A model generated the notes under the pieces. It made no database searches. It was given only the letters and a program-made list of their open reading frames with translations, and was not told the DNA's origin. Positions 1-64,000 of a stretch of 64,000 nucleotides of DNA are shown in pieces. A program made the position numbers and the translations under genes. Positions within the stretch are counted from its first letter, which is position 1, and every line of letters begins with the position of its first letter. The DNA comes from Flavobacteriaceae bacterium PS02337. Its GTDB lineage: Bacteria; Bacteroidota; Bacteroidia; Flavobacteriales; Flavobacteriaceae. The DNA lies in the NCBI GenBank assembly GCA_029959285.1, contig JASCOE010000020.1, positions 1-64,000 of the forward strand. Direction: 5' to 3'.

Positions 1-28
1 TTATTAGTGTCTTTTTAATAAAAATTTG

Positions 29-36
29 TATATTTG
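29..36 (+). promoter_or_regulatory. Possible flavobacterial -7 promoter element
   Basis: The octamer TATATTTG fits the Bacteroidota -7 consensus TAnnTTTG. No convincing TTG -33 box is visible at the expected spacing, so only half of a promoter is supported. It could drive transcription through the leader toward the SusC gene. Confidence 0.3.
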
Positions 37-329
37 GGAAATAATTTAAATTAAATACCATGAAAACAATTAAAATAAATACTATGGAAATATTATATCA
101 CAAAACTAAAGGGCTCACTTATTCGTGGTGGTCATGCCAAGTACCAGAGACGTTTAAGATGAGTACCACGCTTTTTTATGCTCAGAACTCTCTGCTTATT
201 CTTAGCGTATATTCTATTTTTATTTTAAGTTTTGGATCATTAAGTCGAACCTTTTAAACACGTATGTCTGTGAAATAAATAATTTATCCTCTTTATGACC
301 ATTGAGACGTCTACTTAATGCATAAAAAT

Positions 330-367
330 GGCCCTCTGCTGCAGCGACTAAACTAGTGCAGAGGACC
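330..367 (+). promoter_or_regulatory. Stem-loop in the leader of the SusC gene
   Basis: The arms 330-339 and 358-367 pair with a single mismatch (GGCCCTCTGC against GCAGAGGACC), leaving an 18-nt loop. It ends 41 nt before the SusC start codon and is not followed by a T-run, so a leader control element or attenuator is more likely than a terminator. The role is inferred from position only. Confidence 0.4.
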
Positions 368-408
368 ATAGCTAATCAAATCTTCGTTTAACTAACCAAT
401 CCAATATT

Positions 409-3400
409 ATGAATATTTTTTCATTTTACAAGGATGGGAAAGCTTTTTATTGCCTGTTTTTTATATGGCTTTGTTTATCTTTCTCATCTCTTTTTGCCAA
501 ATCTTCTTATCGGTACAATACTACTTTTTTACAACAACATCAAATTCAGGGAACTATAACTGATGGAAGTAATCCTTTGCCGGGTGTGACTATTGCTGTA
601 AAAGGAAAATCTAATGCTGTAGCTATTTCTGATTACAGCGGTCAGTACACCCTTTCAACTTCTCCATTAGATTCTCTGATTGTTTCTTTTATAGGATTTA
701 AAACTATCATAGTGCCGGTTCAAGGGCGTAAAATTGTCGATGTACAATTGTTTTATGATACAACAACCCTGCAGGAAGTCAGGGTTAATGCAGGATATTA
801 TTCTGTAAAAGAAAAAGAACGCACAGGAAGTATTGCAAAAATAACTTCAAAAGACATAGACAAGCAGCCGATAGGGAATATTCTGGCAGCGATGCAGGGT
901 AGGATGGCAGGTGTGGAGATCATTCAGGACAGTGGGTCGCCCGGTGGAGCCTTCCAAATTAAAATAAGGGGGCAGAACAGCCTGCGTGCTGATGCCAACC
1001 AGCCATTGTATATAATTGATGGAGTGCCTTATTCTTCCGAGACAATTGGCTCAACGTTAACCTCAGGAAGTTCACCCACAATGACAAGTCCGTTAAATTC
1101 TATAAATCCCTCAGATATAGAAAGTATTGAAATTCTTAAAGATGCTGATGCAACGGCAATCTACGGTTCAAGAGGAGCCAATGGTGTTGTTTTAATTAGT
1201 ACTAAAAAAGGTATTTCAGGAAAAACAAAATTTACTGTAAACGCTTCTACAAGTATCGGAACCGTTACAAAAATGCTTGATCTGATGAAAACAGAGCAAT
1301 ACCTTGACATGCGCCGGCAGGCATTTGCTAATGACGGAATTACTGTCTATCCTAAAAATGCTTATGATGTTAATGGTACTTGGGATCAGAACCGATATAC
1401 AGACTGGCAAAAGGAATTTATTGGCGGGACTGCTGAAATTACCAATTTACAAGCCACCGTTACAGGAGGTTCCGCTAAGACACAGTATCTTTTAAGTGGA
1501 AGTACAAGAACAGAAACAACAGTATTTCCTGGGGATTTTAAATATAACAAAGGAAATATTCATTTCAGTTTTAATCATGTATCTGATGATGAAAAGTTCA
1601 GGTTAAGTTTTTCAGCCGGTTATACATCCCAGAAAAACTTTCAGCCCGGAACAGACTTGACACGAATATCGAGACTTTTAGCACCAAATGCACCAGCATT
1701 GTACGATAGTGATGGGGACTTAAACTGGGCGAACAACTCTTGGGAGAATCCTTTGGCTGCTTACGAATCAAAGTTTAATTCAAAAATTAATGACCTGACA
1801 GCAAATGCTGTATTATCATATAATATTCTCAGAAACGTTCAGATTAAATCAAGTTTTGGATATACCGATTTAAGAAATAATGAAAAAATGGTTATGCCTT
1901 CTACGATGTACAATCCGTCTTTAGGACTTGGTAGTGAGGTTTCAGGAATCAGCACTAATCTCACGCTAAGAAGTTCATGGATAGCTGAGCCTCAGATTAA
2001 TTGGAACTTTGATTTGGCAAAGGGTAGGATGGAAGCGCTTTTTGGCGGGACTTTTCAAAGCCAGACCAGTAATCGCCTGTTTCAATCAGGATATGGCTTT
2101 TCAAGTAACAGCCTGATCAATGATATTGCTTCAGCGACACTCAAAGTTATCGACTTTAGCGATGAAAGCGTTTATAAATATCAGGCCTTTTTTGCGCGTC
2201 TTAATTACAATTATGATGATCGATATATTCTGAATTTTACTGGCAGGCGAGATGGATCAAGCCGCTTTGGGCCCGGTAAGCAGTTCGCTAATTTTGGGGC
2301 AATAGGAGCTGCATGGCTATTTTCGAACGAGTCTTTCCTTAAAAATAATACACTGCTTAGCTTTGGTAAACTGCGTGCAAGCTATGGCACTACAGGTAAT
2401 GACCAAATAGGGGACTATCAATTTTTAGACACCTATGTTTCATCGGGCAACTCTTATCAGGGAACAGTTGGTTTGCAGCCTAGTCGATTATTTAATTCAG
2501 ATTTTGGATGGGAAACAAATAAAAAATTTGAAGTCGCACTTGAAATGGGTTTCTTTAAAGACAGGCTCTTTTTAACTACTGCTTACTACCAAAACAGTTC
2601 TTCGAGCCAGCTTGTGGGTATGCCCCTGCCAGCAACTACAGGATTTAGTTCCCTAACAGCGAATCTTGATGCAGCAGTTCAAAACAAAGGTTTTGAATTT
2701 ACCCTAAGGACCGTCAATTTTCAGAATAAAAAGATTGAATGGAATACCAGTTTTAATATTTCAGCCAATAAAAATAAACTGATATCCTATCCCGGGCTGG
2801 AAAGTTCAGTTTATGCCAACCGTTATGTAATTGGTCAGTCAATCAATATTACTAAGATTTATGAGTTTACTGGGATAAATCCTCAAACAGGGGTTTACAG
2901 TTATAGGGATCTTAATGATGATGGGGTAATTTCTGCAATAGCAGACAGGCAAGCATTTGTCGATTTAAGTCCCAAATATTTTGGTGGATTACAAAATCAA
3001 GTAACATACAAAAAGATTCAACTCGACTTTCTTCTGCAGTTCGTGAAGCAGGAAGCGTTTTCATATACACCTGGAACTCCCGGAACAGCAGTAAATCAGT
3101 TAGCTTCGTTGACTAATTTTTGGGAGCAGGCCAGTGATACTGCAGATTATCAAAAACTCACCAGTGGCAGAAACAGTGCCCTTACTACTGCTTATTCACG
3201 CCTTAGAACAAGTGATGGTGCTATAGAAGATGCATCTTATATAAGACTGAAAAGTATATCACTCAGTTATGATGTCCCTCTTGATATTTCTAAAGGGATG
3301 CAGTGCCGAATTTATTTACAGGGGCAGAACCTGTTGACATTTTCAAATTTCAAAGGCGGTGATCCTGAGTTTAAGTTTGCAGGATATTTACCTCCTCTTA

Positions 3401-3435
3401 AAACCTATACCGCAGGAATACAATTAACTTTCTAA
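409..3435 (+). CDS. SusC/RagA family TonB-linked outer membrane receptor
   Basis: This 1008-residue protein is an outer-membrane TonB-dependent transporter of the SusC/RagA class, which imports oligomers together with a surface SusD lipoprotein. A hydrophobic N-terminus (about residues 10-31) looks like a signal peptide. A carboxypeptidase-like regulatory domain follows at about 46-125, then the plug with the family motifs KIRGQNS, PLYIIDGVPY and AIYGSRGANGVV, then a long beta barrel. The length is usual for the family. The SusD gene starts 10 nt downstream and an S9 peptidase follows, which suggests the cargo is peptide rather than glycan; no glycoside hydrolase is nearby. No ECF sigma/anti-sigma pair adjoins, so regulation is unknown. 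Confidence 0.93.
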   Translation: MNIFSFYKDGKAFYCLFFIWLCLSFSSLFAKSSYRYNTTFLQQHQIQGTITDGSNPLPGVTIAVKGKSNAVAISDYSGQYTLSTSPLDSLIVSFIGFKTIIVPVQGRKIVDVQLFYDTTTLQEVRVNAGYYSVKEKERTGSIAKITSKDIDKQPIGNILAAMQGRMAGVEIIQDSGSPGGAFQIKIRGQNSLRADANQPLYIIDGVPYSSETIGSTLTSGSSPTMTSPLNSINPSDIESIEILKDADATAIYGSRGANGVVLISTKKGISGKTKFTVNASTSIGTVTKMLDLMKTEQYLDMRRQAFANDGITVYPKNAYDVNGTWDQNRYTDWQKEFIGGTAEITNLQATVTGGSAKTQYLLSGSTRTETTVFPGDFKYNKGNIHFSFNHVSDDEKFRLSFSAGYTSQKNFQPGTDLTRISRLLAPNAPALYDSDGDLNWANNSWENPLAAYESKFNSKINDLTANAVLSYNILRNVQIKSSFGYTDLRNNEKMVMPSTMYNPSLGLGSEVSGISTNLTLRSSWIAEPQINWNFDLAKGRMEALFGGTFQSQTSNRLFQSGYGFSSNSLINDIASATLKVIDFSDESVYKYQAFFARLNYNYDDRYILNFTGRRDGSSRFGPGKQFANFGAIGAAWLFSNESFLKNNTLLSFGKLRASYGTTGNDQIGDYQFLDTYVSSGNSYQGTVGLQPSRLFNSDFGWETNKKFEVALEMGFFKDRLFLTTAYYQNSSSSQLVGMPLPATTGFSSLTANLDAAVQNKGFEFTLRTVNFQNKKIEWNTSFNISANKNKLISYPGLESSVYANRYVIGQSINITKIYEFTGINPQTGVYSYRDLNDDGVISAIADRQAFVDLSPKYFGGLQNQVTYKKIQLDFLLQFVKQEAFSYTPGTPGTAVNQLASLTNFWEQASDTADYQKLTSGRNSALTTAYSRLRTSDGAIEDASYIRLKSISLSYDVPLDISKGMQCRIYLQGQNLLTFSNFKGGDPEFKFAGYLPPLKTYTAGIQLTF

Positions 3436-3445
3436 ATCTGATATC

Positions 3446-4819
3446 ATGAAAAAAAGTATAACATATCTAGTCTTATATATGATAACGGCAACTCTCTTAA
3501 GTTGCGACAATTTTGTTGATGTAACACTCCCTGATTCCCAGTTAACAGGTGAAAAAGTATTTGAAGATGCAACAACTGCAAATGCCGCCATGGTAGATAT
3601 TTATTCGAAGCTGCGTGACACAGGAATATTAACAGGTCTCCTAAATGGAGCATCTGTAAGTCTTGGCATGTACTCCGATGAGCTCATTTACCATGGTTCC
3701 GGTGTAGAGCAGGGATTGCCCTATACTAATACTATAATTGCGACAAGTGGTATAACTTCAGATCTTTGGAATCAGAGTTATCATCAAATATATTGTGCAA
3801 ATGCCGTGATTGAAGGGGTGCAGAATTCGGTTTCTTTATCCTTGAATGATAAAAACCGTCTTACTGGAGAAGCCTTATTTGTTAGGTCGCTGGTGCATTT
3901 TTATCTGGTTAATATTTATGGAGATATTCCATATATTACAAATACTGAATATGAAAAGAATAAAATAGCAGGAAGAACTCCTTCTGCAACTGTTTATTCT
4001 AATATTATTTCAGACCTCGATCAGGCCATTAAATTGTTACCAGAACAGTATCTAACTGCGGAACGTGTAAGACCCAATAGATCAGCAGCTAATGCTTTAC
4101 TTGCCAGGGTGTATCTCTATAACAAGCAATGGGCTGAAGCATCAAACTCGGCTTCTGCTGTGTTGAATAATCCAGCATATGTAATAGGAAATAATCCGGA
4201 CAAAACATTTTTAAAAGAAAGTGTTTCAACTATATGGCAGTTTATGCCAAAATTAAATGGGAATAATACAGATGAAGGAGGATCCTTTATTTTTCTTAGC
4301 GGCTCTTCTACTTTCGTTGCCTTAAGCCCGGATTTGATTGATGCTTTTGAAATTGGGGATCTTCGAAAATCGCACTGGATCAGGGAAGTAAACGATGGTG
4401 CGAACATCTATTATCATTCTTTTAAATACAAACAGCATACTAAAACTGACCCCAGTGTGGAGTACTCTATTATTTTCAGAATTGCAGAACAATATTTAAT
4501 TAGGGCAGAAGCTCGTGCAAGGCAGGGAGAACTTATTGGAGCCAAGGAAGATTTAAATAAGATTAGAAATGCTGCAGGCTTGGCAAATACGACTGCAAGT
4601 ACAGCTAACGAAATAATTAATGCAGTGATTAAGGAAAGGAGGGTTGAACTCTTTACGGAGTATGGTCATCGTTTTTTCGATCTCAAACGTACCGGAGAAC
4701 TTGATGCTGTTTTATCACTTGTTAAACCGGGATGGCAGACTACGGATCAATTATGGCCTCTTCCTGAAACAGAACTAATTGCAAATCCAAACCTTTTTCC
4801 TCAAAATGAGGGATATTAA
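3446..4819 (+). CDS. SusD/RagB family surface lipoprotein
   Basis: This 457-residue partner of the preceding SusC receptor binds substrate at the cell surface and acts as the lid of the transporter. The N-terminus has a lipoprotein signal with lipobox LLSC and Cys20 as the lipid-modified residue. The body shows SusD/RagB hallmarks: helical TPR-like segments, RALLARVYLYNKQW-type motifs and, near the C-terminus, ERRVELFTEYGHRFFDLKR followed by LWPLPETEL. It is co-transcribed with the SusC gene (10-nt gap), and the next gene begins almost at its stop codon. The substrate is not readable from sequence. Confidence 0.93.
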   Translation: MKKSITYLVLYMITATLLSCDNFVDVTLPDSQLTGEKVFEDATTANAAMVDIYSKLRDTGILTGLLNGASVSLGMYSDELIYHGSGVEQGLPYTNTIIATSGITSDLWNQSYHQIYCANAVIEGVQNSVSLSLNDKNRLTGEALFVRSLVHFYLVNIYGDIPYITNTEYEKNKIAGRTPSATVYSNIISDLDQAIKLLPEQYLTAERVRPNRSAANALLARVYLYNKQWAEASNSASAVLNNPAYVIGNNPDKTFLKESVSTIWQFMPKLNGNNTDEGGSFIFLSGSSTFVALSPDLIDAFEIGDLRKSHWIREVNDGANIYYHSFKYKQHTKTDPSVEYSIIFRIAEQYLIRAEARARQGELIGAKEDLNKIRNAAGLANTTASTANEIINAVIKERRVELFTEYGHRFFDLKRTGELDAVLSLVKPGWQTTDQLWPLPETELIANPNLFPQNEGY

Positions 4820-4829
4820 TATTCATAAA

Positions 4830-7436
4830 ATGAAAAGACATTTAAGATTTGTTTACGGAATTTTCTCTGTACTCATACTTGAATTAGTAACCTGTCCCGC
4901 GATGGGGCAGGGACTAATTAAGAGAGATATCACCTCTGAGGATTATAAACTTTGGAGTAAGCTTTACAGTGATAAAATCTCTGATGATGGAAATTGGATT
5001 AGTTATGAACTACGCTACGAATCTCATCACGATACGTTATTTGTCAAAAATACCATTACAAATAAAACATTCGATTTCCCAAAATGTTCCAAATCTAAAT
5101 TTGGTGCAGAAAAAGTATTTGGCTGTATGGATTCCAATAAAAATTTGAAGGTAATGGATTTGGTTAAAGAAACTTTATTTTTAATAGAAGATGTTATAAG
5201 TTATGAGTTTTCGAATGATGGTCAATTTATCATTTCTTTGGAAACTAATAACAACAAGCAGTCAAATCTTTGTATTAGGTATATTGATGGGAAGCTGGTT
5301 CGCAGGATTGAAAATGTTACTGAGTGTAAATTGAATAAATTAGGGAATAAAGTGATTTATGTGTCTTCAAATGAACAAACATCAAATATTGGTCAGATTG
5401 CTTTTACCAGCAAAGTATCCGTTGTGGAAGTGCTTTCTAATTTGCCTCCCAAGATTCAGAACATAACATGGGCAAAAGACGAAAGTACTATTGCATTTTA
5501 TGGATTAAACAAGACATGGGAGCTCTTTATGTATCAAATGGAAAATAAGAAAATATTCAACATAAAAGATCTGCCTGTGAGTTACTTTGGAAGCAGTCAG
5601 ATTGCTGTTGGTAATAATATTAGTTTAGAGATTTCAAATGATAACACAGCTGTTTTTTTCTATTATAAAAGTGCTAAGGAAAAAGTTCTCGATAAACCAA
5701 TTGTTGAAATTTGGAATGCTAATGATAAATCGCTTTATATAGATCGCGAATTAGCGCAAACTTACAACAAACCCTTTCTTGGTGTCTGGTACCCGCAAAT
5801 GCAAATTTCAAAACCAGTTAGTGACAAAAAATATCAATGGGTAACTCTCACAGGCGATCAAAGATTTGCCATAGTAGCTGATCCACTTCGGTACGAGCCG
5901 CAGTTTCTTCTCTTTGTAGACGTGGACTATTATATTGTGGATATAAAAAATGGCAGCAGGGAACTTTTAGTGGAAAAGATATCAAGTCATCCCTCAAACA
6001 TTCAAGTATCTCCCAATGGAAAGTTCGTAAATTATTACAAAAATCATGGATGGTGGATTTATGATATTAAAAAAAAAACGCATACTAATATCACAGCTGG
6101 TCTTGCGACTGCATTTGACAATAGATTTGAGGATCCTAATCCTGAATTATACGGATGTGCAGGATGGACAAATGATGGAAAAAGTATTTTAATTAATGAT
6201 CAGTTTGATGTCTGGAAAATTTCAACAGACGGAAAAAATAAATCCAGATTAACAGATGGAAAAGAGAAAAAAATCTGCTTTAGAATGGTTAATAAAGATT
6301 TGAGTAATATACCTTCAGCCAATTACTCAGGTATTAGCAGCAGTGTTTATGATTTAGATAAAATAAATATCCTTTCTGCTGAAAGTACTGTAAATGCTGA
6401 TTCAGGATATTTCACTTTCGATCAAAAAAAAATAAAACCTTTAGTTTTTAAAGACAGGAAAATAAGCAAGTTATTAAAAGCCAAAAATAAAGATACTTAC
6501 GTTTTTACAGAGCAAAGTTTTATGGATTCTCCAAATATTGTTTTGAAGTCTTCATTACAAGATCAGGATAAAACGGTAGTAAAAACCAATACACAGCAAA
6601 AGCACTTTTATTGGGGAACAACCGAAATGATTCATTATTACAGTTCAAAGAATAAGCCCTTGAATGGTGCACTTTTTTATCCTGCACATTACAACGCCTC
6701 AGTAAAGTATCCGATGGTTGTCTTTATCTATAGTAGCCCCTCTGGAGCAATTAATGATTATGTGAATCCCACCGATCATAATGGGATTGGATTTAATATT
6801 ACGACCATGACGGCAAGCGGCTATTTTGTATTGCTTGCCGATATTGCATATGAGAAGGGAAATCCTGGAATTTCAGCAGTTGAATGCGTGAGCAGTGCAG
6901 TAAAAAAAGTGGTGGAAAAAAACTTGGTGGATCCGGCAAAAGTGGGACTTCTTGCACAGTCCTTTGGAGGGTATGAAGCTAATTTTATTATCACCCAAAC
7001 AAACCTTTTTGCGGCAGCAGTTAGTGGTTCAGCAGTATCTGATATTATACGTACTTATTTTTCAATTAGTGCTGATTATTCCAATCCTGAAATATGGAGA
7101 TATGAAAGCCAGCAATATCGTATGGTTGACTCTTTTTATGAAAATAAAGATGCTTATCTTCGAAATTCTCCTATCCTTCACGCTGAGAAAATAAAGACCC
7201 CGTTGCTCACCTGGGCAGGCAAAAATGACGGAAACGTTAAGCCTGAGCAATCGACAGCACTTTATATAGCCATGAGAAAGCTTAATAAAACACACATTAT
7301 GCTGCAGTATCCTAACCAGGGACACATATTAACAGCGGCTTTGGCACAGGAAGATTTAAGCAAAAAGACAATAGAATGGTTTGACCACTTTTTGAAAAAT
7401 AATGCGCCTGCTGCATGGATAGTGAACCGGAAGTAA
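4830..7436 (+). CDS. S9 family (prolyl oligopeptidase-type) serine peptidase
   Basis: An exported alpha/beta-hydrolase peptidase of about 868 residues from the ATG at 4830. That start gives a clean signal peptide (MKRHLRFVYGIFSVL, cleavage near AMGQG); an upstream in-frame ATG at 4779 would overlap the SusD gene and put extra residues before the signal. The N-terminal two thirds are a WD40-like propeller. The C-terminal hydrolase carries the triad Ser711 in QSFGGY, Asp800 in GKNDGN and His832 in QGHIL. Position in the SusCD operon suggests it trims peptides bound or imported by that pair. The exact specificity (dipeptidyl or acylaminoacyl) is not determined. Confidence 0.88.
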   Translation: MKRHLRFVYGIFSVLILELVTCPAMGQGLIKRDITSEDYKLWSKLYSDKISDDGNWISYELRYESHHDTLFVKNTITNKTFDFPKCSKSKFGAEKVFGCMDSNKNLKVMDLVKETLFLIEDVISYEFSNDGQFIISLETNNNKQSNLCIRYIDGKLVRRIENVTECKLNKLGNKVIYVSSNEQTSNIGQIAFTSKVSVVEVLSNLPPKIQNITWAKDESTIAFYGLNKTWELFMYQMENKKIFNIKDLPVSYFGSSQIAVGNNISLEISNDNTAVFFYYKSAKEKVLDKPIVEIWNANDKSLYIDRELAQTYNKPFLGVWYPQMQISKPVSDKKYQWVTLTGDQRFAIVADPLRYEPQFLLFVDVDYYIVDIKNGSRELLVEKISSHPSNIQVSPNGKFVNYYKNHGWWIYDIKKKTHTNITAGLATAFDNRFEDPNPELYGCAGWTNDGKSILINDQFDVWKISTDGKNKSRLTDGKEKKICFRMVNKDLSNIPSANYSGISSSVYDLDKINILSAESTVNADSGYFTFDQKKIKPLVFKDRKISKLLKAKNKDTYVFTEQSFMDSPNIVLKSSLQDQDKTVVKTNTQQKHFYWGTTEMIHYYSSKNKPLNGALFYPAHYNASVKYPMVVFIYSSPSGAINDYVNPTDHNGIGFNITTMTASGYFVLLADIAYEKGNPGISAVECVSSAVKKVVEKNLVDPAKVGLLAQSFGGYEANFIITQTNLFAAAVSGSAVSDIIRTYFSISADYSNPEIWRYESQQYRMVDSFYENKDAYLRNSPILHAEKIKTPLLTWAGKNDGNVKPEQSTALYIAMRKLNKTHIMLQYPNQGHILTAALAQEDLSKKTIEWFDHFLKNNAPAAWIVNRK

Positions 7437-7457
7437 AGTAATTTTTGTGGTTATAAT

Positions 7458-7488
7458 ATATGCGGTTTCCTTCAAGGAAACCGCATAT
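7458..7488. terminator. Bidirectional intrinsic terminator
   Basis: A perfect 15-bp inverted repeat (arms 7458-7472 and 7474-7488) lies between the peptidase gene and the converging DUF6520 gene. It is suitably placed to end transcription from both sides, although the T-tracts are short. Confidence 0.75.
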
Positions 7489-7501
7489 CTCTTAGCCTTA
7501 T

Positions 7502-7783
7502 TTAAGGCTCAGCTTTATAAAGTTGAATATTACATTGTCCGGCAGCATTTTTACGGAAAACTTGATTTTCATCATTCTCATCCATACATAAATTTCCATT
7601 ATTAACTGGCGTGCAATTTACTTGAACATCATCACAATTACTCGGGGATCCGGCAATTTGAATATACTCTGTAGTTAATGCTTTTTTAGCATCACTTTCC
7701 TTCTCTGACTTGGTGCTTATTGCACCTGCGCTGGCCAGTACGAATACTGCTGCAGGCAAAATCATTTTTACAATTGTGTTCAT
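7502..7783 (-). CDS. DUF6520 family small exported protein
   Basis: This 93-residue protein has the N-terminal pattern of the DUF6520 family of Bacteroidota mini-proteins: a short basic start, then ILPAAVFVLASAGAIS as a signal-like hydrophobic segment. The mature part has four cysteines (SNCDD, VNCTP, NLCMD, QCNIQ), which could form two disulfides in the periplasm. The MauE/DoxX-type gene lies just upstream on the same strand, a pairing that fits disulfide or redox chemistry. Family function is unknown; assignment is by pattern recognition. Confidence 0.65.
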   Translation of the reverse strand: MNTIVKMILPAAVFVLASAGAISTKSEKESDAKKALTTEYIQIAGSPSNCDDVQVNCTPVNNGNLCMDENDENQVFRKNAAGQCNIQLYKAEP

Positions 7784-7843
7784 AATAAAATAATTTAAGT
7801 TATTGATCTACTCTTTTGTACAGGTTTTCAATCGTTACCCCTG

Positions 7844-9349
7844 CTATCGGCCCGATATGTTTTTATGTTGGTTGGTTTTTAAATCTTTATCGAGTTTATA
7901 ACATTGCAAATTTTGACCAACTATAACATATAAATTGTTCCCAAGAACAATCATGTCTTTCATCTTAAATTCTTCAACTTTATAAATATATATACTAGAT
8001 AAATAAGAATTTAAATCTGTATCATACACATCCACAATCGTTGCAGTATCCCACATTTCTTTGGGTTCAAAGCGACCGCGAAGTGATGAATTCACAAACA
8101 AAAAATTATCTCTAATTGTGCTTAATTTGTTAACGATATTATCAGGAGAAGATAGTTTGCGCTGTCCTTTATCCTTGATGAAAACCGGTTTTAAGTTTGC
8201 TGTTTTTGTAGTATCGATTGTATTTCCCCGATATCTTAATTTTAAATTATTATCGGTTACTATAAACTGGTTTCGATAGTAGTATAAGTATACAAAGCTT
8301 TTGGTTTCAGAATCATAATTCATCATGCCGTCGGTGTCAAAAAAGCCATCAATCTGTTTTTGCAATAGGTCTTGATGAAGATTGCTTTTAAGACTATTTT
8401 TAAAATTAAAGACACCAAGGGCATTCTCCCTGGATTTTTCCAGCTGGGTTCTGAAGGCGATTTTTAAAGAATCAATTACGACTGCTTTTGAAAAATAATA
8501 GCCACTATCTTTCATCAAAATTTCAGCTTTCCAATCCGATATTTTACCTCTATAAATAATAGGTACTGTACCATCCATAACAAAAAAATAGGGCGGAGAG
8601 ATTCTTACTTGAACAGATCGGAAAGAATAGCCTGCATTTTCCAATTCAATTTTATAATGTTTTTTTACTTTTAATGTTGAATCATATTTGAAAATATGAA
8701 GAGGTGCCCTTTGATCTCCTATGTAAATTGAATTTTGATCAGTTCCAGCAATATATAAAGTATTATTGTGCAGTTTTGTTTCAGCTATTTTTTTACTTGA
8801 ACCGGGAGTGAATCTTCTGATGAAAGGATTTTCTTTATGTATTATATTCTCAGATCGAAAGTATAATAAGCTCATTATTAAACTTCCTGATATTGTCAAA
8901 ACAAAAAGTTTTAGCATTGTTTTATTATAATGTACTGAATTCAAAACTGTAGCTATTACAGCAAGAAAAACAAAGAAAATATTAAAAGCAAGATGCTCTT
9001 TCCAGCCCATATTTTCTAAAACACCACCGCAAGAACAAGGGATAGTGTAACTAAAATTTAATATAATAATGATATAAACTGTAAAGAGTACCATTAATTC
9101 AAATGCAGCATAAAGAGCTAAAATTCGCGTTTTAGAAAAGACTAAAAGTAAGGCGACCACGAGTTCTGTAATAATAACAAAGTATGACAAAAACCCAGCA
9201 TAGGCTCCTAAAATTGGTGATTGCCCAAGCTGAGCCTGAAAATTTTCAAATTCTAAAATTTTACTAACTGCTGCATAGACAAATAATGATACATACAGAA
9301 GGCAAATTAGTTCCAGAGTCAAGTTCTTTATATTTCTCTTCAATTTCAT
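7844..9349 (-). CDS. MauE/DoxX-type redox-associated membrane protein with large C-terminal domain
   Basis: The 501-residue product begins with a four-helix membrane region (about residues 10-160) resembling the MauE/DoxX family, which supports thiol-disulfide maturation of exported proteins. A CSCGG motif sits near residue 105, between helices 3 and 4. The remaining 330 residues are extracytoplasmic and rich in beta-strand-like repeats (KLHNNTLYIAG, DNNLKLRYRG), suggesting a propeller. It probably forms an operon with the DUF6520 gene 60 nt downstream. The C-terminal domain was not matched to a named family. A role in oxidising the Cys residues of the small neighbour is an inference. Confidence 0.65.
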   Translation of the reverse strand: MKLKRNIKNLTLELICLLYVSLFVYAAVSKILEFENFQAQLGQSPILGAYAGFLSYFVIITELVVALLLVFSKTRILALYAAFELMVLFTVYIIIILNFSYTIPCSCGGVLENMGWKEHLAFNIFFVFLAVIATVLNSVHYNKTMLKLFVLTISGSLIMSLLYFRSENIIHKENPFIRRFTPGSSKKIAETKLHNNTLYIAGTDQNSIYIGDQRAPLHIFKYDSTLKVKKHYKIELENAGYSFRSVQVRISPPYFFVMDGTVPIIYRGKISDWKAEILMKDSGYYFSKAVVIDSLKIAFRTQLEKSRENALGVFNFKNSLKSNLHQDLLQKQIDGFFDTDGMMNYDSETKSFVYLYYYRNQFIVTDNNLKLRYRGNTIDTTKTANLKPVFIKDKGQRKLSSPDNIVNKLSTIRDNFLFVNSSLRGRFEPKEMWDTATIVDVYDTDLNSYLSSIYIYKVEEFKMKDMIVLGNNLYVIVGQNLQCYKLDKDLKTNQHKNISGR

Positions 9350-9588
9350 CTTTTGTTTTACTGATTTTATAAATAAATTCCAGGAAGTTATTTAATTGTT
9401 TAGAATTTGTAATCAGACAAAATTACTATAGAATTTAAGTGTAGTTGTTATCAAAAACCTGCCAAGATTTTTCAATAACATTCAATCGTAGTTAAAAACA
9501 GGATAGGGTGCAGTTGATAATGAAAAAGATGCCATTAGAAAAATAATTTCTAATGGCATCAAAGTAATTTGTTGATTTTTAACTGTCG

Positions 9589-9879
9589 CTACTTTATTGT
9601 ATCGCCAAGTACACTTAGTTTTTCACTGAGTTCAATCAGACCTGCTTTTTGTAAACATTCCTCTCCTAAGAGTTTTAATTCCTGAAGGTTTTCTTCTTGA
9701 ATACTTGTCATGAGAATCGATGGTTTGTCATTGTCCTTAGCAGATAATCCACGTTCAATAACATGGTTTAATAACAATACATTTTTTCGTGAAATTTTCA
9801 AATCAATCTTCACTACATCATTCATGCTTGGGATACTAAGAACAGTATCAAAAACCTTGGCCACATCATTTGTTGTCAT
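9589..9879 (-). CDS. Hypothetical small cytoplasmic protein
   Basis: An unrecognised protein of 96 residues from the ATG at 9879; a GTG at 9888 would add three residues. It is charged and helix-rich with no signal peptide or membrane segment. It stands alone at the edge of the mobility region. A TAnnTTTG -7 element (TACCTTTG, 9915-9922 on the minus strand) and an inverted repeat immediately upstream of it suggest a repressed promoter. It could be a small regulator or an antitoxin-like protein, but no domain supports that. Confidence 0.55.
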   Translation of the reverse strand: MTTNDVAKVFDTVLSIPSMNDVVKIDLKISRKNVLLLNHVIERGLSAKDNDKPSILMTSIQEENLQELKLLGEECLQKAGLIELSEKLSVLGDTIK

Positions 9880-9914
9880 AATCTTCACGTTTTTAAATTA
9901 ATAATTTATTTATA

Positions 9915-9922
9915 CAAAGGTA
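9915..9922 (-). promoter_or_regulatory. Flavobacterial -7 promoter element
   Basis: On the minus strand this reads TACCTTTG, matching TAnnTTTG, and lies about 35-45 nt upstream of the start of the small protein gene ending at 9589. The -33 box is not clear because the region is occupied by an inverted repeat. Confidence 0.5.
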
Positions 9923-9943
9923 TAAAGCTAGTCTTAAAGTGTC

Positions 9944-9962
9944 ATGGACATAATATGTCCAT
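9944..9962. promoter_or_regulatory. Palindromic operator candidate
   Basis: ATGGACAT and ATGTCCAT form a perfect 8-bp inverted repeat with a 3-nt spacer, placed where the -33 region of the minus-strand promoter should lie. A third ATGGACAT half-site occurs at 10129-10136. This is the geometry expected of a dimeric repressor site; the cognate protein is unknown. Confidence 0.5.
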
Positions 9963-10380
9963 CATAGGTAAAATCCATTTCGCTTACTTAATTTTGTCTC
10001 TGAATTAAACTGCAAAGATCAAAATGAGCAATCAAAAACCTTCCTTAAAACAGTCAGGATTTTGTTGTTTTAAAATTGTTCTATTGCTTTGAAAGAGCAC
10101 GTTTTTCAATCTAAAATTTACAGGATAAATGGACATTATAGCTGCCCCGTTACAGTAGTTCCAAATTATAAGCAGTGTGCACTTTCCTTGAATTCTAAAA
10201 ATAAAAATGAAATAGATTTTAGAAAAATATTAAAAATTTAATGACTGTCTTTATAGTGTATTAAGTTCTATGAAGAATACAGTTAAAACGTCAAATTGTC
10301 CAAAAAAGAGGTAATAGTTGGATATTTTGAATTTTTAAAATCTTTGAAAATACCAGAATGTCTAAAGAACATTAAAGTAT

Positions 10381-10475
10381 CGGCAGGATTGCCACGTTCC
10401 TGCAATCGGCAAGATGTCCTGTTGTTAAACAACAGCCTTCTTGCTGCTCTATACTCGGAACTCGTGAGCAGTGAT
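10381..10475. other. Candidate origin of transfer (oriT)
   Basis: The segment directly upstream of the mobilisation genes holds a dense cluster of repeats: a direct repeat CGGCA(G/A)GAT at 10381-10389 and 10407-10415, an inverted repeat GATTGC/GCAATC at 10387-10392 and 10402-10407, and a near-perfect hairpin CTGTTGTT/AACAACAG at 10419-10435. It is richer in GC than its flanks. oriT sites of mobilisable elements usually lie just upstream of the relaxosome genes. The nick site cannot be assigned by eye. Confidence 0.45.
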
Positions 10476-10521
10476 ACTAAAAGCATAAATTAAGGTTTGA
10501 TAACAATGAAAAAGAGAGAAA

Positions 10522-10914
10522 ATGAAAAGAGAAAATTCAAACAGAACACGCATTGTTGGGTTACGCTTTACACCAGAAGAGTATGCGAAAATTGAGAAAA
10601 AATGGAAAGCCAGTACTTGCCGCAAACTGAGTGATTACATTCGTAGGCACTTATTTGAGAAATCTATAAACACCACTTACAGGAATCAGTCTTTAGATGA
10701 TATGATCCATGAAATGACCCAGTTATTCAAGCAATTAAATGGTATTGGAAACAACTTCAATCAGGCAGTAAAAAAACTACATACATTAAATCAAATTCCG
10801 GAATTTAAAGTATGGATTTTAAGTGCTGAACTGGATAAAAAAAAACTTTTTGACAAGATTGATGAAATCAAAAATTACATCCAGAAAATCTCGGAAAGAT
10901 GGTTGCGATCATAA
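10522..10914 (+). CDS. MobC-type relaxosome accessory protein
   Basis: This 130-residue protein resembles the bacterial mobilisation protein MobC family, which binds oriT and helps the relaxase open DNA. The N-terminal part (RTRIVGLRFTPEEYAKIEKK) looks like a ribbon-helix-helix DNA-binding domain, and the middle carries the family motif LNGIGNNFNQ near residues 73-82. The relaxase gene starts 16 nt before its stop codon in another frame, showing translational coupling. The oriT-like cluster lies just upstream. Confidence 0.85.
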   Translation: MKRENSNRTRIVGLRFTPEEYAKIEKKWKASTCRKLSDYIRRHLFEKSINTTYRNQSLDDMIHEMTQLFKQLNGIGNNFNQAVKKLHTLNQIPEFKVWILSAELDKKKLFDKIDEIKNYIQKISERWLRS

Positions 10915-12203
10915 AAACAGGATACTCTATCCACAAGGTTTTCTATTACAATGAAAACAAAGTAAAAGAGGCTGTTGCAGAATGTATTGGAGCCGGAAAT
11001 TATCCCATTGATGTCGGTAAAATGAAGGATGAAGTAAAATTAAACCGGTTTTTAAAACAACTTGAATTAAATGAGAATGTAAAGCGAAATAGTGTGCATA
11101 TCTCAATCAATTTTGATCCTTCAGAAAATCATTCCAAGGAAGAATTAATGGCTATCGCGGATACTTATATGGAAAAAATCGGATTTGGCCAGCAGCCTTA
11201 TCTCGTGTATCAGCATCACGACTCCGGACATCCGCACATCCATCTGGTCTCCATAAGTGTTCAGAGAGATGGTAGACGAATTGACATGCAAAATATTGGC
11301 AAAAACCGATCTGAACCCGCAAGAAAAGAAATCGAAGAACGCTTTGGACTTGTTAAGGCGCAAGGAAATAAAAATAGTACTGATTTCACCCTTAAGCCAA
11401 TCATCTCACAAAAGATTCAATACGGGCGAGGCGAATCGAAAAAGGCTATTACAAATGTACTGGGTCACGTGCTTTCATCATATAAATATACCAGCTTTCC
11501 AGAACTCAATGCTGTGCTTAAACAATACAATGTTTTAGCAGACCCAGGTAATGAAGATTCAAGAATGTTTAAAGCAAAAGGACTAATGTATCGGATACTC
11601 GATGAAAATGGAAAACCAATCGGAGTTCCCATAAAAGCCAGTCTGTTTTACAACAAGCCGACACTGAAATTTTTAGAAGAAAAATTTGCGTCTAATAAAA
11701 CAAATGAAGTCTCAGATTTAAGAAGGGTAAAAAATGCCATTGATATCGCATTCTTTAAAACTCAAATATCACTCGCAGAACTAGTTCAAGTACTGCAAAA
11801 AGATGGAATCAATACTGTTTTTAGAAAAAACGCAGAAGGATTGCTTTATGGAATTACCTACGTTGACCATACCACAAAATGTGTTTTTAATGGAAGTACA
11901 CTTGGTAAACAATACAGTGCCAAAGCAATACAGGAACGCTGCGCCTCCATTAATCCGGGTGAGCAAAAAACGACAAATTTGGTTAGTGAAAAATTACACG
12001 AAATCACATTTGAAACACCGAAATCGGAAATCCTTACAACGCTGTTTGGTGATGATTTTAGAAATAACAAATACATAGGGTCCAGCACAATAATGGGGCA
12101 ATTAGCAGAGATGCTCACACAATCCGAACAGACGGCTAATTACCTTCCATACGAGCTGAGAAACAAAAAGAAAAAAAGAAGAGGACAGTCCAATAATCGA
12201 TAA
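10899..12203 (+). CDS. MobB-type relaxase / mobilization nuclease
   Basis: This 434-residue relaxase should nick the transferred strand at oriT and stay covalently bound to its 5' end. The N-terminal relaxase domain (about residues 1-180) includes the metal-binding histidine motif HHDSGHPHIHL near residue 106, typical of MOBP-type nucleases. A tyrosine-bearing N-terminal segment (GYSIHKVFYYNENK) fits the catalytic region. The C-terminus is basic (RNKKKKRRGQ). It overlaps the MobC-type gene upstream and the coupling ATPase follows 11 nt downstream, so the three form a mobilisation operon. Confidence 0.9.
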   Translation: MVAIIKTGYSIHKVFYYNENKVKEAVAECIGAGNYPIDVGKMKDEVKLNRFLKQLELNENVKRNSVHISINFDPSENHSKEELMAIADTYMEKIGFGQQPYLVYQHHDSGHPHIHLVSISVQRDGRRIDMQNIGKNRSEPARKEIEERFGLVKAQGNKNSTDFTLKPIISQKIQYGRGESKKAITNVLGHVLSSYKYTSFPELNAVLKQYNVLADPGNEDSRMFKAKGLMYRILDENGKPIGVPIKASLFYNKPTLKFLEEKFASNKTNEVSDLRRVKNAIDIAFFKTQISLAELVQVLQKDGINTVFRKNAEGLLYGITYVDHTTKCVFNGSTLGKQYSAKAIQERCASINPGEQKTTNLVSEKLHEITFETPKSEILTTLFGDDFRNNKYIGSSTIMGQLAEMLTQSEQTANYLPYELRNKKKKRRGQSNNR

Positions 12204-12214
12204 AACTTTACATC

Positions 12215-14203
12215 ATGGCTATGCAGACAGGAGAAAACGAACAGGCACTGAGAAAGATCTTGGATATGACAAGACTAATCAGTATTATTATTTTAACAAT
12301 CCATTTTTATTATTACTGTTATGTAGCCTTTCGGGAGTGGCATTTGGTAAGCGGCTTTAGTGATAAAATCATGGGTAATATTTACCATACCGGATTGTTC
12401 AGTAATTTTCATAAATCCAAACTCTTTGCTTTGGGGTTTTTAATCATTTCCTTAATTGGTGCCAAAGGGCGAAAAGATGAAAAGCTGAATTACAAAACAG
12501 CTTTCGCTTACATCATTACAGGCATTCTTATTTACTTTATAAGTTATCTTTCACTATACCTGAAAATAGAACTAATGCTGGCAGCAATTGCCTATATGAC
12601 CATAACTTCCAGCGGTTTTCTTCTGATGCTTTCCGGTGGCACATTATTATCGCGTATTATAAAAAACAGGCTCAACAGCAAGGATGTTTTTAATAAAGAA
12701 AATGAAACTTTCCCCCAGGAAGAAAGATTCTTGGATAATGAATATTCCATCAACCTTCCGGCCCGCTATCACTTAAAGGATAAGATAAGGGACAGTTGGA
12801 TAAACATAATTAATCCCTTTCGGGGATTGCTTGTTTCCGGCACACCAGGATCTGGGAAATCTTATTTCGTCATACGCCATGTCATTACCCAGCACATCCG
12901 TAAACAATTCACCATGTTTGTCTATGATTTCAAGTTTGATGACCTGACCAGAATTGTCTATAATAGCTGGCTTAAATACAAACATCTCTATCCAAAATTA
13001 CCTCAGTTTTATGTCATTAATTTTGATGATCTGACCCGGACCAATCGGTGTAATCCGTTAGAGCCTTCTGGTATGAGTGATATTACGGATGCTTCAGAAT
13101 CGGCGCGTACTATTTTGCTCGGACTCAACAGGGAATGGATCAAAAGACAGGGCGATTTTTTTGTAGAATCACCAATTAATTTTCTTTCCGCCATAATATG
13201 GTATTTACGAAAATACAAAGACGGAGAATTCTGTACACTTCCACATGTAATTGAACTCATGCAGGAAGATTACGATAGTCTCTTTACACTGCTCAGGACT
13301 GAAAAAGAAATTGAAGTACTTATTAATCCCTTTGTGAATGCCTACCTAAATAACGTAATGGACCAGTTGGAGGGGCAGATTGCTTCTGCAAAAATTGCCA
13401 TGGCAAGGCTTTCCTCTCCACAATTGTATTATGTTTTATCTGGTAGCGACTTCACATTGGACATCAATAATCCTGAAGATCCAAAGATCGTATGTATGGG
13501 CAATAATCCGCAGAAAATCCAGATATATGGAGCTGTATTGTCGCTGTATGTAAACCGATTGGTAAAGCAGGTGAACCAAAAAAACAAACAGAAAAGCAGC
13601 CTGATATTTGATGAATTTCCAACTATTTATCTAAACAATATGGACAGTTTGATTGCCACCGCCAGAAGTAATAAAGTAGCAACTTGTTTGGGTATTCAGG
13701 ATTTTAGCCAGCTGCGTAAAGATTATGGACGTGAACAGGCAGATGTGATTATGAATATTGTTGGAAACGTAGTCAGTGGGCAGGTTACTGGAGATACTGC
13801 CAAACAACTTTCCGAACGTTTCGGAAAAATTATGCAGGACAGGGAAAGCCTTTCAATTAATAGCGGTGATACGTCTATAAGCCGGTCCAAACAATTGGAA
13901 TCCGCAGTTCCGCCATCCAAAATCTCCGGGCTTAGTTCCGGTGAATTCGTGGGTATGGTAGCCGATGATCCTGATTGTAAAATAGAACTCAAAACCTTTC
14001 ATTCTGAAATAGTAAATGACCATGAAGCATTAAAAAAAGAACAGGATCAATATGTTGATATTCCTATTATTCGCAAAGTTGATAATTCGATGGTACAGCG
14101 CAATTATCTACAGATAAAAAAAGACATCAAGGATATTATTTATGCAGAAAAGGAAAGACTACTAAATGATATTGAACTAAGTCATTTAGTAATTAAGAAG
14201 TGA
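12215..14203 (+). CDS. VirD4/TraG-type conjugative coupling ATPase (Bacteroidota MobC)
   Basis: This 662-residue inner-membrane ATPase links the relaxosome to a type IV secretion channel. Three or four hydrophobic segments occupy about residues 20-150. The ATPase has Walker A GTPGSGKS near residue 208 and a Walker B-like strand SSLIFDEFPT near 461, followed by a conserved ARSNKVATCLGIQDFSQL sensor segment. It completes the mobilisation operon with the two preceding genes. No tra/T4SS channel genes are in the window, so the element could depend on a helper unless they lie outside. Confidence 0.88.
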   Translation: MAMQTGENEQALRKILDMTRLISIIILTIHFYYYCYVAFREWHLVSGFSDKIMGNIYHTGLFSNFHKSKLFALGFLIISLIGAKGRKDEKLNYKTAFAYIITGILIYFISYLSLYLKIELMLAAIAYMTITSSGFLLMLSGGTLLSRIIKNRLNSKDVFNKENETFPQEERFLDNEYSINLPARYHLKDKIRDSWINIINPFRGLLVSGTPGSGKSYFVIRHVITQHIRKQFTMFVYDFKFDDLTRIVYNSWLKYKHLYPKLPQFYVINFDDLTRTNRCNPLEPSGMSDITDASESARTILLGLNREWIKRQGDFFVESPINFLSAIIWYLRKYKDGEFCTLPHVIELMQEDYDSLFTLLRTEKEIEVLINPFVNAYLNNVMDQLEGQIASAKIAMARLSSPQLYYVLSGSDFTLDINNPEDPKIVCMGNNPQKIQIYGAVLSLYVNRLVKQVNQKNKQKSSLIFDEFPTIYLNNMDSLIATARSNKVATCLGIQDFSQLRKDYGREQADVIMNIVGNVVSGQVTGDTAKQLSERFGKIMQDRESLSINSGDTSISRSKQLESAVPPSKISGLSSGEFVGMVADDPDCKIELKTFHSEIVNDHEALKKEQDQYVDIPIIRKVDNSMVQRNYLQIKKDIKDIIYAEKERLLNDIELSHLVIKK

Positions 14204-14225
14204 TAATAAATTAAAATCAGAAATA

Positions 14226-15194
14226 ATGATACAGGAACAATTTACCGATATAATCCAATTAATAAAACAATCCAGATCAAAAGCCATTTCAGTAGTTAAC
14301 ACTGAAATGATTAATCTGTACTGGAATATTGGACAATACATTTATAATCGTATCGAAACAGCACAGTGGGGGAAATCAGTAGTAAAAGAACTGGCTGATT
14401 TTTTGCAAAGAAGCGAGCCTGATTTAAAAGGATTTTCGGATAAGAATCTTTGGAGAATGAAACAGTTCTATCAAACATACAAAGCTTCTCCAAAACTCTC
14501 AGCACTGCTGAGAGAAATTAGCTGGACAAACAATCTTATCATTTTAAGCAGAACTAAATCAATCGAAGAACAGGAATTTTATTTGCGCCTCTCCAGTCAG
14601 GAGAAATTTAGTTCAAGGGAATTAGAAAGGCAGATAAATAGTGGTGTTTTTGAAAGAACCATTATTGGAAATACAAAAGTCTCATCAGTGATGAGAGAAC
14701 TACATCCCGATATCACAAACACATTTAAGGACAGCTATATATTTGATTTTTTAAACCTTTCAGACTCCTACACCGAGAGTGATTTGCAGAAAGGTTTGAT
14801 CAGTCAGATGAAAAACTTCATACTTGAATTAGGTAAGGATTTTCTATTTATAGCAGAAGAATATAAAGTTCAGGTAGGGCATAGTGATTTCTATATTGAT
14901 CTTGTATTTTATCACAGGGGCTTACAATGTCTGGTCGCCTTTGAGTTAAAGTCAGATAAGTTTAAACCCGAACATTTGGGTCAGTTAAATTTTTACTTGG
15001 AAGCTCTGGATCGAGATGTGAAAAAGCAGAATGAAAACCCAAGTATCGGTATTTTATTATGCAAAGACCAGGATCATGCAGTGGTAGAATATGCTTTAAG
15101 CCGAAGCCTTTCTCCTACAATGGTTGCTGAATACAAAATTCAGCTTCCCGACAAAAAGCTACTAACACAAAAGCTGACAGATCTGCATTATTAA
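14226..15194 (+). CDS. DUF1016 / YhcG family PDDEXK nuclease-domain protein
   Basis: The 322-residue protein has the two-part DUF1016 architecture. The N-terminal helical domain has family motifs MINLYWNIGQYI, WGKSVVKELADFL and SDKNLWRMKQFY. The C-terminal half has a PDDEXK-like core: DFYIDLVFYHRGLQCLVAFELKSDKFKPEHLGQLNFYL, i.e. D, E-x-K and a following Q-x-x-x-Y helix. Members occur widely on mobile elements and may process DNA or act in defence; the substrate is unknown. It starts 22 nt after the coupling ATPase and is likely co-transcribed. Two decayed relatives lie at 61.9-62.5 kb. Confidence 0.88.
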   Translation: MIQEQFTDIIQLIKQSRSKAISVVNTEMINLYWNIGQYIYNRIETAQWGKSVVKELADFLQRSEPDLKGFSDKNLWRMKQFYQTYKASPKLSALLREISWTNNLIILSRTKSIEEQEFYLRLSSQEKFSSRELERQINSGVFERTIIGNTKVSSVMRELHPDITNTFKDSYIFDFLNLSDSYTESDLQKGLISQMKNFILELGKDFLFIAEEYKVQVGHSDFYIDLVFYHRGLQCLVAFELKSDKFKPEHLGQLNFYLEALDRDVKKQNENPSIGILLCKDQDHAVVEYALSRSLSPTMVAEYKIQLPDKKLLTQKLTDLHY

Positions 15195-15224
15195 AAGATT
15201 ATAAATTAATCACAATTATTACTC

Positions 15225-15683
15225 CTAAATTTGAAATGCTTCGTTGATGAATTCTTTAAGCCCTGCTTCTTCAAGTATTTCGATTGAAAATTCACCAAAA
15301 CGTTTGGGAAGCCAGATAATTCTGATTCCACTCGGAGAATTAAGGCTCTCTCTTGTTAAAGCATTTCCATTTTCGTCCTCTGGCTGGACACCTGAGGCGG
15401 TCAATTCATCAAAGGCTGCTTCAATATCAGGAGTTGAATAACAGTGGCGGTAAATAGTTCCTTCACCTTTGGTGTCAAGGAGATTTTTGAGATTTCCGGA
15501 AAAAGGCTGCACAAGCATAAATCGTTCCTGGCCCATTTTCAAAACAGCATAGGTTACATGCAGTCCATCTCTCTCCCAAATGAATTTCTTTGAGGTCTCA
15601 GCCCCAAGGATTTTTTCATAATAATCACAAGCCGTTTGAAGGTCTTTGACTAAAATATCTATGTGGCTAAATTTGAGTTCCAT
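15225..15683 (-). CDS. VOC superfamily (glyoxalase/dioxygenase-like) protein
   Basis: The 152-residue product opens with FSHIDILVKDLQTACDYYEKILGAE, the characteristic first beta-alpha-beta unit of the vicinal oxygen chelate fold, with His7 a possible metal ligand. The rest fits one two-module VOC subunit (FMLVQPF, EGTIYRHCYST, IEILEEAG). Such proteins catalyse isomerisation, thiol transfer or ring cleavage on small molecules; the reaction cannot be assigned. It is convergent with the DUF1016 gene and does not obviously belong to the mobility functions. Confidence 0.82.
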   Translation of the reverse strand: MELKFSHIDILVKDLQTACDYYEKILGAETSKKFIWERDGLHVTYAVLKMGQERFMLVQPFSGNLKNLLDTKGEGTIYRHCYSTPDIEAAFDELTASGVQPEDENGNALTRESLNSPSGIRIIWLPKRFGEFSIEILEEAGLKEFINEAFQI

Positions 15684-15962
15684 TCTATATAATTTGTATT
15701 GGTTGGTAATTTTAATTGCGTGTTCGATAAATCATTTTTATAAATTTCAGTCAATACCATATTCTACATCATCACATCCATCAATTCCATTTACTTGATT
15801 TCATCCCTATCAATCTTTGTAGATATTCAAAGGCTAAAATAGCTAATCTTTTTTATACAATTTGACTTATTAGAGATACTACAGGCTGTTTAAGTTTTTA
15901 ATCAGAGTTACTTAGTATATATAAAGCTTTCACTCGAAACGGACTAAAAGGGCAGCTAAGAT

Positions 15963-16051
15963 AGTGGCTTAAGCATGCCCCGTGCGCATAATGGCGGCGC
16001 TTCCCTTGCCACCCTTCGGGACTTATAGCACCTGTGCATCCTTAAACCACT
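15963..16051. other. GC-rich structured element upstream of ssb
   Basis: Outer arms 15963-15978 and 16036-16051 are 16 nt each and pair at 14 positions, enclosing about 57 nt of GC-rich sequence with further potential helices (GGCGGCGC, CACCCTTCGGG). The flanks are strongly AT-rich. The position, about 100 nt before a single-strand DNA-binding protein gene in a mobile element, fits a single-strand initiation origin, a structured leader or a small RNA. The function is inferred. Confidence 0.45.
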
Positions 16052-16154
16052 GGCATCTTGCTTTCTTTTTTCCCGTTTTTTCGTTTTGAAAACAATTTTT
16101 GTTAGGGCAGGACTAGAGAGAAAGTAAACAGTAGTAATCCTAAAAATTAAAATT

Positions 16155-16541
16155 ATGGAAATCACAGGACGATTAACAGCAGATGCATCAGTTCAGGAAG
16201 TGAACAGCGACAAACAAGTGGTCAATTTCAGTATTGCCATCAATGACAATTACAAGCCAAAAGGAAGTACCGAAGTAAAGGAAGTAGTAACCTATATCAA
16301 TTGCTCCTATTGGCTGAATGCTAAAACAGCACAGTGGCTTAAAAAAGGAACCCTTGTACAGCTCTTCGGGCGTATTGGCATGAGTGTATACAATAACAGC
16401 GAAGGCGTGGCAGTAGGAACGCTGACCTTTCATACCAATAGCATTAAAATTTTGGTTTTTCCCAAAAAAGAAGATACCGCCCAGGCCAATTCAGCAGTAA
16501 AGGAAAAGAAATCGAAAAAAGCACAGGACGTACCTTTTTAA
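16155..16541 (+). CDS. ssb: Single-stranded DNA-binding protein
   Basis: A 128-residue OB-fold protein (MEITGRLTADASVQEV, VVNFSIAINDNY, TYINCSYWL, GTLVQLFGRIG) of the element-encoded SSB type. It protects single-stranded DNA during transfer or replication of the element. The C-terminal tail is short and basic/acidic mixed and ends in VPF, a reduced version of the usual acidic DDDIPF tip that recruits partner proteins. It heads a plus-strand gene run that continues through DUF932 and the PRTRC genes with small gaps. Confidence 0.88.
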   Translation: MEITGRLTADASVQEVNSDKQVVNFSIAINDNYKPKGSTEVKEVVTYINCSYWLNAKTAQWLKKGTLVQLFGRIGMSVYNNSEGVAVGTLTFHTNSIKILVFPKKEDTAQANSAVKEKKSKKAQDVPF

Positions 16542-16571
16542 TTCTATCACAATCACTTAAAATATAATATC

Positions 16572-17633
16572 ATGGCACACAATATAAATTATAACGAGCA
16601 CACGGGAAAATACAGTTTTTTCAGCACTAAGCAAAAAGCATGGCACAATTTGGGGCAGATCATTACCGATTACCCCACAAGCGCCGAGGCAATTCAGCAC
16701 GCAGGTTTGGATTATGAGGTAGAAAAACGAAAACTGTTTACAGCTGGTTCTGCCGAAATTATTTTGGATAATGAAATCGTTCATAATAATATAGAAGTAC
16801 CAAATTACTACAGTACGGTGCGCACCGATAATGATGCCGTAATCGGTGTAGTGGGCAAAGACTACCAAATCGTACAAAACAGGGATGCCTTTTCTTTTTT
16901 TGACAGCATCGTTGGCGGTGACGGTATCCTATACGAAACCGCAGGGGCGCTCGGAAAAGGGGAACGCATTTTTATAACAGCTAAACTGCCCGATTATATA
17001 AGGGTGGGTAACGATGATTTGATTGAGAAATATATTTTCCTGACCACCTCACATGACGGAAGCGGAAGCATAACCGCAGCATTCACGCCTATACGCATTG
17101 TATGCAATAATACCCTGAATGCCGCTATGAACAACAAGACCAATACCGTTCGTATTCGCCATACCTCCAATGCCAGACAGCGATTGGAACAGGCACACAA
17201 AGTAATGGGGATATCCGATATGCTGTCTTCTCAGATGGAATCCATTTTTAACCATTGGACAAAAATCCGAATCACGGACAATGAAGTGAAAAAACTGATA
17301 CAGTCTGCCCTTGTTCCCAATAAGGAAGTGCTCAAAACCATACAAGAGGGTAAGGAGGATGAACTCTCCACTTGCTTTACCAATATGGTGGATAGTGCAT
17401 TTGAATATGCCATGAGCAATCCCACACAGCTTATGGAAACCACCAAAGGGACTGTCTTTGGGGCGTACAATTCTTTGACTGGCTATTTTCAGAATGTGAG
17501 AAATTACAAGAACGATGAAGCCAAATTAACTTCCCTCTTAATGGGGGGTACAGGGCAGATACGCACGCAGTCCGCTTTTAACCTTTGCGTGGATTTTGCC
17601 AGTAAAGGCTCGGATGCCTTGATTTTGAATTAA
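16572..17633 (+). CDS. DUF932 domain phage/plasmid-like protein
   Basis: The 353-residue protein matches the DUF932 (plasmid/phage-like TIGR03299) pattern: an N-terminal segment around KAWHNLGQIITDYPTSAEA, a central conserved block DYQIVQNRDAFSFFDSIVGG and the hallmark FTPIRIVCNNTLNAA near residue 175. The molecular role of this family is unknown, but it is common on conjugative elements beside ssb. It follows ssb by 30 nt. A short-protein gene and the PRTRC genes follow immediately. Confidence 0.87.
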   Translation: MAHNINYNEHTGKYSFFSTKQKAWHNLGQIITDYPTSAEAIQHAGLDYEVEKRKLFTAGSAEIILDNEIVHNNIEVPNYYSTVRTDNDAVIGVVGKDYQIVQNRDAFSFFDSIVGGDGILYETAGALGKGERIFITAKLPDYIRVGNDDLIEKYIFLTTSHDGSGSITAAFTPIRIVCNNTLNAAMNNKTNTVRIRHTSNARQRLEQAHKVMGISDMLSSQMESIFNHWTKIRITDNEVKKLIQSALVPNKEVLKTIQEGKEDELSTCFTNMVDSAFEYAMSNPTQLMETTKGTVFGAYNSLTGYFQNVRNYKNDEAKLTSLLMGGTGQIRTQSAFNLCVDFASKGSDALILN

Positions 17634-17681
17634 TCAATAGGGGACAGGCAGTCTATGCCTGTCCTTTTAAATCCTGAGAGC

Positions 17682-17888
17682 ATGATACAAATAGAAGATA
17701 AAAACGGAGAAAACATTGAGGTGCTAAATTTAGCAGAAGCAATAAAACAGGCGGACTATTTCAGGAGTTTTTCCCATACCGAGAAACTCTTTGAAAAGTT
17801 TGATAAAAAACGGCAAGCCTATTGGCAAGACCTGTACGAAAAATTAGTAGCGATTAGTGATTTAGAGGTAAAACAAACAAAACAGTAA
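17682..17888 (+). CDS. Hypothetical 68-residue protein of the PRTRC gene run
   Basis: A small acidic/basic helical protein (MIQIEDKNGENIEVLNLAEAIKQ, then KLFEKFDKKRQAYWQDLYEKL). I chose the ATG at 17682 rather than 17655 because the upstream nine codons look non-coding. It has no signal peptide, membrane helix or recognised domain. The gap to the PRTRC E gene is 4 nt, which strongly suggests co-translation. Its role is unknown. Confidence 0.65.
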   Translation: MIQIEDKNGENIEVLNLAEAIKQADYFRSFSHTEKLFEKFDKKRQAYWQDLYEKLVAISDLEVKQTKQ

Positions 17889-17892
17889 AGCA

Positions 17893-18432
17893 ATGGAAAC
17901 CAATTTTTTTAAATCAATCCTTTCCCTGCAGGTAGCAGGGAACTGGAAAATAAACATAGCCAAAGAAGATACAGAGAAACTCATTGTATCTGTATTGTTC
18001 TTCAATGATACCATAGGAGATGATGCCCGAAAAAAAGTACCGCCTATTTTACTAAAGGGCACGGCAGAGGAACTCGACAGCGGATTTTTTCAGGCGGTTG
18101 CAGAGCCTGTAAAGGATACTGCACAGCTTTTTGCCAATATGGAACAGTTCCTCAAAGAAAAAGCACAGGCAAAAGTGAGTTCCCAAATGGAAAAAGACAA
18201 CGTTCTGAAAAGGGATAAGGAAAAATCAGAATTGCAGAAACAGTACCAATCAGCCATGAAAAAAGCAGACGAACTCGAAACGGCAGGAAAGTTTAAAGAA
18301 GCGTGGATGAAAGTGCCTCCCGCTGACCTGTACCCTGAGTACAAGGACATCATTCATGCCCGAAAAGCGGAACTTTCCGACAAGTTTCCTGTTGACCTTT
18401 TCAATGACCCTAAAACCGACGAGCCATGTTAA
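17893..18432 (+). CDS. PRTRC system protein E
   Basis: A 179-residue protein recognised as the E member of the PRTRC (ParB-related, ThiF-related cassette) gene set. N-terminal residues 1-65 (METNFFKSIL, VAGNWKIN, LIVSVLFFND, KKVPPILLKGTAEELD) carry the family signature. The C-terminal half is a charged helix, probably a coiled coil (QMEKDNVLKRDKEKSELQK). The biochemical role of PRTRC proteins is not established. The gene overlaps the start of the C gene by 7 nt. Confidence 0.8.
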   Translation: METNFFKSILSLQVAGNWKINIAKEDTEKLIVSVLFFNDTIGDDARKKVPPILLKGTAEELDSGFFQAVAEPVKDTAQLFANMEQFLKEKAQAKVSSQMEKDNVLKRDKEKSELQKQYQSAMKKADELETAGKFKEAWMKVPPADLYPEYKDIIHARKAELSDKFPVDLFNDPKTDEPC

Positions 18433-18644
18433 CAGCTACAACCTTAGAGCGCATCTTTATCTTCAGGGATAAAGAGCACGAGATTAAACTCGCTGACCCA
18501 TCGCCGTCATTCAGCCCCGAAGCGGTACTCAATTTTTATGCCCAGACCTATCCGATTTTAACCACAGCATCCATAGAGGGACCTGTTATAAATGAAGATG
18601 CGGTGCAGTACAAATTTGTATCACAAATCGGAACAAAAGGATAA
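18426..18644 (+). CDS. PRTRC system protein C
   Basis: A 72-residue protein with the compact PRTRC C pattern: LERIFIFRDKEHEIKLADPSP, then FSPEAVLNFYAQTYPILTTA and a final EDAVQYKFVSQIGTKG. The fold may resemble a ubiquitin-like partner of the ThiF-type protein encoded downstream, which would be notable because ThiF/E1 enzymes act on such proteins, but that is an inference. It overlaps the E gene by 7 nt. Confidence 0.8.
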   Translation: MLTATTLERIFIFRDKEHEIKLADPSPSFSPEAVLNFYAQTYPILTTASIEGPVINEDAVQYKFVSQIGTKG

Positions 18645-18647
18645 AGC

Positions 18648-18824
18648 ATGAAAACACAAACCATAACAGGCAGTATCAAAATGCCTAAAAATAAAAAGTT
18701 ATGCAGACTATACAGACAGCTTGGGGAATTCGCAGAAAACACAGACAGACTGCCCGATGCGCAGGAAGTAAAAAAGAACCCGAACAGTTCTGCTCCACTC
18801 GAACTCCTGCCGATGGTTTTTTAA
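18648..18824 (+). CDS. Small ORF between PRTRC C and F, possibly the displaced N-terminus of F
   Basis: An ATG three nt after the C stop opens a 58-codon frame (MKTQTITGSIKMPKNKK, LYRQLGEFAENTDRLPDAQE, ending LELLPMVF). Its composition is protein-like, whereas the overlapping first 40 codons of the F frame are rich in Arg and Cys and look like a shadow. Adding one T to the six-T run at 18816-18821 would fuse this frame to the F frame (LLPMVFLRHSFLPLFEKG). It is either a genuine separate small gene or the 5' part of F separated by a frameshift. Confidence 0.5.
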   Translation: MKTQTITGSIKMPKNKKLCRLYRQLGEFAENTDRLPDAQEVKKNPNSSAPLELLPMVF

Positions 18825-19792
18825 GACATTCATTTCTGCCCTTATTCGAAAAAGGCGAAAAATTACCCGACCAATTTGAGGTGGAAAATGATTTTTTCAA
18901 TTCTCTTGCTATCCTGAAAGGACTGTATGGTTTTGAAACAAGGAATGTGGCAAACAAATCCTATCCGTATAATATCCTCTTGATATACACAGACATTCAG
19001 AAACAGCTTAGTCAATCGGCACAGGATATTGAACTCAAAATAATGCAGGATGATGATGGGACGGTAAAAATGGCAACCCAACATTGTTATAACACCTGCA
19101 ATACACTGTACTATATTCCTGTATTGCCTTTATATAAATTATTACAGGACAGCAGAGAAAAACAAACCGCAGAATTACTGCTCTCTGTTTTTGCCTATCT
19201 CTACCATATTGCAGGGATTCCGTATTACAGGGAAAACAACAGCTATCTTTTTTATAACTACGAGTGTATGGAAGAATGGCTTTTAGAGGATTTAGAGGAT
19301 GAAGATTCCCAATCGGGCAACAGCATGATTTCAGAATTGAATAAGGCTTCTTACTATGGGGATGTTATGCACCGTAAAATATACAATCCCTATCATTTGA
19401 ACGTATTCGAGAAACGTGTAAATAATTATAAAGTAAATACTTCTTTCGAAAATGACTGCCTGAGCGTTGCAAAAAAAGCATTGGGATTACTACAGAAATA
19501 TCCCAGCGATACTATTTTCAGAAATACTTCCAATCAGGTGTTTGAAAGTGAAGAAGGGATTATAAGGGCGGAGCAGTACATTTCTTTTATAGCAGACACC
19601 GATGGAATACTCTATGAAAATATTCAGCGGGTAATCAATGATGAATTCAATGAATGCTCAGAAATTGAAGAACCCACAATCCTGCAAATCTATGATGCCC
19701 AAAACAAGCTGTCCAATACGGCTCTTGATTTTGAATACAGATTATTTCCACTGCTAAATGATTTATGCACCCTTTTAAATAATATGCCATGA
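18701..19792 (+). CDS. PRTRC system protein F
   Basis: The open frame from 18701 encodes up to 363 residues; the convincing part starts near 18826 (RHSFLPLFEKGEKLP). It matches the PRTRC F position and pattern, a large helical protein with motifs NILLIYTDIQKQLSQ, YHIAGIPYYRENNSYLFYNYE and ALDFEYRLFPLLNDL. The first 40 residues are doubtful (see the small upstream frame). The stop overlaps the B gene start by 4 nt. The function of PRTRC F is unknown. Confidence 0.75.
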   Translation: MQTIQTAWGIRRKHRQTARCAGSKKEPEQFCSTRTPADGFLRHSFLPLFEKGEKLPDQFEVENDFFNSLAILKGLYGFETRNVANKSYPYNILLIYTDIQKQLSQSAQDIELKIMQDDDGTVKMATQHCYNTCNTLYYIPVLPLYKLLQDSREKQTAELLLSVFAYLYHIAGIPYYRENNSYLFYNYECMEEWLLEDLEDEDSQSGNSMISELNKASYYGDVMHRKIYNPYHLNVFEKRVNNYKVNTSFENDCLSVAKKALGLLQKYPSDTIFRNTSNQVFESEEGIIRAEQYISFIADTDGILYENIQRVINDEFNECSEIEEPTILQIYDAQNKLSNTALDFEYRLFPLLNDLCTLLNNMP

Positions 19793-20505
19793 AAGATTTA
19801 ACCCAAAGATTTGGAACATTATACCATCCTGTAAAAGCCTTTGTAGTCTATAAGAAAGATACCGCTGACAAATTCATTTATGTGGAAGGCTACGACATGG
19901 ATAAAAACGGCTGTCCCATAAATGCACATCCATTAAGCCGAAGGGAAACTGCACAGCTTGCAAGTGCTTTGGACACATCAGACGAACTCAACTGTAAATT
20001 TTTAAAGCCATCAGGACTGCTCCCTAAAAAGGTATTGTATTTGAATCCCGGGCATGATGGTTCTGCCATTTGGTACACGTCTGCCCAAAAGACCAGTTTA
20101 TTTTTTGTGGAGAGTTTAGGGATTCCAAACGGTGAAACATTTGTACCGCCCTTGTTATGGAAAGCCACTAAAAACACGCTGTACATTTATGCAATGGACA
20201 CCGACAAGGAAATAAACGAACAGACAGTGCTTTATCAGGCACCCTTTTTTAATTTATATAATGACGGCAGGGTCTGTATGGGTACGGTAAAAGTGGATAT
20301 AAAGGCAGATTGTCATTTGGAAGATTTCATGCAATGGTGGGAGCAGTATTTTTTTAACAGCTATTTCAGTCATCTCATTGGAAATACAAGTCCCGTAAAA
20401 GGAAACATCATACAGCTCTGGCAGAAACTGATCGGGAGCACAAAACCATTTCCCGTAAAATCCCTGCTCAAAAATGGTCTAACAATTAAAAACATACTGT
20501 CATGA
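19789..20505 (+). CDS. PRTRC system protein B
   Basis: The 238-residue protein fits the PRTRC B family by position and motifs (FVVYKKDTADKFIYVEGYDMDKNG, VLYLNPGHDGSAIWYT, GETFVPPLLWKATKNTLYIYA, QWWEQYFFNSYFSHL). It has no signal peptide or membrane helix and is probably cytoplasmic. It overlaps the F gene by 4 nt and the ThiF gene by 4 nt, so the cassette is translationally coupled. Biochemical role unknown. Confidence 0.82.
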   Translation: MKDLTQRFGTLYHPVKAFVVYKKDTADKFIYVEGYDMDKNGCPINAHPLSRRETAQLASALDTSDELNCKFLKPSGLLPKKVLYLNPGHDGSAIWYTSAQKTSLFFVESLGIPNGETFVPPLLWKATKNTLYIYAMDTDKEINEQTVLYQAPFFNLYNDGRVCMGTVKVDIKADCHLEDFMQWWEQYFFNSYFSHLIGNTSPVKGNIIQLWQKLIGSTKPFPVKSLLKNGLTIKNILS

Positions 20506-21302
20506 AAACGCAAACCGCCATGCATTACACGCACAATTACCTGATAAATCCAACCAATCCAATAACGGTCAATCTCATTGGGGCAGGAGGGACGGGAAGC
20601 AGGATGCTCACCGAACTCGCAAGAATAAGCCACAGCCTTATCGCTTTGGGACATGCTGGACTGCAGGTGAATCTTTTTGATGATGATGTGGTGACCAAAG
20701 CCAATCAGGGCAGACAGCTTTTTGCAGATGCTGAGGTAGGGCTTCCTAAAGCCGTGGCACTCATCAACCGCACCAACCGCTTTTTCGGTACTGCTTGGAA
20801 AGCCGTAACCGAGCAGTTCTCAACCGCTAACAGGAAATCCCTGCCCAATCGGGGCAGGGCGAACCTGTATGTAAGCTGTGTCGATACTGCAAAGGCACGT
20901 TTTGATATTGCAGATTTTCTGATGAGCAGTGAAAACAGCGATTTTGAGCGTACCAAATCCCTATACTGGCTTGACATCGGCAACGCCGAAAATACAGGAC
21001 AGGCGATACTTTCTACAATCAGGGAAATCCAACAGCCTGATTCCAAACTATACAGGACTGTTCCCAGTCTTCCAATGGTAACCGATGAATTTAGGGAATT
21101 ACTTCAAATGCAGCATGATAACAATGAGCCGAGCTGTTCCCTCGCTGAAGCGCTTGAAAAACAGGACTTGTTTATCAACAGCACACTTGCCAGTATGGGC
21201 GCATCGATCCTTTGGAAGCTGTTCCGTGAAGGAATGACCGCCCAAAGGGGATTTTTCCTGAATCTGGCAAGCTTACACGCTGTGCCCATAGTGGTGGGGT
21301 GA
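20502..21302 (+). CDS. PRTRC system ThiF/E1-like protein
   Basis: This 266-residue member of the ThiF/MoeB/E1 superfamily carries the Rossmann nucleotide-binding motif VNLIGAGGTGSRML (about residues 27-40), then an acidic strand FDDDVVTKANQGRQLF and a conserved VSCVDTAKARFDIADF. ThiF-type enzymes adenylate the C-terminus of ubiquitin-like or sulfur-carrier proteins. No CxxC zinc pairs are visible, unlike MoeB. It closes the cassette; ParB-like and A members of canonical PRTRC sets are not seen here. Confidence 0.85.
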   Translation: MKTQTAMHYTHNYLINPTNPITVNLIGAGGTGSRMLTELARISHSLIALGHAGLQVNLFDDDVVTKANQGRQLFADAEVGLPKAVALINRTNRFFGTAWKAVTEQFSTANRKSLPNRGRANLYVSCVDTAKARFDIADFLMSSENSDFERTKSLYWLDIGNAENTGQAILSTIREIQQPDSKLYRTVPSLPMVTDEFRELLQMQHDNNEPSCSLAEALEKQDLFINSTLASMGASILWKLFREGMTAQRGFFLNLASLHAVPIVVG

Positions 21303-21311
21303 TAGCCCCGC

Positions 21312-21358
21312 CGCCCCGCAATCGAGTTTCCTTCCTCCGGTCGGTCAATTGCGGGGCG
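21312..21358. repeat. GC-rich hairpin 1 after the PRTRC cassette
   Basis: An 11-bp perfect stem (arms 21312-21322 and 21348-21358, CGCCCCGCAAT type) encloses 25 nt. It lies 9 nt after the ThiF stop codon. There is no T-tract, so it may be a termination, mRNA-stabilising or DNA-processing structure. Confidence 0.6.
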
Positions 21359-21369
21359 CTCTAAGCGGT

Positions 21370-21411
21370 GTGCCTGCTCTTTTGGTGGATATGACCAAAA
21401 GCGGCAGGCAC
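21370..21411. repeat. Hairpin 2 after the PRTRC cassette
   Basis: Two 8-bp helices (21370-21377 with 21404-21411, and 21379-21386 with 21394-21401) stack with a small internal bulge around a 7-nt loop. It follows hairpin 1 by 11 nt. The pair marks a sharp change from GC-richer to AT-rich sequence. Confidence 0.6.
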
Positions 21412-21582
21412 GTGTTGTTTTTGGTTCTGCCTTAAAATTGATTCTGGTACGCTGATTTTTCAGGAAGGTTTAATTCTTTTAAGGTTTACCAAAAGCTCAT
21501 ATAATTTCTTATCGTGCATAATTTGGATCGCTGTTTTTTCATTGTTTTACTTTTGGCATACTAACTTATAAAGAGCAGAAAA

Positions 21583-21705
21583 ATGTCTAACAAAAATCAA
21601 ATGGCTGTAGGGGTAAAAAGAACGAATCGCGCTGAGCAAAATGCACTAGATAAAAGGTCTAGTCAACTAAACCCTAATAATGGTAAATATGCTTTGTCCC
21701 TTTAA
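21583..21705 (+). CDS. Possible 40-residue peptide
   Basis: A short frame from ATG 21583 (MSNKNQMAVGVKRTNRAEQN, ending NNGKYALSL) has a purine-rich site (AAGAGCAGAA) just upstream. It is hydrophilic and basic. No family is recognised and chance cannot be excluded; it sits alone between the PRTRC hairpins and a decayed gene. Confidence 0.3.
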   Translation: MSNKNQMAVGVKRTNRAEQNALDKRSSQLNPNNGKYALSL

Positions 21706-21812
21706 AAAAGCAGTACAAAATTCAGTAAAGGCAAAGAAGATCAATGTGATAGGACACATTTGGTGATGACTGGGAGTTTAATTACGATTGACACGCAATA
21801 AATTTATAATAT

Positions 21813-22206
21813 TTACTTTAGGTTCTGATCGTCAAAACCTGCTGTCATAAATAACAGGTGCTTTAATATTTTTTGAATTATAACTTCATCTAATTCTTCA
21901 GGTTTCTTAATAAGCTCAATTGTGAGATTCTTGTTCTTTATATCCCCTGGGTTAAAATGATTGTTTTATACTCATAGTTATTGGAAATAACATGAGCTTA
22001 TTTCCAATCTGTGCTTCGATAGAAAACCTTCCAAATTCATTAGTAACTAAAACCTGTTCCGAATTTAAGTTTATAACGTCAACATTTTTCAATGCGACAT
22101 CATTACACATCAACCTTCCCCCAATTCTGTTTTCTGACTCAGAATAACCAACTTTAAATAATAAAAAGAAGACCAAATGTTTGGTATTCCTACATATAAG
22201 GATCAA
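21813..22206 (-). pseudogene. Frameshifted carboxypeptidase-like regulatory-domain protein remnant
   Basis: The minus-strand frame starting at 22206 shows FFLLFKVGYSESENRIGGRL, VALKNVDVINLNSEQVLVTNE and GRFSIEAQIGNKLM, the start of an exported protein with a carboxypeptidase-like (CarboxypepD_reg-like) domain. It then stops after SIKQSF, but a second frame beginning near 21958 continues naturally with NPGDIKNKNLTIELIKK and PEELDEVII before ending at 21813. A one-base shift near 21955 plus a missing C-terminus explains this. Full-length relatives are several hundred residues long. Confidence 0.65.
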
Positions 22207-22253
22207 ATAATAGAATATTTAAGTTCATGTGATGAACTTTTTCTTTACTTATT

Positions 22254-23012
22254 TTAAAATAATTTTACAAATGTGATTCTAAATTGCCTTCCATCGTATG
22301 AAGGCGCCAGAAAGGAGGTGGAATTGCGTTCTTTTTTGCCAAATATTTTTCTGGTCAGATATGGATTTAGCCAATATGCTGCTTTGGTACTTAAGATCCC
22401 TATTCCTGCTCCAGCTGCTACATCGGTAAGCCAATGCCTGTTGTTGTACATTCTAAATAATCCTGTTCCGGTAGCAATCGCATAGCCAGCCACACCATAC
22501 CATATAGATTGATCTTTATATTCCTGATAGAGAAACTCAGCTCCCGCAAAAGCTATAGCAGCGTGACCTGAGGGGAAAGAATTATTAGTTGTTCCGTCAG
22601 GACGCTCAATATTGGTTATGGATTTTAATGCCATAACGCTTCCTAAGGTGAAAATTGTGGAAGTGGCTAAAATTACCGAGCGGTCTCTGATATTATTTTT
22701 TCCTTTCACACCAAATGCATTAAGGGCATAAACGGAAACAGCGGGAACATATCTTGAAAAATCGTCAACGGTTATTTTTGTGTCTATGTTTTCTGTAATT
22801 TCATCACGAATCTGGAAATTAAAACTTTTTATTTGTCCGCTTTCAATTCCCCAAAATCCATATCCTATTAGTACACCTGGAATAATAAGCTGTTTATAAT
22901 TGAATCGTATATTTTTGACCGTATCCGTAAAAGTGCTGTCTCTTTCTTTGAACCCTTGTGAAAAGGCTGTGAAATTTATCAGCAAAAGAAGTACAATACT
23001 AGTTTTTCTCAT
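22254..23012 (-). CDS. PAP2 family phosphatase
   Basis: This 252-residue membrane phosphatase carries all three PAP2 signatures: KSITNIERPD (KxxxxxxRP type), SFPSGHAAIAFAG and RMYNNRHWLTDV. PAP2 enzymes dephosphorylate lipid phosphates such as undecaprenyl pyrophosphate, phosphatidic acid or lipid A in the periplasmic leaflet. A signal-like segment (residues 1-18) ends before GFKERDST; later hydrophobic helices span the membrane. It is monocistronic and points toward the decayed gene at 21.8 kb. The substrate is unassigned. Confidence 0.87.
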   Translation of the reverse strand: MRKTSIVLLLLINFTAFSQGFKERDSTFTDTVKNIRFNYKQLIIPGVLIGYGFWGIESGQIKSFNFQIRDEITENIDTKITVDDFSRYVPAVSVYALNAFGVKGKNNIRDRSVILATSTIFTLGSVMALKSITNIERPDGTTNNSFPSGHAAIAFAGAEFLYQEYKDQSIWYGVAGYAIATGTGLFRMYNNRHWLTDVAAGAGIGILSTKAAYWLNPYLTRKIFGKKERNSTSFLAPSYDGRQFRITFVKLF

Positions 23013-23341
23013 ATAAAAATTATTGAAATTACGTTACGTTTCGATCATTGCTTTACAATGATTTCGTAGAAATATGCAAAAACTTTATTTCTTACTTTTA
23101 ATTAAAGGTATTAATTATTTTCCAGCGAGCGTTCCTTCTGAAATTTGAAATCATTTACAGTACCCAAAGATTGAAAATTGCTTAGCTGTAAAATCTTAAT
23201 ATTTTGTTATTCATTTAATCTTAAGGTAATCCTAAGTAATCACTTATTTTATTGAGGTAATTTAGTGTAAAGAATATCGTTGAGCCCTAATAATATTGGT
23301 CAAAACACGGTATTGATATTATTAATTAAAAATTATTTATT
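23013..23341. other. Intergenic region between divergent PAP2 and His-rich genes
   Basis: AT-rich spacer of 329 nt between divergently transcribed genes. No gene or strong repeat was found. It should hold both promoters; a partial -7-like TAATATTG occurs near 23291. Confidence 0.4.
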
Positions 23342-23527
23342 ATGAGCACGAAGGAAAAAGAAGGACACGACCACCCGGAACATGACAAACATAAGGAGCA
23401 TCACACGCATCCTGAGCACCACGAAGGGGAAGCAGGAAAAAATCATCCTGAGCATCATGACGAGGATGAGCACCACAAGGAGAAAGAGCACCATCAAGAA
23501 GGTGAGCACCACAAAAAAAACAAATAA
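23342..23527 (+). CDS. Histidine-rich metal-binding peptide
   Basis: A 61-residue peptide with 18 histidines and most other residues Glu, Lys or Asp; repeated HHxE, HPEHH and GEHH units run through its whole length. It has no Cys and no signal peptide, so it is probably a cytoplasmic Ni/Zn/Cu buffer. The ATG at 23342 is followed by an uninterrupted biased composition, and an intrinsic terminator lies right after the stop. It lies 170 nt upstream of a DUF6660 gene in a region full of metal genes. Family unknown; low-complexity composition makes homology uninformative. Confidence 0.7.
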   Translation: MSTKEKEGHDHPEHDKHKEHHTHPEHHEGEAGKNHPEHHDEDEHHKEKEHHQEGEHHKKNK

Positions 23528-23543
23528 TCCCCAAGATGTTTAT

Positions 23544-23582
23544 AACGTCCCTTGTCTATTGATGGCAGGGGGCGTTTTTTTT
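23544..23582 (+). terminator. Intrinsic terminator of the His-rich peptide gene
   Basis: Arms 23544-23552 and 23568-23576 form a 9-pair stem (two G-T pairs) followed by a run of eight T. It sits 17 nt after the stop codon. Confidence 0.75.
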
Positions 23583-23694
23583 GCAGTGGCATTATTATGA
23601 ACAGATATACTTTTTCAAACCACTGGGCTTTCTTGAAGATTTTGTTTTAAATAATATTTACTTTTAATGTATCCAGTTTTTTTGTAGATTTACA

Positions 23695-24033
23695 ATGATG
23701 AGCTATCAAAGATCTATTTTTGTAATTTTACTGGCAGTACGTCTACTGACATTACTGTTGATTTCATGTGGAGACATTGATCGTCCCGTTCATGTTCAGC
23801 AGGACATGGTTTCTCATCAAAAAAGCAGCGATCATAACCACAAAGCTGTTTGCTGTTCGTTTTGCCAGTGTGCAAGCTGCAAAGGAGCTGTTGCTCTTAC
23901 AGAGATAAATGAACTTTTTTTTTATTTTACTTTTCAATTTAAGGGAGGTACTTCAAACTCATATGAATCCTTTTCATCTTATTACCTTAGCTGCATATGG
24001 CAGCCCCCGCAGATAGGCAGCGCTGAAGCATAG
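23695..24033 (+). CDS. DUF6660 family small exported protein (copy 1)
   Basis: A 112-residue protein with a hydrophobic signal segment and possible lipobox (LLLISC, Cys near 25), a His-containing linker (SSDHNHKAVCC) and a Cys cluster CCSFCQCASC, ending with SCIWQPPQIGS. The C-terminal IWQPPQI motif and Cys cluster recur in two other proteins of this window (42.96 and 47.56 kb). Such proteins accompany metal-efflux genes in Bacteroidota. A metal-binding or sensing role at the envelope is inferred. Confidence 0.75.
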   Translation: MMSYQRSIFVILLAVRLLTLLLISCGDIDRPVHVQQDMVSHQKSSDHNHKAVCCSFCQCASCKGAVALTEINELFFYFTFQFKGGTSNSYESFSSYYLSCIWQPPQIGSAEA

Positions 24034-24325
24034 CCAAAAAAACTTTCCATTTTTTTTCTCGGTGCCCCACAAGGCATTGATCAAAGTTACAGTATGATAT
24101 TAATGCTGCAATTTTCTATTGACGTACGGCAGGGACATTTTGTTTTCTGTTTTCCGCCTGTACAATTTTATTATAGTAGTAATTAAAATGAATTCAAATT
24201 AAAAGGCTGCGCTTAGATTTTTATATAAGCAGATTAATTGCATTTCCAGTTAATCTGACTTTCAAAATTAACCTTATTATATAGGATTCTCATCAAATCC
24301 CTAACCAGTAATTAACTACTTGATA

Positions 24326-24997
24326 ATGAATATTCTCATAATTGATAACCAGCCAAAAAATGTAAATTTTCTGCGTCTTGGGCTTGAGGACGAAGGACAT
24401 TTTGTCCATACTGCCGAAGACGGTCAGGAAGGAGTTCTTCGGGCAACAACAAGAAACTATGACGTTATACTGCTAAGCTGGATACTGCCATCAGCTTCAG
24501 GCATGGAAGTGTGCCAGGCAATACGAGTATCTGATATCCATACACCTATAATTTTTCTCACAGCAAAGGACTACCTTGAAGATACCATTATAGGTCTGGA
24601 GTGCGGTGCCAATGATTATATAAAAAAGCCGTTTACCCGCGGCGAACTGCTATCAAGGATTATGGTCTATGAAAAAAAAGGGCAAAAAAAATCAGAGCGG
24701 GAATATTCACTCTCTGATATCACTATAAAAATGAGCAGCTGTAAAGTGTTAAAAGCCAACAGGGAGGTACTGCTGACACGTAAAGAATTTCTGCTGCTGG
24801 CTTATCTTGTGCGGAATAAAGGGGAAGTATGTTCCCGAGTCGACATTATACGGGAAGTATGGGGTATAGATTATGAATACGACACAAGTATTATTGATGT
24901 TTTTATGAGTAGCATTAGAAAAAAGCTTCGTGTTACTGCAGATGATAAAAGGCTGAGAACCGTCAGGGGCATTGGTTTTATGGCCGAGGAAATCTAA
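24326..24997 (+). CDS. OmpR-type response regulator with degenerate receiver
   Basis: The 223-residue protein has an N-terminal receiver and a C-terminal winged helix (KEFLLLAYLVRNKGEVCSR, IDVFMSSIRKKL, VRGIGFMAE). The receiver lacks the phosphorylated aspartate: VILLSWILP has Ser51 where relatives have Asp. One acidic magnesium ligand is also lost (IIDNQP, Asn8). Thr79 and Lys101 remain. I start at ATG 24326; a TTG six nt upstream is less likely. No histidine kinase adjoins. It therefore probably acts without phosphorylation, perhaps by level or direct signal binding. It lies between DUF6660 and the copper locus. Confidence 0.85.
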   Translation: MNILIIDNQPKNVNFLRLGLEDEGHFVHTAEDGQEGVLRATTRNYDVILLSWILPSASGMEVCQAIRVSDIHTPIIFLTAKDYLEDTIIGLECGANDYIKKPFTRGELLSRIMVYEKKGQKKSEREYSLSDITIKMSSCKVLKANREVLLTRKEFLLLAYLVRNKGEVCSRVDIIREVWGIDYEYDTSIIDVFMSSIRKKLRVTADDKRLRTVRGIGFMAEEI

Positions 24998-25041
24998 ATA
25001 AAACTTAAAAAGTGAAATTAATAATTTACCATTCACAAATA

Positions 25042-25070
25042 AGAGTTGCAAACTACGGATTTGCAACTCT
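25042..25070. terminator. Hairpin terminator between the response regulator and a tiny ORF
   Basis: A perfect 11-bp stem (25042-25052 with 25060-25070, AGAGTTGCAAA type) with a 7-nt loop. It lies 45 nt after the response regulator stop (+) and 18 nt after the minus-strand tiny ORF, so it can serve both. Confidence 0.65.
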
Positions 25071-25087
25071 ATTCCTGTGTTAAAAAT

Positions 25088-25168
25088 TTATAGTGAAAAA
25101 ACAGTAACAAAGCCCATTAATCCAGTAAGCATTACAACACATTTCCAGCAATTAAGTCTATTGTGCAT
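25088..25168 (-). CDS. 26-residue CWKC peptide (copy 1)
   Basis: A minus-strand frame from ATG 25168 encodes MHNRLNCWKCVVMLTGLMGF followed by VTVFSL. A closely similar peptide is encoded at 43779-43862: NRLNCWKC, LTG and MGFV are shared, while many third codon positions differ. That pattern indicates protein-level selection. The product is a short hydrophobic peptide with a CxxC thiol pair near the N-terminus, probably membrane-attached. Function unknown. A hairpin follows the stop codon, and the 50 nt upstream are also partly conserved between the copies. Confidence 0.55.
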   Translation of the reverse strand: MHNRLNCWKCVVMLTGLMGFVTVFSL

Positions 25169-25306
25169 CTTTATCATATTTTATGTTTAACTTAATAGTG
25201 CAATAGTTGTGCCATAAGACTGACCCTTAATTTTCTAAAAAATATTTTCCATTTGCACTTGTCTCTTTATCAAACAAAAAAATCACAAAAATAATCAAAA
25301 AACCAA

Positions 25307-25357
<51 letters not shown>

Positions 25358-25558
25358 TTTAGTAAATTTTTAGTTTTTTTTACAAAGTAAGAGGCTATAC
25401 AAATCAAATAATCAGATACCTTGTATTGATCTTCTTATATTTATTAATACAGTCTAAACTATGTTAGGTTCATCCATTTAATCAAATCTTTAGATAATTT
25501 GATCTGAGTGAAAAAAAAAATAAGTTTTTTATATTCCACTTAAATACATAACAAGCAG

Positions 25559-25936
25559 TTGAAAAGATTAATCATCATAGTACTTTCTATTTTAATTTTA
25601 TCCCCATCATTTGGGAGCCTGTTTGTATATGCTTCATTCAAACTCAATCAGAAAGAGATAGCCAAAACTATTTGTGTACAGCGTAAATTAGCATTCAACA
25701 GCTGTAATGGTCGTTGTGAACTGCAAAAAAGTATCAAAAAATATTCTGATAACGAAAGAAAAATGCAGGACAGCCTAAAAGATAAATTAGAGCTTGTTTA
25801 TGTTCAAAGTGCTTCTGAAGTAAACTTTGATATTGTTCCTTTTATTGATTCAAAAGAAAATACTTTTATTTTATTTGAAAAGAAACCTATAAAGGCTTCT
25901 AATCTTACTTTTCACCCTCCGCTCTGGTTGGTATAG
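25559..25936 (+). CDS. Small exported three-cysteine protein (copy 1)
   Basis: A 125-residue protein with an N-terminal membrane/signal segment (LIIIVLSILILSPSFGSL). The motif FKLNQKEIAKTICV, eight residues, CNGRCELQK follows; the same arrangement is found in the protein at 29163 (FKLNQKNI, CV, eight residues, CHGKCHLKK). Start is TTG at 25559, the only plausible one because an in-frame stop lies 18 nt upstream. It is placed just before the copper locus. The conserved C-x9-C-x-G-x-C pattern suggests thiol-based metal binding or disulfide chemistry; no function is known. Confidence 0.65.
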   Translation: MKRLIIIVLSILILSPSFGSLFVYASFKLNQKEIAKTICVQRKLAFNSCNGRCELQKSIKKYSDNERKMQDSLKDKLELVYVQSASEVNFDIVPFIDSKENTFILFEKKPIKASNLTFHPPLWLV

Positions 25937-26249
25937 ATCAATATTTCAGTTTCAATTTTAAAAAGTTGATTTCATTGTAAGTATCCAATAATTCAAAAGA
26001 GTGTCACGTATTTTCATATTACTATATATGAATTTATTACAAGAATTGAGCTTATAGAAAAAAGCTGTTTTTATTCATACTATCTTTTTTACTACAGAAA
26101 CTGTTGATCGAATTACTGTTTTGAAAATATACTTTAACTGTATTTTCAATTAAACATACTCAAATTTCGCAGCACTTTGGCTTGTTTTTATTTTCTAAAT
26201 CTAGTCGTTTTGCGCTGTATTTTAAACAGTTTTCTAACATTCATTACCA
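25937..26249. other. AT-rich intergenic spacer
   Basis: About 310 nt without a recognisable gene, hairpin or repeat. It presumably holds the promoter of the copper locus beginning at 26250; no clean TTG/TAnnTTTG pair was found. Confidence 0.35.
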
Positions 26250-27173
26250 ATGAAATCTTTTAAATTTCTAGTCATTGCATTATTTAGTGTGATTACCTCC
26301 TGCACAATTGATAAAACAGATTACGAAGCCGAAATAGGCTCTGAAGTTTCTGAATATTATGAGTTTAGAGAAACCGTTTCCTTTACAAGCGGTAACTATA
26401 AAATCAGTATTGAAGCTTTAAACGGTACTTTTTATAAAGGTTATAATGAGCTTCATTTAAAAATTACTAATACACAGACCAGTCAGAACATAAGTACATC
26501 GGAAGTAACTTTTTTACCCATTATGACTGCCGCTGATGGAAGCAAAACTTCCTGTCCGCACCAGTATAATCTTCAATACGATGCGGTCAATAAATATTTC
26601 GCTGGATATTCCGTATTTACTAGTGAGAGTGTTACACCAGACAGCTGGAAATTATATGTAAGTTTTACCGCTGATAATCAGAAATATGAGATTAATAAAG
26701 ATGTGTCTGTGGCTAAACAGAGCAACAAAAATCTCAACATGACAACTTTTACAGGAAAAGATAACCAACAATATAGTATTGCGTTAGTTGCCCCCCAAAA
26801 ACCAACCGTTTCAGAAAATAAATTAACTGCAGGTATTTATAAATATAATAAACCAGCCAATGCAGCGGGAACTTTTCCGGATGCTTCTCAATTTTCTTAT
26901 TCAGAAGTAAGCGGTTACACTTTAAAATTAGATCCAAGAATGCCTGAACCATCAATGGGAAATCACTCTTCGCCAAACAATCAGGATCTGACGCAGCAAA
27001 ATGATGGTTTGTACCACGGAGTTGTCAATTATACCATGACAGGAAACTGGACATTGAATTTAATTATGATGAATCAAAATGGACTGATTATCAAAGGAAC
27101 TGTAGTTCCAACAGATTTTACGCCGGGAGTTGAAGGTGTAAAAAGTGAACTTTATATTGATACATTATTCTAA
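26250..27173 (+). CDS. Lipoprotein of the copper-uptake locus
   Basis: A 307-residue lipoprotein (lipobox VITSC, Cys18) predicted to be envelope-anchored. The body looks like two Ig-like beta domains (YKISIEALNGTFYKGYNELHL, SYSEVSGYTLKLDPRMPEPSMGNHSSPNN). The block MPEPSMGNHSSP with Met and His is reminiscent of copper-chaperone-type (YtkA/FixH-like) domains. It is encoded 4 nt upstream of the TonB receptor start and is clearly part of the same operon. Role inferred: surface or periplasmic copper binding for the receptor. Confidence 0.7.
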   Translation: MKSFKFLVIALFSVITSCTIDKTDYEAEIGSEVSEYYEFRETVSFTSGNYKISIEALNGTFYKGYNELHLKITNTQTSQNISTSEVTFLPIMTAADGSKTSCPHQYNLQYDAVNKYFAGYSVFTSESVTPDSWKLYVSFTADNQKYEINKDVSVAKQSNKNLNMTTFTGKDNQQYSIALVAPQKPTVSENKLTAGIYKYNKPANAAGTFPDASQFSYSEVSGYTLKLDPRMPEPSMGNHSSPNNQDLTQQNDGLYHGVVNYTMTGNWTLNLIMMNQNGLIIKGTVVPTDFTPGVEGVKSELYIDTLF

Positions 27174-27177
27174 AAAC

Positions 27178-29157
27178 ATGAAATATATAATAATGTTACT
27201 TTTTTTGGGATTGTCAGTAACAGCTCAAAACACACATGCACATCAAGACAGCATTAAAAATTTAGAAGAAGTACAAGTAAAGAGCGCAGCCAAAAAGAAA
27301 ATAGAAACCGAAATGAAAATGGCTGTTTCAGTTGATGAATTTTTGTCATCATCAGATAATATCAGTTTCATAAAACGTGGCGCTTATGCTTGGGAACCAC
27401 TGCTAAATAATATGAGCAGCGAACGCTCTACGGTTACCATTGACGGAATGCACGTTTTTGGTGCCTGTACCGATAAAATGGATCCGATAACGTCTTATGT
27501 AGAAAGCAATAATCTTTCGACAATTGATATAAAGTCGGGGCAGGAAGGAAGTCTTCACGGTGCAACTGTCGCGGGAAGTATCGATTTAAAAAGAAAAAGC
27601 ACGCCGTTTGGTCTCGCTAAAAAATGGAACGGTGCCTACCAAACTGGATTTGAATTTAATAATAAACAGTTTTTTAATCTTGGAAATGTCTCTTATTCGG
27701 GCGAAAAATTTGTAGCCGATGGAAGTATTTCCTATCGAAAAGCAGACGATTATTATGATGGAAATAATGACCTAGTAAGACATTCACAATATAAAAAGTT
27801 CAACACTTCATTAGGTTTCGCTTATAAAACAAGTGATTTATCGGCGGTAAGACTCGATGCTATTTTTGATATGGCAAAAGATGTCGGCTATCCTGCATTA
27901 CCAATGGATCTATCGCTTTCACGCGCGCTGATTACATCGGCTTCTTATAAACAATTATTTGAAGAAGGATTAATAAAAGTTGTCGATACAAAAATATATT
28001 TTAATGCAATTGAGCATTATATGGATGATACGACCCGTCCTGAAAACCTAGTTCATATGGATATGCCGGGCTGGAGTACAACTTACGGATTGGTTTCTAA
28101 AGCAAATGCAAAAAGAAATAATTATTCGTCTGAAATACAGTTGAATGCTTACGATAATTTGTCGATTGCAGAAATGAGAATGTATCCCCAGGATCGAAGC
28201 AATAGAACCATGTTTGCTTACAGCTGGCCGTGGGTTACGACTCGTTATGCAGGATTATCTATGAATAATTCCTGGGATCTTTCAGATAAAAGTCAGGTGA
28301 ATTTAGGAGGTTCTTTGGGGGTAAATTACAATTACTCGAAATACGTAGAATTCAATTGGATTTTTCATCCCGGCGCACCGCAGGAACAAACAAGATTTTT
28401 ACCGAGTCTTCACGCAGGTTATAATCTGGATATTGATCATTTTAATTTCTCTATTGGAACGGGTTACGGACACAGAGCACCTTCGGTTTCTGAAGGTTAC
28501 GGATATTATATCTACAATAGTTTTGATCGTTACGATTATATCGGAAATCCGAATTTGAAAAATGAAATTTCGTATGAAGGAAATGCAAGCGCAGGTTTTA
28601 AAAACGAGAGATTAAGTATTCAGGGAAAAATTAATTACTTCTACATTGAGAATTATATCATTGGAAGAGTTTTAAGTATGGGAAGTCCGATGAACTATCA
28701 ATCTGTTGGTGTAAAAGGGTATACTTCACTAGATTATGCCACACTTTTAAATATGTCGATGAATGCAAGTTATGATATTTTGCCGCATTTACATTGGAAA
28801 GGAACACTTACATACGCACGCGGCATGGATGATAAAGGAGGGAATCTGCCTTTTATTCGTCCACTTAGTTATCAGACTTCGCTTCATTTTATGCATAAAA
28901 ATTTCGGAATACAGACTTCTGTAAATGGTGATTTTGAACAGATTAATTACAGCCCGGAATATGGAGAAGATTTAACTTCAGCCTATACAATCTGGAATAT
29001 TTCTGCAAATTATAGTTTCAAAATCAATAAAATAAAAACTGTTGTGCAAGTCGGGGCAGAGAATTTATTAAACGAATATTACAGCACTTATGCCGACTGG
29101 GGAAATATTCCCAGAATGGGACGTAATATTTTCACGTCTTTAAAATTCAACTTCTAA
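27178..29157 (+). CDS. OprC/NosA-like TonB-dependent copper receptor
   Basis: An outer-membrane receptor of 659 residues from ATG 27178; the longer frame from 27145 overlaps the lipoprotein gene and spoils the signal peptide (MKYIIMLLFLGLSVTAQN). The plug holds the segment GMHVFGACTDKMDPITSY near residues 90-105, matching the GAC-x-x-(R/K)MDP-x-TSY signature of NosA/OprC copper receptors. There is no SusC-type N-terminal domain. A barrel follows and ends in an aromatic residue (SLKFNF). Neighbours MbnP and MbnH support copper uptake. Confidence 0.82.
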   Translation: MKYIIMLLFLGLSVTAQNTHAHQDSIKNLEEVQVKSAAKKKIETEMKMAVSVDEFLSSSDNISFIKRGAYAWEPLLNNMSSERSTVTIDGMHVFGACTDKMDPITSYVESNNLSTIDIKSGQEGSLHGATVAGSIDLKRKSTPFGLAKKWNGAYQTGFEFNNKQFFNLGNVSYSGEKFVADGSISYRKADDYYDGNNDLVRHSQYKKFNTSLGFAYKTSDLSAVRLDAIFDMAKDVGYPALPMDLSLSRALITSASYKQLFEEGLIKVVDTKIYFNAIEHYMDDTTRPENLVHMDMPGWSTTYGLVSKANAKRNNYSSEIQLNAYDNLSIAEMRMYPQDRSNRTMFAYSWPWVTTRYAGLSMNNSWDLSDKSQVNLGGSLGVNYNYSKYVEFNWIFHPGAPQEQTRFLPSLHAGYNLDIDHFNFSIGTGYGHRAPSVSEGYGYYIYNSFDRYDYIGNPNLKNEISYEGNASAGFKNERLSIQGKINYFYIENYIIGRVLSMGSPMNYQSVGVKGYTSLDYATLLNMSMNASYDILPHLHWKGTLTYARGMDDKGGNLPFIRPLSYQTSLHFMHKNFGIQTSVNGDFEQINYSPEYGEDLTSAYTIWNISANYSFKINKIKTVVQVGAENLLNEYYSTYADWGNIPRMGRNIFTSLKFNF

Positions 29158-29162
29158 TAAAA

Positions 29163-29525
29163 ATGAAAAAAGTTTTTAGTTTCACAATGACAATGTTGTT
29201 TCTGCTGGTTTCTTTTCAGCAGGGATTGATTATTGTGCACTTTAAACTCAATCAGAAAAATATTGAACAGGAATTTTGTGTAAACAAGGCAAAGCCAGAA
29301 ATGCAGTGTCATGGTAAATGTCATCTAAAGAAAGAATTAGAAAAATCAGATCCTGTCGATTTGGAGCTTACCAGTATTGGCAAAAAGATTGACATCGCAT
29401 TGCTTTCAAATTTTGATTTTACAATTCGTGTTGTAAAGGTTATGAATTCTAATAAAGTATTAATTTATAAGGAACTGGAACTGCTAGAGCCATACCTTGA
29501 GATTTTTGTACCCCCGCCTATTTAA
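29163..29525 (+). CDS. Small exported three-cysteine protein (copy 2)
   Basis: A 120-residue paralogue of the protein at 25559. It has a signal/membrane segment (FTMTMLFLLVSFQQGLIIV), then FKLNQKNIEQEFCV, eight residues, and CHGKCHLKK. The C-terminal tail ends FVPPPI, comparable with the FHPP tail of copy 1. It is 5 nt after the copper receptor and 58 nt before MbnP, so it is a full member of the copper operon. Probable copper-binding or disulfide partner; function not known. Confidence 0.7.
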   Translation: MKKVFSFTMTMLFLLVSFQQGLIIVHFKLNQKNIEQEFCVNKAKPEMQCHGKCHLKKELEKSDPVDLELTSIGKKIDIALLSNFDFTIRVVKVMNSNKVLIYKELELLEPYLEIFVPPPI

Positions 29526-29583
29526 TTATTGGTTATCCCGCATAAATTAAGTAAGTAGAATTACAAAAATTAAATCAAAAGAA

Positions 29584-30450
29584 ATGCAAAATTTAAAAAA
29601 ATACCTTTTATTATCAATAGTCTCTTTGGCATTCGTATCGTGTTCAAGTGATGATGACAATCCTGTGGCAAATAATGTAACACTGGAATTCAATAATACT
29701 TTCAAAAATACCACTATTGTGCTGGGTAATGCAGCTTCAACATCAGCATCGGCAAATACTTCTGCGACAGGACAAGTACATCATTTCTCGGAGCTTAAAT
29801 ATGTAATCAGCAACATTCGTCTTGTAAAAGACAATGGAGACGAAGTTCCATACAACGTAAATGATCTGGATAAAGGAGCGACCGTAATCGATCAGGCCAA
29901 AACGGCTTCATTAAGTTATGTTTTAAGTAATATACCTTCTGGGACTTACAAGCAGATTAAATTTGGTTTAGGGATTAAACCAGAGCAAAATGCTTTAGAT
30001 CAGGTTAGATTTCCTAATTTCTATGCGGCGGCGGGAGCTAACGACACAGAAATGATGTGGGAATGGGGAAGCGGCTACCGTTTTACAAAAGTAGAAGGCT
30101 TTTATGATACTGATAATAAAACAATGTCAATTCATACCGGAAGCACAGTTGCAGGAACTGCTCCAAACTATACCCAGGGCGTAAATGCTTACAGGGATAT
30201 TACCTTAAATCTTACTGCTAATGCAGTTGTTGGAAGCCAGGCGCCAAAAATCAAAATTAAGGCAGATTTTGATAAATTGTTAAGCGGAAAAACAAATACA
30301 ATTACATTGTCTACAGGAACAGGGATGGATGACAATGCAACGCCAAATATTCACACTGCCGCACAAATGGTAAAGTTTGTTGATAATTTGGGAGGAAACG
30401 GATCAAGTGATATCTCGGGAATGTTTTCTGTTACAAGCGTAGAAAACTAA
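29584..30450 (+). CDS. MbnP-family copper-binding lipoprotein
   Basis: A 288-residue lipoprotein (lipobox FVSC, Cys19) of the MbnP family. It has the beta-sandwich motifs LKYVISNIRLVKDNG, IPSGTYKQIKFGLGI and the family hallmark MMWEWGSGYRFTKVEG, containing Trp159 and Trp161. In characterised MbnP, the partner MbnH oxidises a tryptophan to kynurenine to create the copper site. The partner gene follows 65 nt downstream. The substrate tryptophan in this protein cannot be picked with certainty from sequence. Confidence 0.85.
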   Translation: MQNLKKYLLLSIVSLAFVSCSSDDDNPVANNVTLEFNNTFKNTTIVLGNAASTSASANTSATGQVHHFSELKYVISNIRLVKDNGDEVPYNVNDLDKGATVIDQAKTASLSYVLSNIPSGTYKQIKFGLGIKPEQNALDQVRFPNFYAAAGANDTEMMWEWGSGYRFTKVEGFYDTDNKTMSIHTGSTVAGTAPNYTQGVNAYRDITLNLTANAVVGSQAPKIKIKADFDKLLSGKTNTITLSTGTGMDDNATPNIHTAAQMVKFVDNLGGNGSSDISGMFSVTSVEN

Positions 30451-30515
30451 AATTACATTTCAAAACCGTCTGAATTTTTACAAGTTAGACGGTTCTGTTT
30501 TTAAACTCATTTATA

Positions 30516-31532
30516 ATGAAAAAAATAATCGGTATCCTATTGCTTTCATTATTGGCAGCATCTTGCAGCAATGATGACTCTGATATGATTTCTATTGATA
30601 ATCCAGAAATCTCACTAAATATTCCATCGGGGTTTCCAGAGCTGAATACTTTTGTGAGTCAAAATAAGCCTACTAAATATGGTGTGGAATTAGGCAAGAA
30701 ACTTTTTTCTGAAAAAAGGTTTAGTGCAGATAATACCATTTCCTGCTCCACCTGTCATATTCAGGAAAATGCTTTTGCAGACGGGCATGCACAAGCCATC
30801 GGAATTCAAGGCAGAATCGGACTTCGTAATACGCCATCCATTCAAAATTTAGCTTTTATGAAGTTTTACAATTGGGATGGAAGTAAGCTCCAATTAGAAA
30901 ATCAGCCGCTGGTTCCTATTATAACCCATGAAGAAATGGATTCGTCTATTTTGGAAGTTATTGGTAAAATTAAAGATGATGCGGTTTACAAAGATTTGTT
31001 CAAAAAAGCATTTGGAGATGAGAACATTACGCCAGACAGAATCTTTAAAAGTATTGCGCAGTTTGAGTATACTTTAATTTCTGCCAATAGCAAATATGAT
31101 AAAGTAAAACGAAATGAAGTCTCTTTTACAGCAAGCGAACTGCAGGGTTATCAAACCTTTCAGCAAAAATGCGCCAGCTGTCATGCAGGAGAATTGTTTA
31201 CCGATCAGAGCTTTAGAAATATTGGATTTCCAATAAATAAGGATACCAATGAAGCTGGGCGTGGCAGGGTAACAGGCATTCCTTCTGATTTTATGAGTTT
31301 TCGTATTCCTACTTTAAGAAACATTGAATACACGGCTCCTTATGGAAGTTTTGGACAGTTTGCTGATTTAGAATCGGTTATAAACTATTTTGACAATGGG
31401 GTTTTGGATGCTGGGAACCTGGATCCGATTTTTAAAAATAATGGTAAACGAATTCCGCTCACCGAAGAGGAAAAAAATAATCTTATTGCGTTTATGAAAA
31501 CTTTAAGTGACAGTGAGTTCTTAGAAAATTAG
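30516..31532 (+). CDS. MbnH-type di-heme cytochrome c peroxidase family protein
   Basis: This 338-residue lipoprotein (lipobox AASC) has two c-type heme motifs, CSTCH with Cys77/Cys80/His81 and CASCH with Cys219/Cys222/His223. It belongs to the bacterial di-heme peroxidase superfamily (AFADGHAQAIGIQGRIGLRNTPS, FRIPTLRNIEYTAPYGS). The adjacency to MbnP identifies it as MbnH-like, predicted to use peroxide to oxidise a tryptophan of MbnP rather than acting as a general peroxidase. It is the last gene of the copper operon. Confidence 0.85.
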   Translation: MKKIIGILLLSLLAASCSNDDSDMISIDNPEISLNIPSGFPELNTFVSQNKPTKYGVELGKKLFSEKRFSADNTISCSTCHIQENAFADGHAQAIGIQGRIGLRNTPSIQNLAFMKFYNWDGSKLQLENQPLVPIITHEEMDSSILEVIGKIKDDAVYKDLFKKAFGDENITPDRIFKSIAQFEYTLISANSKYDKVKRNEVSFTASELQGYQTFQQKCASCHAGELFTDQSFRNIGFPINKDTNEAGRGRVTGIPSDFMSFRIPTLRNIEYTAPYGSFGQFADLESVINYFDNGVLDAGNLDPIFKNNGKRIPLTEEEKNNLIAFMKTLSDSEFLEN

Positions 31533-31615
31533 TTCTGAAATTATGGATTACAACATATTAAAATGTTAATGAACATGGGGTCAGATTCAATTAGGAAAAT
31601 TTTAATGCGCCGGGG

Positions 31616-31835
31616 TTATCCGTTTATTTTTTGCTTATGGTACTGCTTTAGCCATTTTTTCATTCGCTTTAAGAGCTGCACTTCTTTAGGGTCGCCTTCC
31701 GGATTAGAAAGCCCCGTGATGGTCCTTTGGAAATAAAACTTTTTATCCTCAAAGACGCAGGTGAGTTTTGGCGCCTCGTTATGGGTTCGCCAGCCATTGG
31801 CCGGGTCCGGTGTTTTTAATTTCGAATTTCTTCAT
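31616..31835 (-). pseudogene. Frameshifted small gene of unknown function
   Basis: On the minus strand, ATG 31835 begins MKKFEIKN, then the frame runs into a stop (GQWLANP). A second frame from about 31808 is fully open to 31616 (ANGWRTHNEAPKLTC, FEDKKFYFQRTITGLSN, EGDPKEVQLLKRMKKWLK) and has no start codon of its own. A one-base shift around 31805-31810 would join them into a protein of about 70 residues. It is a hydrophilic protein with no family recognised. Confidence 0.5.
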
Positions 31836-32045
31836 TTTTGAAAATCTTCATAACAGGCTCAGTTGTTGCTGTGCTGTTATTGTTTTAGGCTGTTTTGTAC
31901 TCCGTATTGTAAAGGGCAAAATTAGGGCATTACCGGGTTAGTCTGTTATATAATTTACGGACGTGCAGTGTTTTTTTTATGCTATACTATTTTTCTGTAA
32001 TATACAGCAGACAAAAATTATTAAATTAGAAATGCAATAGTTAAA

Positions 32046-32816
32046 GTGATTATTACCTATTATTTTGGCGATTCAAAAAAAGATCAATTTGATTATTTAT
32101 TTTCACGTACCTTAGATATCATAAAAAAATATGTTTTGAAAGTAAGAAAGAACTGGATTTCGAAAGTTGACAGCCATATACGGCTGTATATTTCAATAGG
32201 CACAGGAATTGGCGTTTTTTTTATTCTGGGAGATCTTCAAAAAGCGTCTATACACTGGATGGCTTCCTGGCTGGCGTTCTCAGGTATGTTTCTGTTTTTA
32301 TCCTGGATGACCATTTTTAAATGTCATCCTAAAGAACTTCACAAAATAGCTGAAAAGCAGGATTCGGGCCGATCTCTAATTATGATTTTAATTTTACTGG
32401 CCTCACTGGTCAGCATGATTGCCATAATTTTATTTTATAAAACTTCAGCAGAGATGAAAGGCGCCGAACTGACGATCCATATTTTATTGACGATCTTCTC
32501 AGCCATATTTGCATGGTGGCTAGTACACACCACTTTTACTTTTAAATATGCGCACCTTTATTATGCAGTAGGGGAGGAAAAAGAAGGCAGGCAGGTATTC
32601 GGGGGTCTTGATTTTCCTGATGAAAGTACTCCTGACTATCTGGATTTTTGTTATTTTTCATTTGTGCTTGGAACTACCTTTCAGGTGTCAGACGTAAATA
32701 TTACAGCCCGCCATATACGAAGGATTGCACTGCTGCATGGATTGCTCTCCTTCTTTTTTAATACCATCATTTTAGCTCTCAGCATCAATATAATTGCCGG
32801 GCTGATTCAAAAATAA
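32046..32816 (+). CDS. DUF1345 family membrane protein (copy 1)
   Basis: A multi-pass membrane protein of up to 256 residues with the DUF1345 pattern (WLAFSGMFLFLSWMTIFKCHPKELHKIAEKQDSGR, FKYAHLYY, GGLDFPDESTPDYLDFCYFSFVLGTTFQVSDV). Four or five helices are predicted. It lacks an ATG at the front: the frame opens with GTG at 32046, and a TTG (before KVRKNWIS) would give a start closer to that of the paralogue at 53346. Function unknown; the paralogue sits in an envelope-lipid operon. Confidence 0.8.
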   Translation: MIITYYFGDSKKDQFDYLFSRTLDIIKKYVLKVRKNWISKVDSHIRLYISIGTGIGVFFILGDLQKASIHWMASWLAFSGMFLFLSWMTIFKCHPKELHKIAEKQDSGRSLIMILILLASLVSMIAIILFYKTSAEMKGAELTIHILLTIFSAIFAWWLVHTTFTFKYAHLYYAVGEEKEGRQVFGGLDFPDESTPDYLDFCYFSFVLGTTFQVSDVNITARHIRRIALLHGLLSFFFNTIILALSINIIAGLIQK

Positions 32817-32919
32817 CCTTTGGTTAGATTAAAAGTGGAGCGATAGAACATAAGAAAACTAATAATCTTAGTCAATTTCAGCGGGAATTTCTAATCTGCT
32901 GTCTCAAGAAACTGTAAAG

Positions 32920-32967
32920 TAAACAGGGAGCAGCCATCTTTATTCGATGATGTCTGCTCCCTGTTTA
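32920..32967. terminator. Bidirectional intrinsic terminator
   Basis: A perfect 14-bp stem (32920-32933 with 32954-32967) with a 20-nt loop stands between the DUF1345 gene (+) and the P-type ATPase gene (-). The outer ends are AT-rich, giving T-tracts in both directions. Confidence 0.8.
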
Positions 32968-33061
32968 TAAAATGTAAATACTATCTTTTTGCGTAAATAA
33001 TAATGATTTTCCAGCTGCTTTAATTTTGTAAATACCAGTAATGTTCCGCCGGTTATTGTTA

Positions 33062-35062
33062 TTACATTTTTAACCGCTGTATCCTGACAGCGTTTAAGAT
33101 AGCTATAAGAGATACCCCGACATCAGCGATTACCGCTTCCCAAAGCGTAGCCACACCTCCGGCACCTAATGCCAGAACTATTACTTTAACCACCATTGCA
33201 AGGATTATATTCTGCCACACAATTTTCTTAGTTAGTTTTCCAATTTTAATGGCAGTAACAATTTTAGAGGGCTGGTCGTTTTGTATCACGATATCTGCTG
33301 TTTCAATTGTGGCATCACTACCAAGTCCTCCCATAGCTATGCCTGCATCTGCCAGAGCCACAACGGGAGCATCATTTACACCATCACCGACAAAGGCAAT
33401 TTTCTTCCCTTCATTTTTCAGTGCCGTTACTTTCTCCACTTTTCCTTCCGGGAGTAAATCCCCATAAGCATTGTCTATTCCAAGATTTTTGGAAACTTCA
33501 TCCACAACGGTCTGTTTGTCTCCGGAAAGCATTACGGTTTGTATTTTTAAATCATGAAGATCTTTGATCGCTTTTGGGGCATCTTCCTTTATTTTATCTG
33601 CAATTGTAATGTGCCCCTTGTACTGTTGGTCAATGGCAAGCACTACAATAGTATAGACAATAGCATCGACCTCAGACGGATATTCGATGTTAAATTTTTT
33701 CATCAGCTTGGTATTTCCGGCAAGTACTTCTTTTCCATCAATAGTCCCTTTAAGACCATGACCGGAAATTTCCTCTACATTGGAAATCTTTACGCCTTTA
33801 ATAGTGTCTTTGCCAGCATGTTCTACAACTGCAAGCCCGATAGGATGGGTGGACTGGCTTTCGATAGCAGCCGCATATTTAAGGAGTTCATCTTTTTCTA
33901 TCTCTTTTGTATTGATTTCCTGTACTTTAAAGATACCTTCGGTGAGCGTTCCGGTTTTATCCATGACCACTACATTGATTTCAGTCATCACGTCAAGGAA
34001 GTTTGAACCTTTAAATAAAATACCATTTCGGGAGGCAAGTCCTATTCCGCCAAAATAACCCAAAGGTATTGAAACCACAAGGGCACAAGGGCAGCTGATC
34101 ACAAGAAATACCAAAGCCCTGTAGAACCAGACATTAAACTCGTAAGGGTCTACAAAGAGGTAAGGAGCAAAACAGACTGCGACAGCAAGGACAAAAACAA
34201 TAGGTGTGTATACTTTTGCAAATCTGCTTATAAAGAGCTGTGTCTGTGATTTACGAGAGGTGGCATCCTGAACCATTTCAAGGATTTTGCTAAGCTTGCT
34301 GTCCTGAAAAAGCGAAGTCACCTTTACTTCGGCAACCGTATTTAGATTAATCATTCCGGCGTAAATCTGCTCTCCTTTATTTTTTGTATCAGGCTTGCTT
34401 TCCCCAGTCAGGGCTGCTGTATTAAAGGAAGCCTTTTCGGAAATCAATTCGCCGTCCAGGGCTACTTTCTCACCGGGTTTTATCTGAATGATTTCACCAG
34501 GTTTTACTTCTTTTGGATCGACAACCACAAAGTTGCCGTCCCGCTGCACGGCAACTTGATCGGGCCTGATGTCCAAAAGCGCCTTAATGCTTCTTTTCGC
34601 GCGGTTGACCGCTGCGTCCTGAAACCATTCCCCTATGGAATAAAATGCCATCACTGCAACACCCTCGCTATAGGATCCAATGGCAAAAGCACCGATAGTG
34701 GCAACGCTCATTAAGAAAAATTCATTAAAAAAGTCGAATCTTTTGGCCTTTCTGTAAGCCATATATAAAACGTTGTAACCTGCAAGGAGATATGCTGCGG
34801 TAAATATTATAAGGTCAGCCGGAAAGGCCGGGACCAACTCAAACCCGAATTCAAGTACTAGCATTACCACAAGTATAACTATGGCAAGCAGAAGCTGCCA
34901 GTGGCTTTTCCATCCTGAATCAGTATCTTCTGCTCCGTGGTTGTGACCGTCATCATCCGAGTGCATTTCTTCCTGCTGGACAGCCGTTACTTTTTCGTTT
35001 TCTTTTGGATCTCCGGCAGGAGTTCCATTTGGAGTATCTGTATTTTGTTTCTTTTCAATCAT
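33062..35062 (-). CDS. CPC-type heavy-metal translocating P-type ATPase
   Basis: A 666-residue P1B pump that exports divalent metal ions with ATP. Visible motifs are SCPCALV near residue 323 (metal-binding CPC in helix 6), DKTGT with Asp near 367 (phosphorylation), the HP motif STHPIGLAVVEHA and GDGVNDAPVVALADAGIAMG. The N-terminus lacks a ferredoxin-like metal domain; instead it is short, acidic and His-containing (HSDDDGHNHGAEDTD). The type fits Zn/Cd/Pb (ZntA/CadA-like) export, but Co is possible. It ends the minus-strand metal operon. Confidence 0.9.
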   Translation of the reverse strand: MIEKKQNTDTPNGTPAGDPKENEKVTAVQQEEMHSDDDGHNHGAEDTDSGWKSHWQLLLAIVILVVMLVLEFGFELVPAFPADLIIFTAAYLLAGYNVLYMAYRKAKRFDFFNEFFLMSVATIGAFAIGSYSEGVAVMAFYSIGEWFQDAAVNRAKRSIKALLDIRPDQVAVQRDGNFVVVDPKEVKPGEIIQIKPGEKVALDGELISEKASFNTAALTGESKPDTKNKGEQIYAGMINLNTVAEVKVTSLFQDSKLSKILEMVQDATSRKSQTQLFISRFAKVYTPIVFVLAVAVCFAPYLFVDPYEFNVWFYRALVFLVISCPCALVVSIPLGYFGGIGLASRNGILFKGSNFLDVMTEINVVVMDKTGTLTEGIFKVQEINTKEIEKDELLKYAAAIESQSTHPIGLAVVEHAGKDTIKGVKISNVEEISGHGLKGTIDGKEVLAGNTKLMKKFNIEYPSEVDAIVYTIVVLAIDQQYKGHITIADKIKEDAPKAIKDLHDLKIQTVMLSGDKQTVVDEVSKNLGIDNAYGDLLPEGKVEKVTALKNEGKKIAFVGDGVNDAPVVALADAGIAMGGLGSDATIETADIVIQNDQPSKIVTAIKIGKLTKKIVWQNIILAMVVKVIVLALGAGGVATLWEAVIADVGVSLIAILNAVRIQRLKM

Positions 35063-35112
35063 AATATAGTTTTTATTGCAGTATTACAAAATACCGCGCG
35101 GTTATCATATAA

Positions 35113-35994
35113 CTAGTTAATGTAGTAGTAGGAGTTTATTTGAACTGGCGGTACGGCTGTATCGCTGCAGATTTCCTTTATATTGTTTTCTATAACCGCG
35201 CAGAGTGCTGTCATAGGTATGTCCGTAGGACTGTTCTCAAATGGGTCCTGCATAATTATGGCTGTTTTTTCCACAGCTATGAGCATTGAGAATATCACAA
35301 GAGTAAGGACAATTTCAAGTGCGGGAAAACTGTCTTCAAGTCCAAAGGGAAGAATAGAGGTGAGAAGGTAAATCAGAAAGTGAATCAGCAGGCTGTAGGA
35401 TTTTGGAAACACTGTGTTTTTAATCCTTTCGCATTTTCCCATAGCATCATTCAGGCGCGCAATGGTAGTATCGATCTGCACCTGCTTATTGTCATTTATG
35501 CTGAAATTTTTTGATATCATTGCCAGCTGGTCGGCGTGCCTGTTCAAAAGTTCGGCAGGAACATTATTTGCCATTATATTGTGCTGCTCAAGATAAGACA
35601 CAACACGCTGGGAGAATGGAATTTTTCTCAGGCTTTCCGATAAGGCAAAACACCAGATAACCTGTCTTTGGGCAAATTCTTTTAAGTCATTTTCAGATTC
35701 AGGCATAAATTGCTTGACCTGTCTAATGAGTGTCCGGGAATCATTGACAATTTCTCCCCATACTTTTCTTGCTTCCCACCAGCGGTCATATGACTGTGCG
35801 GTACGAAAAGCCAGAAGTAATCCCACAATAGTACCCATAATACTGGTTATGGGAAGAGGTATTGCAATTTCCCGCAGTATGGTATTATGATCTAGTGTAC
35901 CTATTACCAAAGCATAAGCCATGACAGCGGCGATATCAAGCCAGATCGATTTAATAAAAAACAGTATGGAATTTTTGTTGTTTTTAACTAGCAT
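35113..35994 (-). CDS. Bestrophin family channel protein
   Basis: The 293-residue protein fits the bacterial bestrophin (RFP-TM, UPF0187) family with motifs SIWLDIAAVMAYAL, RTAQSYDRWWEARKVWGE and SRTLIRQ; four hydrophobic segments are visible. Bacterial bestrophins form pentameric ion channels. It is encoded 51 nt upstream of the P-type ATPase on the same strand and 69 nt after the MgtC-type gene. A role in ion balance during metal export is an inference. Confidence 0.87.
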   Translation of the reverse strand: MLVKNNKNSILFFIKSIWLDIAAVMAYALVIGTLDHNTILREIAIPLPITSIMGTIVGLLLAFRTAQSYDRWWEARKVWGEIVNDSRTLIRQVKQFMPESENDLKEFAQRQVIWCFALSESLRKIPFSQRVVSYLEQHNIMANNVPAELLNRHADQLAMISKNFSINDNKQVQIDTTIARLNDAMGKCERIKNTVFPKSYSLLIHFLIYLLTSILPFGLEDSFPALEIVLTLVIFSMLIAVEKTAIIMQDPFENSPTDIPMTALCAVIENNIKEICSDTAVPPVQINSYYYIN

Positions 35995-36062
35995 ATTATC
36001 AGATTTTTAGGTTTTGAGTTAAATTGGTTATCACGCAGGCCGGACCAATGATCTCAAATGAT

Positions 36063-36527
36063 TTATAAATCCTTATGACCTGTATGGTCATATTTTATCT
36101 TTTTTTTCCACCTGATATACCATTTCTGGTGATGAAGCGACAGTAAAAAATACAAGGCGCCAGAACTTGCCACGGCAATTATATACATGTTGAGCCCCAC
36201 TGCGACTCCGACTGCCGATGTACACCAGACCGTAGCGGCCGTTGTAAGGCCATGTGAAGATCCCCCGTGGTTGTTCCGGTAGATAATTCCCGCGCCGAGA
36301 AAACCCACCCCTGTTATAATATTGGCAATCACCCTTGATGCTGCAGCTGGGTCAGATGCGAGATGTACTGTAATGGAAGTAAACAGCGTTGCACCAATTG
36401 ATACCGCTGCGTAGGTCCTTACTCCGGCATCATGGCCGTGCCTTTCCCTGTCCAAGCCTATGAAGAATCCTAAAACTAAGGAAACCAAGAGTTTAAGAAG
36501 TATAACGAGCTCTGTGTTAATATCCAT
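36063..36527 (-). CDS. MgtC/SapB family membrane protein
   Basis: A 154-residue four-helix membrane protein with the MgtC/SapB signature LVSLVLGFFIGLDRERHGHDAGVRTYAAVSIGATLF and GVGFLGAGIIY, and conserved LTTAATVWCTSAVGVA. It lacks the C-terminal ACT-like domain of long MgtC proteins, so it is the short SapB-like form. It shares the strand and spacing of the metal operon. MgtC proteins modulate ATP synthase and magnesium adaptation in other bacteria; its job here is unknown. Confidence 0.88.
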   Translation of the reverse strand: MDINTELVILLKLLVSLVLGFFIGLDRERHGHDAGVRTYAAVSIGATLFTSITVHLASDPAAASRVIANIITGVGFLGAGIIYRNNHGGSSHGLTTAATVWCTSAVGVAVGLNMYIIAVASSGALYFLLSLHHQKWYIRWKKKIKYDHTGHKDL

Positions 36528-36652
36528 ATCTATCTAAATTAAGAATTTATTCCCAACTATGAAAATTTTTACAATCCTTTAAAAACCAGGTACATTATAT
36601 GCTGTACCTGGTATCTTAGATTGATTTTCGCCAGTGGTTCATTTAATTCAAG

Positions 36653-36887
36653 TTACAAAGCAACCGAATGTTTATGCCCCTGGTGATTTTTTGGGTCATG
36701 TTTAATGTTAATATCCCTCATTGTTTTCCTAGTTAACTTTGATGAGTTCATCTGGCAGACTGCATATTTCCCTTTTCACAATTCATTGGGCATCCATAAG
36801 CTAATGTGTGTATGTCTCATTCTCATTTTTTTGTTCGTCATGGGCAGAGGGTTTTTGGTCGTGGTCCTGTATGATAAAATTGTACAT
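36653..36887 (-). pseudogene. Decayed heavy-metal-binding-domain protein
   Basis: The minus strand begins MYNFIIQDHDQKPSAHDEQK and NENETYTH, then stops. In another frame the sequence continues KGKYAVCQMNSSKLTRK followed by a His-rich tail (KHDPKNHQGHKHSVAL) ending at 36653. This resembles the heavy-metal-binding domain pattern YTCPMHPE...KGKCPxCGMxLxKL, with the CPMHP part disrupted and CxxCGM eroded to AVCQM. At least one frameshift and an in-frame stop are required. It lies directly downstream of the RND adaptor gene, the usual place for such a domain. Confidence 0.55.
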
Positions 36888-36951
36888 ATACTGAATATCA
36901 AACCAATCAATACAGGATTTCCTTTAATGTCTCAGGTTTTAATATTATCAT

Positions 36952-38214
36952 TTAGTGGTCATGACCTCCGCCGCCTTCACTTTTCAATAAATGGCTTTGA
37001 ATATAATAGGCCCCTTTGGTCACAATTTTAGAACCTTCATCGATTTTCTGAAGCAGCGTTACTTGTATGAATCCCAGTTGTGAAGTTCCTGTTTTTACTT
37101 CTATACGCTGAAAGTGGTAGGTTTTGCCTTCACTTTCTTCGTGTTTGTCGCCATCATCATGAGCATGCCCCTGCTTGTCATCGTGGGCGTCTTCTTCCTT
37201 ATGTCCCTCTTCAAGAACAAATATAAATTCACGCCCGTCAGCTTTAACTATAGCTTCCAAAGGAAGTGCACTCACGGACTTTATCCCGATATCAATAAGA
37301 GCATTTATATACATTCCAGGAATTAACTGCTGTTTTTCATTGATGATATCCGCGTGAACTGCAACAGATTTAGTTTCATTTTCAAAAGATTTGCCGACAC
37401 TGAAAATTTTTCCTTTAATTTCAGTATTGTCCTGATTGGTCAGTATAAATCTTACGTCCTGTCCCGGTTTTACCTTACGGAGGTCTTTTTCGTAAACCAG
37501 CAGATCAACGTGCAGTTTTGAATTATCTACAATGCCAAGAAGTGGTTTTCCCGCTTCAACATTACTTCCCAATTTGATATTAATTTCAGTTATAAATCCT
37601 GAAATGGGCGCTTTTACAGCCACAGTTGAGGTTGCAGGTCCATTTGGGTTAATGTTTAACGTTGATAACTGTCTTTGAAGAGAACTGAATCTAGCCTTTT
37701 CAATTTCATAATTGGATTTGGTCTGCTGGAATACTTTCTTAGAGTTAACTTCCTCAGCGCTCAGGATTTTTTGTCTTTCAAATTCCAGTTTAAGATACTC
37801 TAAATTGCTTTTAGAAGTAAGGTAGGCCTCCTGCATTTTGGAGAATTCAGGACTTTCAATAGTGGCAATAACTTGTCCTTTATTCACGTGCTGGCCTTCT
37901 ATGACAGATATACTTTTAACGATTCCGGTTGTAAAGACAGATACATCTGCCTGATTCTGCGGAGGCAGTTTTGTATAACCGTTAGCATTGATAACATCAC
38001 TTAGATTTTTCTGGGAAAAGCCTCCAAGCTCTATTTTTGATCCTGTAAACTGAGCTTCATTTAGTTCTACTTCTTTGATTCCCGCACCCTGCTTTTCTTC
38101 GGTTTTCGCTTCTTCTTTTGGAACCTCAGCATCTGTTTTGCGAAGTGTAAAATAAAGGATTATTGCAATTACTAAAGCAGCGCCTATTGCATATATTATA
38201 TTTGATTTTTTCAT
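36952..38214 (-). CDS. RND efflux periplasmic adaptor (CusB/CzcB type)
   Basis: A 420-residue membrane-fusion protein linking the inner-membrane RND pump to the outer-membrane channel. An N-terminal membrane anchor (IIYAIGAALVIAIILYFTL) is followed by barrel-sandwich halves (FTTGIVKSISVIEGQHVNKGQVIATIESPE and VKAPISGFITEINIKLGSNVEAGKPLLGI) around a helical hairpin. Near the C-terminus there is a His/Asp-rich insert (HDDKQGHAHDDGDKHEE) and a GGGGHDH tail, likely metal-binding. It starts 11 nt after the pump gene. Confidence 0.92.
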   Translation of the reverse strand: MKKSNIIYAIGAALVIAIILYFTLRKTDAEVPKEEAKTEEKQGAGIKEVELNEAQFTGSKIELGGFSQKNLSDVINANGYTKLPPQNQADVSVFTTGIVKSISVIEGQHVNKGQVIATIESPEFSKMQEAYLTSKSNLEYLKLEFERQKILSAEEVNSKKVFQQTKSNYEIEKARFSSLQRQLSTLNINPNGPATSTVAVKAPISGFITEINIKLGSNVEAGKPLLGIVDNSKLHVDLLVYEKDLRKVKPGQDVRFILTNQDNTEIKGKIFSVGKSFENETKSVAVHADIINEKQQLIPGMYINALIDIGIKSVSALPLEAIVKADGREFIFVLEEGHKEEDAHDDKQGHAHDDGDKHEESEGKTYHFQRIEVKTGTSQLGFIQVTLLQKIDEGSKIVTKGAYYIQSHLLKSEGGGGHDH

Positions 38215-38225
38215 TATAACTTAAA

Positions 38226-41200
38226 TTATTGATTTATTAAATACTGAATTGCAATTACTGTCTGATTGTATTTGCTGATAGCATCATTATAGTTTAATTG
38301 TATCGTGGAAGCTGTTTCTATACTTTGAACATATTCAACATACGAAATATCGCCGTTTTGATATCCCTTTGTTGCGTTTCGGATTATTGAATTAGCATTC
38401 GCAATTGCAGTGTTCTGGTAAAAGTCAATCAATGACTGATAGGTCTGGAGCTGTTTGGTCAATTGTTCAAATTGAGTTTTTACCTGAGCATAGAGATATT
38501 CGGAATTCTTTTTTTCGACCTCTATGGTAGTTTTGGCTGCCTTTGATCTGGCGGTACCGCTTCCGGCAAACACAGGAAGGGAAACTCCCACTGAGAAGCC
38601 TTGGAACTGCAGCGATTTATCTGCTATGGCAGTGCTGTAAGGATCCTGGCTTCCGCTGATGGATTGTATAAAGTATCCTGCTGAAAAATCAGGAAGTAGC
38701 ACAGACTTTTGAACTTTATAATTGGCCTGGGCAATTTTTACCTGATTCTCAGAAAGCTGAAGACCTGGATTTTGTTTCACAAGGGCAGTGTCAGCGACAA
38801 CAGCAAACGGTATTTGCACAAAAGTGGTATCGGAAGCCATAAAATCGCTGTCAAGATCCATAAGGGTTTTCAGGTTGGAGATTTCAACCTGGAGCTGTGT
38901 GCTGTTTTCCTTAATACGCTGTTCCAGTTCCTGCTGTTTGGCAAGGGCAATAGATTTTTCCAGAGAGTTGGTTTCCCCTGTCTGGAATTTAAGAGCTGCT
39001 GACTTTACAAACTTCTGCAGAATCACATTCTGTTTTTCAAGAATGCGATTTTGTTTTTGAAAATACAGCATTGTGTTCCAGGATTGGCGAATACTGTATT
39101 TTATTTCCTGTTTAGTAATACCTAATCTTGTTTGGCTTGCGTTGCTGTATTCTGTCAGCAGTTTTTTGCGAGCACCGATCTGAAATGGGCTGATTCCCTG
39201 TGTTACACTAATGTTTTTGTCATTGGCCTGCGAGTTGATTTTCCCGAAAGTTCCAAGGAATTCGGTTTTTGGAAGATCCCACGCCGAGCGCAGCAATTGC
39301 GATTGTGCCTGTGTATCGAGCTGGGATGCCTGTATCCTTTTATTATTTTTCAAACCAAGGTCAAGGGCTGTTCCCAAATTCATGGACTGCACAGGTGCCT
39401 GGGCACTTGCTGTCATAGAACACAGAGCCAAAACCAAAACAGTAAGAGCCGCTTTTCCAGGATTTTTGATCTTGCCAATACCTTTTTCAAAATACAGATA
39501 AAGGATGGGAAGTACTATCAGTGTCAGCAATGTTGCAGTAATAAGTCCTCCAATAACAACAGTTGCAAGCGGTTTTTGCACTTCTGCACCAGCATTGGTG
39601 CTGATGGCCATTGGAAGAAATCCCAGTGATGCTACTGCAGCTGTCATGATCACAGGACGCAGTCTGACTTTGGTTCCTTCTCTAATTCGGTCATATACAT
39701 CCTGCATGCCCTCCGCTTTTAATTGGTTAAAATATCCGATAAGCACAATACCATTAAGTACTGCTACACCGAATAACGCTATAAATCCAACTCCGGCAGA
39801 TATACTAAAGGGCATATCACGAATCCAGAGGGCAAAAATTCCGCCAATTGCCGATAATGGTATGGCTGTAAAGATCAGTAATGACTGCTTGATAGAATTG
39901 AAAGTAAAATAAAGTAAAATCAAAATTAGTCCAAGAGCAATAGGAACTGCTATAGAAAGACGCTTGCTGGCATCGATAAGGTTCTCAAAAGACCCTCCGT
40001 AGGTGGTATAATAGCCGTCCGGCAATTTTAATTTAGCATCAAGTTTAGCCTGAATTTCCTTTACAATACTTTCCACATCGCCTCCGCGGACATTAAAACC
40101 GACAACAATTCTTCTCTTTCCGTTCTCACGTGAGATCTGCATAGGACCATCTTCATAATTTACATCTGCGATCTGCTCAAGGGGAATCTGGCTTCCTGAT
40201 GGGAGTGTGATGAAAAGTGTTCGTAAGTTTTCAATATCCTTTCGGCTTTCGTTGTCCAGTCTCACGACCATGTCAAAACGCTTTTCGCCTTCATATACAA
40301 CGCCTGCGGCTTCACCGGCAAATCCCATACGAACTACTTTATTCAAGTCGCCAATTTTTAGGCCATAAAGGGCTAATTTATCTTTATTGTAGCGGATTGT
40401 AATTTGCGGAAGACCCGCAACGCGTTCTGCTTTTGCATCTGCAACGCCTTTCACGCCTTTTATAAGCTGTACAACTTCTTCACCTTTGCTAACCAGCATG
40501 TCGATATCTTCGCCAAATATTTTAATAGCAACATCGCTTCGTACTCCGGTCATAAGCTCATTGAATCGCATTTGGATTGGCTGTGAAAATTCAGTTGAAG
40601 CTCCCGGAATCTCCTCAAGGGCCTCTTCCATTTTTTCCATCAATTCCTCTTTGGTTTCAGCTGAAGTCCATTCACTTTTATCTTTTAGTGTAATGATCAT
40701 ATCACCCGCTTCAATCGGCATCGGATCTGTCGGTATCTCAGCACTACCAATCTTGGTAACGATCATTTTGATTTCAGGAAATTTAGCTCTCAGTATTTTT
40801 TCTGCCTTTGTGGTGGCTTCTATTTCCTGTGTAAGCGAACTTCCTGATGCGATAATAAGGTGTGTAGCAATATCTCCCTCATCAAGCTGTGGAATAAATT
40901 CACCTCCCAGTGAATTAAAAACAAGCAGGGCAACGACAAACAGAGCCAGCGCTACGCCTATTACGGCGGCCCTTACTTTTAGCGCTTTTTCCAATAAAGG
41001 ACTGTAGAAGCGATAAATGGAATCGATTATTTTGTCACTTATGTTTTTCTTATGCCCGGTCTCTTTTTTAAGAGCCAGTGCAGACATCATTGGAACATAG
41101 GTCAGTGAGAGTATGAAAGCACCCAGAATCGCAAAAGAAACCGTTTGTGCCATAGGTCCAAACATTTTTCCTTCAATGCCGACAAGGGCAAGAATCGGCA

Positions 41201-42575
41201 GATAAACTATAAGAATGATGATTTCCCCAAAGGCGGCGCTGCTTCTGATTTTAGAAGAGGCCTGATATACTTCTTCGTTCATTTCTGCTGTATTCAGCTT
41301 GCCTTTATTGCTAACCTGGAGTCGATGAATAATAGCTTCAACGATGATAACGGCACCATCTACAATAAGACCAAAATCTATAGCTCCAAGGCTCATCAGA
41401 TTACCGCTGACACCAAATAGTTTCATCATCGTGATTGCAAACAACAATGCCAGGGGAATAACAGAAGCTACGACAAGTCCGGCCCTCCAGTTACCCAGCA
41501 GGAGTACCAGGATGAATATTACAATAAGGGCACCTTCTATTAGATTTTTTTCGACAGTTGAAATGGCTTTATTTACCAGTACAGTCCTGTCCATGAAAGG
41601 TTCAATTTCTACGCCTTCAGGGAGTGATTTTTTGATCTGCTCCATTCTTTCTTTAACGATCTTTACAATCTCACCGCTGTTTTCACCTTTCAGCATCATT
41701 ACCATCCCTGAAACCTCTTCGCCCTTACCATCTTTGGTAACAGCTCCATAACGGATTCCCGCGCCAATCTGAACCTTGGCGACATCACGAATAAGGATAG
41801 GAATTCCATTTTGGTTTTTCACTACGATCTTATTAATGTCATCGATATTATTAACCATACCGATACCTCTGATAAAGTAGGCATAAGGCTTTTTATCGAT
41901 ATATGCACCTCCGGTATTTTCATTGTTGTTTTCCAGCGCATCGAAAATTTCCGTTATCGTGGTATTCATGCTTTTGAGCTTGTCAGGCTGAACAGCAATC
42001 TCGTATTGTTTAAGCACGCCTCCCAGCGTGTTGACTTCGGCAACTCCTTTTGTTCCGATAAGCTGGGGCTTGATAATCCAATCCTGAATTGTCTTTAATT
42101 CAGTAGCATTGAATTTGTTTTCATACCCTTTTTTAGGGAATACCACGTATTGGTAAATTTCTCCCAATCCAGTACTAAGGGGAGCCATTTCGGGAACTCC
42201 TACACCTTTTGGTATTGTGTTTTCTGCTTCTTTTATTCTTTCGGCAATTTGGGCGCGTGCCCAGTAGATATCAACGTTTTCCTCAAATACCACTGTCACG
42301 ACACTCAGTCCGAAGCGACTGATTGAACGAAGTTCAACCATTCTGGGAATTGATTTTACAGACTGCTCAATTGGATAAGTGATGAATTGTTCCACCTCCT
42401 GAGTGGCAAGTGTAGGGGAGCTGGTGATAATCTGTACCTGATTGTTGGTAATATCCGGTAATGCGTCGATCGGGAGCGTGTAAAGCGAATAGCTCCCTAC
42501 AGCTATAAGTACCAGAGTGAATAGTCCAATAATAAACTTATTATTGATACTAAAATGAATTATTTTATCTAACAT
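38226..42575 (-). CDS. CusA/CzcA-type heavy-metal RND pump fused to a TolC-like outer-membrane domain
   Basis: A 1449-residue protein. Residues 1-1035 form a CusA/CzcA metal RND transporter: MLDKIIHFSINNKFIIGL start, SLGAIDFGLIVDGAVIIVEA in helix 4 with the proton-relay acids, and the LPILYLYFEKG end. A hydrophobic, signal-like stretch (LTVLVLALCSMTASAQA) follows near 1040-1060, then about 390 residues of TolC-type helical outer-membrane factor (ALDLGLKNNKRIQASQLD, SVGVSLPVFAGSG). The fusion is a known Bacteroidota arrangement. The domain likely matures separately if the signal is cleaved. Cargo is probably Zn/Co/Cd or Cu/Ag. Confidence 0.92.
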   Translation of the reverse strand: MLDKIIHFSINNKFIIGLFTLVLIAVGSYSLYTLPIDALPDITNNQVQIITSSPTLATQEVEQFITYPIEQSVKSIPRMVELRSISRFGLSVVTVVFEENVDIYWARAQIAERIKEAENTIPKGVGVPEMAPLSTGLGEIYQYVVFPKKGYENKFNATELKTIQDWIIKPQLIGTKGVAEVNTLGGVLKQYEIAVQPDKLKSMNTTITEIFDALENNNENTGGAYIDKKPYAYFIRGIGMVNNIDDINKIVVKNQNGIPILIRDVAKVQIGAGIRYGAVTKDGKGEEVSGMVMMLKGENSGEIVKIVKERMEQIKKSLPEGVEIEPFMDRTVLVNKAISTVEKNLIEGALIVIFILVLLLGNWRAGLVVASVIPLALLFAITMMKLFGVSGNLMSLGAIDFGLIVDGAVIIVEAIIHRLQVSNKGKLNTAEMNEEVYQASSKIRSSAAFGEIIILIVYLPILALVGIEGKMFGPMAQTVSFAILGAFILSLTYVPMMSALALKKETGHKKNISDKIIDSIYRFYSPLLEKALKVRAAVIGVALALFVVALLVFNSLGGEFIPQLDEGDIATHLIIASGSSLTQEIEATTKAEKILRAKFPEIKMIVTKIGSAEIPTDPMPIEAGDMIITLKDKSEWTSAETKEELMEKMEEALEEIPGASTEFSQPIQMRFNELMTGVRSDVAIKIFGEDIDMLVSKGEEVVQLIKGVKGVADAKAERVAGLPQITIRYNKDKLALYGLKIGDLNKVVRMGFAGEAAGVVYEGEKRFDMVVRLDNESRKDIENLRTLFITLPSGSQIPLEQIADVNYEDGPMQISRENGKRRIVVGFNVRGGDVESIVKEIQAKLDAKLKLPDGYYTTYGGSFENLIDASKRLSIAVPIALGLILILLYFTFNSIKQSLLIFTAIPLSAIGGIFALWIRDMPFSISAGVGFIALFGVAVLNGIVLIGYFNQLKAEGMQDVYDRIREGTKVRLRPVIMTAAVASLGFLPMAISTNAGAEVQKPLATVVIGGLITATLLTLIVLPILYLYFEKGIGKIKNPGKAALTVLVLALCSMTASAQAPVQSMNLGTALDLGLKNNKRIQASQLDTQAQSQLLRSAWDLPKTEFLGTFGKINSQANDKNISVTQGISPFQIGARKKLLTEYSNASQTRLGITKQEIKYSIRQSWNTMLYFQKQNRILEKQNVILQKFVKSAALKFQTGETNSLEKSIALAKQQELEQRIKENSTQLQVEISNLKTLMDLDSDFMASDTTFVQIPFAVVADTALVKQNPGLQLSENQVKIAQANYKVQKSVLLPDFSAGYFIQSISGSQDPYSTAIADKSLQFQGFSVGVSLPVFAGSGTARSKAAKTTIEVEKKNSEYLYAQVKTQFEQLTKQLQTYQSLIDFYQNTAIANANSIIRNATKGYQNGDISYVEYVQSIETASTIQLNYNDAISKYNQTVIAIQYLINQ

Positions 42576-42741
42576 TATCTTGTTGTAAATTAAATGTATA
42601 AAAGCGGTTTTTGATGATCTCTCCCTGTTTTATCTGCATTATTAATGGCATGCCATATGAGATGGGCATTGCTAAAAAAAAATGGAAATTGGGTGAGCAC
42701 TGCGATCTAAGTGCAGTATACTGATGAATTTGCCTGTTCTT

Positions 42742-42885
42742 TTAAGGACGGTGTACAGTGAAGAAGTGGTAAATTCTTGCACCGACTCCCAAAAGCAGTA
42801 AAAGACAAATCAGAACAGTGATAATTGTTCGCAAAACCGCATAGGGTTTTTTAGGCTGTACAGCCTTCTTTTTTGATTTTATCAT
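42742..42885 (-). CDS. Single-pass mini membrane protein
   Basis: A 47-residue protein from ATG 42885 with a lysine-rich start (MIKSKKKAVQPKKPYAV) followed by one membrane helix (IITVLICLLLLLGVGARIY). The frame extends upstream to 42930, but the residues there look non-coding. It lies between DUF6660 copy 2 and the RND gene on the same strand. Its plan (basic head, one helix) is like the 57-residue protein at 45631. It may modulate the pump; the role is an inference. Confidence 0.5.
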   Translation of the reverse strand: MIKSKKKAVQPKKPYAVLRTIITVLICLLLLLGVGARIYHFFTVHRP

Positions 42886-42960
42886 TTTGGCATAATTAAT
42901 TGATACTATTATGATACGACAATACATCACAAATGTGAAATTGCCTTGGTAGCAATAATA

Positions 42961-43296
42961 TTATGAATTAATCTGAGGGGGCTGCCAAATGCTTCCAGTG
43001 AAGCTTGAAATTAAGATAGATTGGTATTGTGATACCTTAGGAGAAATTTCTTCAATATTTAGAGGGAAATCAAATGAAGCAGCATTCAGGTTACTAACCA
43101 CCTGAATTCCACAGCAGGCACAGCTGCAAAAAGGAGAACATAAGTCTTTTTCTCCTTTGTGTGAATTACTGTCATTATGATTGGATTGTGATATATGGGC
43201 AGATTTTGAAACAGAATTATACATATAAGTATCAGCGCAGGTAATACCCGAGAGGCTTAGCATATAGATAGTTAGTATAAAGCTTATTATTTTCAC
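42961..43296 (-). CDS. DUF6660 family small exported protein (copy 2)
   Basis: 111 residues from GTG 43296 (VKIISFILTIYMLSLSGITC); this start matches copy 3 and leaves a promoter-like TACTTTTA four nt upstream, whereas the longer frame from 43326 would cover it. The product has a signal/lipobox-like end (GITC), a His/Ser linker, the Cys cluster CSPFCSCACC, and the C-terminal SIWQPPQIN motif. It heads the minus-strand metal-efflux gene set. A metal-binding or sensing role is inferred. Confidence 0.72.
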   Translation of the reverse strand: MKIISFILTIYMLSLSGITCADTYMYNSVSKSAHISQSNHNDSNSHKGEKDLCSPFCSCACCGIQVVSNLNAASFDFPLNIEEISPKVSQYQSILISSFTGSIWQPPQINS

Positions 43297-43300
43297 GGCA

Positions 43301-43331
43301 TAAAAGTAAATAATTATTTTTACCATTCCAA
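43301..43331 (-). promoter_or_regulatory. Promoter candidate of DUF6660 copy 2
   Basis: On the minus strand TTG (43329-43331), 20 nt, then TACTTTTA (43301-43308), close to the Bacteroidota TTG/TAnnTTTG consensus. The identical arrangement with the same 20-nt spacing occurs before copy 3. The -7 box is 4 nt from the GTG codon, implying an almost leaderless transcript. Confidence 0.55.
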
Positions 43332-43702
43332 TAAAATTAAGGAAAATTTATATTCATTGTTTTAAATATATTACAGTGCGATATTCAAAACGCCGAAATA
43401 TTGTTTTTTTTGAATCTTACTGTGTTCGGGTATGTTTAGTCTGATGGGTTAAAATACCTTCTGCACCACTTTTTTATGGCTGCTACCTACCAGATTTATG
43501 GTATTGTTTTTTTTCTGAATATAAAATTTTTATTAATTGAGGACGAGCACTTTTTGTTCGAAAACATCAGGACTCAGCGCTTGATAATAGCGGACACAAT
43601 TGAACAGAAGATGAAGGATTAAACATTGCAGCAGATGATATAGGCTGCAAAGTTAATTAGAGAATACAGAAAGCGAGAATATGGATAGGCAATATAAAAT
43701 AA

Positions 43703-43728
43703 AAAGCCATTTCGGATGAAATGGCTTT
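43703..43728 (-). terminator. Intrinsic terminator after the tiny CWKC peptide
   Basis: An 11-bp stem (43703-43713 with 43718-43728, AAAGCCATTTC type) with a 4-nt loop. On the minus strand it is followed by a T-rich tract. It lies 50 nt after the stop of the tiny ORF. Confidence 0.75.
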
Positions 43729-43778
43729 AAGTTCAGGTTATATTAATTTTCTTGAAATTTTAATAAATGCTGTAATTT

Positions 43779-43862
43779 TTAATACTGCGAAAAAAATGAA
43801 ACAAAGCCCATAACGCCAGTAAGTACCAACACACATTTCCAACAGTTTAGCCTATTATTCAT
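43779..43862 (-). CDS. 27-residue CWKC peptide (copy 2)
   Basis: From ATG 43862 the minus strand encodes MNNRLNCWKCVLVLTGVMGF and then VSFFSQY. It is homologous to the peptide at 25088 (about two thirds identical), with synonymous and conservative differences. It starts 12 nt after the 135-residue protein gene on the same strand, so the two may be co-transcribed, and it is followed by an intrinsic terminator. Short amphipathic/hydrophobic peptide with one CxxC motif; function unknown. Confidence 0.55.
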   Translation of the reverse strand: MNNRLNCWKCVLVLTGVMGFVSFFSQY

Positions 43863-43874
43863 AATATAGATATT

Positions 43875-44282
43875 TTAATGTTTATTATAGGAGATTATTG
43901 CAATTTTTGTGCCACGATGAAAATGACTTTCGCAAACCTTAATTGAGAGAATAGAGAATAGGATTTTATTATTAGAAGTATGTTGAAATTCCCAAATTAA
44001 AACATCATGTATTGATGGTGGATTTGAAAAAATGTCTCTTTGTTTTAAATAGCGATAGTTTAGGCGAATGACGGTTTGAGAGGTTGGTCTAAAACTAGTG
44101 GCAGGTATTACACTCCATACATCTTCACCAATATTGCCTCCTGTTTCTTTAAATTTTCCCACGTTCCAATCCACGTATTCAAATCTGCAGGCAAGATTTA
44201 TACTTTCTTTTTTCCATCCAGGATTGTTTTTGTCAAGATGGGCTGTACAATATCTAAAAACAGCCTCTTTGTTTGTCTCCAA
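43875..44282 (-). CDS. Hypothetical 135-residue protein
   Basis: An unrecognised soluble protein (EAVFRYCTAHLDKNNPGWKK, ACRFEYVDWNVGKFKE, DVLIWEFQHTSNNKILFSI). The frame opens with TTG at 44282; it remains open a further 25 codons upstream without ATG, so the true start or an earlier 5' truncation is uncertain. It is followed 12 nt later by the tiny CWKC peptide gene. The end of this gene and the leader of the other CWKC copy share a short stretch around GGCACAA..ATTGCA. Confidence 0.5.
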   Translation of the reverse strand: METNKEAVFRYCTAHLDKNNPGWKKESINLACRFEYVDWNVGKFKETGGNIGEDVWSVIPATSFRPTSQTVIRLNYRYLKQRDIFSNPPSIHDVLIWEFQHTSNNKILFSILSIKVCESHFHRGTKIAIISYNKH

Positions 44283-44772
44283 ATTGTTGAGAATAAGTTT
44301 CGGGACATCAACATAAAAAATTATGAAGAAATAAATGCCTGGACTAGATTAGAAGGTTAAAAAAAAGTGCAAAAATTTTAATGCTTGGTAATTATCTCTC
44401 AGAACTGGATATTAATCACGCTGTCAAAACTTGTTTTTCTCAATTTGCACCGTTTACTTTCTTTTTTAAAATACAATTATTTTGGCTCCAGTAATTAAAT
44501 TATAGCTGGCCTGATCCGGAAATAAACTGTGAGTATAATACTTGGAATTCAACGTATTTATAGAAATAAAACAGGGATAAGAATTATTGCTTGCAATAAG
44601 TTGATCCCTGTTTTTACTCTGTCCAGCAATCTTATTGGGTATTCTAACTGACTTACAGACTTCATCCCTAAAAATTGGTTTTTCAGCTGATCATGCCATG
44701 GATTGAACTTTAAGAGCATAAAATCTATGAGAGTCTTGAAGCACTTTATATTGATTATTATTTATAGTGTCA
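44283..44772. other. Intergenic region with terminator
   Basis: Nearly 490 nt with no complete gene. It contains the possible 5' extension of the 135-residue protein and the terminator at 44568-44614; otherwise AT-rich and featureless. Confidence 0.4.
44568..44614 (-). terminator. Intrinsic terminator of the methyltransferase gene
   Basis: A 10-bp outer stem (44568-44577 with 44605-44614, AAAACAGGGA type) encloses an inner TTATTGC/GCAATAA hairpin. It lies about 160 nt after the stop codon of the minus-strand gene ending at 44773, with T-runs on both sides. Confidence 0.6.
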
Positions 44773-45591
44773 CTATCTCATTTTAACAATCAATCTTCTG
44801 ATAAAGGAAGTGATGAAACTGAAATTCGTCACTGTATAAATAATTCCTAAAACTGCACTGATCAGTAGTAGTATAAAGTTGTAATTGTTTTTTCGTTCAA
44901 TTACCTGACATGAAATTTCAAAAACGAAAAATATAAAAAAAGTAATGCAAAGACGGCCGGTTTCCCGCTGGCTTACTTTTTTCCAGTTAAAAGCTGAGTG
45001 TGGTTTTTTATATAGCCAGACATTGGGCAGGATTGCCGGTACATTATCAGCCCATCGGGAATATTTAAAACCAAATTTTAGCTTCAGCTGCTTTTCCTTT
45101 GCCATCATAATTCTTTCAAGGTAGATAAAGTATAGGAGTGCAAAGGAAATAATGAACCAAAAGTTTCCGGTTATAATGATCATCCCCAGCCATATTATAA
45201 AATTGCCTAAATACAAAGGATGACGTACAATGGAGTAAGCTCCAAAGGTGTAATGATGGGGCGTAAAGACACCTTTTTGATCCGGTACTGATGCTTTTGG
45301 TGTATAACCCATGGTGATTATTCGAAGTAAACAGCCTGAAAGACTCAATCCTAGGCACAACGCTTCATATAACTTTTCATAAGGAGATTGCCTCAAAATT
45401 AAACCCGAAGGGTATTTTTCGGACTTAATAAGCAGCAGATAGCCTACCATCAGCATAATGTAAGGAAATGCTTTCCCGTACTTAAGCAGCCATAAACTTT
45501 GTTTTTCGAATTCTTCCTGAAGTGCCATAATTATAAATGTTAAGAGCATTAAGATTGGAATGTAAGCAAGTGATGATATACTAATTTGCAT
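44773..45591 (-). CDS. Isoprenylcysteine carboxyl methyltransferase (ICMT/PEMT)-like membrane protein
   Basis: A 272-residue polytopic membrane protein. The middle has the ICMT/PEMT-like signature GAYSIVRHPLYLGNFIIWLGMI followed by YLERIMMAKEKQLKLKFG, where the RHP and the later Glu contribute to S-adenosylmethionine binding. Hydrophobic helices flank it on both sides. The family methylates lipids or small hydrophobic thiols in bacteria; it is frequently seen next to metal-resistance genes. It probably follows the ZIP and mini-protein genes in one transcript. The substrate is unknown. Confidence 0.75.
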   Translation of the reverse strand: MQISISSLAYIPILMLLTFIIMALQEEFEKQSLWLLKYGKAFPYIMLMVGYLLLIKSEKYPSGLILRQSPYEKLYEALCLGLSLSGCLLRIITMGYTPKASVPDQKGVFTPHHYTFGAYSIVRHPLYLGNFIIWLGMIIITGNFWFIISFALLYFIYLERIMMAKEKQLKLKFGFKYSRWADNVPAILPNVWLYKKPHSAFNWKKVSQRETGRLCITFFIFFVFEISCQVIERKNNYNFILLLISAVLGIIYTVTNFSFITSFIRRLIVKMR

Positions 45592-45630
45592 CGGGAAAAT
45601 TAAGTGTACTGTAACGTATCATTTTTATGG

Positions 45631-45804
45631 CTAATTCTTAAGATAGTAATGATATAAATACATAAGCGATATCACAATTGCCGCAATAATTGTGAGGACA
45701 GCTAAAAAGATCAATAGATCCCGCAATGTTTTTATTGACTTAGAGGGTTTTTTCCTGCTGTAGCGAGAATGGCTTTTATAAACCGGTTTTTTTCCTTTTT
45801 TCAT
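45631..45804 (-). CDS. 57-residue single-pass membrane mini-protein
   Basis: From ATG 45804: a lysine/arginine-rich head (MKKGKKPVYKSHSRYSRKKP) and one long membrane helix (LLIFLAVLTIIAAIVISLMY). The composition is clearly protein-like and the frame is intact. It lies between the ZIP gene and the methyltransferase gene, on the same strand. Its basic head plus single helix resembles the mini-protein at 42742. Function unknown. Confidence 0.55.
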   Translation of the reverse strand: MKKGKKPVYKSHSRYSRKKPSKSIKTLRDLLIFLAVLTIIAAIVISLMYLYHYYLKN

Positions 45805-45837
45805 CTGTATAGTTTTTAATTATTAAATATCAGGGCA

Positions 45838-45948
45838 TTAGGGATGGCTATCAATATAGATTTCAAATTCTTCTTGGTGCCCGTGTTCGTTTTTTGTGAA
45901 ATCTTTATTAATGACTGCACTGAGCTTTCCTGAAGGTCTCTTTAACAT
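45838..45948 (-). CDS. Possible 36-residue peptide or gene remnant
   Basis: A short minus-strand frame from ATG 45948 (MLKRPSGKLSAVINKDFTKN, EHGHQEEFEIYIDSHP) located 33 nt before the 57-residue mini-protein. It is hydrophilic with an EHGH metal-binding-like motif. It could be a peptide gene or the tail of a lost protein; no family is recognised. Confidence 0.3.
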   Translation of the reverse strand: MLKRPSGKLSAVINKDFTKNEHGHQEEFEIYIDSHP

Positions 45949-46242
45949 ACTGTTTCTTGTGTAAATAATTCATGTACCATAATGCTTATCAATAATCTAT
46001 TGGTGAAAAATAACCTGCTGTCCGGCAGCATGAAATGGTTTCTGGTAAATCATAAAGTTCGAACAGTAAAATGGTAATAACTCTTTTTGTAGCAAACTCA
46101 AGCTGATTCGTTAAACGGGCGCTGTTTGGAAGCTTTTTCCTTTATATAGATTTTGCAATTGCCAAAGAGTCAAGTTAACGAAGGTTAATTTTAGCTAATA
46201 GATGTTGCTAAGGTCAGCAACCCACAGATTTCTCTTGTTCGC

Positions 46243-46977
46243 CTAAGTAATCATTCCCAATATTAAAAACAGTAAAAAGCCAACAAAAAAACAGGCAGTC
46301 TGAATAGGTGATTCCTTTTCTTCATGCGCCTCGGTTAAAAGTTCTTCCGTTACAAGAAATAATAACGCTGCCAAGCCGAATGAAAGCAATAATTCCAATA
46401 TCTCCTGAGACAAATGAGAAAGTAATGAGATGCCTAAGAGCGCCCCAATAAAAAAGGTCAGCCCAAGTCCTGCCAATATCAAAAAGTTTTCTGACTTTGA
46501 CATTTTGCTTTTTCGGCATGCTATCACAACTGCCAGCCCTAAAGAAAAGGTTTCCAATCCCAGTGCTATGGAAAGCAGTATTCCTTCTTTCTTGCCGGCA
46601 GAAAATCCAATACCAATAAGAAGACCGTCAATAATCAAATCAATAATTAAAGCACTTATCAAACCATAGGGTACACCAAAACTATTGTCATTTTCTGCAT
46701 TTTCATTTTTTGGGCTTCTTTCAGTAAAATATTTTACAAAAAGCATTAAAATTATACCCATGCTAAAACCAAGGCCAACCTCAATAGGCAGGTGGTTCTT
46801 GATGATATCAGGTAAAAGTTCTACGGAAACCACCGAGAAAACAACACCGGCAGCAAAATGCAGTATAGAGCTGCGAAATGCACTTCCCGGATTTTTATAA
46901 AGACCTATAGCGCCACCAGCCATTATAGTGATAACAGGTAAAAAAGCATATCCTAAAACTTGTGAAAGTAGTTCCAA
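46243..46977 (-). CDS. ZIP family metal transporter
   Basis: A 244-residue membrane protein with eight probable helices and ZIP-like features: GGAIGLYKNPGSAFRSSILHFAAGVVFSVVSVELLPDII in the first half, and an amphipathic GLISALIIDLIIDGLLIGIGFSAG in helix 4, then ALGLETFSLGLAVVI. The latter has Asp/Glu instead of the usual His in helix 4, so transport may be altered in direction or metal. ZIP proteins move Zn or Fe into the cytoplasm. It is transcribed toward the mini-protein and methyltransferase genes. Confidence 0.8.
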   Translation of the reverse strand: MELLSQVLGYAFLPVITIMAGGAIGLYKNPGSAFRSSILHFAAGVVFSVVSVELLPDIIKNHLPIEVGLGFSMGIILMLFVKYFTERSPKNENAENDNSFGVPYGLISALIIDLIIDGLLIGIGFSAGKKEGILLSIALGLETFSLGLAVVIACRKSKMSKSENFLILAGLGLTFFIGALLGISLLSHLSQEILELLLSFGLAALLFLVTEELLTEAHEEKESPIQTACFFVGFLLFLILGMIT

Positions 46978-47556
46978 TTTGTTATATTTTTATTAATGTT
47001 TTTAAATTTTCCATTTTTGACATAGTAGTTCTCTAGACTTTATGGCTCTTTTTTTTATCAATTTAGCCGTAGTCAAATCTTGGCAATGTGGTACTGAACA
47101 AACAAAGTAAAGCAGGTTTTTATTCACGCCAAATCCCTTAAAAGTCTTTGTGTCATAGTCAGGTGTCAAGCTGCAATTAAGCTATGCTTTTGGATGTGCT
47201 GCCAGTACGGCAAATTACGATACCTTTGTTTTAGTAAGTCAAAAGATTTTTTCATTGCTTAACCAGTTTGATAAAATAATAGTGTATGAATAATTATATC
47301 CTTACAAATACTATTGTATCATTAGAAATCCTGTATTGCTATGCTTGCTACAAAAAAGATATTATAAATAGCAGTGATAAAATAATTTTAAATAATAAAT
47401 AAGGGTCAGTGTGCTTTTTTAGATGCAGTAAGTTTATACGATACGGTATATTTTTCGGTTTACAACCTTTTTTGTCACTTTGTTTGGGCAAAATTAATAG
47501 TATGTACTATCTAAGGATATATTCCACCAATAGTAGAGTTGCCAAAATAAGTAACA
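46978..47556. other. Intergenic region between DUF6660 copy 3 and the ZIP gene
   Basis: About 580 nt without a convincing gene. A TACCTTTG -7-like octamer occurs on the plus strand at 47221-47228 without a matching -33 box. A 39-codon plus-strand frame near 47287 is judged chance. Confidence 0.35.
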
Positions 47557-47895
47557 TTACGAATTGATTTGAGGAGGCTGCCAAATGCTTTCAAAGAAGC
47601 TTGACGTTAAGAGTGATTGGTAATGAGAAGCCTGAGGTAAAATTTCATGAAAGTAAATAAGGAATTCAAAAGTCTTGGTATCGAACTTAGCAACAGCATG
47701 CATACCGCAACAGGAGCAGCAAAGGGCTAAGCACAAATCATTTTTCCCATTGTGTACAGTAACATTCTTGCTAAAATTGAACTGTTGTGTAATTCCAAGG
47801 CAAGACGAAGATTCAACTTGCGGCTGCCGATCGTCACAGGTAAAACACTGCAGGCCTAACAGATAGATTATTAGTATGTAGTTCAGATATTTCAC
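47557..47895 (-). CDS. DUF6660 family small exported protein (copy 3)
   Basis: A 112-residue protein from GTG 47895 (MKYLNYILIIYLLGLQCFTC). The plan is that of copies 1 and 2: hydrophobic start, a variable linker, a Cys cluster CLALCCSCCG, and the end SIWQPPQINS, identical in the last residues to copy 2. A TTG-N20-TACTTTTA promoter-like arrangement precedes it. A metal-related envelope role is inferred from the family context. Confidence 0.72.
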   Translation of the reverse strand: MKYLNYILIIYLLGLQCFTCDDRQPQVESSSCLGITQQFNFSKNVTVHNGKNDLCLALCCSCCGMHAVAKFDTKTFEFLIYFHEILPQASHYQSLLTSSFFESIWQPPQINS

Positions 47896-47899
47896 CTTA

Positions 47900-47930
47900 T
47901 AAAAGTATGCAATTAATTTTATGGAATCAA
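47900..47930 (-). promoter_or_regulatory. Promoter candidate of DUF6660 copy 3
   Basis: Minus-strand TTG (47928-47930), 20 nt, TACTTTTA (47900-47907), four nt before the GTG codon. Box sequences and spacing are the same as at copy 2 although the spacer sequences differ, which supports function. Confidence 0.55.
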
Positions 47931-48088
47931 CAGAAACGAGGAAAAAAATCGGATTCCTGTTTTATCTGGACATGATTATATATACAGCCATTTTTTCTGT
48001 CTTGGCCATATTGCTTGAACTGTACAAAGTCCAGTTATTGAATGATACGGTCTTCAAGCTAAATTTGACTTTTTTGGCAGTTTTATAA
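47921..48088 (+). CDS. 55-residue membrane mini-protein candidate
   Basis: A plus-strand frame from ATG 47921 (MESTETRKKIGFLFYLDMII, then FSVLAILLELYKVQLL) with one or two hydrophobic segments and a charged start. It is divergent from DUF6660 copy 3 and its first codons overlap that gene's promoter boxes. No family recognised. The composition is protein-like but the frame is short. Confidence 0.4.
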   Translation: MESTETRKKIGFLFYLDMIIYTAIFSVLAILLELYKVQLLNDTVFKLNLTFLAVL

Positions 48089-48149
48089 TAGAAAAGCTTT
48101 TTATAAATAACATTCCTTTAAGGAAAATCTGATAATGCGAAACTAGGTT

Positions 48150-49028
48150 TTATACCAGGACTTTTATTGCTCCCGGTACTATTGATATTATGCAGTTATT
48201 GGTTTTTAAATTATAGTGTTCCCCATCAATCTGAGCATCGGTAAAGATTTTCATGGGCATTTCAATGCGCAGCTTCTGAACCTTATAATGCTCCGCTTTT
48301 TTAAACTTTTCAGTTGAACCTTCCAAGACATGAATACCAAGCCTTATTTTATCTGTAAAGGATAGTTCGGGAATTATAATCAAATCGAGATAGCCGTCAG
48401 TTAATAATGCACTTGGTGTCAGGCTCATGTTATAGCCCATTTGATTTGAATTGGAAATAAAGACCATAAATGGTCTGACATTTATTATTTTATCATCAAA
48501 AGAAATTACGGTTGGCTGAACTTTGTAATGGAAACTTGAAGTGATTGCTGCTTTTATGTAGGAGTACAATTTTCTGCCTGCAGAATGTTGATATTTCTTA
48601 ATTATCATTGCATCAATTCCAATCCCGGTATTGCTGAAAAAGTAGTGCTGGTTAATTTTTCCGGAGTCTATCAATAACGTTTTTCCGTTTTTTATAATCT
48701 CGATAGACTTATTAAAATCCCTGGGTATGTTCAAATGTGAAGCCAGTCCGTTTCCAGAGCCTACAGGAATGATCCCCAGTTTAATATTAGTTCCAAGAAG
48801 GCAGGACGCTACCTCATTAATGGTACCGTCACCACCGCATGCCACGATAATATCCGGTTTTTTTTCTGCTGCTTTTTGGGTAAGTGCTATAGCATGCTTT
48901 TTGTTTAAAGTGTAATCAATTTTGATTTTATATTTTTCAGGAGGAAAAAATTGTTCTATAAAAAAAGCTGATAAATTATGCCTGCCTCCGCCTGAAACAG
49001 GGTTGATGATGAAATGTATATATGTCAT
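48150..49028 (-). CDS. Diacylglycerol/lipid kinase family protein
   Basis: A 292-residue kinase of the DAGK/YegS/BmrU family, which phosphorylates lipid hydroxyls using ATP. Motifs: NPVSGGGRHN near the start, the nucleotide-binding VACGGDGTINEVA at about 60-72, and IIPVGSGNGLASHL around 85-98. It is the last gene of the envelope-lipid operon, 2 nt after the LTA-synthase-like gene. Recycling of diacylglycerol released by the phosphoethanolamine/phosphoglycerol transferases upstream would make metabolic sense; that is an inference. Confidence 0.88.
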   Translation of the reverse strand: MTYIHFIINPVSGGGRHNLSAFFIEQFFPPEKYKIKIDYTLNKKHAIALTQKAAEKKPDIIVACGGDGTINEVASCLLGTNIKLGIIPVGSGNGLASHLNIPRDFNKSIEIIKNGKTLLIDSGKINQHYFFSNTGIGIDAMIIKKYQHSAGRKLYSYIKAAITSSFHYKVQPTVISFDDKIINVRPFMVFISNSNQMGYNMSLTPSALLTDGYLDLIIIPELSFTDKIRLGIHVLEGSTEKFKKAEHYKVQKLRIEMPMKIFTDAQIDGEHYNLKTNNCIISIVPGAIKVLV

Positions 49029-49030
49029 TA

Positions 49031-50989
49031 TTATTTTAAAAGTTTGTGGGTAAATAGATAATCAGCAGTCTGATACCAGGCAATTGTTTCCTCTAGAAAG
49101 GATTTATCCATTGGCACAGGAGTAAGACTGTTATCTGCTTTGTTCCAATTATAGAATGCTTGTTTTTTCTGGTCGGAAAGGATCATTACTTTCTCCTTTT
49201 TCATTAAGACAAGCTTTCTGTATGTTCCAAGGAAGGCACGCTGTTCAAATTCAGCATCAAGAACGTCCTTTCCAAAAAATCCTGATTCATAATGCCATTG
49301 AAAAAGAGAAAATAATGTAGGCCAGAGGTCAATCTGTGAACATTGTTTTGTAATTTTTTGATTGTACTGTGAAGGCATATTAACTATAAAGGCTGGAATA
49401 TGATAGTTTGCAACATCAATTTCATCTTTTCCGGCACTGCTGGCACAATGGTCTGCAATAACTACAAAAACTGTATTTTTAAACCATGGTTTTGTGCGCG
49501 CTTTTGTGAATAACTGCTTAAGTGCATAATCAGTATACTTAACAGCTCCCTCACGACTTGTACCCGAGGGGATATCTATTTTTCCTGACGGATAAGTAAA
49601 AGGCCTGTGATTAGATGTAGTCATAACGAAGTTAAAGAAAGGCTTTCCTTCTTTAAACTGCTTATCGGCAACAGTTAGCATTTTATTGAAAATATCCTCA
49701 TCACAGATTCCCCATGCATTTTCAAATGTAACCTCTTTATCCGTAATGTTATGGCGGACTGTCTTAATCTTGTCGCTCAGGACACTTCCCCTGCCTCGGT
49801 CATAAATTGTAAAACCATTTCCTCCGAAGTAGGAATTCATATTGTCAAAATAACCGTCACCCCCATAGAAAAAATTAGAGTCATATGCTTTTGATTTAAA
49901 TACGTTGCTGACAGTGTAGAGGTTTTGATTCTCTGGCCGTTTAACGATTGACTGTCCCGGAGTAGGAGGAATGCAGAGTGTTACGGCCTCCATACCTCTG
50001 ACGGTTCTTGTGCCTGTAGCGTACATATCATTGAAAAATATACTTTTCTGCGCCAGACTATCCATAAAAGGTGTGATATTTTCCTTATTGCCAAACTCTT
50101 TTAAAAAGCTTCCGCTGAAGCTCTCAATAAGTATAAATACAACATTTTTGCGATCCAGCGCAGACTGGCTGTCCTTAATGCTTCTATGAATGGAATAGCC
50201 TGTTGTGGTAAAAGTGGTTGAAGGATCCTTTAGTTTGTTTTTGACAATTCGAAATGCTGTATCGTTGTCAATACTTGTATAAAAGTCTGGGTATTTCATC
50301 TGATTGTTACGAAAAGCAGCAAAAAATGAATAAATACCCGATTTTGATATTTCAGAGTTATATCTGTTGGAAGACCATTCAGCCTGATAATTGAATATAA
50401 AAGATCCAAAGAATAGTGCTAAGGATACGCATATTCCAAGTACAGCAAACTTTATCCTTAAATCAGCAGGACTATTAAATGTTTGACTAAAAGCATCTCT
50501 TTTGTGAAAAATAAACAGGAAAAATAAAGAAATAATTAAAACTCCAGATATTAAGATTGGCAATGGATATGACTGCTGTATATTAGCTACGACTTCGTGT
50601 GTATAAATAAGATAGTCGACAGCTATAAAATTGAAACGGGTTTTAAATTCGTCCCAGAATGTGAGCTCTGCGAAAAATGTGAATACAAGAATAAAAATAT
50701 TTAAAGAGGTAAAAAAGATAACTATTATCTTATCCAGAATTGAACCTACCCATTTTTCAGGTATCAGAGTATAATAAATAAGTCCGGGAAGGGATATAAA
50801 AACTATTGTGCCGGCATCAAAAAACAGACCTGTGAGTAGGGTTCTTAAAATATCAATAATATTCCATGAAACTTCATCATACTGCCAGATAAAAAATATA
50901 ATTCTAAGAACCTGTGAAAGAATTAAAAACCAGATTATAAAATGAACCGGCAATGCATATCTGCCAGTTTTTAACGATAACTTACTCAT
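49031..50989 (-). CDS. LTA synthase-like sulfatase-fold phosphoglycerol/phosphoethanolamine transferase
   Basis: A 652-residue protein from ATG 50989 (MSKLSLKTGRYALPVHF); a frame from 51025 adds twelve residues with less likely composition. Five N-terminal membrane helices occupy about 1-190. The periplasmic alkaline-phosphatase-fold domain has ESFSGSFLKEFG, the nucleophile region ATGTRTVRGMEAVTLC, NFVMTTSNHRPFTY and VIADHCASSAGK. Such enzymes transfer phosphoglycerol or phosphoethanolamine headgroups to glycolipids. It follows the histidine kinase gene and precedes the lipid kinase gene. Confidence 0.87.
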   Translation of the reverse strand: MSKLSLKTGRYALPVHFIIWFLILSQVLRIIFFIWQYDEVSWNIIDILRTLLTGLFFDAGTIVFISLPGLIYYTLIPEKWVGSILDKIIVIFFTSLNIFILVFTFFAELTFWDEFKTRFNFIAVDYLIYTHEVVANIQQSYPLPILISGVLIISLFFLFIFHKRDAFSQTFNSPADLRIKFAVLGICVSLALFFGSFIFNYQAEWSSNRYNSEISKSGIYSFFAAFRNNQMKYPDFYTSIDNDTAFRIVKNKLKDPSTTFTTTGYSIHRSIKDSQSALDRKNVVFILIESFSGSFLKEFGNKENITPFMDSLAQKSIFFNDMYATGTRTVRGMEAVTLCIPPTPGQSIVKRPENQNLYTVSNVFKSKAYDSNFFYGGDGYFDNMNSYFGGNGFTIYDRGRGSVLSDKIKTVRHNITDKEVTFENAWGICDEDIFNKMLTVADKQFKEGKPFFNFVMTTSNHRPFTYPSGKIDIPSGTSREGAVKYTDYALKQLFTKARTKPWFKNTVFVVIADHCASSAGKDEIDVANYHIPAFIVNMPSQYNQKITKQCSQIDLWPTLFSLFQWHYESGFFGKDVLDAEFEQRAFLGTYRKLVLMKKEKVMILSDQKKQAFYNWNKADNSLTPVPMDKSFLEETIAWYQTADYLFTHKLLK

Positions 50990-51160
50990 AAACTCAATAA
51001 TTACAGAGCAAAGTTTACATCTCAATATTGTATTAAATCTGAATTTTTGGTTTTTGTTAAGAATTATTATTATTGAAGAATTATTCTTCAGGTTTTTTTT
51101 ATGACGTATTTATCAATAATTCATATGAAAATATGTAAAAAATGGGTTAATGCAGAACTC

Positions 51161-52426
51161 TCAGAAACGAACACTGAAACAATGAATATTATTATTGTAA
51201 GAGTAAGAGATTTTCCAGCCATTTAATTCCGTGATTTTTTTTATTATTGCCAGTCCTAGGCCATTACCATTTGATGATGCTCCGCTTTTAACAAAGCGGT
51301 TAAATAATTTTTCAATAGGAAGAGGGATATTTACCCCTGTATTTAAAATAAGCAGTTCGCTACTCATTGTTCGGATAATAATACTACCGCCATCATGATT
51401 ATGACGCACAGCATTAAGAACAAGGTTATTAATTAATATTTCTGTCAGAACGGGATTTCCGATGATTTTCAATTGTTCAGAAATCTGCACATTTATTAAA
51501 ATTTCTTTCAATTCTGCCTGTTCATTGAAAAAATCCAAATGTTTGTCAATGTGTTCATTAATTAAAATGGTGTTTTTCTCCAAGTAGATTTCATGTTCAA
51601 TTTTAGACAACAGCAATAGGTTTTTATTGAGTCTGTTTAGTTTAGCAACATCTCTGCTCAAAGCCCCCAGCACATGAGTCTGTTCTTTATTGAGTTGCAT
51701 CTGGAAAAGTGTGTCAATTTTATTTTGGAATAGCGCCAGAGGGGTCTGAAGTTCATGTGCCGCATTTTCAACAAATTCTCGCTGGCCCTTATAAATAGCC
51801 GTGTTTTTCTCAATTAGAGTTTCAAGGCTTTTATTTAGACGGTCAAATTCATCAATGTCTGTCTCTACAAAATGTGGCGGTTTATTTTTATCTATTTCAA
51901 ATTCATGAATCTGATCCAAAGTATTGTAGAAGGGTTTCCAGCGTTTAGAAGCCGTTTTTTTTGAAAGCCAGACAATTCCAATAAAGAGTATTATAATTAT
52001 AAAAGTAAACATGGCTGCTATGCTGTAAACCATACGTTCCATTTCCAAAAGATGTATTTTTTCGGTGTAGGTGTATCTTTTACCTGCAATTTCGACAGGT
52101 GCATAAATAATGCGAAAAGGTTCTTTTTCATCAACTGCTGAATCTTCCTGCATAGTACCGACGATCGAGTCCTTTGTAACTCCCATATCCGGAAGTATGG
52201 TAAAATGCAGATTGAATCTGTTCCATGTCTTTATATCCTCTGCCGTGAAATTCTTGGTGCTTTGCTTTACAAAAGCATTTTTATGCTGCACCAGCACTTC
52301 TTCTGTTTCGTAAACATATAGCCATTGACTTACAAAGTAGAATATTGGAGCACAGATGATCAGAATGACTACAGCCAGGGCAAGAAAATCACGTGTAGTT
52401 TTATGAAGCAGTTTTTTTTTATTCAT
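51161..52426 (-). CDS. Sensor histidine kinase of the envelope operon
   Basis: A 421-residue sensor. It starts at ATG 52426, overlapping the response regulator stop as ATGA. Two membrane helices (about 12-35 and 135-158) flank a 100-residue periplasmic sensor. The dimerisation helix has FVENAAHELQTPL with the phosphorylated His near 220, followed by NNLVLNAVRHN (N box) and SNGNGLGLAIIKKI (G box). The acidic periplasmic loop (EDSAVDEKEPF) could bind cationic peptides or metals as in PhoQ/PmrB; that is an inference. Pairs with the adjacent regulator. Confidence 0.88.
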   Translation of the reverse strand: MNKKKLLHKTTRDFLALAVVILIICAPIFYFVSQWLYVYETEEVLVQHKNAFVKQSTKNFTAEDIKTWNRFNLHFTILPDMGVTKDSIVGTMQEDSAVDEKEPFRIIYAPVEIAGKRYTYTEKIHLLEMERMVYSIAAMFTFIIIILFIGIVWLSKKTASKRWKPFYNTLDQIHEFEIDKNKPPHFVETDIDEFDRLNKSLETLIEKNTAIYKGQREFVENAAHELQTPLALFQNKIDTLFQMQLNKEQTHVLGALSRDVAKLNRLNKNLLLLSKIEHEIYLEKNTILINEHIDKHLDFFNEQAELKEILINVQISEQLKIIGNPVLTEILINNLVLNAVRHNHDGGSIIIRTMSSELLILNTGVNIPLPIEKLFNRFVKSGASSNGNGLGLAIIKKITELNGWKISYSYNNNIHCFSVRF

Positions 52427-53097
52427 TTTTCCCATTTATATCCTTCGCCGTAAACTGTTCTAATGTAGTCGCCAGAACCAGCCTTGGCCAGTTTTTTTTT
52501 GAGGTTTTTAATATGTGCATATATAAAATCATGGCTGTCAAGCATATCGGCCATATCTCCTGAGAGGTGCTCTGCAATTGCGGCTTTTGAAAGCACCTTG
52601 TTGTTGTTTCCTATCAGAAACAAAAGAAGGTTGAGTTCTTTTCGTGTCAAATCTACTCTCAGTTCATTAACCATTACAGTTTTTGTGAAAATTTCAATTC
52701 GGATTTCTTTAAAAACAATACTGTTGCTTCCCTTAAAGTTTCTGCGTCTTACAAGAGCCTGCATTCTTACCAGCAGTTCTGAAAGATGAAACGGTTTAGT
52801 AAGATAATCATCAGCCCCAAGGCTGAATCCTTCAATCCTTGTTTCAAGTGTTTCTTTAGCCGAAATTATGATCACACCGTCTGTTTTATCTTTATTTCTA
52901 AGTTCTTTTAATATATCAAATCCATTCCCATCAGGAAGGGTTAGGTCTAAAAGTATACAGTCATAATCATAGTTGTCAATTTTCTGTACCGCTTGAGCGT
53001 AATTGTACACGGTCTCACATGTGACACCGTTGTCTTTAAAATAACTCGATATGCTTTGAGCTATTTCCTGCTCATCCTCTATTATTAGAATTTTCAT
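52423..53097 (-). CDS. OmpR/PhoB-type response regulator of the envelope operon
   Basis: A 224-residue regulator with an intact receiver (MKILIIEDEQE, CILLDLTLPDGNG with the phosphorylatable Asp, VIIISAKETLE, LTKPFHLSELL) and a C-terminal winged helix (RKELNLLLFLIGNNNKVLSK, KKLAKAGSGDYIRTVYGEGY). It is coupled to the kinase gene by an ATGA overlap. The location inside a PAP2/EptA/LTA-synthase-like operon suggests it controls these genes, comparable to PmrA controlling eptA. It contrasts with the degenerate regulator at 24.3 kb. Confidence 0.92.
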   Translation of the reverse strand: MKILIIEDEQEIAQSISSYFKDNGVTCETVYNYAQAVQKIDNYDYDCILLDLTLPDGNGFDILKELRNKDKTDGVIIISAKETLETRIEGFSLGADDYLTKPFHLSELLVRMQALVRRRNFKGSNSIVFKEIRIEIFTKTVMVNELRVDLTRKELNLLLFLIGNNNKVLSKAAIAEHLSGDMADMLDSHDFIYAHIKNLKKKLAKAGSGDYIRTVYGEGYKWEK

Positions 53098-53345
53098 TAA
53101 AATTAATTACGAATTGATAACAGATTTTTACTAATATAAATTTAAGATATAAGGACATAAACTAAAGCTCTTTTTGCTTTCATTTTATCTAAACTCTTGT
53201 AATATGTTTTTTGAAAAACATGTAAGTTTACATTCCAATTTTGAATTAAATCTGAATTTTAGCAGTTTCTTTTTTTTTTAACTAATAAATGAGATTATTT
53301 TTACTGAAAATAATTGTGATTACTAAATTTTAGAAGTGCAGCACA

Positions 53346-53996
53346 TTATTTTTGTGCCATGCTGGAAATAATGTTTATTCCTAATGCGAGTATGGTTGTA
53401 TTAAACAGAAATGACAAAACCCCGTGTAATAAGGCAGTTCGTCTAATCTTTCGATTAAGAATTGAAACATCAGAAACCTGAAATGTTGTGCCGATTACAA
53501 AAGAAAAGTAAACAAAATCTAAATAGTCCGGTTCTTTTTCTCCGGGAAAATCAAGACCATCGTATGAATAATGAAGGTTAGCATATTTGAATGCAAACGT
53601 TGTATGTACTACCGACCAGGCAGTGCCCACCGAGGATAAAGTCATGACAGTATGCGTAATTAATTCCGTTCCAGTTTTTTGCCCGGCAGATAGATAGAGC
53701 AGCAAGATTCCCATAAGACTTACGGATGTTGTTAAAAGCATAAATACCGATAATACCGTGCGTCCCGAATCCTGTTTTTTAGCGCTTATTCTGAGTTCAT
53801 CCACCCTGCAGGTCAGGATGGTGAACCACGCAAAAAATAAATGGGTCAAGGAAAATGCCAGCCAGACTGCCATTAGATGTACAGAAGCTTTGTTTGTACC
53901 ACTTCCGATAATAATAGCAGTAATTCCTCCTGCAGCTGAAGAAATAATAAGTCTCGACCTGTTGCTGAGCCGGTTAATAAAAGCTGTTGCATTCAT
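53346..53996 (-). CDS. DUF1345 family membrane protein (copy 2)
   Basis: A 216-residue multi-pass membrane protein homologous to the protein at 32046 (shared KKQDSGR, LDFPxExxPDYLDFxYFSFVxGTTFQVSDV, and IRRxALLHGxLSF). It starts MNATAFINRLSNRSRLII and has four or five helices. It lies between the EptA-like gene and the response regulator in the envelope operon. Function unknown. Confidence 0.85.
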   Translation of the reverse strand: MNATAFINRLSNRSRLIISSAAGGITAIIIGSGTNKASVHLMAVWLAFSLTHLFFAWFTILTCRVDELRISAKKQDSGRTVLSVFMLLTTSVSLMGILLLYLSAGQKTGTELITHTVMTLSSVGTAWSVVHTTFAFKYANLHYSYDGLDFPGEKEPDYLDFVYFSFVIGTTFQVSDVSILNRKIRRTALLHGVLSFLFNTTILALGINIISSMAQK

Positions 53997-54028
53997 AATT
54001 AATTACATAATTTATTTATTAAAAACTG

Positions 54029-55549
54029 CTATTCAAAAATGTTCAATTTTTCATTATAAATAGGACTTTCAATATTTAGAAAATTTAAAACACTGTGAAA
54101 AACATGATTTTGTGAAAGTGTTTTATTTGGCTTAATCTTTTTTGAATTTTCTGATACCCATACAATAAACGGGATTTCATACTGCTCTTTTGGTGCAATA
54201 CTTATTGGAAGACCGTGCATATAAAGATTTTTTTCTCCCAGTGATTCACCGTGATCTGAAACAAAAATCATTGTACTGTTATAGTCTTTTAATTCTTTTA
54301 AATTATCAATAACAGTCTTGAGGATGTAATCAGTATAAACTATGGTGTTATCATAGGCGTTTAGTAATTCAGTCTTAGAGCAGTTTCCCAATTCAACGCT
54401 GCTGCACACTGGGCTGAAATTTTGAAATTGCGCAGGATATTTCTTGCTGTAGGTAGGTCCGTGGCTGGTACTGGTATGCAATACAAAGAGAATTTTATCC
54501 TTTTTACTGGCAAGTACCTGATCTTTAAAGCGAGTAAGGAGAATCCCGTCGTAACTGCAGTCTGCTCCTTCACATGACCGACTTAAAAATTCCCTGTTCT
54601 GATAATTTTTTATATGGAGAGGAGGCTCTCCCCAGTTTGTTGTTCTCCAGATAACTTCTATATTATTTCTAAATAAGTAGTTAGGTAATATTTCATAAAG
54701 TTCATCAGTCTTTTTATAGTCAAGAATTGCTTTTACGCCTGCGGTGGTGTAAGTTGCAGAAGAAACAGCCTTAAAGTGGTATAAATTCTCTGTTTTCGAA
54801 AGCAGCGGATTGGTTTTTTTCTTATAGCCGTATAAAGAAAAGTTCTCACTTCTTGCAGATTCACCTATTACTAAAACCACAATGGATTTTTTGTTGTCCT
54901 TAATAACAGCATCTGGTAATAATATTTCTTTCTGATTTTTCTTGTACTGGTGAATGTAAAAAAGCGATGTGTTGACACTATAAGACCATGGCATTGCCAA
55001 TCCTCCCAGTTTTTTTGAATTTTTGTCAATCCACAACCAGTTACCGGAATTAACAAAAACCAGTATCAAAACCAGGATAAGGGCAGAAGTGCATAGCGTT
55101 ATAAATTTTTTAAATGGTTCATTTATGATTTTTATTTTAAAAATCAATATGCCCGGAATAATGCCCATTACAATTATGTATAAAACTAATTTTATTGAAA
55201 AGAAACTGCTTGATTCTACAGGATTAGTGTTCATTATGTTGCCAACCATGCTTTCATCTATAATTATACTGTATGTATTAATAAAATAAACAGCAGCGGC
55301 ATTGATTATAAAAAATAGTAAAAGCAGCAGTTTACCTGTATAGCGGGAGAGAAAAAGCAGGAAATAAAAAACTAAAAAATTTAAAACCAGCATTAATAGT
55401 ACTAAGCTGAGAATTATTATGATGCCGTTAAAACTCGCATAATCAAGATTATTCAATACAAAGCTGAAGAAAGGATAGTGAAAGATTAAAAAATTTACAA
55501 AGCTCATTATAAAGGCAAATTGCGCGGTTGATAAATTACTTTTTAGCAT
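54029..55549 (-). CDS. EptA/MCR-like lipid A phosphoethanolamine transferase
   Basis: A 506-residue inner-membrane enzyme from ATG 55549 (MLKSNLSTAQFAF); an ATG at 55561 is also possible. Five N-terminal helices precede a sulfatase-fold domain with VVLVIGESARSENFSLYGY, the Thr-containing VSSATYTTAGVK, HTSTSHGPTYSKKYP and FVSDHGESLGEKNLYMHGLP. Cysteine pairs typical of the family are visible (SCEGADC, CSSVELGNC). The enzyme adds phosphoethanolamine to lipid A phosphates, lowering affinity for cationic peptides such as polymyxin. It overlaps the PAP2 gene end. Confidence 0.9.
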   Translation of the reverse strand: MLKSNLSTAQFAFIMSFVNFLIFHYPFFSFVLNNLDYASFNGIIIILSLVLLMLVLNFLVFYFLLFLSRYTGKLLLLLFFIINAAAVYFINTYSIIIDESMVGNIMNTNPVESSSFFSIKLVLYIIVMGIIPGILIFKIKIINEPFKKFITLCTSALILVLILVFVNSGNWLWIDKNSKKLGGLAMPWSYSVNTSLFYIHQYKKNQKEILLPDAVIKDNKKSIVVLVIGESARSENFSLYGYKKKTNPLLSKTENLYHFKAVSSATYTTAGVKAILDYKKTDELYEILPNYLFRNNIEVIWRTTNWGEPPLHIKNYQNREFLSRSCEGADCSYDGILLTRFKDQVLASKKDKILFVLHTSTSHGPTYSKKYPAQFQNFSPVCSSVELGNCSKTELLNAYDNTIVYTDYILKTVIDNLKELKDYNSTMIFVSDHGESLGEKNLYMHGLPISIAPKEQYEIPFIVWVSENSKKIKPNKTLSQNHVFHSVLNFLNIESPIYNEKLNIFE

Positions 55550-56447
55550 ATACGGCAACAATTTTAATTAGAGAGAATGTCAAGGTTAGTAAAGATAAAT
55601 AATATATGATAAAATTTTCATTAATAATTTTATTTATCAATACTAAAGAACAGACTAGAGAGGCTGTTATGAAAAAAGGATAATATTTTTTTTCATTTAT
55701 CCATTTCCAGAGATTGTATTTTTTGCTTATAAATATACCAAGCAATGCCGAAACATATCCGATAATACTGCCTATGATGACATCTATAGGGTAATGAGCT
55801 CCAACGCCAACTCTTGTAAAAACAAGGATCAGGCCTGTAATTACAATAAAAGAGCTCCATATTATTTTAAGTTTAAGCTTGCGGGGCATAAATGCAAATA
55901 ATAAGAGAGTGAGTGCTGTAAAAACTGTTATTGAATGACCCGAAGGCACGCTGTTATTGCCCGACAAGGTTTTACCGATGATTATAAAACTATCATTGTT
56001 AAATACAGCAGCGGGCCTTGGCACTGCGAAGATTTTTTTCAGAAAACTTGAAAACATACAGGATATAAGAAGTGCGGAGGCTAAAGACTCCCATAGTTTT
56101 GGTGCGTATAAAATAAAAATGCTTAAAAACGAAAACACGACTAATGCATTGCCAGTTTCAGTAAGATTGTATTGTATACTGGGATATCTCGAAAGAATTG
56201 AATTTAGTAGAAAAAAGTAATCCTGCTGAATTTTTATGTATGACTCAGCACGAAGTGAATCCTCTATATACAGTAAACTTAAAATGGCAGAAATAAGAAA
56301 AGCTGGTAAATAAAAAAGAGATAATTTCAGCTTGGAAAAATTGTCAATTACAATTGAGTTCATTACGTATTTTATCGGAGGATTTAATTGCACGTAACGG
56401 ATCTTCTTTATTTTAATAATCGTATGTTCAAGGAATAATTGATACAT
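55536..56447 (-). CDS. PAP2 family lipid phosphatase heading the envelope operon
   Basis: A 303-residue (or 275 if started at ATG 56363) membrane protein with PAP2 motifs: KKIFAVPRPAAV, NNSVPSGHSITVFTALT and RVGVGAHYPIDVIIG. Six or so helices are present, with a periplasmic-facing active site. The combination with an EptA-like enzyme suggests lipid A 1-phosphatase or phosphate-donor recycling (LpxE/LpxT-like). The second start (MNSIVIDNFSKL) leaves the shorter cytoplasmic tail normal for the family. It is the first gene of the operon. Confidence 0.87.
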   Translation of the reverse strand: MYQLFLEHTIIKIKKIRYVQLNPPIKYVMNSIVIDNFSKLKLSLFYLPAFLISAILSLLYIEDSLRAESYIKIQQDYFFLLNSILSRYPSIQYNLTETGNALVVFSFLSIFILYAPKLWESLASALLISCMFSSFLKKIFAVPRPAAVFNNDSFIIIGKTLSGNNSVPSGHSITVFTALTLLLFAFMPRKLKLKIIWSSFIVITGLILVFTRVGVGAHYPIDVIIGSIIGYVSALLGIFISKKYNLWKWINEKKYYPFFITASLVCSLVLINKIINENFIIYYLSLLTLTFSLIKIVAVYAKK

Positions 56448-56531
56448 TTTATAAATCTTTGTTTGTCATAACTTTACACTGGCTTAACCTTGATAAAATA
56501 TTAGAAATATTTTATTGTGAAAGATTATAAT

Positions 56532-56560
56532 TCAATTTTGTAGTTATCCTGAATTTTTAT
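56532..56560. repeat. Direct repeat, left copy
   Basis: A 29-nt stretch beginning TCAATTTTGTAG, identical to 57335-57363. Similarity continues about 15 nt further with two substitutions. The copies are 803 nt apart, one near the head of the envelope operon and one upstream of the DJ-1/PfpI gene. Confidence 0.7.
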
Positions 56561-57334
56561 CTCTACGTTTTTTTATATCTATTATTTTTGGTATTATGTA
56601 GTTGAAAATCAATGCTTTGTTTTAGTTTTTGTTTTTTTTTTAAAACAGAAATTTAACTTTTGAAGCAGCACATCTGTGATAATATTTACGATTAGGAAGC
56701 AATGTAGTACGTTTAAAAAATTTAGATTAGAAACTTTAATTGCCGAATTGATCCTTAAGTGAAATAATTTTTTCTAGATCATTTTTTTACACATCCTTGT
56801 AGTCATTGAGGTTTACCACTGAGTAGTGTGAATTATGTTCGTAGGCGCAGCATTCACCTTAAGACCTGTAAAGGATATTAGGGAAGATCTACAGGAGTTG
56901 TTGTGATTGCCGCTGAAGGTTTTTAGCAAATTCCAAATGCATTGCGAGCTTGAATTCATAAACAATTACTGTCATATAGCGCAAAAAACTAAAGCCTCCA
57001 AAGTCATCTGACTCTGGAGGCTGTTTTGTCAGAACCTTGCCATTCTAATTGGTAATTATTTTTATAGGATCTTTCCCTGACGAGGAATTAAATCAAGATT
57101 ATTAATGCCTGTAATTTTGTAAAGAAATAACGAATTTAAAAATGCTGAGCTGATATAACCAAAAGTGCCGTTCTTGGTAGCTGCAGGATTCTTCTAAACA
57201 TATTTGGGCTGCCTCATAACAAAAAGGAAAAAACCCGCCATGCAACTAATTAAATGGCGGGTGTCCATAAACATAATCTTCCATTTTATGTCTACTTATT
57301 AAAAGCTTGTTTAATCAAACGTTGAATATACAAC

Positions 57335-57363
57335 TCAATTTTGTAGTTATCCTGAATTTTTAT
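57335..57363. repeat. Direct repeat, right copy
   Basis: Second copy of the 29-nt repeat (see 56532-56560). A -7-like TACTTTTG follows at 57455-57462. Confidence 0.7.
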
Positions 57364-57533
57364 TTCTATGTTTTTAGTTTTTATGTATCACAACAAAACA
57401 TCAAAGTACAATTAAAGATACCAAAAGTGTAATTTTTATAGATTGACACTAAGCTACTTTTGTCACGTCGCAAAAATAGCTTAGCCGGCATAAGATATAG
57501 CGATTCAAATTATTATTTAAATTAAAATTTCTC

Positions 57534-58244
57534 ATGAAAATAATACAAATTACCTTGGTAATTCTTTCGTTTTTCTTTTGCTCATTAGATGTTAATGCAC
57601 AAAATAGCCAATTCAATATTCCAAAAGATCGCAAGATCAATATTGGAGTATTAGTGTATGATGGAGTAGAGATAGTGGACACAGGTGGTCCGATTGATGT
57701 TTTTGTTAAGGCCAATAATATGACAGGCAAATACAAAATTTACACAGTATCAGCTACTAATAAAAAGCAGATAATTATGGATGGAGGGACGGTAAATTTG
57801 GTGTCGCAGTATACCATTTACGATGCACCTCAATCTGATATCCTGATAATTCCAGGAACCTCTCCGGAGATCGTTAGAACTATCTCAAAAGACAAAAATA
57901 TGATGGATTGGATTGTAAAACAAAATGAAAAGACCCAAATTACAATGTCAGTTTGTACTGGAGGTCTTATACTGGCAAATACTGGGCTTCTTGACGGGCA
58001 TTCTGCAACTACACACCATTGGTCTTTGGACGAGATGCGATTACATAAAAAAATAAAAGTGAAGCAAGAGGCACGATTTGTAGCTGATGGCAAGTTTTTG
58101 ACGGGTGCCGGAATTACTTCTGGAATAGATACAGCGCTTGAGGCTGTAGAAATTATACAAGGCAAAGATTTTGCAGATGAAATTGCTCAAGGTATGGTTT
58201 ACGATCGTTACAATGACATGGAGTTTTTATTAACAAAAAAATAA
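57534..58244 (+). CDS. Exported DJ-1/PfpI family protein
   Basis: A 236-residue protein of the DJ-1/PfpI (class I glutaminase-like) superfamily, preceded by a signal peptide (ITLVILSFFFCSLDVNAQN). The fold motifs are NIGVLVYDGVEIVDTGGPIDVF, DILIIPGTSPE and the nucleophile elbow SVCTGGLIL with Cys141. The catalytic-type His is in TTHHW. Members act as proteases, hydratases or chaperones; the subfamily resembles the GATase1 domain fused to AraC regulators (HATTHH-like). An AraC-type regulator gene faces it. An exported form is unusual. The reaction is unknown. Confidence 0.82.
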   Translation: MKIIQITLVILSFFFCSLDVNAQNSQFNIPKDRKINIGVLVYDGVEIVDTGGPIDVFVKANNMTGKYKIYTVSATNKKQIIMDGGTVNLVSQYTIYDAPQSDILIIPGTSPEIVRTISKDKNMMDWIVKQNEKTQITMSVCTGGLILANTGLLDGHSATTHHWSLDEMRLHKKIKVKQEARFVADGKFLTGAGITSGIDTALEAVEIIQGKDFADEIAQGMVYDRYNDMEFLLTKK

Positions 58245-58256
58245 AAACACTAAATC

Positions 58257-58293
58257 AATAACTACTGATGGATTCATTTTATCAGTAGTTATT
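58257..58293. terminator. Bidirectional intrinsic terminator
   Basis: A perfect 13-bp stem (58257-58269 with 58281-58293, AATAACTACTGAT type) with an 11-nt loop separates the convergent DJ-1/PfpI and AraC genes. T-tracts follow on both strands. Confidence 0.8.
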
Positions 58294-59133
58294 CTATTTT
58301 CCTTCATAATGTTTTCTGTGAAATTCCTTAGGGGTTTTACCGATATGTTTCTTGAAGAATCTGTTGAAATAGCTATCAGTTTCAAATCCCAGCTGCCAGG
58401 CGATCTCCTTGCTTGAAGCATTCGACCAATACAGCAGTCTTTTGGCTTCTAATAACAAATGTTCGTCTATTAACTGTTTTGGAGTTTTAAAAGTGGAACT
58501 TCTAATATATTGAGTTAATATTCGTGTGCTAACATTGAGCCTGTCTGCATAAAATTTTACTTGATGTTGCTTTTGAAAATTTGCCTTTAAAAGCGTTTTA
58601 AAATTACTATAGATTCCATTTTTATTTTGATCCGTAATAGGATATGTCTCTGAAAGTCTCAAGCACTTTACTATTAAAACGTTTAGCAATGCTTTGAGTA
58701 ATTCATAGTCCTTTTTATCATTTAGACTTTCCCTTGCAATAATTTTGATAATTTCATCCAGCTGATTAAGTTCCTCTGAAGAAATATTGATGAATGGTCT
58801 GGAAAATACTTGACTCACTTTTTGTAAAAAGGTCTGCTGTTGATCCGAAATGAAATTTGTTGAGAATGCTATCGAAACTATTTTACAATCACTTATATCA
58901 GGGTGCGTGTGAACGTGGTCAATGTCCAGCATTAAAACTGCGGGAGATGAAACTAATTCATGTTCGAAATCAGAAAGATGAGCAACAGATCCCTCATACA
59001 AAAAACTCAGTATGTAATAATTATGGCTATGTGCATTTAGATCCGAAAACATGAATTTTTCCAGATCATCTTCTTTTAGGAATACAAAATCATTTTTGAG
59101 ATCTATTTTATATCGAGGCAAGATAGTATTCAT
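58294..59133 (-). CDS. AraC family transcriptional regulator
   Basis: A 279-residue regulator. The N-terminal half is an AraC-type cupin-like ligand domain (SHNYYILSFLYEG, VLMLDIDHVHTH). The C-terminal 100 residues hold two helix-turn-helix units: VKFYADRLNVSTRILTQYIRSS and SSKEIAWQLGFETDSYFNRFFKKHIGKTPKEF. It converges on the DJ-1/PfpI gene, separated by one terminator; a regulatory link between the two is likely but not shown. Effector unknown. Confidence 0.92.
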   Translation of the reverse strand: MNTILPRYKIDLKNDFVFLKEDDLEKFMFSDLNAHSHNYYILSFLYEGSVAHLSDFEHELVSSPAVLMLDIDHVHTHPDISDCKIVSIAFSTNFISDQQQTFLQKVSQVFSRPFINISSEELNQLDEIIKIIARESLNDKKDYELLKALLNVLIVKCLRLSETYPITDQNKNGIYSNFKTLLKANFQKQHQVKFYADRLNVSTRILTQYIRSSTFKTPKQLIDEHLLLEAKRLLYWSNASSKEIAWQLGFETDSYFNRFFKKHIGKTPKEFHRKHYEGK

Positions 59134-59567
59134 TCTTTTAAATTATCAATTCTTCTGGTAAGATGTTCAAATTTAATGCTTCTTTGCCAATTTTACAATA
59201 ACATTATAGTGTTTCCTCTATGTATTTCTGGTTAGTAAAATCGATTGTTGTCCAAAATCCATAATCCTTCAGGCCACATATTTCAAATAAGATTTACACT
59301 TAGCTATCCTGATTTTTAAAAAATCTTTTTACGATAAACACACAACTGTAGAAAAAAGCTATCTAAGCTTTCTTTTAATAGGTTTTTCATTGTTGGTTTT
59401 TCAAACTCAATGAAACTTAGTCATTGGTGGCAGATATTTGAATGCTTGCTGCTACTAAGACAAAAGCTTCAGAGAAATTTGGTTTTTATTTGTCTACTTT
59501 TATCATTGTTCTGGAGAAAAGCTAGTTCGTGCTCTATTTTTTCATCTGTTTAATTACTTTGTAGTTG
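59134..59567. other. Gene-free AT-rich region
   Basis: 434 nt with no recognisable gene, repeat or hairpin. Confidence 0.35.
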
Positions 59568-59999
59568 TCACATTCTAAATCCTCTTTTGTGAGAAGAAAG
59601 CTTTTGTTGAGGAAATACTGAAACCTGAGCAATGGCTTCCTTTAATGTCGGAATTGAATTTATTGAAAGGTTTTTTAGTTCCGATTTTTTCAAAAGTTGT
59701 CCATATCTGTCTTTATTTGTGATTTCCATTTTTTGTATATCAAAACCGTCGTTTTCTTTTCTTACCCAAAAATCGCATACAATACGGGGATTATCATCTC
59801 CAGACCATTGTAGATAAGTCGTTAGTAAAAAGTTTCCGTCTCTAGTAGATCTTTCTTTACCATTGTTACAGGCTTCCATATATTCGGTAATGCTTTCTTT
59901 CAACTTTCCAGGATAGGCTACTTGTGTTTGAAAAGAACCATCAAAGCCTTTGGCTATAAGAATTTTAGCGAAGTCATTTAAATCAGGCAAATGTTTCAT
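59568..59999 (-). CDS. Hypothetical 143-residue protein
   Basis: From ATG 59999 (MKHLPDLNDFAKILIAKGFD); a longer frame to 60041 adds 14 doubtful residues. The sequence includes LTTYLQWSGDDNPRIVCDFW and FDIQKMEITNKDRYGQLLKKSELKN, a mixed alpha/beta soluble protein. I cannot name its family, but similar proteins seem to accompany mobile-element regions in Bacteroidota. It is divergent from the small RNA candidate and the recombinase. Confidence 0.55.
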   Translation of the reverse strand: MKHLPDLNDFAKILIAKGFDGSFQTQVAYPGKLKESITEYMEACNNGKERSTRDGNFLLTTYLQWSGDDNPRIVCDFWVRKENDGFDIQKMEITNKDRYGQLLKKSELKNLSINSIPTLKEAIAQVSVFPQQKLSSHKRGFRM

Positions 60000-60090
60000 A
60001 ATTTTAAATTTTAGTTTATTATTTGAATATTGTAGTTTCAATACGGTGAATTTTTAATATTGAAACTTTAACTATCAGGTATAATCAATT

Positions 60091-60119
60091 TTGATTACAC
60101 CCTTTTTTATTTATCTTTG
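60091..60119 (+). promoter_or_regulatory. Flavobacterial promoter (TTG-N18-TATCTTTG)
   Basis: TTG at 60091-60093, an 18-nt spacer and TATCTTTG at 60112-60119 match the Bacteroidota promoter consensus in sequence and spacing. It is the cleanest promoter seen in the window. The next downstream signal is a terminator, not a gene start. Confidence 0.65.
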
Positions 60120-60124
60120 CATCA

Positions 60125-60271
60125 CAAAACTCAATCAAAAGAGTCGGCTAAAAGTTTTAGATCTTCAATTAAAAGGTTCGTATTCGCTCCTTCTAAGGTC
60201 ACTTTTAGATTTAGAAATTTAATTATTAAATGTTCTAAACCCCTGCAAATTCAGAATTTGCAGGGTTTTTT
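60125..60271 (+). ncRNA. Candidate small RNA
   Basis: Transcription from the promoter at 60091-60119 should start near 60125 and end at a strong terminator at 60241-60271, giving an RNA of about 145 nt. It contains no plausible ORF: the only frame of length runs through the terminator. An internal stem pairs CTAAAAGT (60148-60155) with ACTTTTAG (60201-60208). No match to tmRNA, SRP, 6S or RNase P RNA could be seen. It lies just upstream of the recombinase gene. Confidence 0.45.
60241..60271 (+). terminator. Strong intrinsic terminator
   Basis: A perfect 11-bp stem (60241-60251 with 60255-60265, CCCTGCAAATT type), a 3-nt loop and six T. Confidence 0.85.
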
Positions 60272-60461
60272 ATTTTTGCTCAATCCGCCAAAATTTATAA
60301 AAATGCCCAAAGTTTCTGTGGCACATTCGTGGCGCATTTGAAATTTTTTAAAATGCGCCACAGATTCGGCCTTAAGTACTTGAAAGTCAACATGTAAATG
60401 GCATTAACGACTTGATTCATTGATGTTATAATTCGATATTTACTCACTTAAATTTTGAATT

Positions 60462-61778
60462 ATGTTAGAAAGCAGTTTTGGGTTAACTTTTTTTTTAAAA
60501 GTACCAAGAAATAAAGGAAGTATTAGATCAGTTTATCTGAGAATTACAGTAGATGGTGTTCCAAAGGAAACTTCCATTAAGAGATTATGGGATATGAACA
60601 GGTGGAGCCAAAAGGAGGAACGTGCTGTTGGAAACAAGGAAGATGCCAAGGTTCTTAATTCGTTTCTTGACACACTTCAAGGACAAGTCAACCAATATAA
60701 AAATGATTTGATCTACTCTCAGCAGTCAATTAGTTCTGAAAAGATAATAAATTTTATTTCCGGAAGGAATGTTTCCAAGACTAAGGTGCTGGAAGAATTT
60801 GAGCTTCATAATTATGAGGTGCTTGCTCTTGTTGATAAAAAAGAATATGCAATAGGAACTTATAAACGATTTGAAGTGGCTATTAAACATGCCAGGGAAT
60901 TTATGTTCTTCAAATATCGTTTAAAGGATATGGAGTTTAAAGACCTTAATTATGAATTTGTAAAGGATTACGAATTTTATCTGAAAACGGTCAAAAACTG
61001 CAATAATAATACAGCTTTAAAATACATTTCTCAATTAAAGAAAATTGTAATGAGAGCTATTGATAAGGAAATTATACTAAAAGATCCTTTTAGAACTTTT
61101 AAAGGCAGAAAAACAAAAACCAAAAAAAAGCCTTTAACAGCGCAGGAACTTTGTACTATTGAAAATCATAACTTTGCAACAGAAAGACTTAATACTGTCC
61201 GGGATATATTTATTTTTCAATGTTATACTGGTCTTGCTTATGTTGATGTTCTGCAATTAAAGACAAGCAATATAAAAATAGGTTTGAATGGCGAGAAATG
61301 GATTATGTCAGAGCGTCAAAAAACTGGGCAGGAAACTAATATACCATTATTGCCAAAGGCTCTGGAAATAATGAAAAAATACAAAGAACACCCACTTTGT
61401 TTAGAAAGAAGAACTGTCCTGCCTGTGATCTCAAATCAGAAAATGAATGAGTATCTAAAAGAAATTGCTGACCTGTGTGGATTAGATGTAATTTTAAATA
61501 CACATAAAGCAAGGAGGACTTTTGGAAGTACTGTAACCCTGGGAAATGATGTGCCTATACATGTTGTAAAAGAAATGCTTGGCCACTCATCTGTAAAGCA
61601 GACCGAAGAGTATGCTATAACCGAACAGGCGGCTATCGGCCGTGAAATGCAGGGATTAAAAGAAAGACTGGCGGATAAGGAAGATGTATCGGGAAATTTA
61701 ACTTTACAAACAATTGAGAGGATGGAGAAGGAACTGATCGAAATGAAAAAGAAACTAGCTTTAATGAATCGAAACTAA
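60462..61778 (+). CDS. Tyrosine-type site-specific recombinase (IntDOT-like)
   Basis: A 438-residue integrase with an N-terminal SAM-like (core-binding) domain and C-terminal catalytic domain. Catalytic residues visible: Lys in SERQKTGQE, the His-x-x-Arg box HKARRTFG, the His of LGHSSVKQ and the nucleophilic Tyr of EEYAI. The usual first Arg of the TGLR box is replaced (YTGLAYVDV), as in IntDOT of CTnDOT-type elements. A coiled-coil-like tail (LQTIERMEKELIEMKKKLAL) ends it. It probably inserts the mobile element of this window; the attachment site was not located. Confidence 0.88.
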   Translation: MLESSFGLTFFLKVPRNKGSIRSVYLRITVDGVPKETSIKRLWDMNRWSQKEERAVGNKEDAKVLNSFLDTLQGQVNQYKNDLIYSQQSISSEKIINFISGRNVSKTKVLEEFELHNYEVLALVDKKEYAIGTYKRFEVAIKHAREFMFFKYRLKDMEFKDLNYEFVKDYEFYLKTVKNCNNNTALKYISQLKKIVMRAIDKEIILKDPFRTFKGRKTKTKKKPLTAQELCTIENHNFATERLNTVRDIFIFQCYTGLAYVDVLQLKTSNIKIGLNGEKWIMSERQKTGQETNIPLLPKALEIMKKYKEHPLCLERRTVLPVISNQKMNEYLKEIADLCGLDVILNTHKARRTFGSTVTLGNDVPIHVVKEMLGHSSVKQTEEYAITEQAAIGREMQGLKERLADKEDVSGNLTLQTIERMEKELIEMKKKLALMNRN

Positions 61779-61876
61779 TAAATTGACAGGCGGAGGAGTA
61801 TTTTTTGATCAGGCTTTAAACATTTGTTCAGATTTCCATTTTCAGTTTTATTTAATTTCAATTAGCACATAAACCA

Positions 61877-61968
61877 GCAGAATACGGAAACAAATTGTGC
61901 GGATACTGTCTAGGCAATTGGAAAATGATTACAGAAGAAACTTCGATGAAAAAAAATCTTAGAATATG
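61877..61968 (+). pseudogene. DUF1016 fragment (left remnant)
   Basis: A degenerate N-terminal fragment (AEYGNKL, later EETSMKKNLRI) aligned with 62219-62312 in a direct repeat of about 95 nt. It keeps only pieces of the DUF1016 pattern. It follows the recombinase gene by 100 nt. Confidence 0.5.
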
Positions 61969-62218
61969 AAGTTATGTATAGAAAGATATAGAAATCTATA
62001 TAGATATTTTAGGTTATGTGCGGTAATAATAAAATTCTGTTTTTCCTGCTTTTCAATTTCCTAGGCAAATGGTACCATCTTTTTCTACGGCTTTGTAAAT
62101 ATTTCAGCTTTTGTAGTTGTTTTTGTTTTTTACTCTTATTGGAAAATAATTTATAAAAATGCTGTTTTAGTGGAAAATATTTTATTAATAAGATTTTTTG
62201 ACGCTTTAAAACTAACGG

Positions 62219-62455
62219 GCAGAATACGGAAAACAAATTGTGCAGACACCGTCTACAGAATTAGAAAATTAATATGGAATAAACTTCGAAGAAAAAAATC
62301 TTAGGATGATGATGCTAGTTACAGATTGGGAAATTGTCGTGACACTGTCACGACAATTAAGCTGGTCGTATTTTTTAGCAATATTACCATCAATAAACCA
62401 GACTCCAAATTATAATAGAATTTGCACGACATTATTTACTAAGTTATATAAATAA
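62219..62455 (+). pseudogene. DUF1016 / YhcG family pseudogene (right remnant)
   Basis: One plus frame from 62219 reads AEYGKQIVQTPSTELEN, a stop, YGINFEEKNLRMM, then WEIVVTLSRQLSWSYFLAIL. This matches the conserved DUF1016 N-terminal pattern (YGKQIV...FSEKNLRRM...IVxTLSRQLSWSH). It has one in-frame stop and lacks the nuclease domain. The intact relative is at 14226. Confidence 0.65.
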
Positions 62456-62480
62456 AGAGTACTGCTGGTTAATGAAGGTA

Positions 62481-63734
62481 TTATTTTACTATGAAGGCAG
62501 TAGCCATTAATTCCTGTTCTGATCTTGAAATTCCATTTTTTTGAGCAATGACCTTCCAGCTGCTCACAGCTTCAACTACTTCGTTTATTATTTGATCCAT
62601 TTGTCTGTCATCTAGGCGGAAATATTCTCCAACACTTTTTGCAAGATTAAAATCCAGCTCATTATTATGGGCATCGATATTTAAGGCCAGTCCATCCTTA
62701 TCTATTGAGGGATTAATATCATAAGCTGGAGAAAGTATCCATCCTTCGTTAGTCAATATAAAACCATGGTTTCTTAGGTGATCGTCAGTATTTGAAACAG
62801 CAATATTGAATACTATCCTGCGCCATAACTGCTGCAGGTTTTCATTAATTTTCACTCCGTAGTTTTGAATAAAATCAGCTATGTCAAGATAGCTTGGCAT
62901 ATTGTCACGAATTGTGTCCTCACTATTAGCAGTCATTGTCATTGCTGACGCAAAATGTATTCTTTCTTCTTTTTCCCGATCGAAGCGCTTTGTAAAAAAA
63001 GTATTGTAATTGCCGGCAATCTTTTCAATCTTGCTTGGTGCCATATTTATGCCGGCTTTAATAGCTAGTTCATAAGCCAGCATTTCCCATGCTCCCTTAT
63101 CAATTGTATCATTTTTTGAAGGAAACTTTGCTATCCAGAGTTCCTTATTTTCATCAAGAATATTTGCTTTTGGTCTGGCTCCACCAAGAGAAGAACCTGG
63201 AGCCATTAATACGGAAAGCCATTTTTGGATCTCTTTGTTATCATCATCATTTTCCAGCATTTTTGCAGCGTTCTGCAGTTCACGGATAGAAGACCAAGGC
63301 GGAGTAGGGCTGGTATTATTATTGTCAAGAAATGGCCCGTCAAGCTCAGTCTTAAAGCGGAGGGCTCCCATACGGCTTTCATCGTAAACACCTAGGAGGT
63401 AATCTATATCATAAAGCGTTCGTGCTTTTTCTCCATTCTCTTTTGCCTGCTGGTTTACGCGTCTTTTCATTAATGTTCGTCCCCATGTATCAGGCATGCT
63501 ATCCAAGAATATACCAAAGTTTTCTTTGTTATTTGGGAATTGTGGACCTGAATAAAACTGAATATCGGGATCTAGGAGCATCTGCTGTTTAGATTTAATC
63601 CAAGTTCTGTCGTATTCGAAGCTGAATGATTTCTTGCCTTTGGCAAAATGCGCAGATAGTATGCCTGTTAATTCAGGTTCCTGCATACCTTTCCAATGTG
63701 CGTAAACATAAATATCAAATTTATTCTGTGCCAT
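62481..63734 (-). CDS. HipA family type II toxin (Ser/Thr kinase)
   Basis: A 417-residue protein with HipA kinase features: the N-terminal subdomain (DIYVYAHWKGMQEPELTGIL), the phosphate-binding GSSLGGARPKA, WIAKFPSKND, the catalytic NTDDHLRNHGFI and the metal-binding LSPAYDINPS. HipA toxins phosphorylate glutamyl-tRNA synthetase or other targets and cause dormancy. The antitoxin gene is 9 nt upstream on the same strand. It lies at the end of the window beyond the recombinase. Confidence 0.9.
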   Translation of the reverse strand: MAQNKFDIYVYAHWKGMQEPELTGILSAHFAKGKKSFSFEYDRTWIKSKQQMLLDPDIQFYSGPQFPNNKENFGIFLDSMPDTWGRTLMKRRVNQQAKENGEKARTLYDIDYLLGVYDESRMGALRFKTELDGPFLDNNNTSPTPPWSSIRELQNAAKMLENDDDNKEIQKWLSVLMAPGSSLGGARPKANILDENKELWIAKFPSKNDTIDKGAWEMLAYELAIKAGINMAPSKIEKIAGNYNTFFTKRFDREKEERIHFASAMTMTANSEDTIRDNMPSYLDIADFIQNYGVKINENLQQLWRRIVFNIAVSNTDDHLRNHGFILTNEGWILSPAYDINPSIDKDGLALNIDAHNNELDFNLAKSVGEYFRLDDRQMDQIINEVVEAVSSWKVIAQKNGISRSEQELMATAFIVK

Positions 63735-63743
63735 TTCTTCTAA

Positions 63744-63986
63744 TTATAATAACTCTAAGTCCTGTAGCTTTCTTCCAAAAGCATCATCCGCTGCAAGTTT
63801 AAGAAAATCTTCGTGAAGCCCTAATGCACGAAGTACATTAAAATAAGCACCAATAGCTACTCCTGCATTTCCCTGTTCGATAAGATATAATGTAGATCTT
63901 GCAATATCAGCACGCTCAGATAATTGAACTGTCGTTAGTTTACGTCTTTTTCTTGCTAGTTTAATATTTTCTCCCATTTGTTCCAT
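63744..63986 (-). CDS. HipB-like XRE family antitoxin
   Basis: An 80-residue helix-turn-helix protein from ATG 63986 (MEQMGENIKLARKRRKLTTV); a GTG at 63989 would add one residue. The helix-turn-helix (QLSERADIARSTLYLIEQGNAGV) is of the Cro/C1 type. It overlaps functionally with the HipA toxin gene 9 nt downstream, and probably autoregulates the pair. It is complete; the window ends 14 nt upstream, so its promoter is not visible. Confidence 0.85.
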   Translation of the reverse strand: MEQMGENIKLARKRRKLTTVQLSERADIARSTLYLIEQGNAGVAIGAYFNVLRALGLHEDFLKLAADDAFGRKLQDLELL

Positions 63987-64000
63987 CACTTCCTGATATT

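Follow-up and report, generated by a model that had tools for sequence, protein, structure and literature searches.

Very small CWKC peptides of Flavobacterium and another Bacteroidota family that probably assist or regulate metal export

Peptides of about 25 residues that carry a CWKC motif probably assist or regulate metal export as very small accessory proteins, a role we propose because they sit among zinc, cadmium and cobalt export genes and mostly come with a control element and a terminator of their own. Two copies lie in the window, by which we mean the whole 64,000-nucleotide stretch of DNA analyzed here (Flavobacteriaceae bacterium PS02337, contig JASCOE010000020.1, positions 1 to 64,000). 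Read from the sequences of the loci compared, the peptide is under purifying selection, has a near-fixed CWKC, keeps to metal islands and in most loci is framed by a private promoter-like element and a terminator-like hairpin. Work on metal-resistance islands has centered on their pumps. A peptide that is conserved across two families, at the 33 loci analyzed, and that no model in the searched libraries of protein families recognizes would fill a gap in a system already well studied.

The peptide pair, its relatives and its conservation

Both copies are on the minus strand. Copy 1 (25088..25168) has 26 residues and reads MHNRLNCWKCVVMLTGLMGFVTVFSL before its stop codon, and copy 2 (43779..43862) has 27 and reads MNNRLNCWKCVLVLTGVMGFVSFFSQY before its own; an in-frame ATG upstream of copy 1, at 25177, could lengthen that peptide by three residues. 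An earlier sequence-only reading of the window had taken the two minus-strand frames to encode related peptides with mostly third-position differences, and reading both frames bears this out. Across the 19 codons that can be compared (R to S/T) the copies differ at 14 sites, 9 synonymous and 5 nonsynonymous, and these fall at codon positions 1, 2 and 3 in the numbers 4, 0 and 10, so that the differences are far from evenly spread. In the host genome of 5.7 Mb, copies 1 and 2 are the only two significant peptide matches, the third match having an E value of 0.58.

Further copies were found in other genomes, in Flavobacterium and in a second Bacteroidota family (f18), so that neither of the two outcomes named beforehand as refuting that reading, an absence of copies elsewhere or evenly spread differences, was observed. 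Among 399 Flavobacterium genomes, 16 gave a total of 20 matches at E 1.7e-8 or better, and 36 more genomes that matched at E 0.001-0.05 only were treated as chance. In f18, 15 of 294 genomes match at E 4.2e-8 or better, two more matches (E 5e-4 and 8e-4) again being treated as chance, and a typical peptide of this family reads MNRLNCWKCVVMLASVLGMVSAFSA. The motif CWKC is read by 33 of the 35 matches with E < 1e-7 (20 from Flavobacterium and 15 from f18). One of the two exceptions is a copy in genome G066 that reads CCRY and is without the sigma-54-like box described below; the other, in G1391 (L120 / L140), has TGA at the Trp codon with the remaining frame and the leader intact, and may be a pseudogene, a sequencing error or otherwise. 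Searches of 395 genomes across the phylum and 395 across the class gave convincing matches in Flavobacterium and f18 only, plasmid records gave no peptide match, and the one phage match was at chance level (E 8). Fusion to larger proteins was considered and rejected, as the weak matches lie in frames of 361-634 residues and the four inspected read NSWKY, NLWKY or similar, without cysteines. The suggestion that the peptides might be undescribed agrees with what the libraries returned: no NCBIfam family for four peptides (E up to 10), no Pfam family for two (E up to 0.01), and, among open-licence PMC papers, none with NCWKC or DUF6660 and none found on such peptides. The string CWKC appears there, as far as the excerpts extend, only under human genetics, nutrition or network computing.

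The comparisons that follow use a set of 33 loci, 14 from f18 and 19 from Flavobacterium, the latter being the two window copies, 15 loci of 14 other genomes, L090 and L092. The set leaves out the G114 pair, which repeats the window copies, together with the CCRY copy, L140 of G1391 and some others. Because only CWKC-reading loci were retained, the invariance of CWKC in this set is by construction, and because it contains near-duplicates (L061/L072, L064/L065, L062/L063/L066/L073, L067/L092 and L074/L090) the number of independent loci is below 33.

Purifying selection acts on the CWKC peptide, as judged from codon comparisons. The 33 loci plus the two of G114 yield 25 distinct 19-codon stretches, in which pS is 0.68 and pN 0.24 in frame, a ratio of 0.35. 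The two remaining forward frames have ratios of 1.46 and 1.82, and the three reverse frames 1.49, 0.42 and 2.93, so that one antisense frame is also low. Together with the third-position bias, the in-frame ratio supports the earlier proposal of selection on the peptide. After CWKC, five positions are restricted to V/I, L/I, S/A/T, S/G/A and G/A. The 33-locus set holds 27 distinct full peptides of 22-27 residues, and all 27 have a charge of +2 or +3 up to CWKC and none beyond it, with a mean hydropathy of 1.8-2.5 across the 15 residues after the motif. One hydrophobic stretch with positive-inside charge, as expected of a single-helix small membrane protein, is present in 27 of 27, the stretch being short at about 15 residues; the CxxC pair and hydrophobic remainder that had been remarked on in the window recur across the family, the pair being nearly fixed. 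A membrane thiol or metal peptide, as suggested there, would be a candidate role drawn from such sequence features and from the neighborhood. The positive-inside rule governs membrane topology, and because of it we predict an N-in arrangement with CWKC at the cytoplasmic face. We rate the CWKC peptides as a so far unnamed family of putative small single-helix membrane proteins, a variant with a CxxC and a home in metal islands.

Promoter-like elements and terminator-like hairpins

The leader common to both copies, noted earlier as related, is now read as a sigma-54-like -24/-12 promoter element, TGGCAC-N5-TTGCA, on the minus strand at 25199..25214 for copy 1 and at 43899..43914 for copy 2. The latter lies inside a remnant frame (43875-44282), a 135-residue remnant of a porin-like gene (410 residues in relatives) whose 3' end holds the copy 2 element. 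An excerpt of PMC12316311 gives the sigma-54 consensus as TGGCACN5-7TTGCT and grpE in F. psychrophilum as served by sigma-54. In the window, exact TGGCACN5TTGC matched twice only, both times at the peptide copies, and with one mismatch allowed there are 3 matches vs 3.3 in shuffles. The 5.7 Mb host genome has the exact pattern four times, two of them at the peptides, and the reversed control pattern also four times; a variant sigma-54-like pattern occurs 6 times vs 3 for its reversed control. Among the Flavobacterium loci, 13 of 19 have TGGYAY-N5-TTGY 31-39 nt before the ATG, as compared with 0 of 14 in f18. A similar pattern gave 19 matches across 21 sequences: 12 stand directly before peptides (two being the G114 duplicates) and the remaining seven lie elsewhere, six of these within frames. 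Five other genomic sites of the sigma-54-like pattern were inspected; frames contain four of them, and the fifth (L129) precedes a glycosyltransferase frame. The gene rpoN was found in 34 of 34 genomes and activator-domain matches in 18 of 18, and no common upstream activator site was recognized in the leaders. As a separate observation, a (CT)23 dinucleotide tract (25310-25355, minus strand) lies 95 nt upstream of the copy 1 element, where an activator site would be expected; it is the window's only dinucleotide tract of at least 8 units, and the near-identical strain G114 (L077) has 26 CT units at an equal distance from the element.

The ordinary Bacteroidetes promoter has the consensus TTG-N17-23-TAnnTTTG. 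This candidate was rejected, as TAnnTTTG occurs within 120 nt in one of 33 leaders and in none with TTG 17-23 nt ahead. The f18 loci have a private element of another kind, TTAACAA-N17-ATGTATTT, in 8 of 14 cases, placed 23 nt before the called frame in seven loci and 8 nt before it in L134. Across 271 kb of f18 neighborhoods it occurs nine times, eight at peptides and once in L140. With its small palindrome, this leader element (TTAACAA-N17-ATGTATTTTTACA in L130-L135, L139, L113 and L140) is possibly an operator or promoter for some factor, and since it differs from the Flavobacterium box, each family has equipped the peptide with its own control element. That f18 carries a different element also bears on whether the Flavobacterium leader is instead the site of another regulator, a reading that would leave the function of the peptide unchanged and that gains from the unrecognized activator site and from the equal genomic counts of the pattern and its reversed control. 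We find it doubtful, given that the leader is the exact sigma-54 consensus (excerpt of PMC12316311), that spacing and distance are fixed in 13 loci, that rpoN is present and that the 33 leaders are free of the ordinary promoter. As a sigma-54-like promoter, the element would also offer a way into the sigma-54 regulon of Bacteroidota, about which little is known.

The downstream hairpins proposed for each copy were located as terminator-like structures on the minus strand, at 25042..25070 for copy 1 (one found in the region vs 0.2 expected from shuffles) and at 43703..43728 for copy 2 (one vs 0.4). Such a hairpin lies no more than 130 nt past the stop in 22 of 33 loci vs 4 of 660 mononucleotide shuffles. 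In eight f18 loci, a 14-bp stem is 92.9% paired vs 35-56% in slid controls, a count that includes L139, the one row that is out of register in the alignment; five pairs of the stem are altered on both sides, and one of five pairing measures (further pair types) is not above shuffles.

Four loci (L062, L063, L066 and L073) are without the sigma-54-like box. In L064, two 7-nt repeat copies bracket a 75-nt stretch, box included, that L062 lacks; the leaders of L063, L066 and L073 match that of L062. In this group the hairpin has decayed and the peptide is intact, 25 nt after the stop of a DUF1345 frame. That the box was lost, rather than gained elsewhere, is suggested by its presence in other lineages. 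Because the group kept the peptide after losing both box and hairpin, these loci point to the protein, not the RNA, as the selected product.

Metal-export islands and the role of the peptide

Within 10 kb of the 33 loci (less at contig ends) we find CzcA at 25, CzcB at 26, a CadA-type ATPase at 23, DUF6660 at 22, DUF1345 at 16, MgtC at 16 and a cation efflux (CDF) protein at 8. These labels are those of blastp clusters, with single representatives checked by Pfam or NCBIfam and CzcA by TIGR00914. For 29 of the 33 loci, one or more of CzcA, CzcB and CadA is found inside this distance. The exceptions are L073 and L113, whose contigs are short, and L060 and L138, where CzcA is matched about 14 kb away. 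CzcA-type pumps occur in 55 of 57 genomes with up to 12 matches per genome, and the chance of such a gene in a random 20 kb is at most about 8% by a hand estimate. The converse association fails, as most genomes with CzcA-type pumps are without the CWKC peptide. The peptide is rare (16 of 399 Flavobacterium genomes) while these pumps are common, and metal export therefore works without it.

In the window, the minus strand carries a CadA-type cadmium/zinc P-type ATPase (33062..35062; TIGR01512, TIGR01525), a CzcB-type RND periplasmic adaptor (36952..38214; it passes TIGR01730 but stays under the cut-off of the CzcB model TIGR00999), a CzcA-type RND pump with a C-terminal extension (38226..42575; TIGR00914 over 39489-42575) and, downstream of copy 2, a DUF6660 protein (42961..43326; Pfam 35.3 bits, cut-off 27). 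A DUF6660-like protein near copy 1, on the plus strand (23695..24033), scores 17.8 bits in Pfam, below the same cut-off of 27. The sequence-only reading had placed a DUF6660 gene within 1-1.5 kb of each copy, which is right for copy 1 (about 1.05 kb), whereas copy 2 is nearer (about 0.45 kb). Its link to DUF6660 holds in the sense that 22 of 33 loci have such a gene within 10 kb, but the tie is to whole czc/cad metal-export islands (CzcB, 26 of 33), and a DUF6660-specific partnership, being no stronger than the whole-island link, was rejected.

Other features of the window are recorded here in their own right. A third Cys-rich protein (47557-47895) looks DUF6660-like yet has no Pfam match. Two related small proteins of 125 and 120 residues (25559-25936 and 29163-29525) share the motif FKLNQK..C....C.G.C and have no Pfam or NCBIfam match, and near them is an MbnH-like di-heme enzyme (30516-31532) that falls below its model cut-off. 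By sequence look, relaxase-like, coupling-protein-like and integrase-like frames lie at 10522-21302 and 60462-61778, which suggests that the metal island is in or beside a conjugative element.

Our preferred reading, which we hold with slightly less than even confidence, is that the CWKC peptide is a selected single-helix membrane miniprotein of 22-27 residues serving metal export. In Flavobacterium, a sigma-54 promoter would yield, under stress, a transcript of about 150-195 nt, and the peptide would enter the inner membrane as a single short helix, N-terminus inside, with CWKC lying at the cytoplasmic face. S/A/T-xxx-G/A is a usual spacing for helix packing, and the small residues conserved here, Ser/Ala/Thr followed four positions later by Gly/Ala, may pack onto a partner helix. 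The two cysteines could bind a soft metal ion, either to sense it or to pass it on, and the peptide would help or regulate an island metal exporter (CadA, Czc or another), proximity within the island naming no partner. One candidate arrangement, in which the peptide supplies a CxxC in trans to CadA, was rejected. The CadA-type ATPases near the peptide (656-735 residues) have no CxxC before the CPC motif in 24 of 24 cases. Both L077, a near-duplicate, and L140, with its possible pseudogene, are counted; left out are the CopA-like ATPase of L131, which bears CxxC, and two fragments. In 12 genomes where the peptide gave no significant match, 13 of 13 CadA-type ATPases likewise have no N-terminal CxxC, so the contrast gives no support to supply in trans. 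A more ambitious version of the preferred reading would make the CWKC peptides a new class of metal-sensing membrane micro-subunits: free-standing CxxC helices, induced through sigma-54 by metal or envelope stress, that dock on P-type or RND exporters, gate or load them, have spread with metal islands through Bacteroidota and were overlooked because of their size. We offer this version as speculation that we ourselves are inclined to doubt. Because the private promoter-like element is present in some natural variants and missing from others, the family provides a compact test of how very small membrane proteins work with transporters.

Several rival explanations bear on the same evidence. The best RNA-level rival is an attenuator leader peptide, for which a ribosome on the CWKC frame would decide termination at the hairpin before a downstream metal gene. 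In 19 of 33 loci another frame, frequently CadA or a neighbor of it, begins on the same strand no more than about 100 nt further down, the hairpin in many loci stands between this frame and the peptide, and the conserved core holds two Cys codons and one Trp codon, all of which would suit such a device. A same-strand gene after the hairpin is nevertheless not general, and in copy 1, L060, L069, L070 and L141 the next downstream gene is on the opposite strand, so that there is nothing to attenuate; selection running along the hydrophobic part and the L062 group, which lost the hairpin and kept the peptide, also make attenuation distinctly unlikely. At the other extreme, frames this short could be chance or decayed and without function, as the copy that lost both CWKC and the element and the copy with an in-frame TGA at the Trp codon might illustrate; conservation across two families, the third-position bias and the repeated architecture reduce the probability of this to almost nothing.

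Other membrane roles would account for the same peptide. Small membrane peptides that act as signaling regulators are known elsewhere, and the CWKC peptide could sense metal or envelope damage and act on a histidine kinase or protease instead of a pump. An OmpR-type response regulator adjoins copy 1, which fits this role, but no kinase is among the recurrent neighbors of the peptide, and we consider the role unlikely. The size, hydrophobicity and positive end of the peptide, and the private transcript predicted to be under strong control, would also suit a membrane peptide resembling type I toxins and kept under control by antisense RNA or a tight promoter. A metal-island context is unusual for type I toxins, and with four loci in an operon-like position without a private element, we regard a toxin as very unlikely.

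Comparison with known systems

DUF6660 (PF20365) is likewise small and Cys-rich and shares the same islands (22 of 33 loci). At about 110-120 residues and with another sequence, it is a neighbor of the CWKC peptide and not a relative. HMA and CopZ are CxxC metal-binding domains or chaperones whose usual surroundings are GMTCxxC. The CWKC peptide resembles them in having a CxxC pair on the presumed cytoplasmic side and in its metal context, yet 25 residues are too short for a domain fold, the core is without the GMTCxxC surroundings, and Pfam finds no HMA/CopZ domain in it. ZraP and ZraSR of enterobacteria form a sigma-54-dependent zinc response in which ZraP is a larger, periplasmic protein. 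ZraR is mentioned in an excerpt of PMC12316311. What the two systems have in common is a small protein linked to metals and preceded by a sigma-54-type promoter; the CWKC peptide differs in being smaller, and no ZraR-type activator was found beside it.

KdpF, MgtR, AcrZ, CydX (PMC6005532) and sarcolipin are small membrane proteins with a single helix that belong to transporters or enzymes. The CWKC peptides are like them in description, with about 25-50 residues, one hydrophobic, putatively helical stretch and a gene that lies close to, or within, an operon for membrane machinery. Unlike these proteins, the CWKC peptides begin their predicted helix with a near-fixed CxxC and reside in metal-export islands, often with a private promoter-like element and a terminator.
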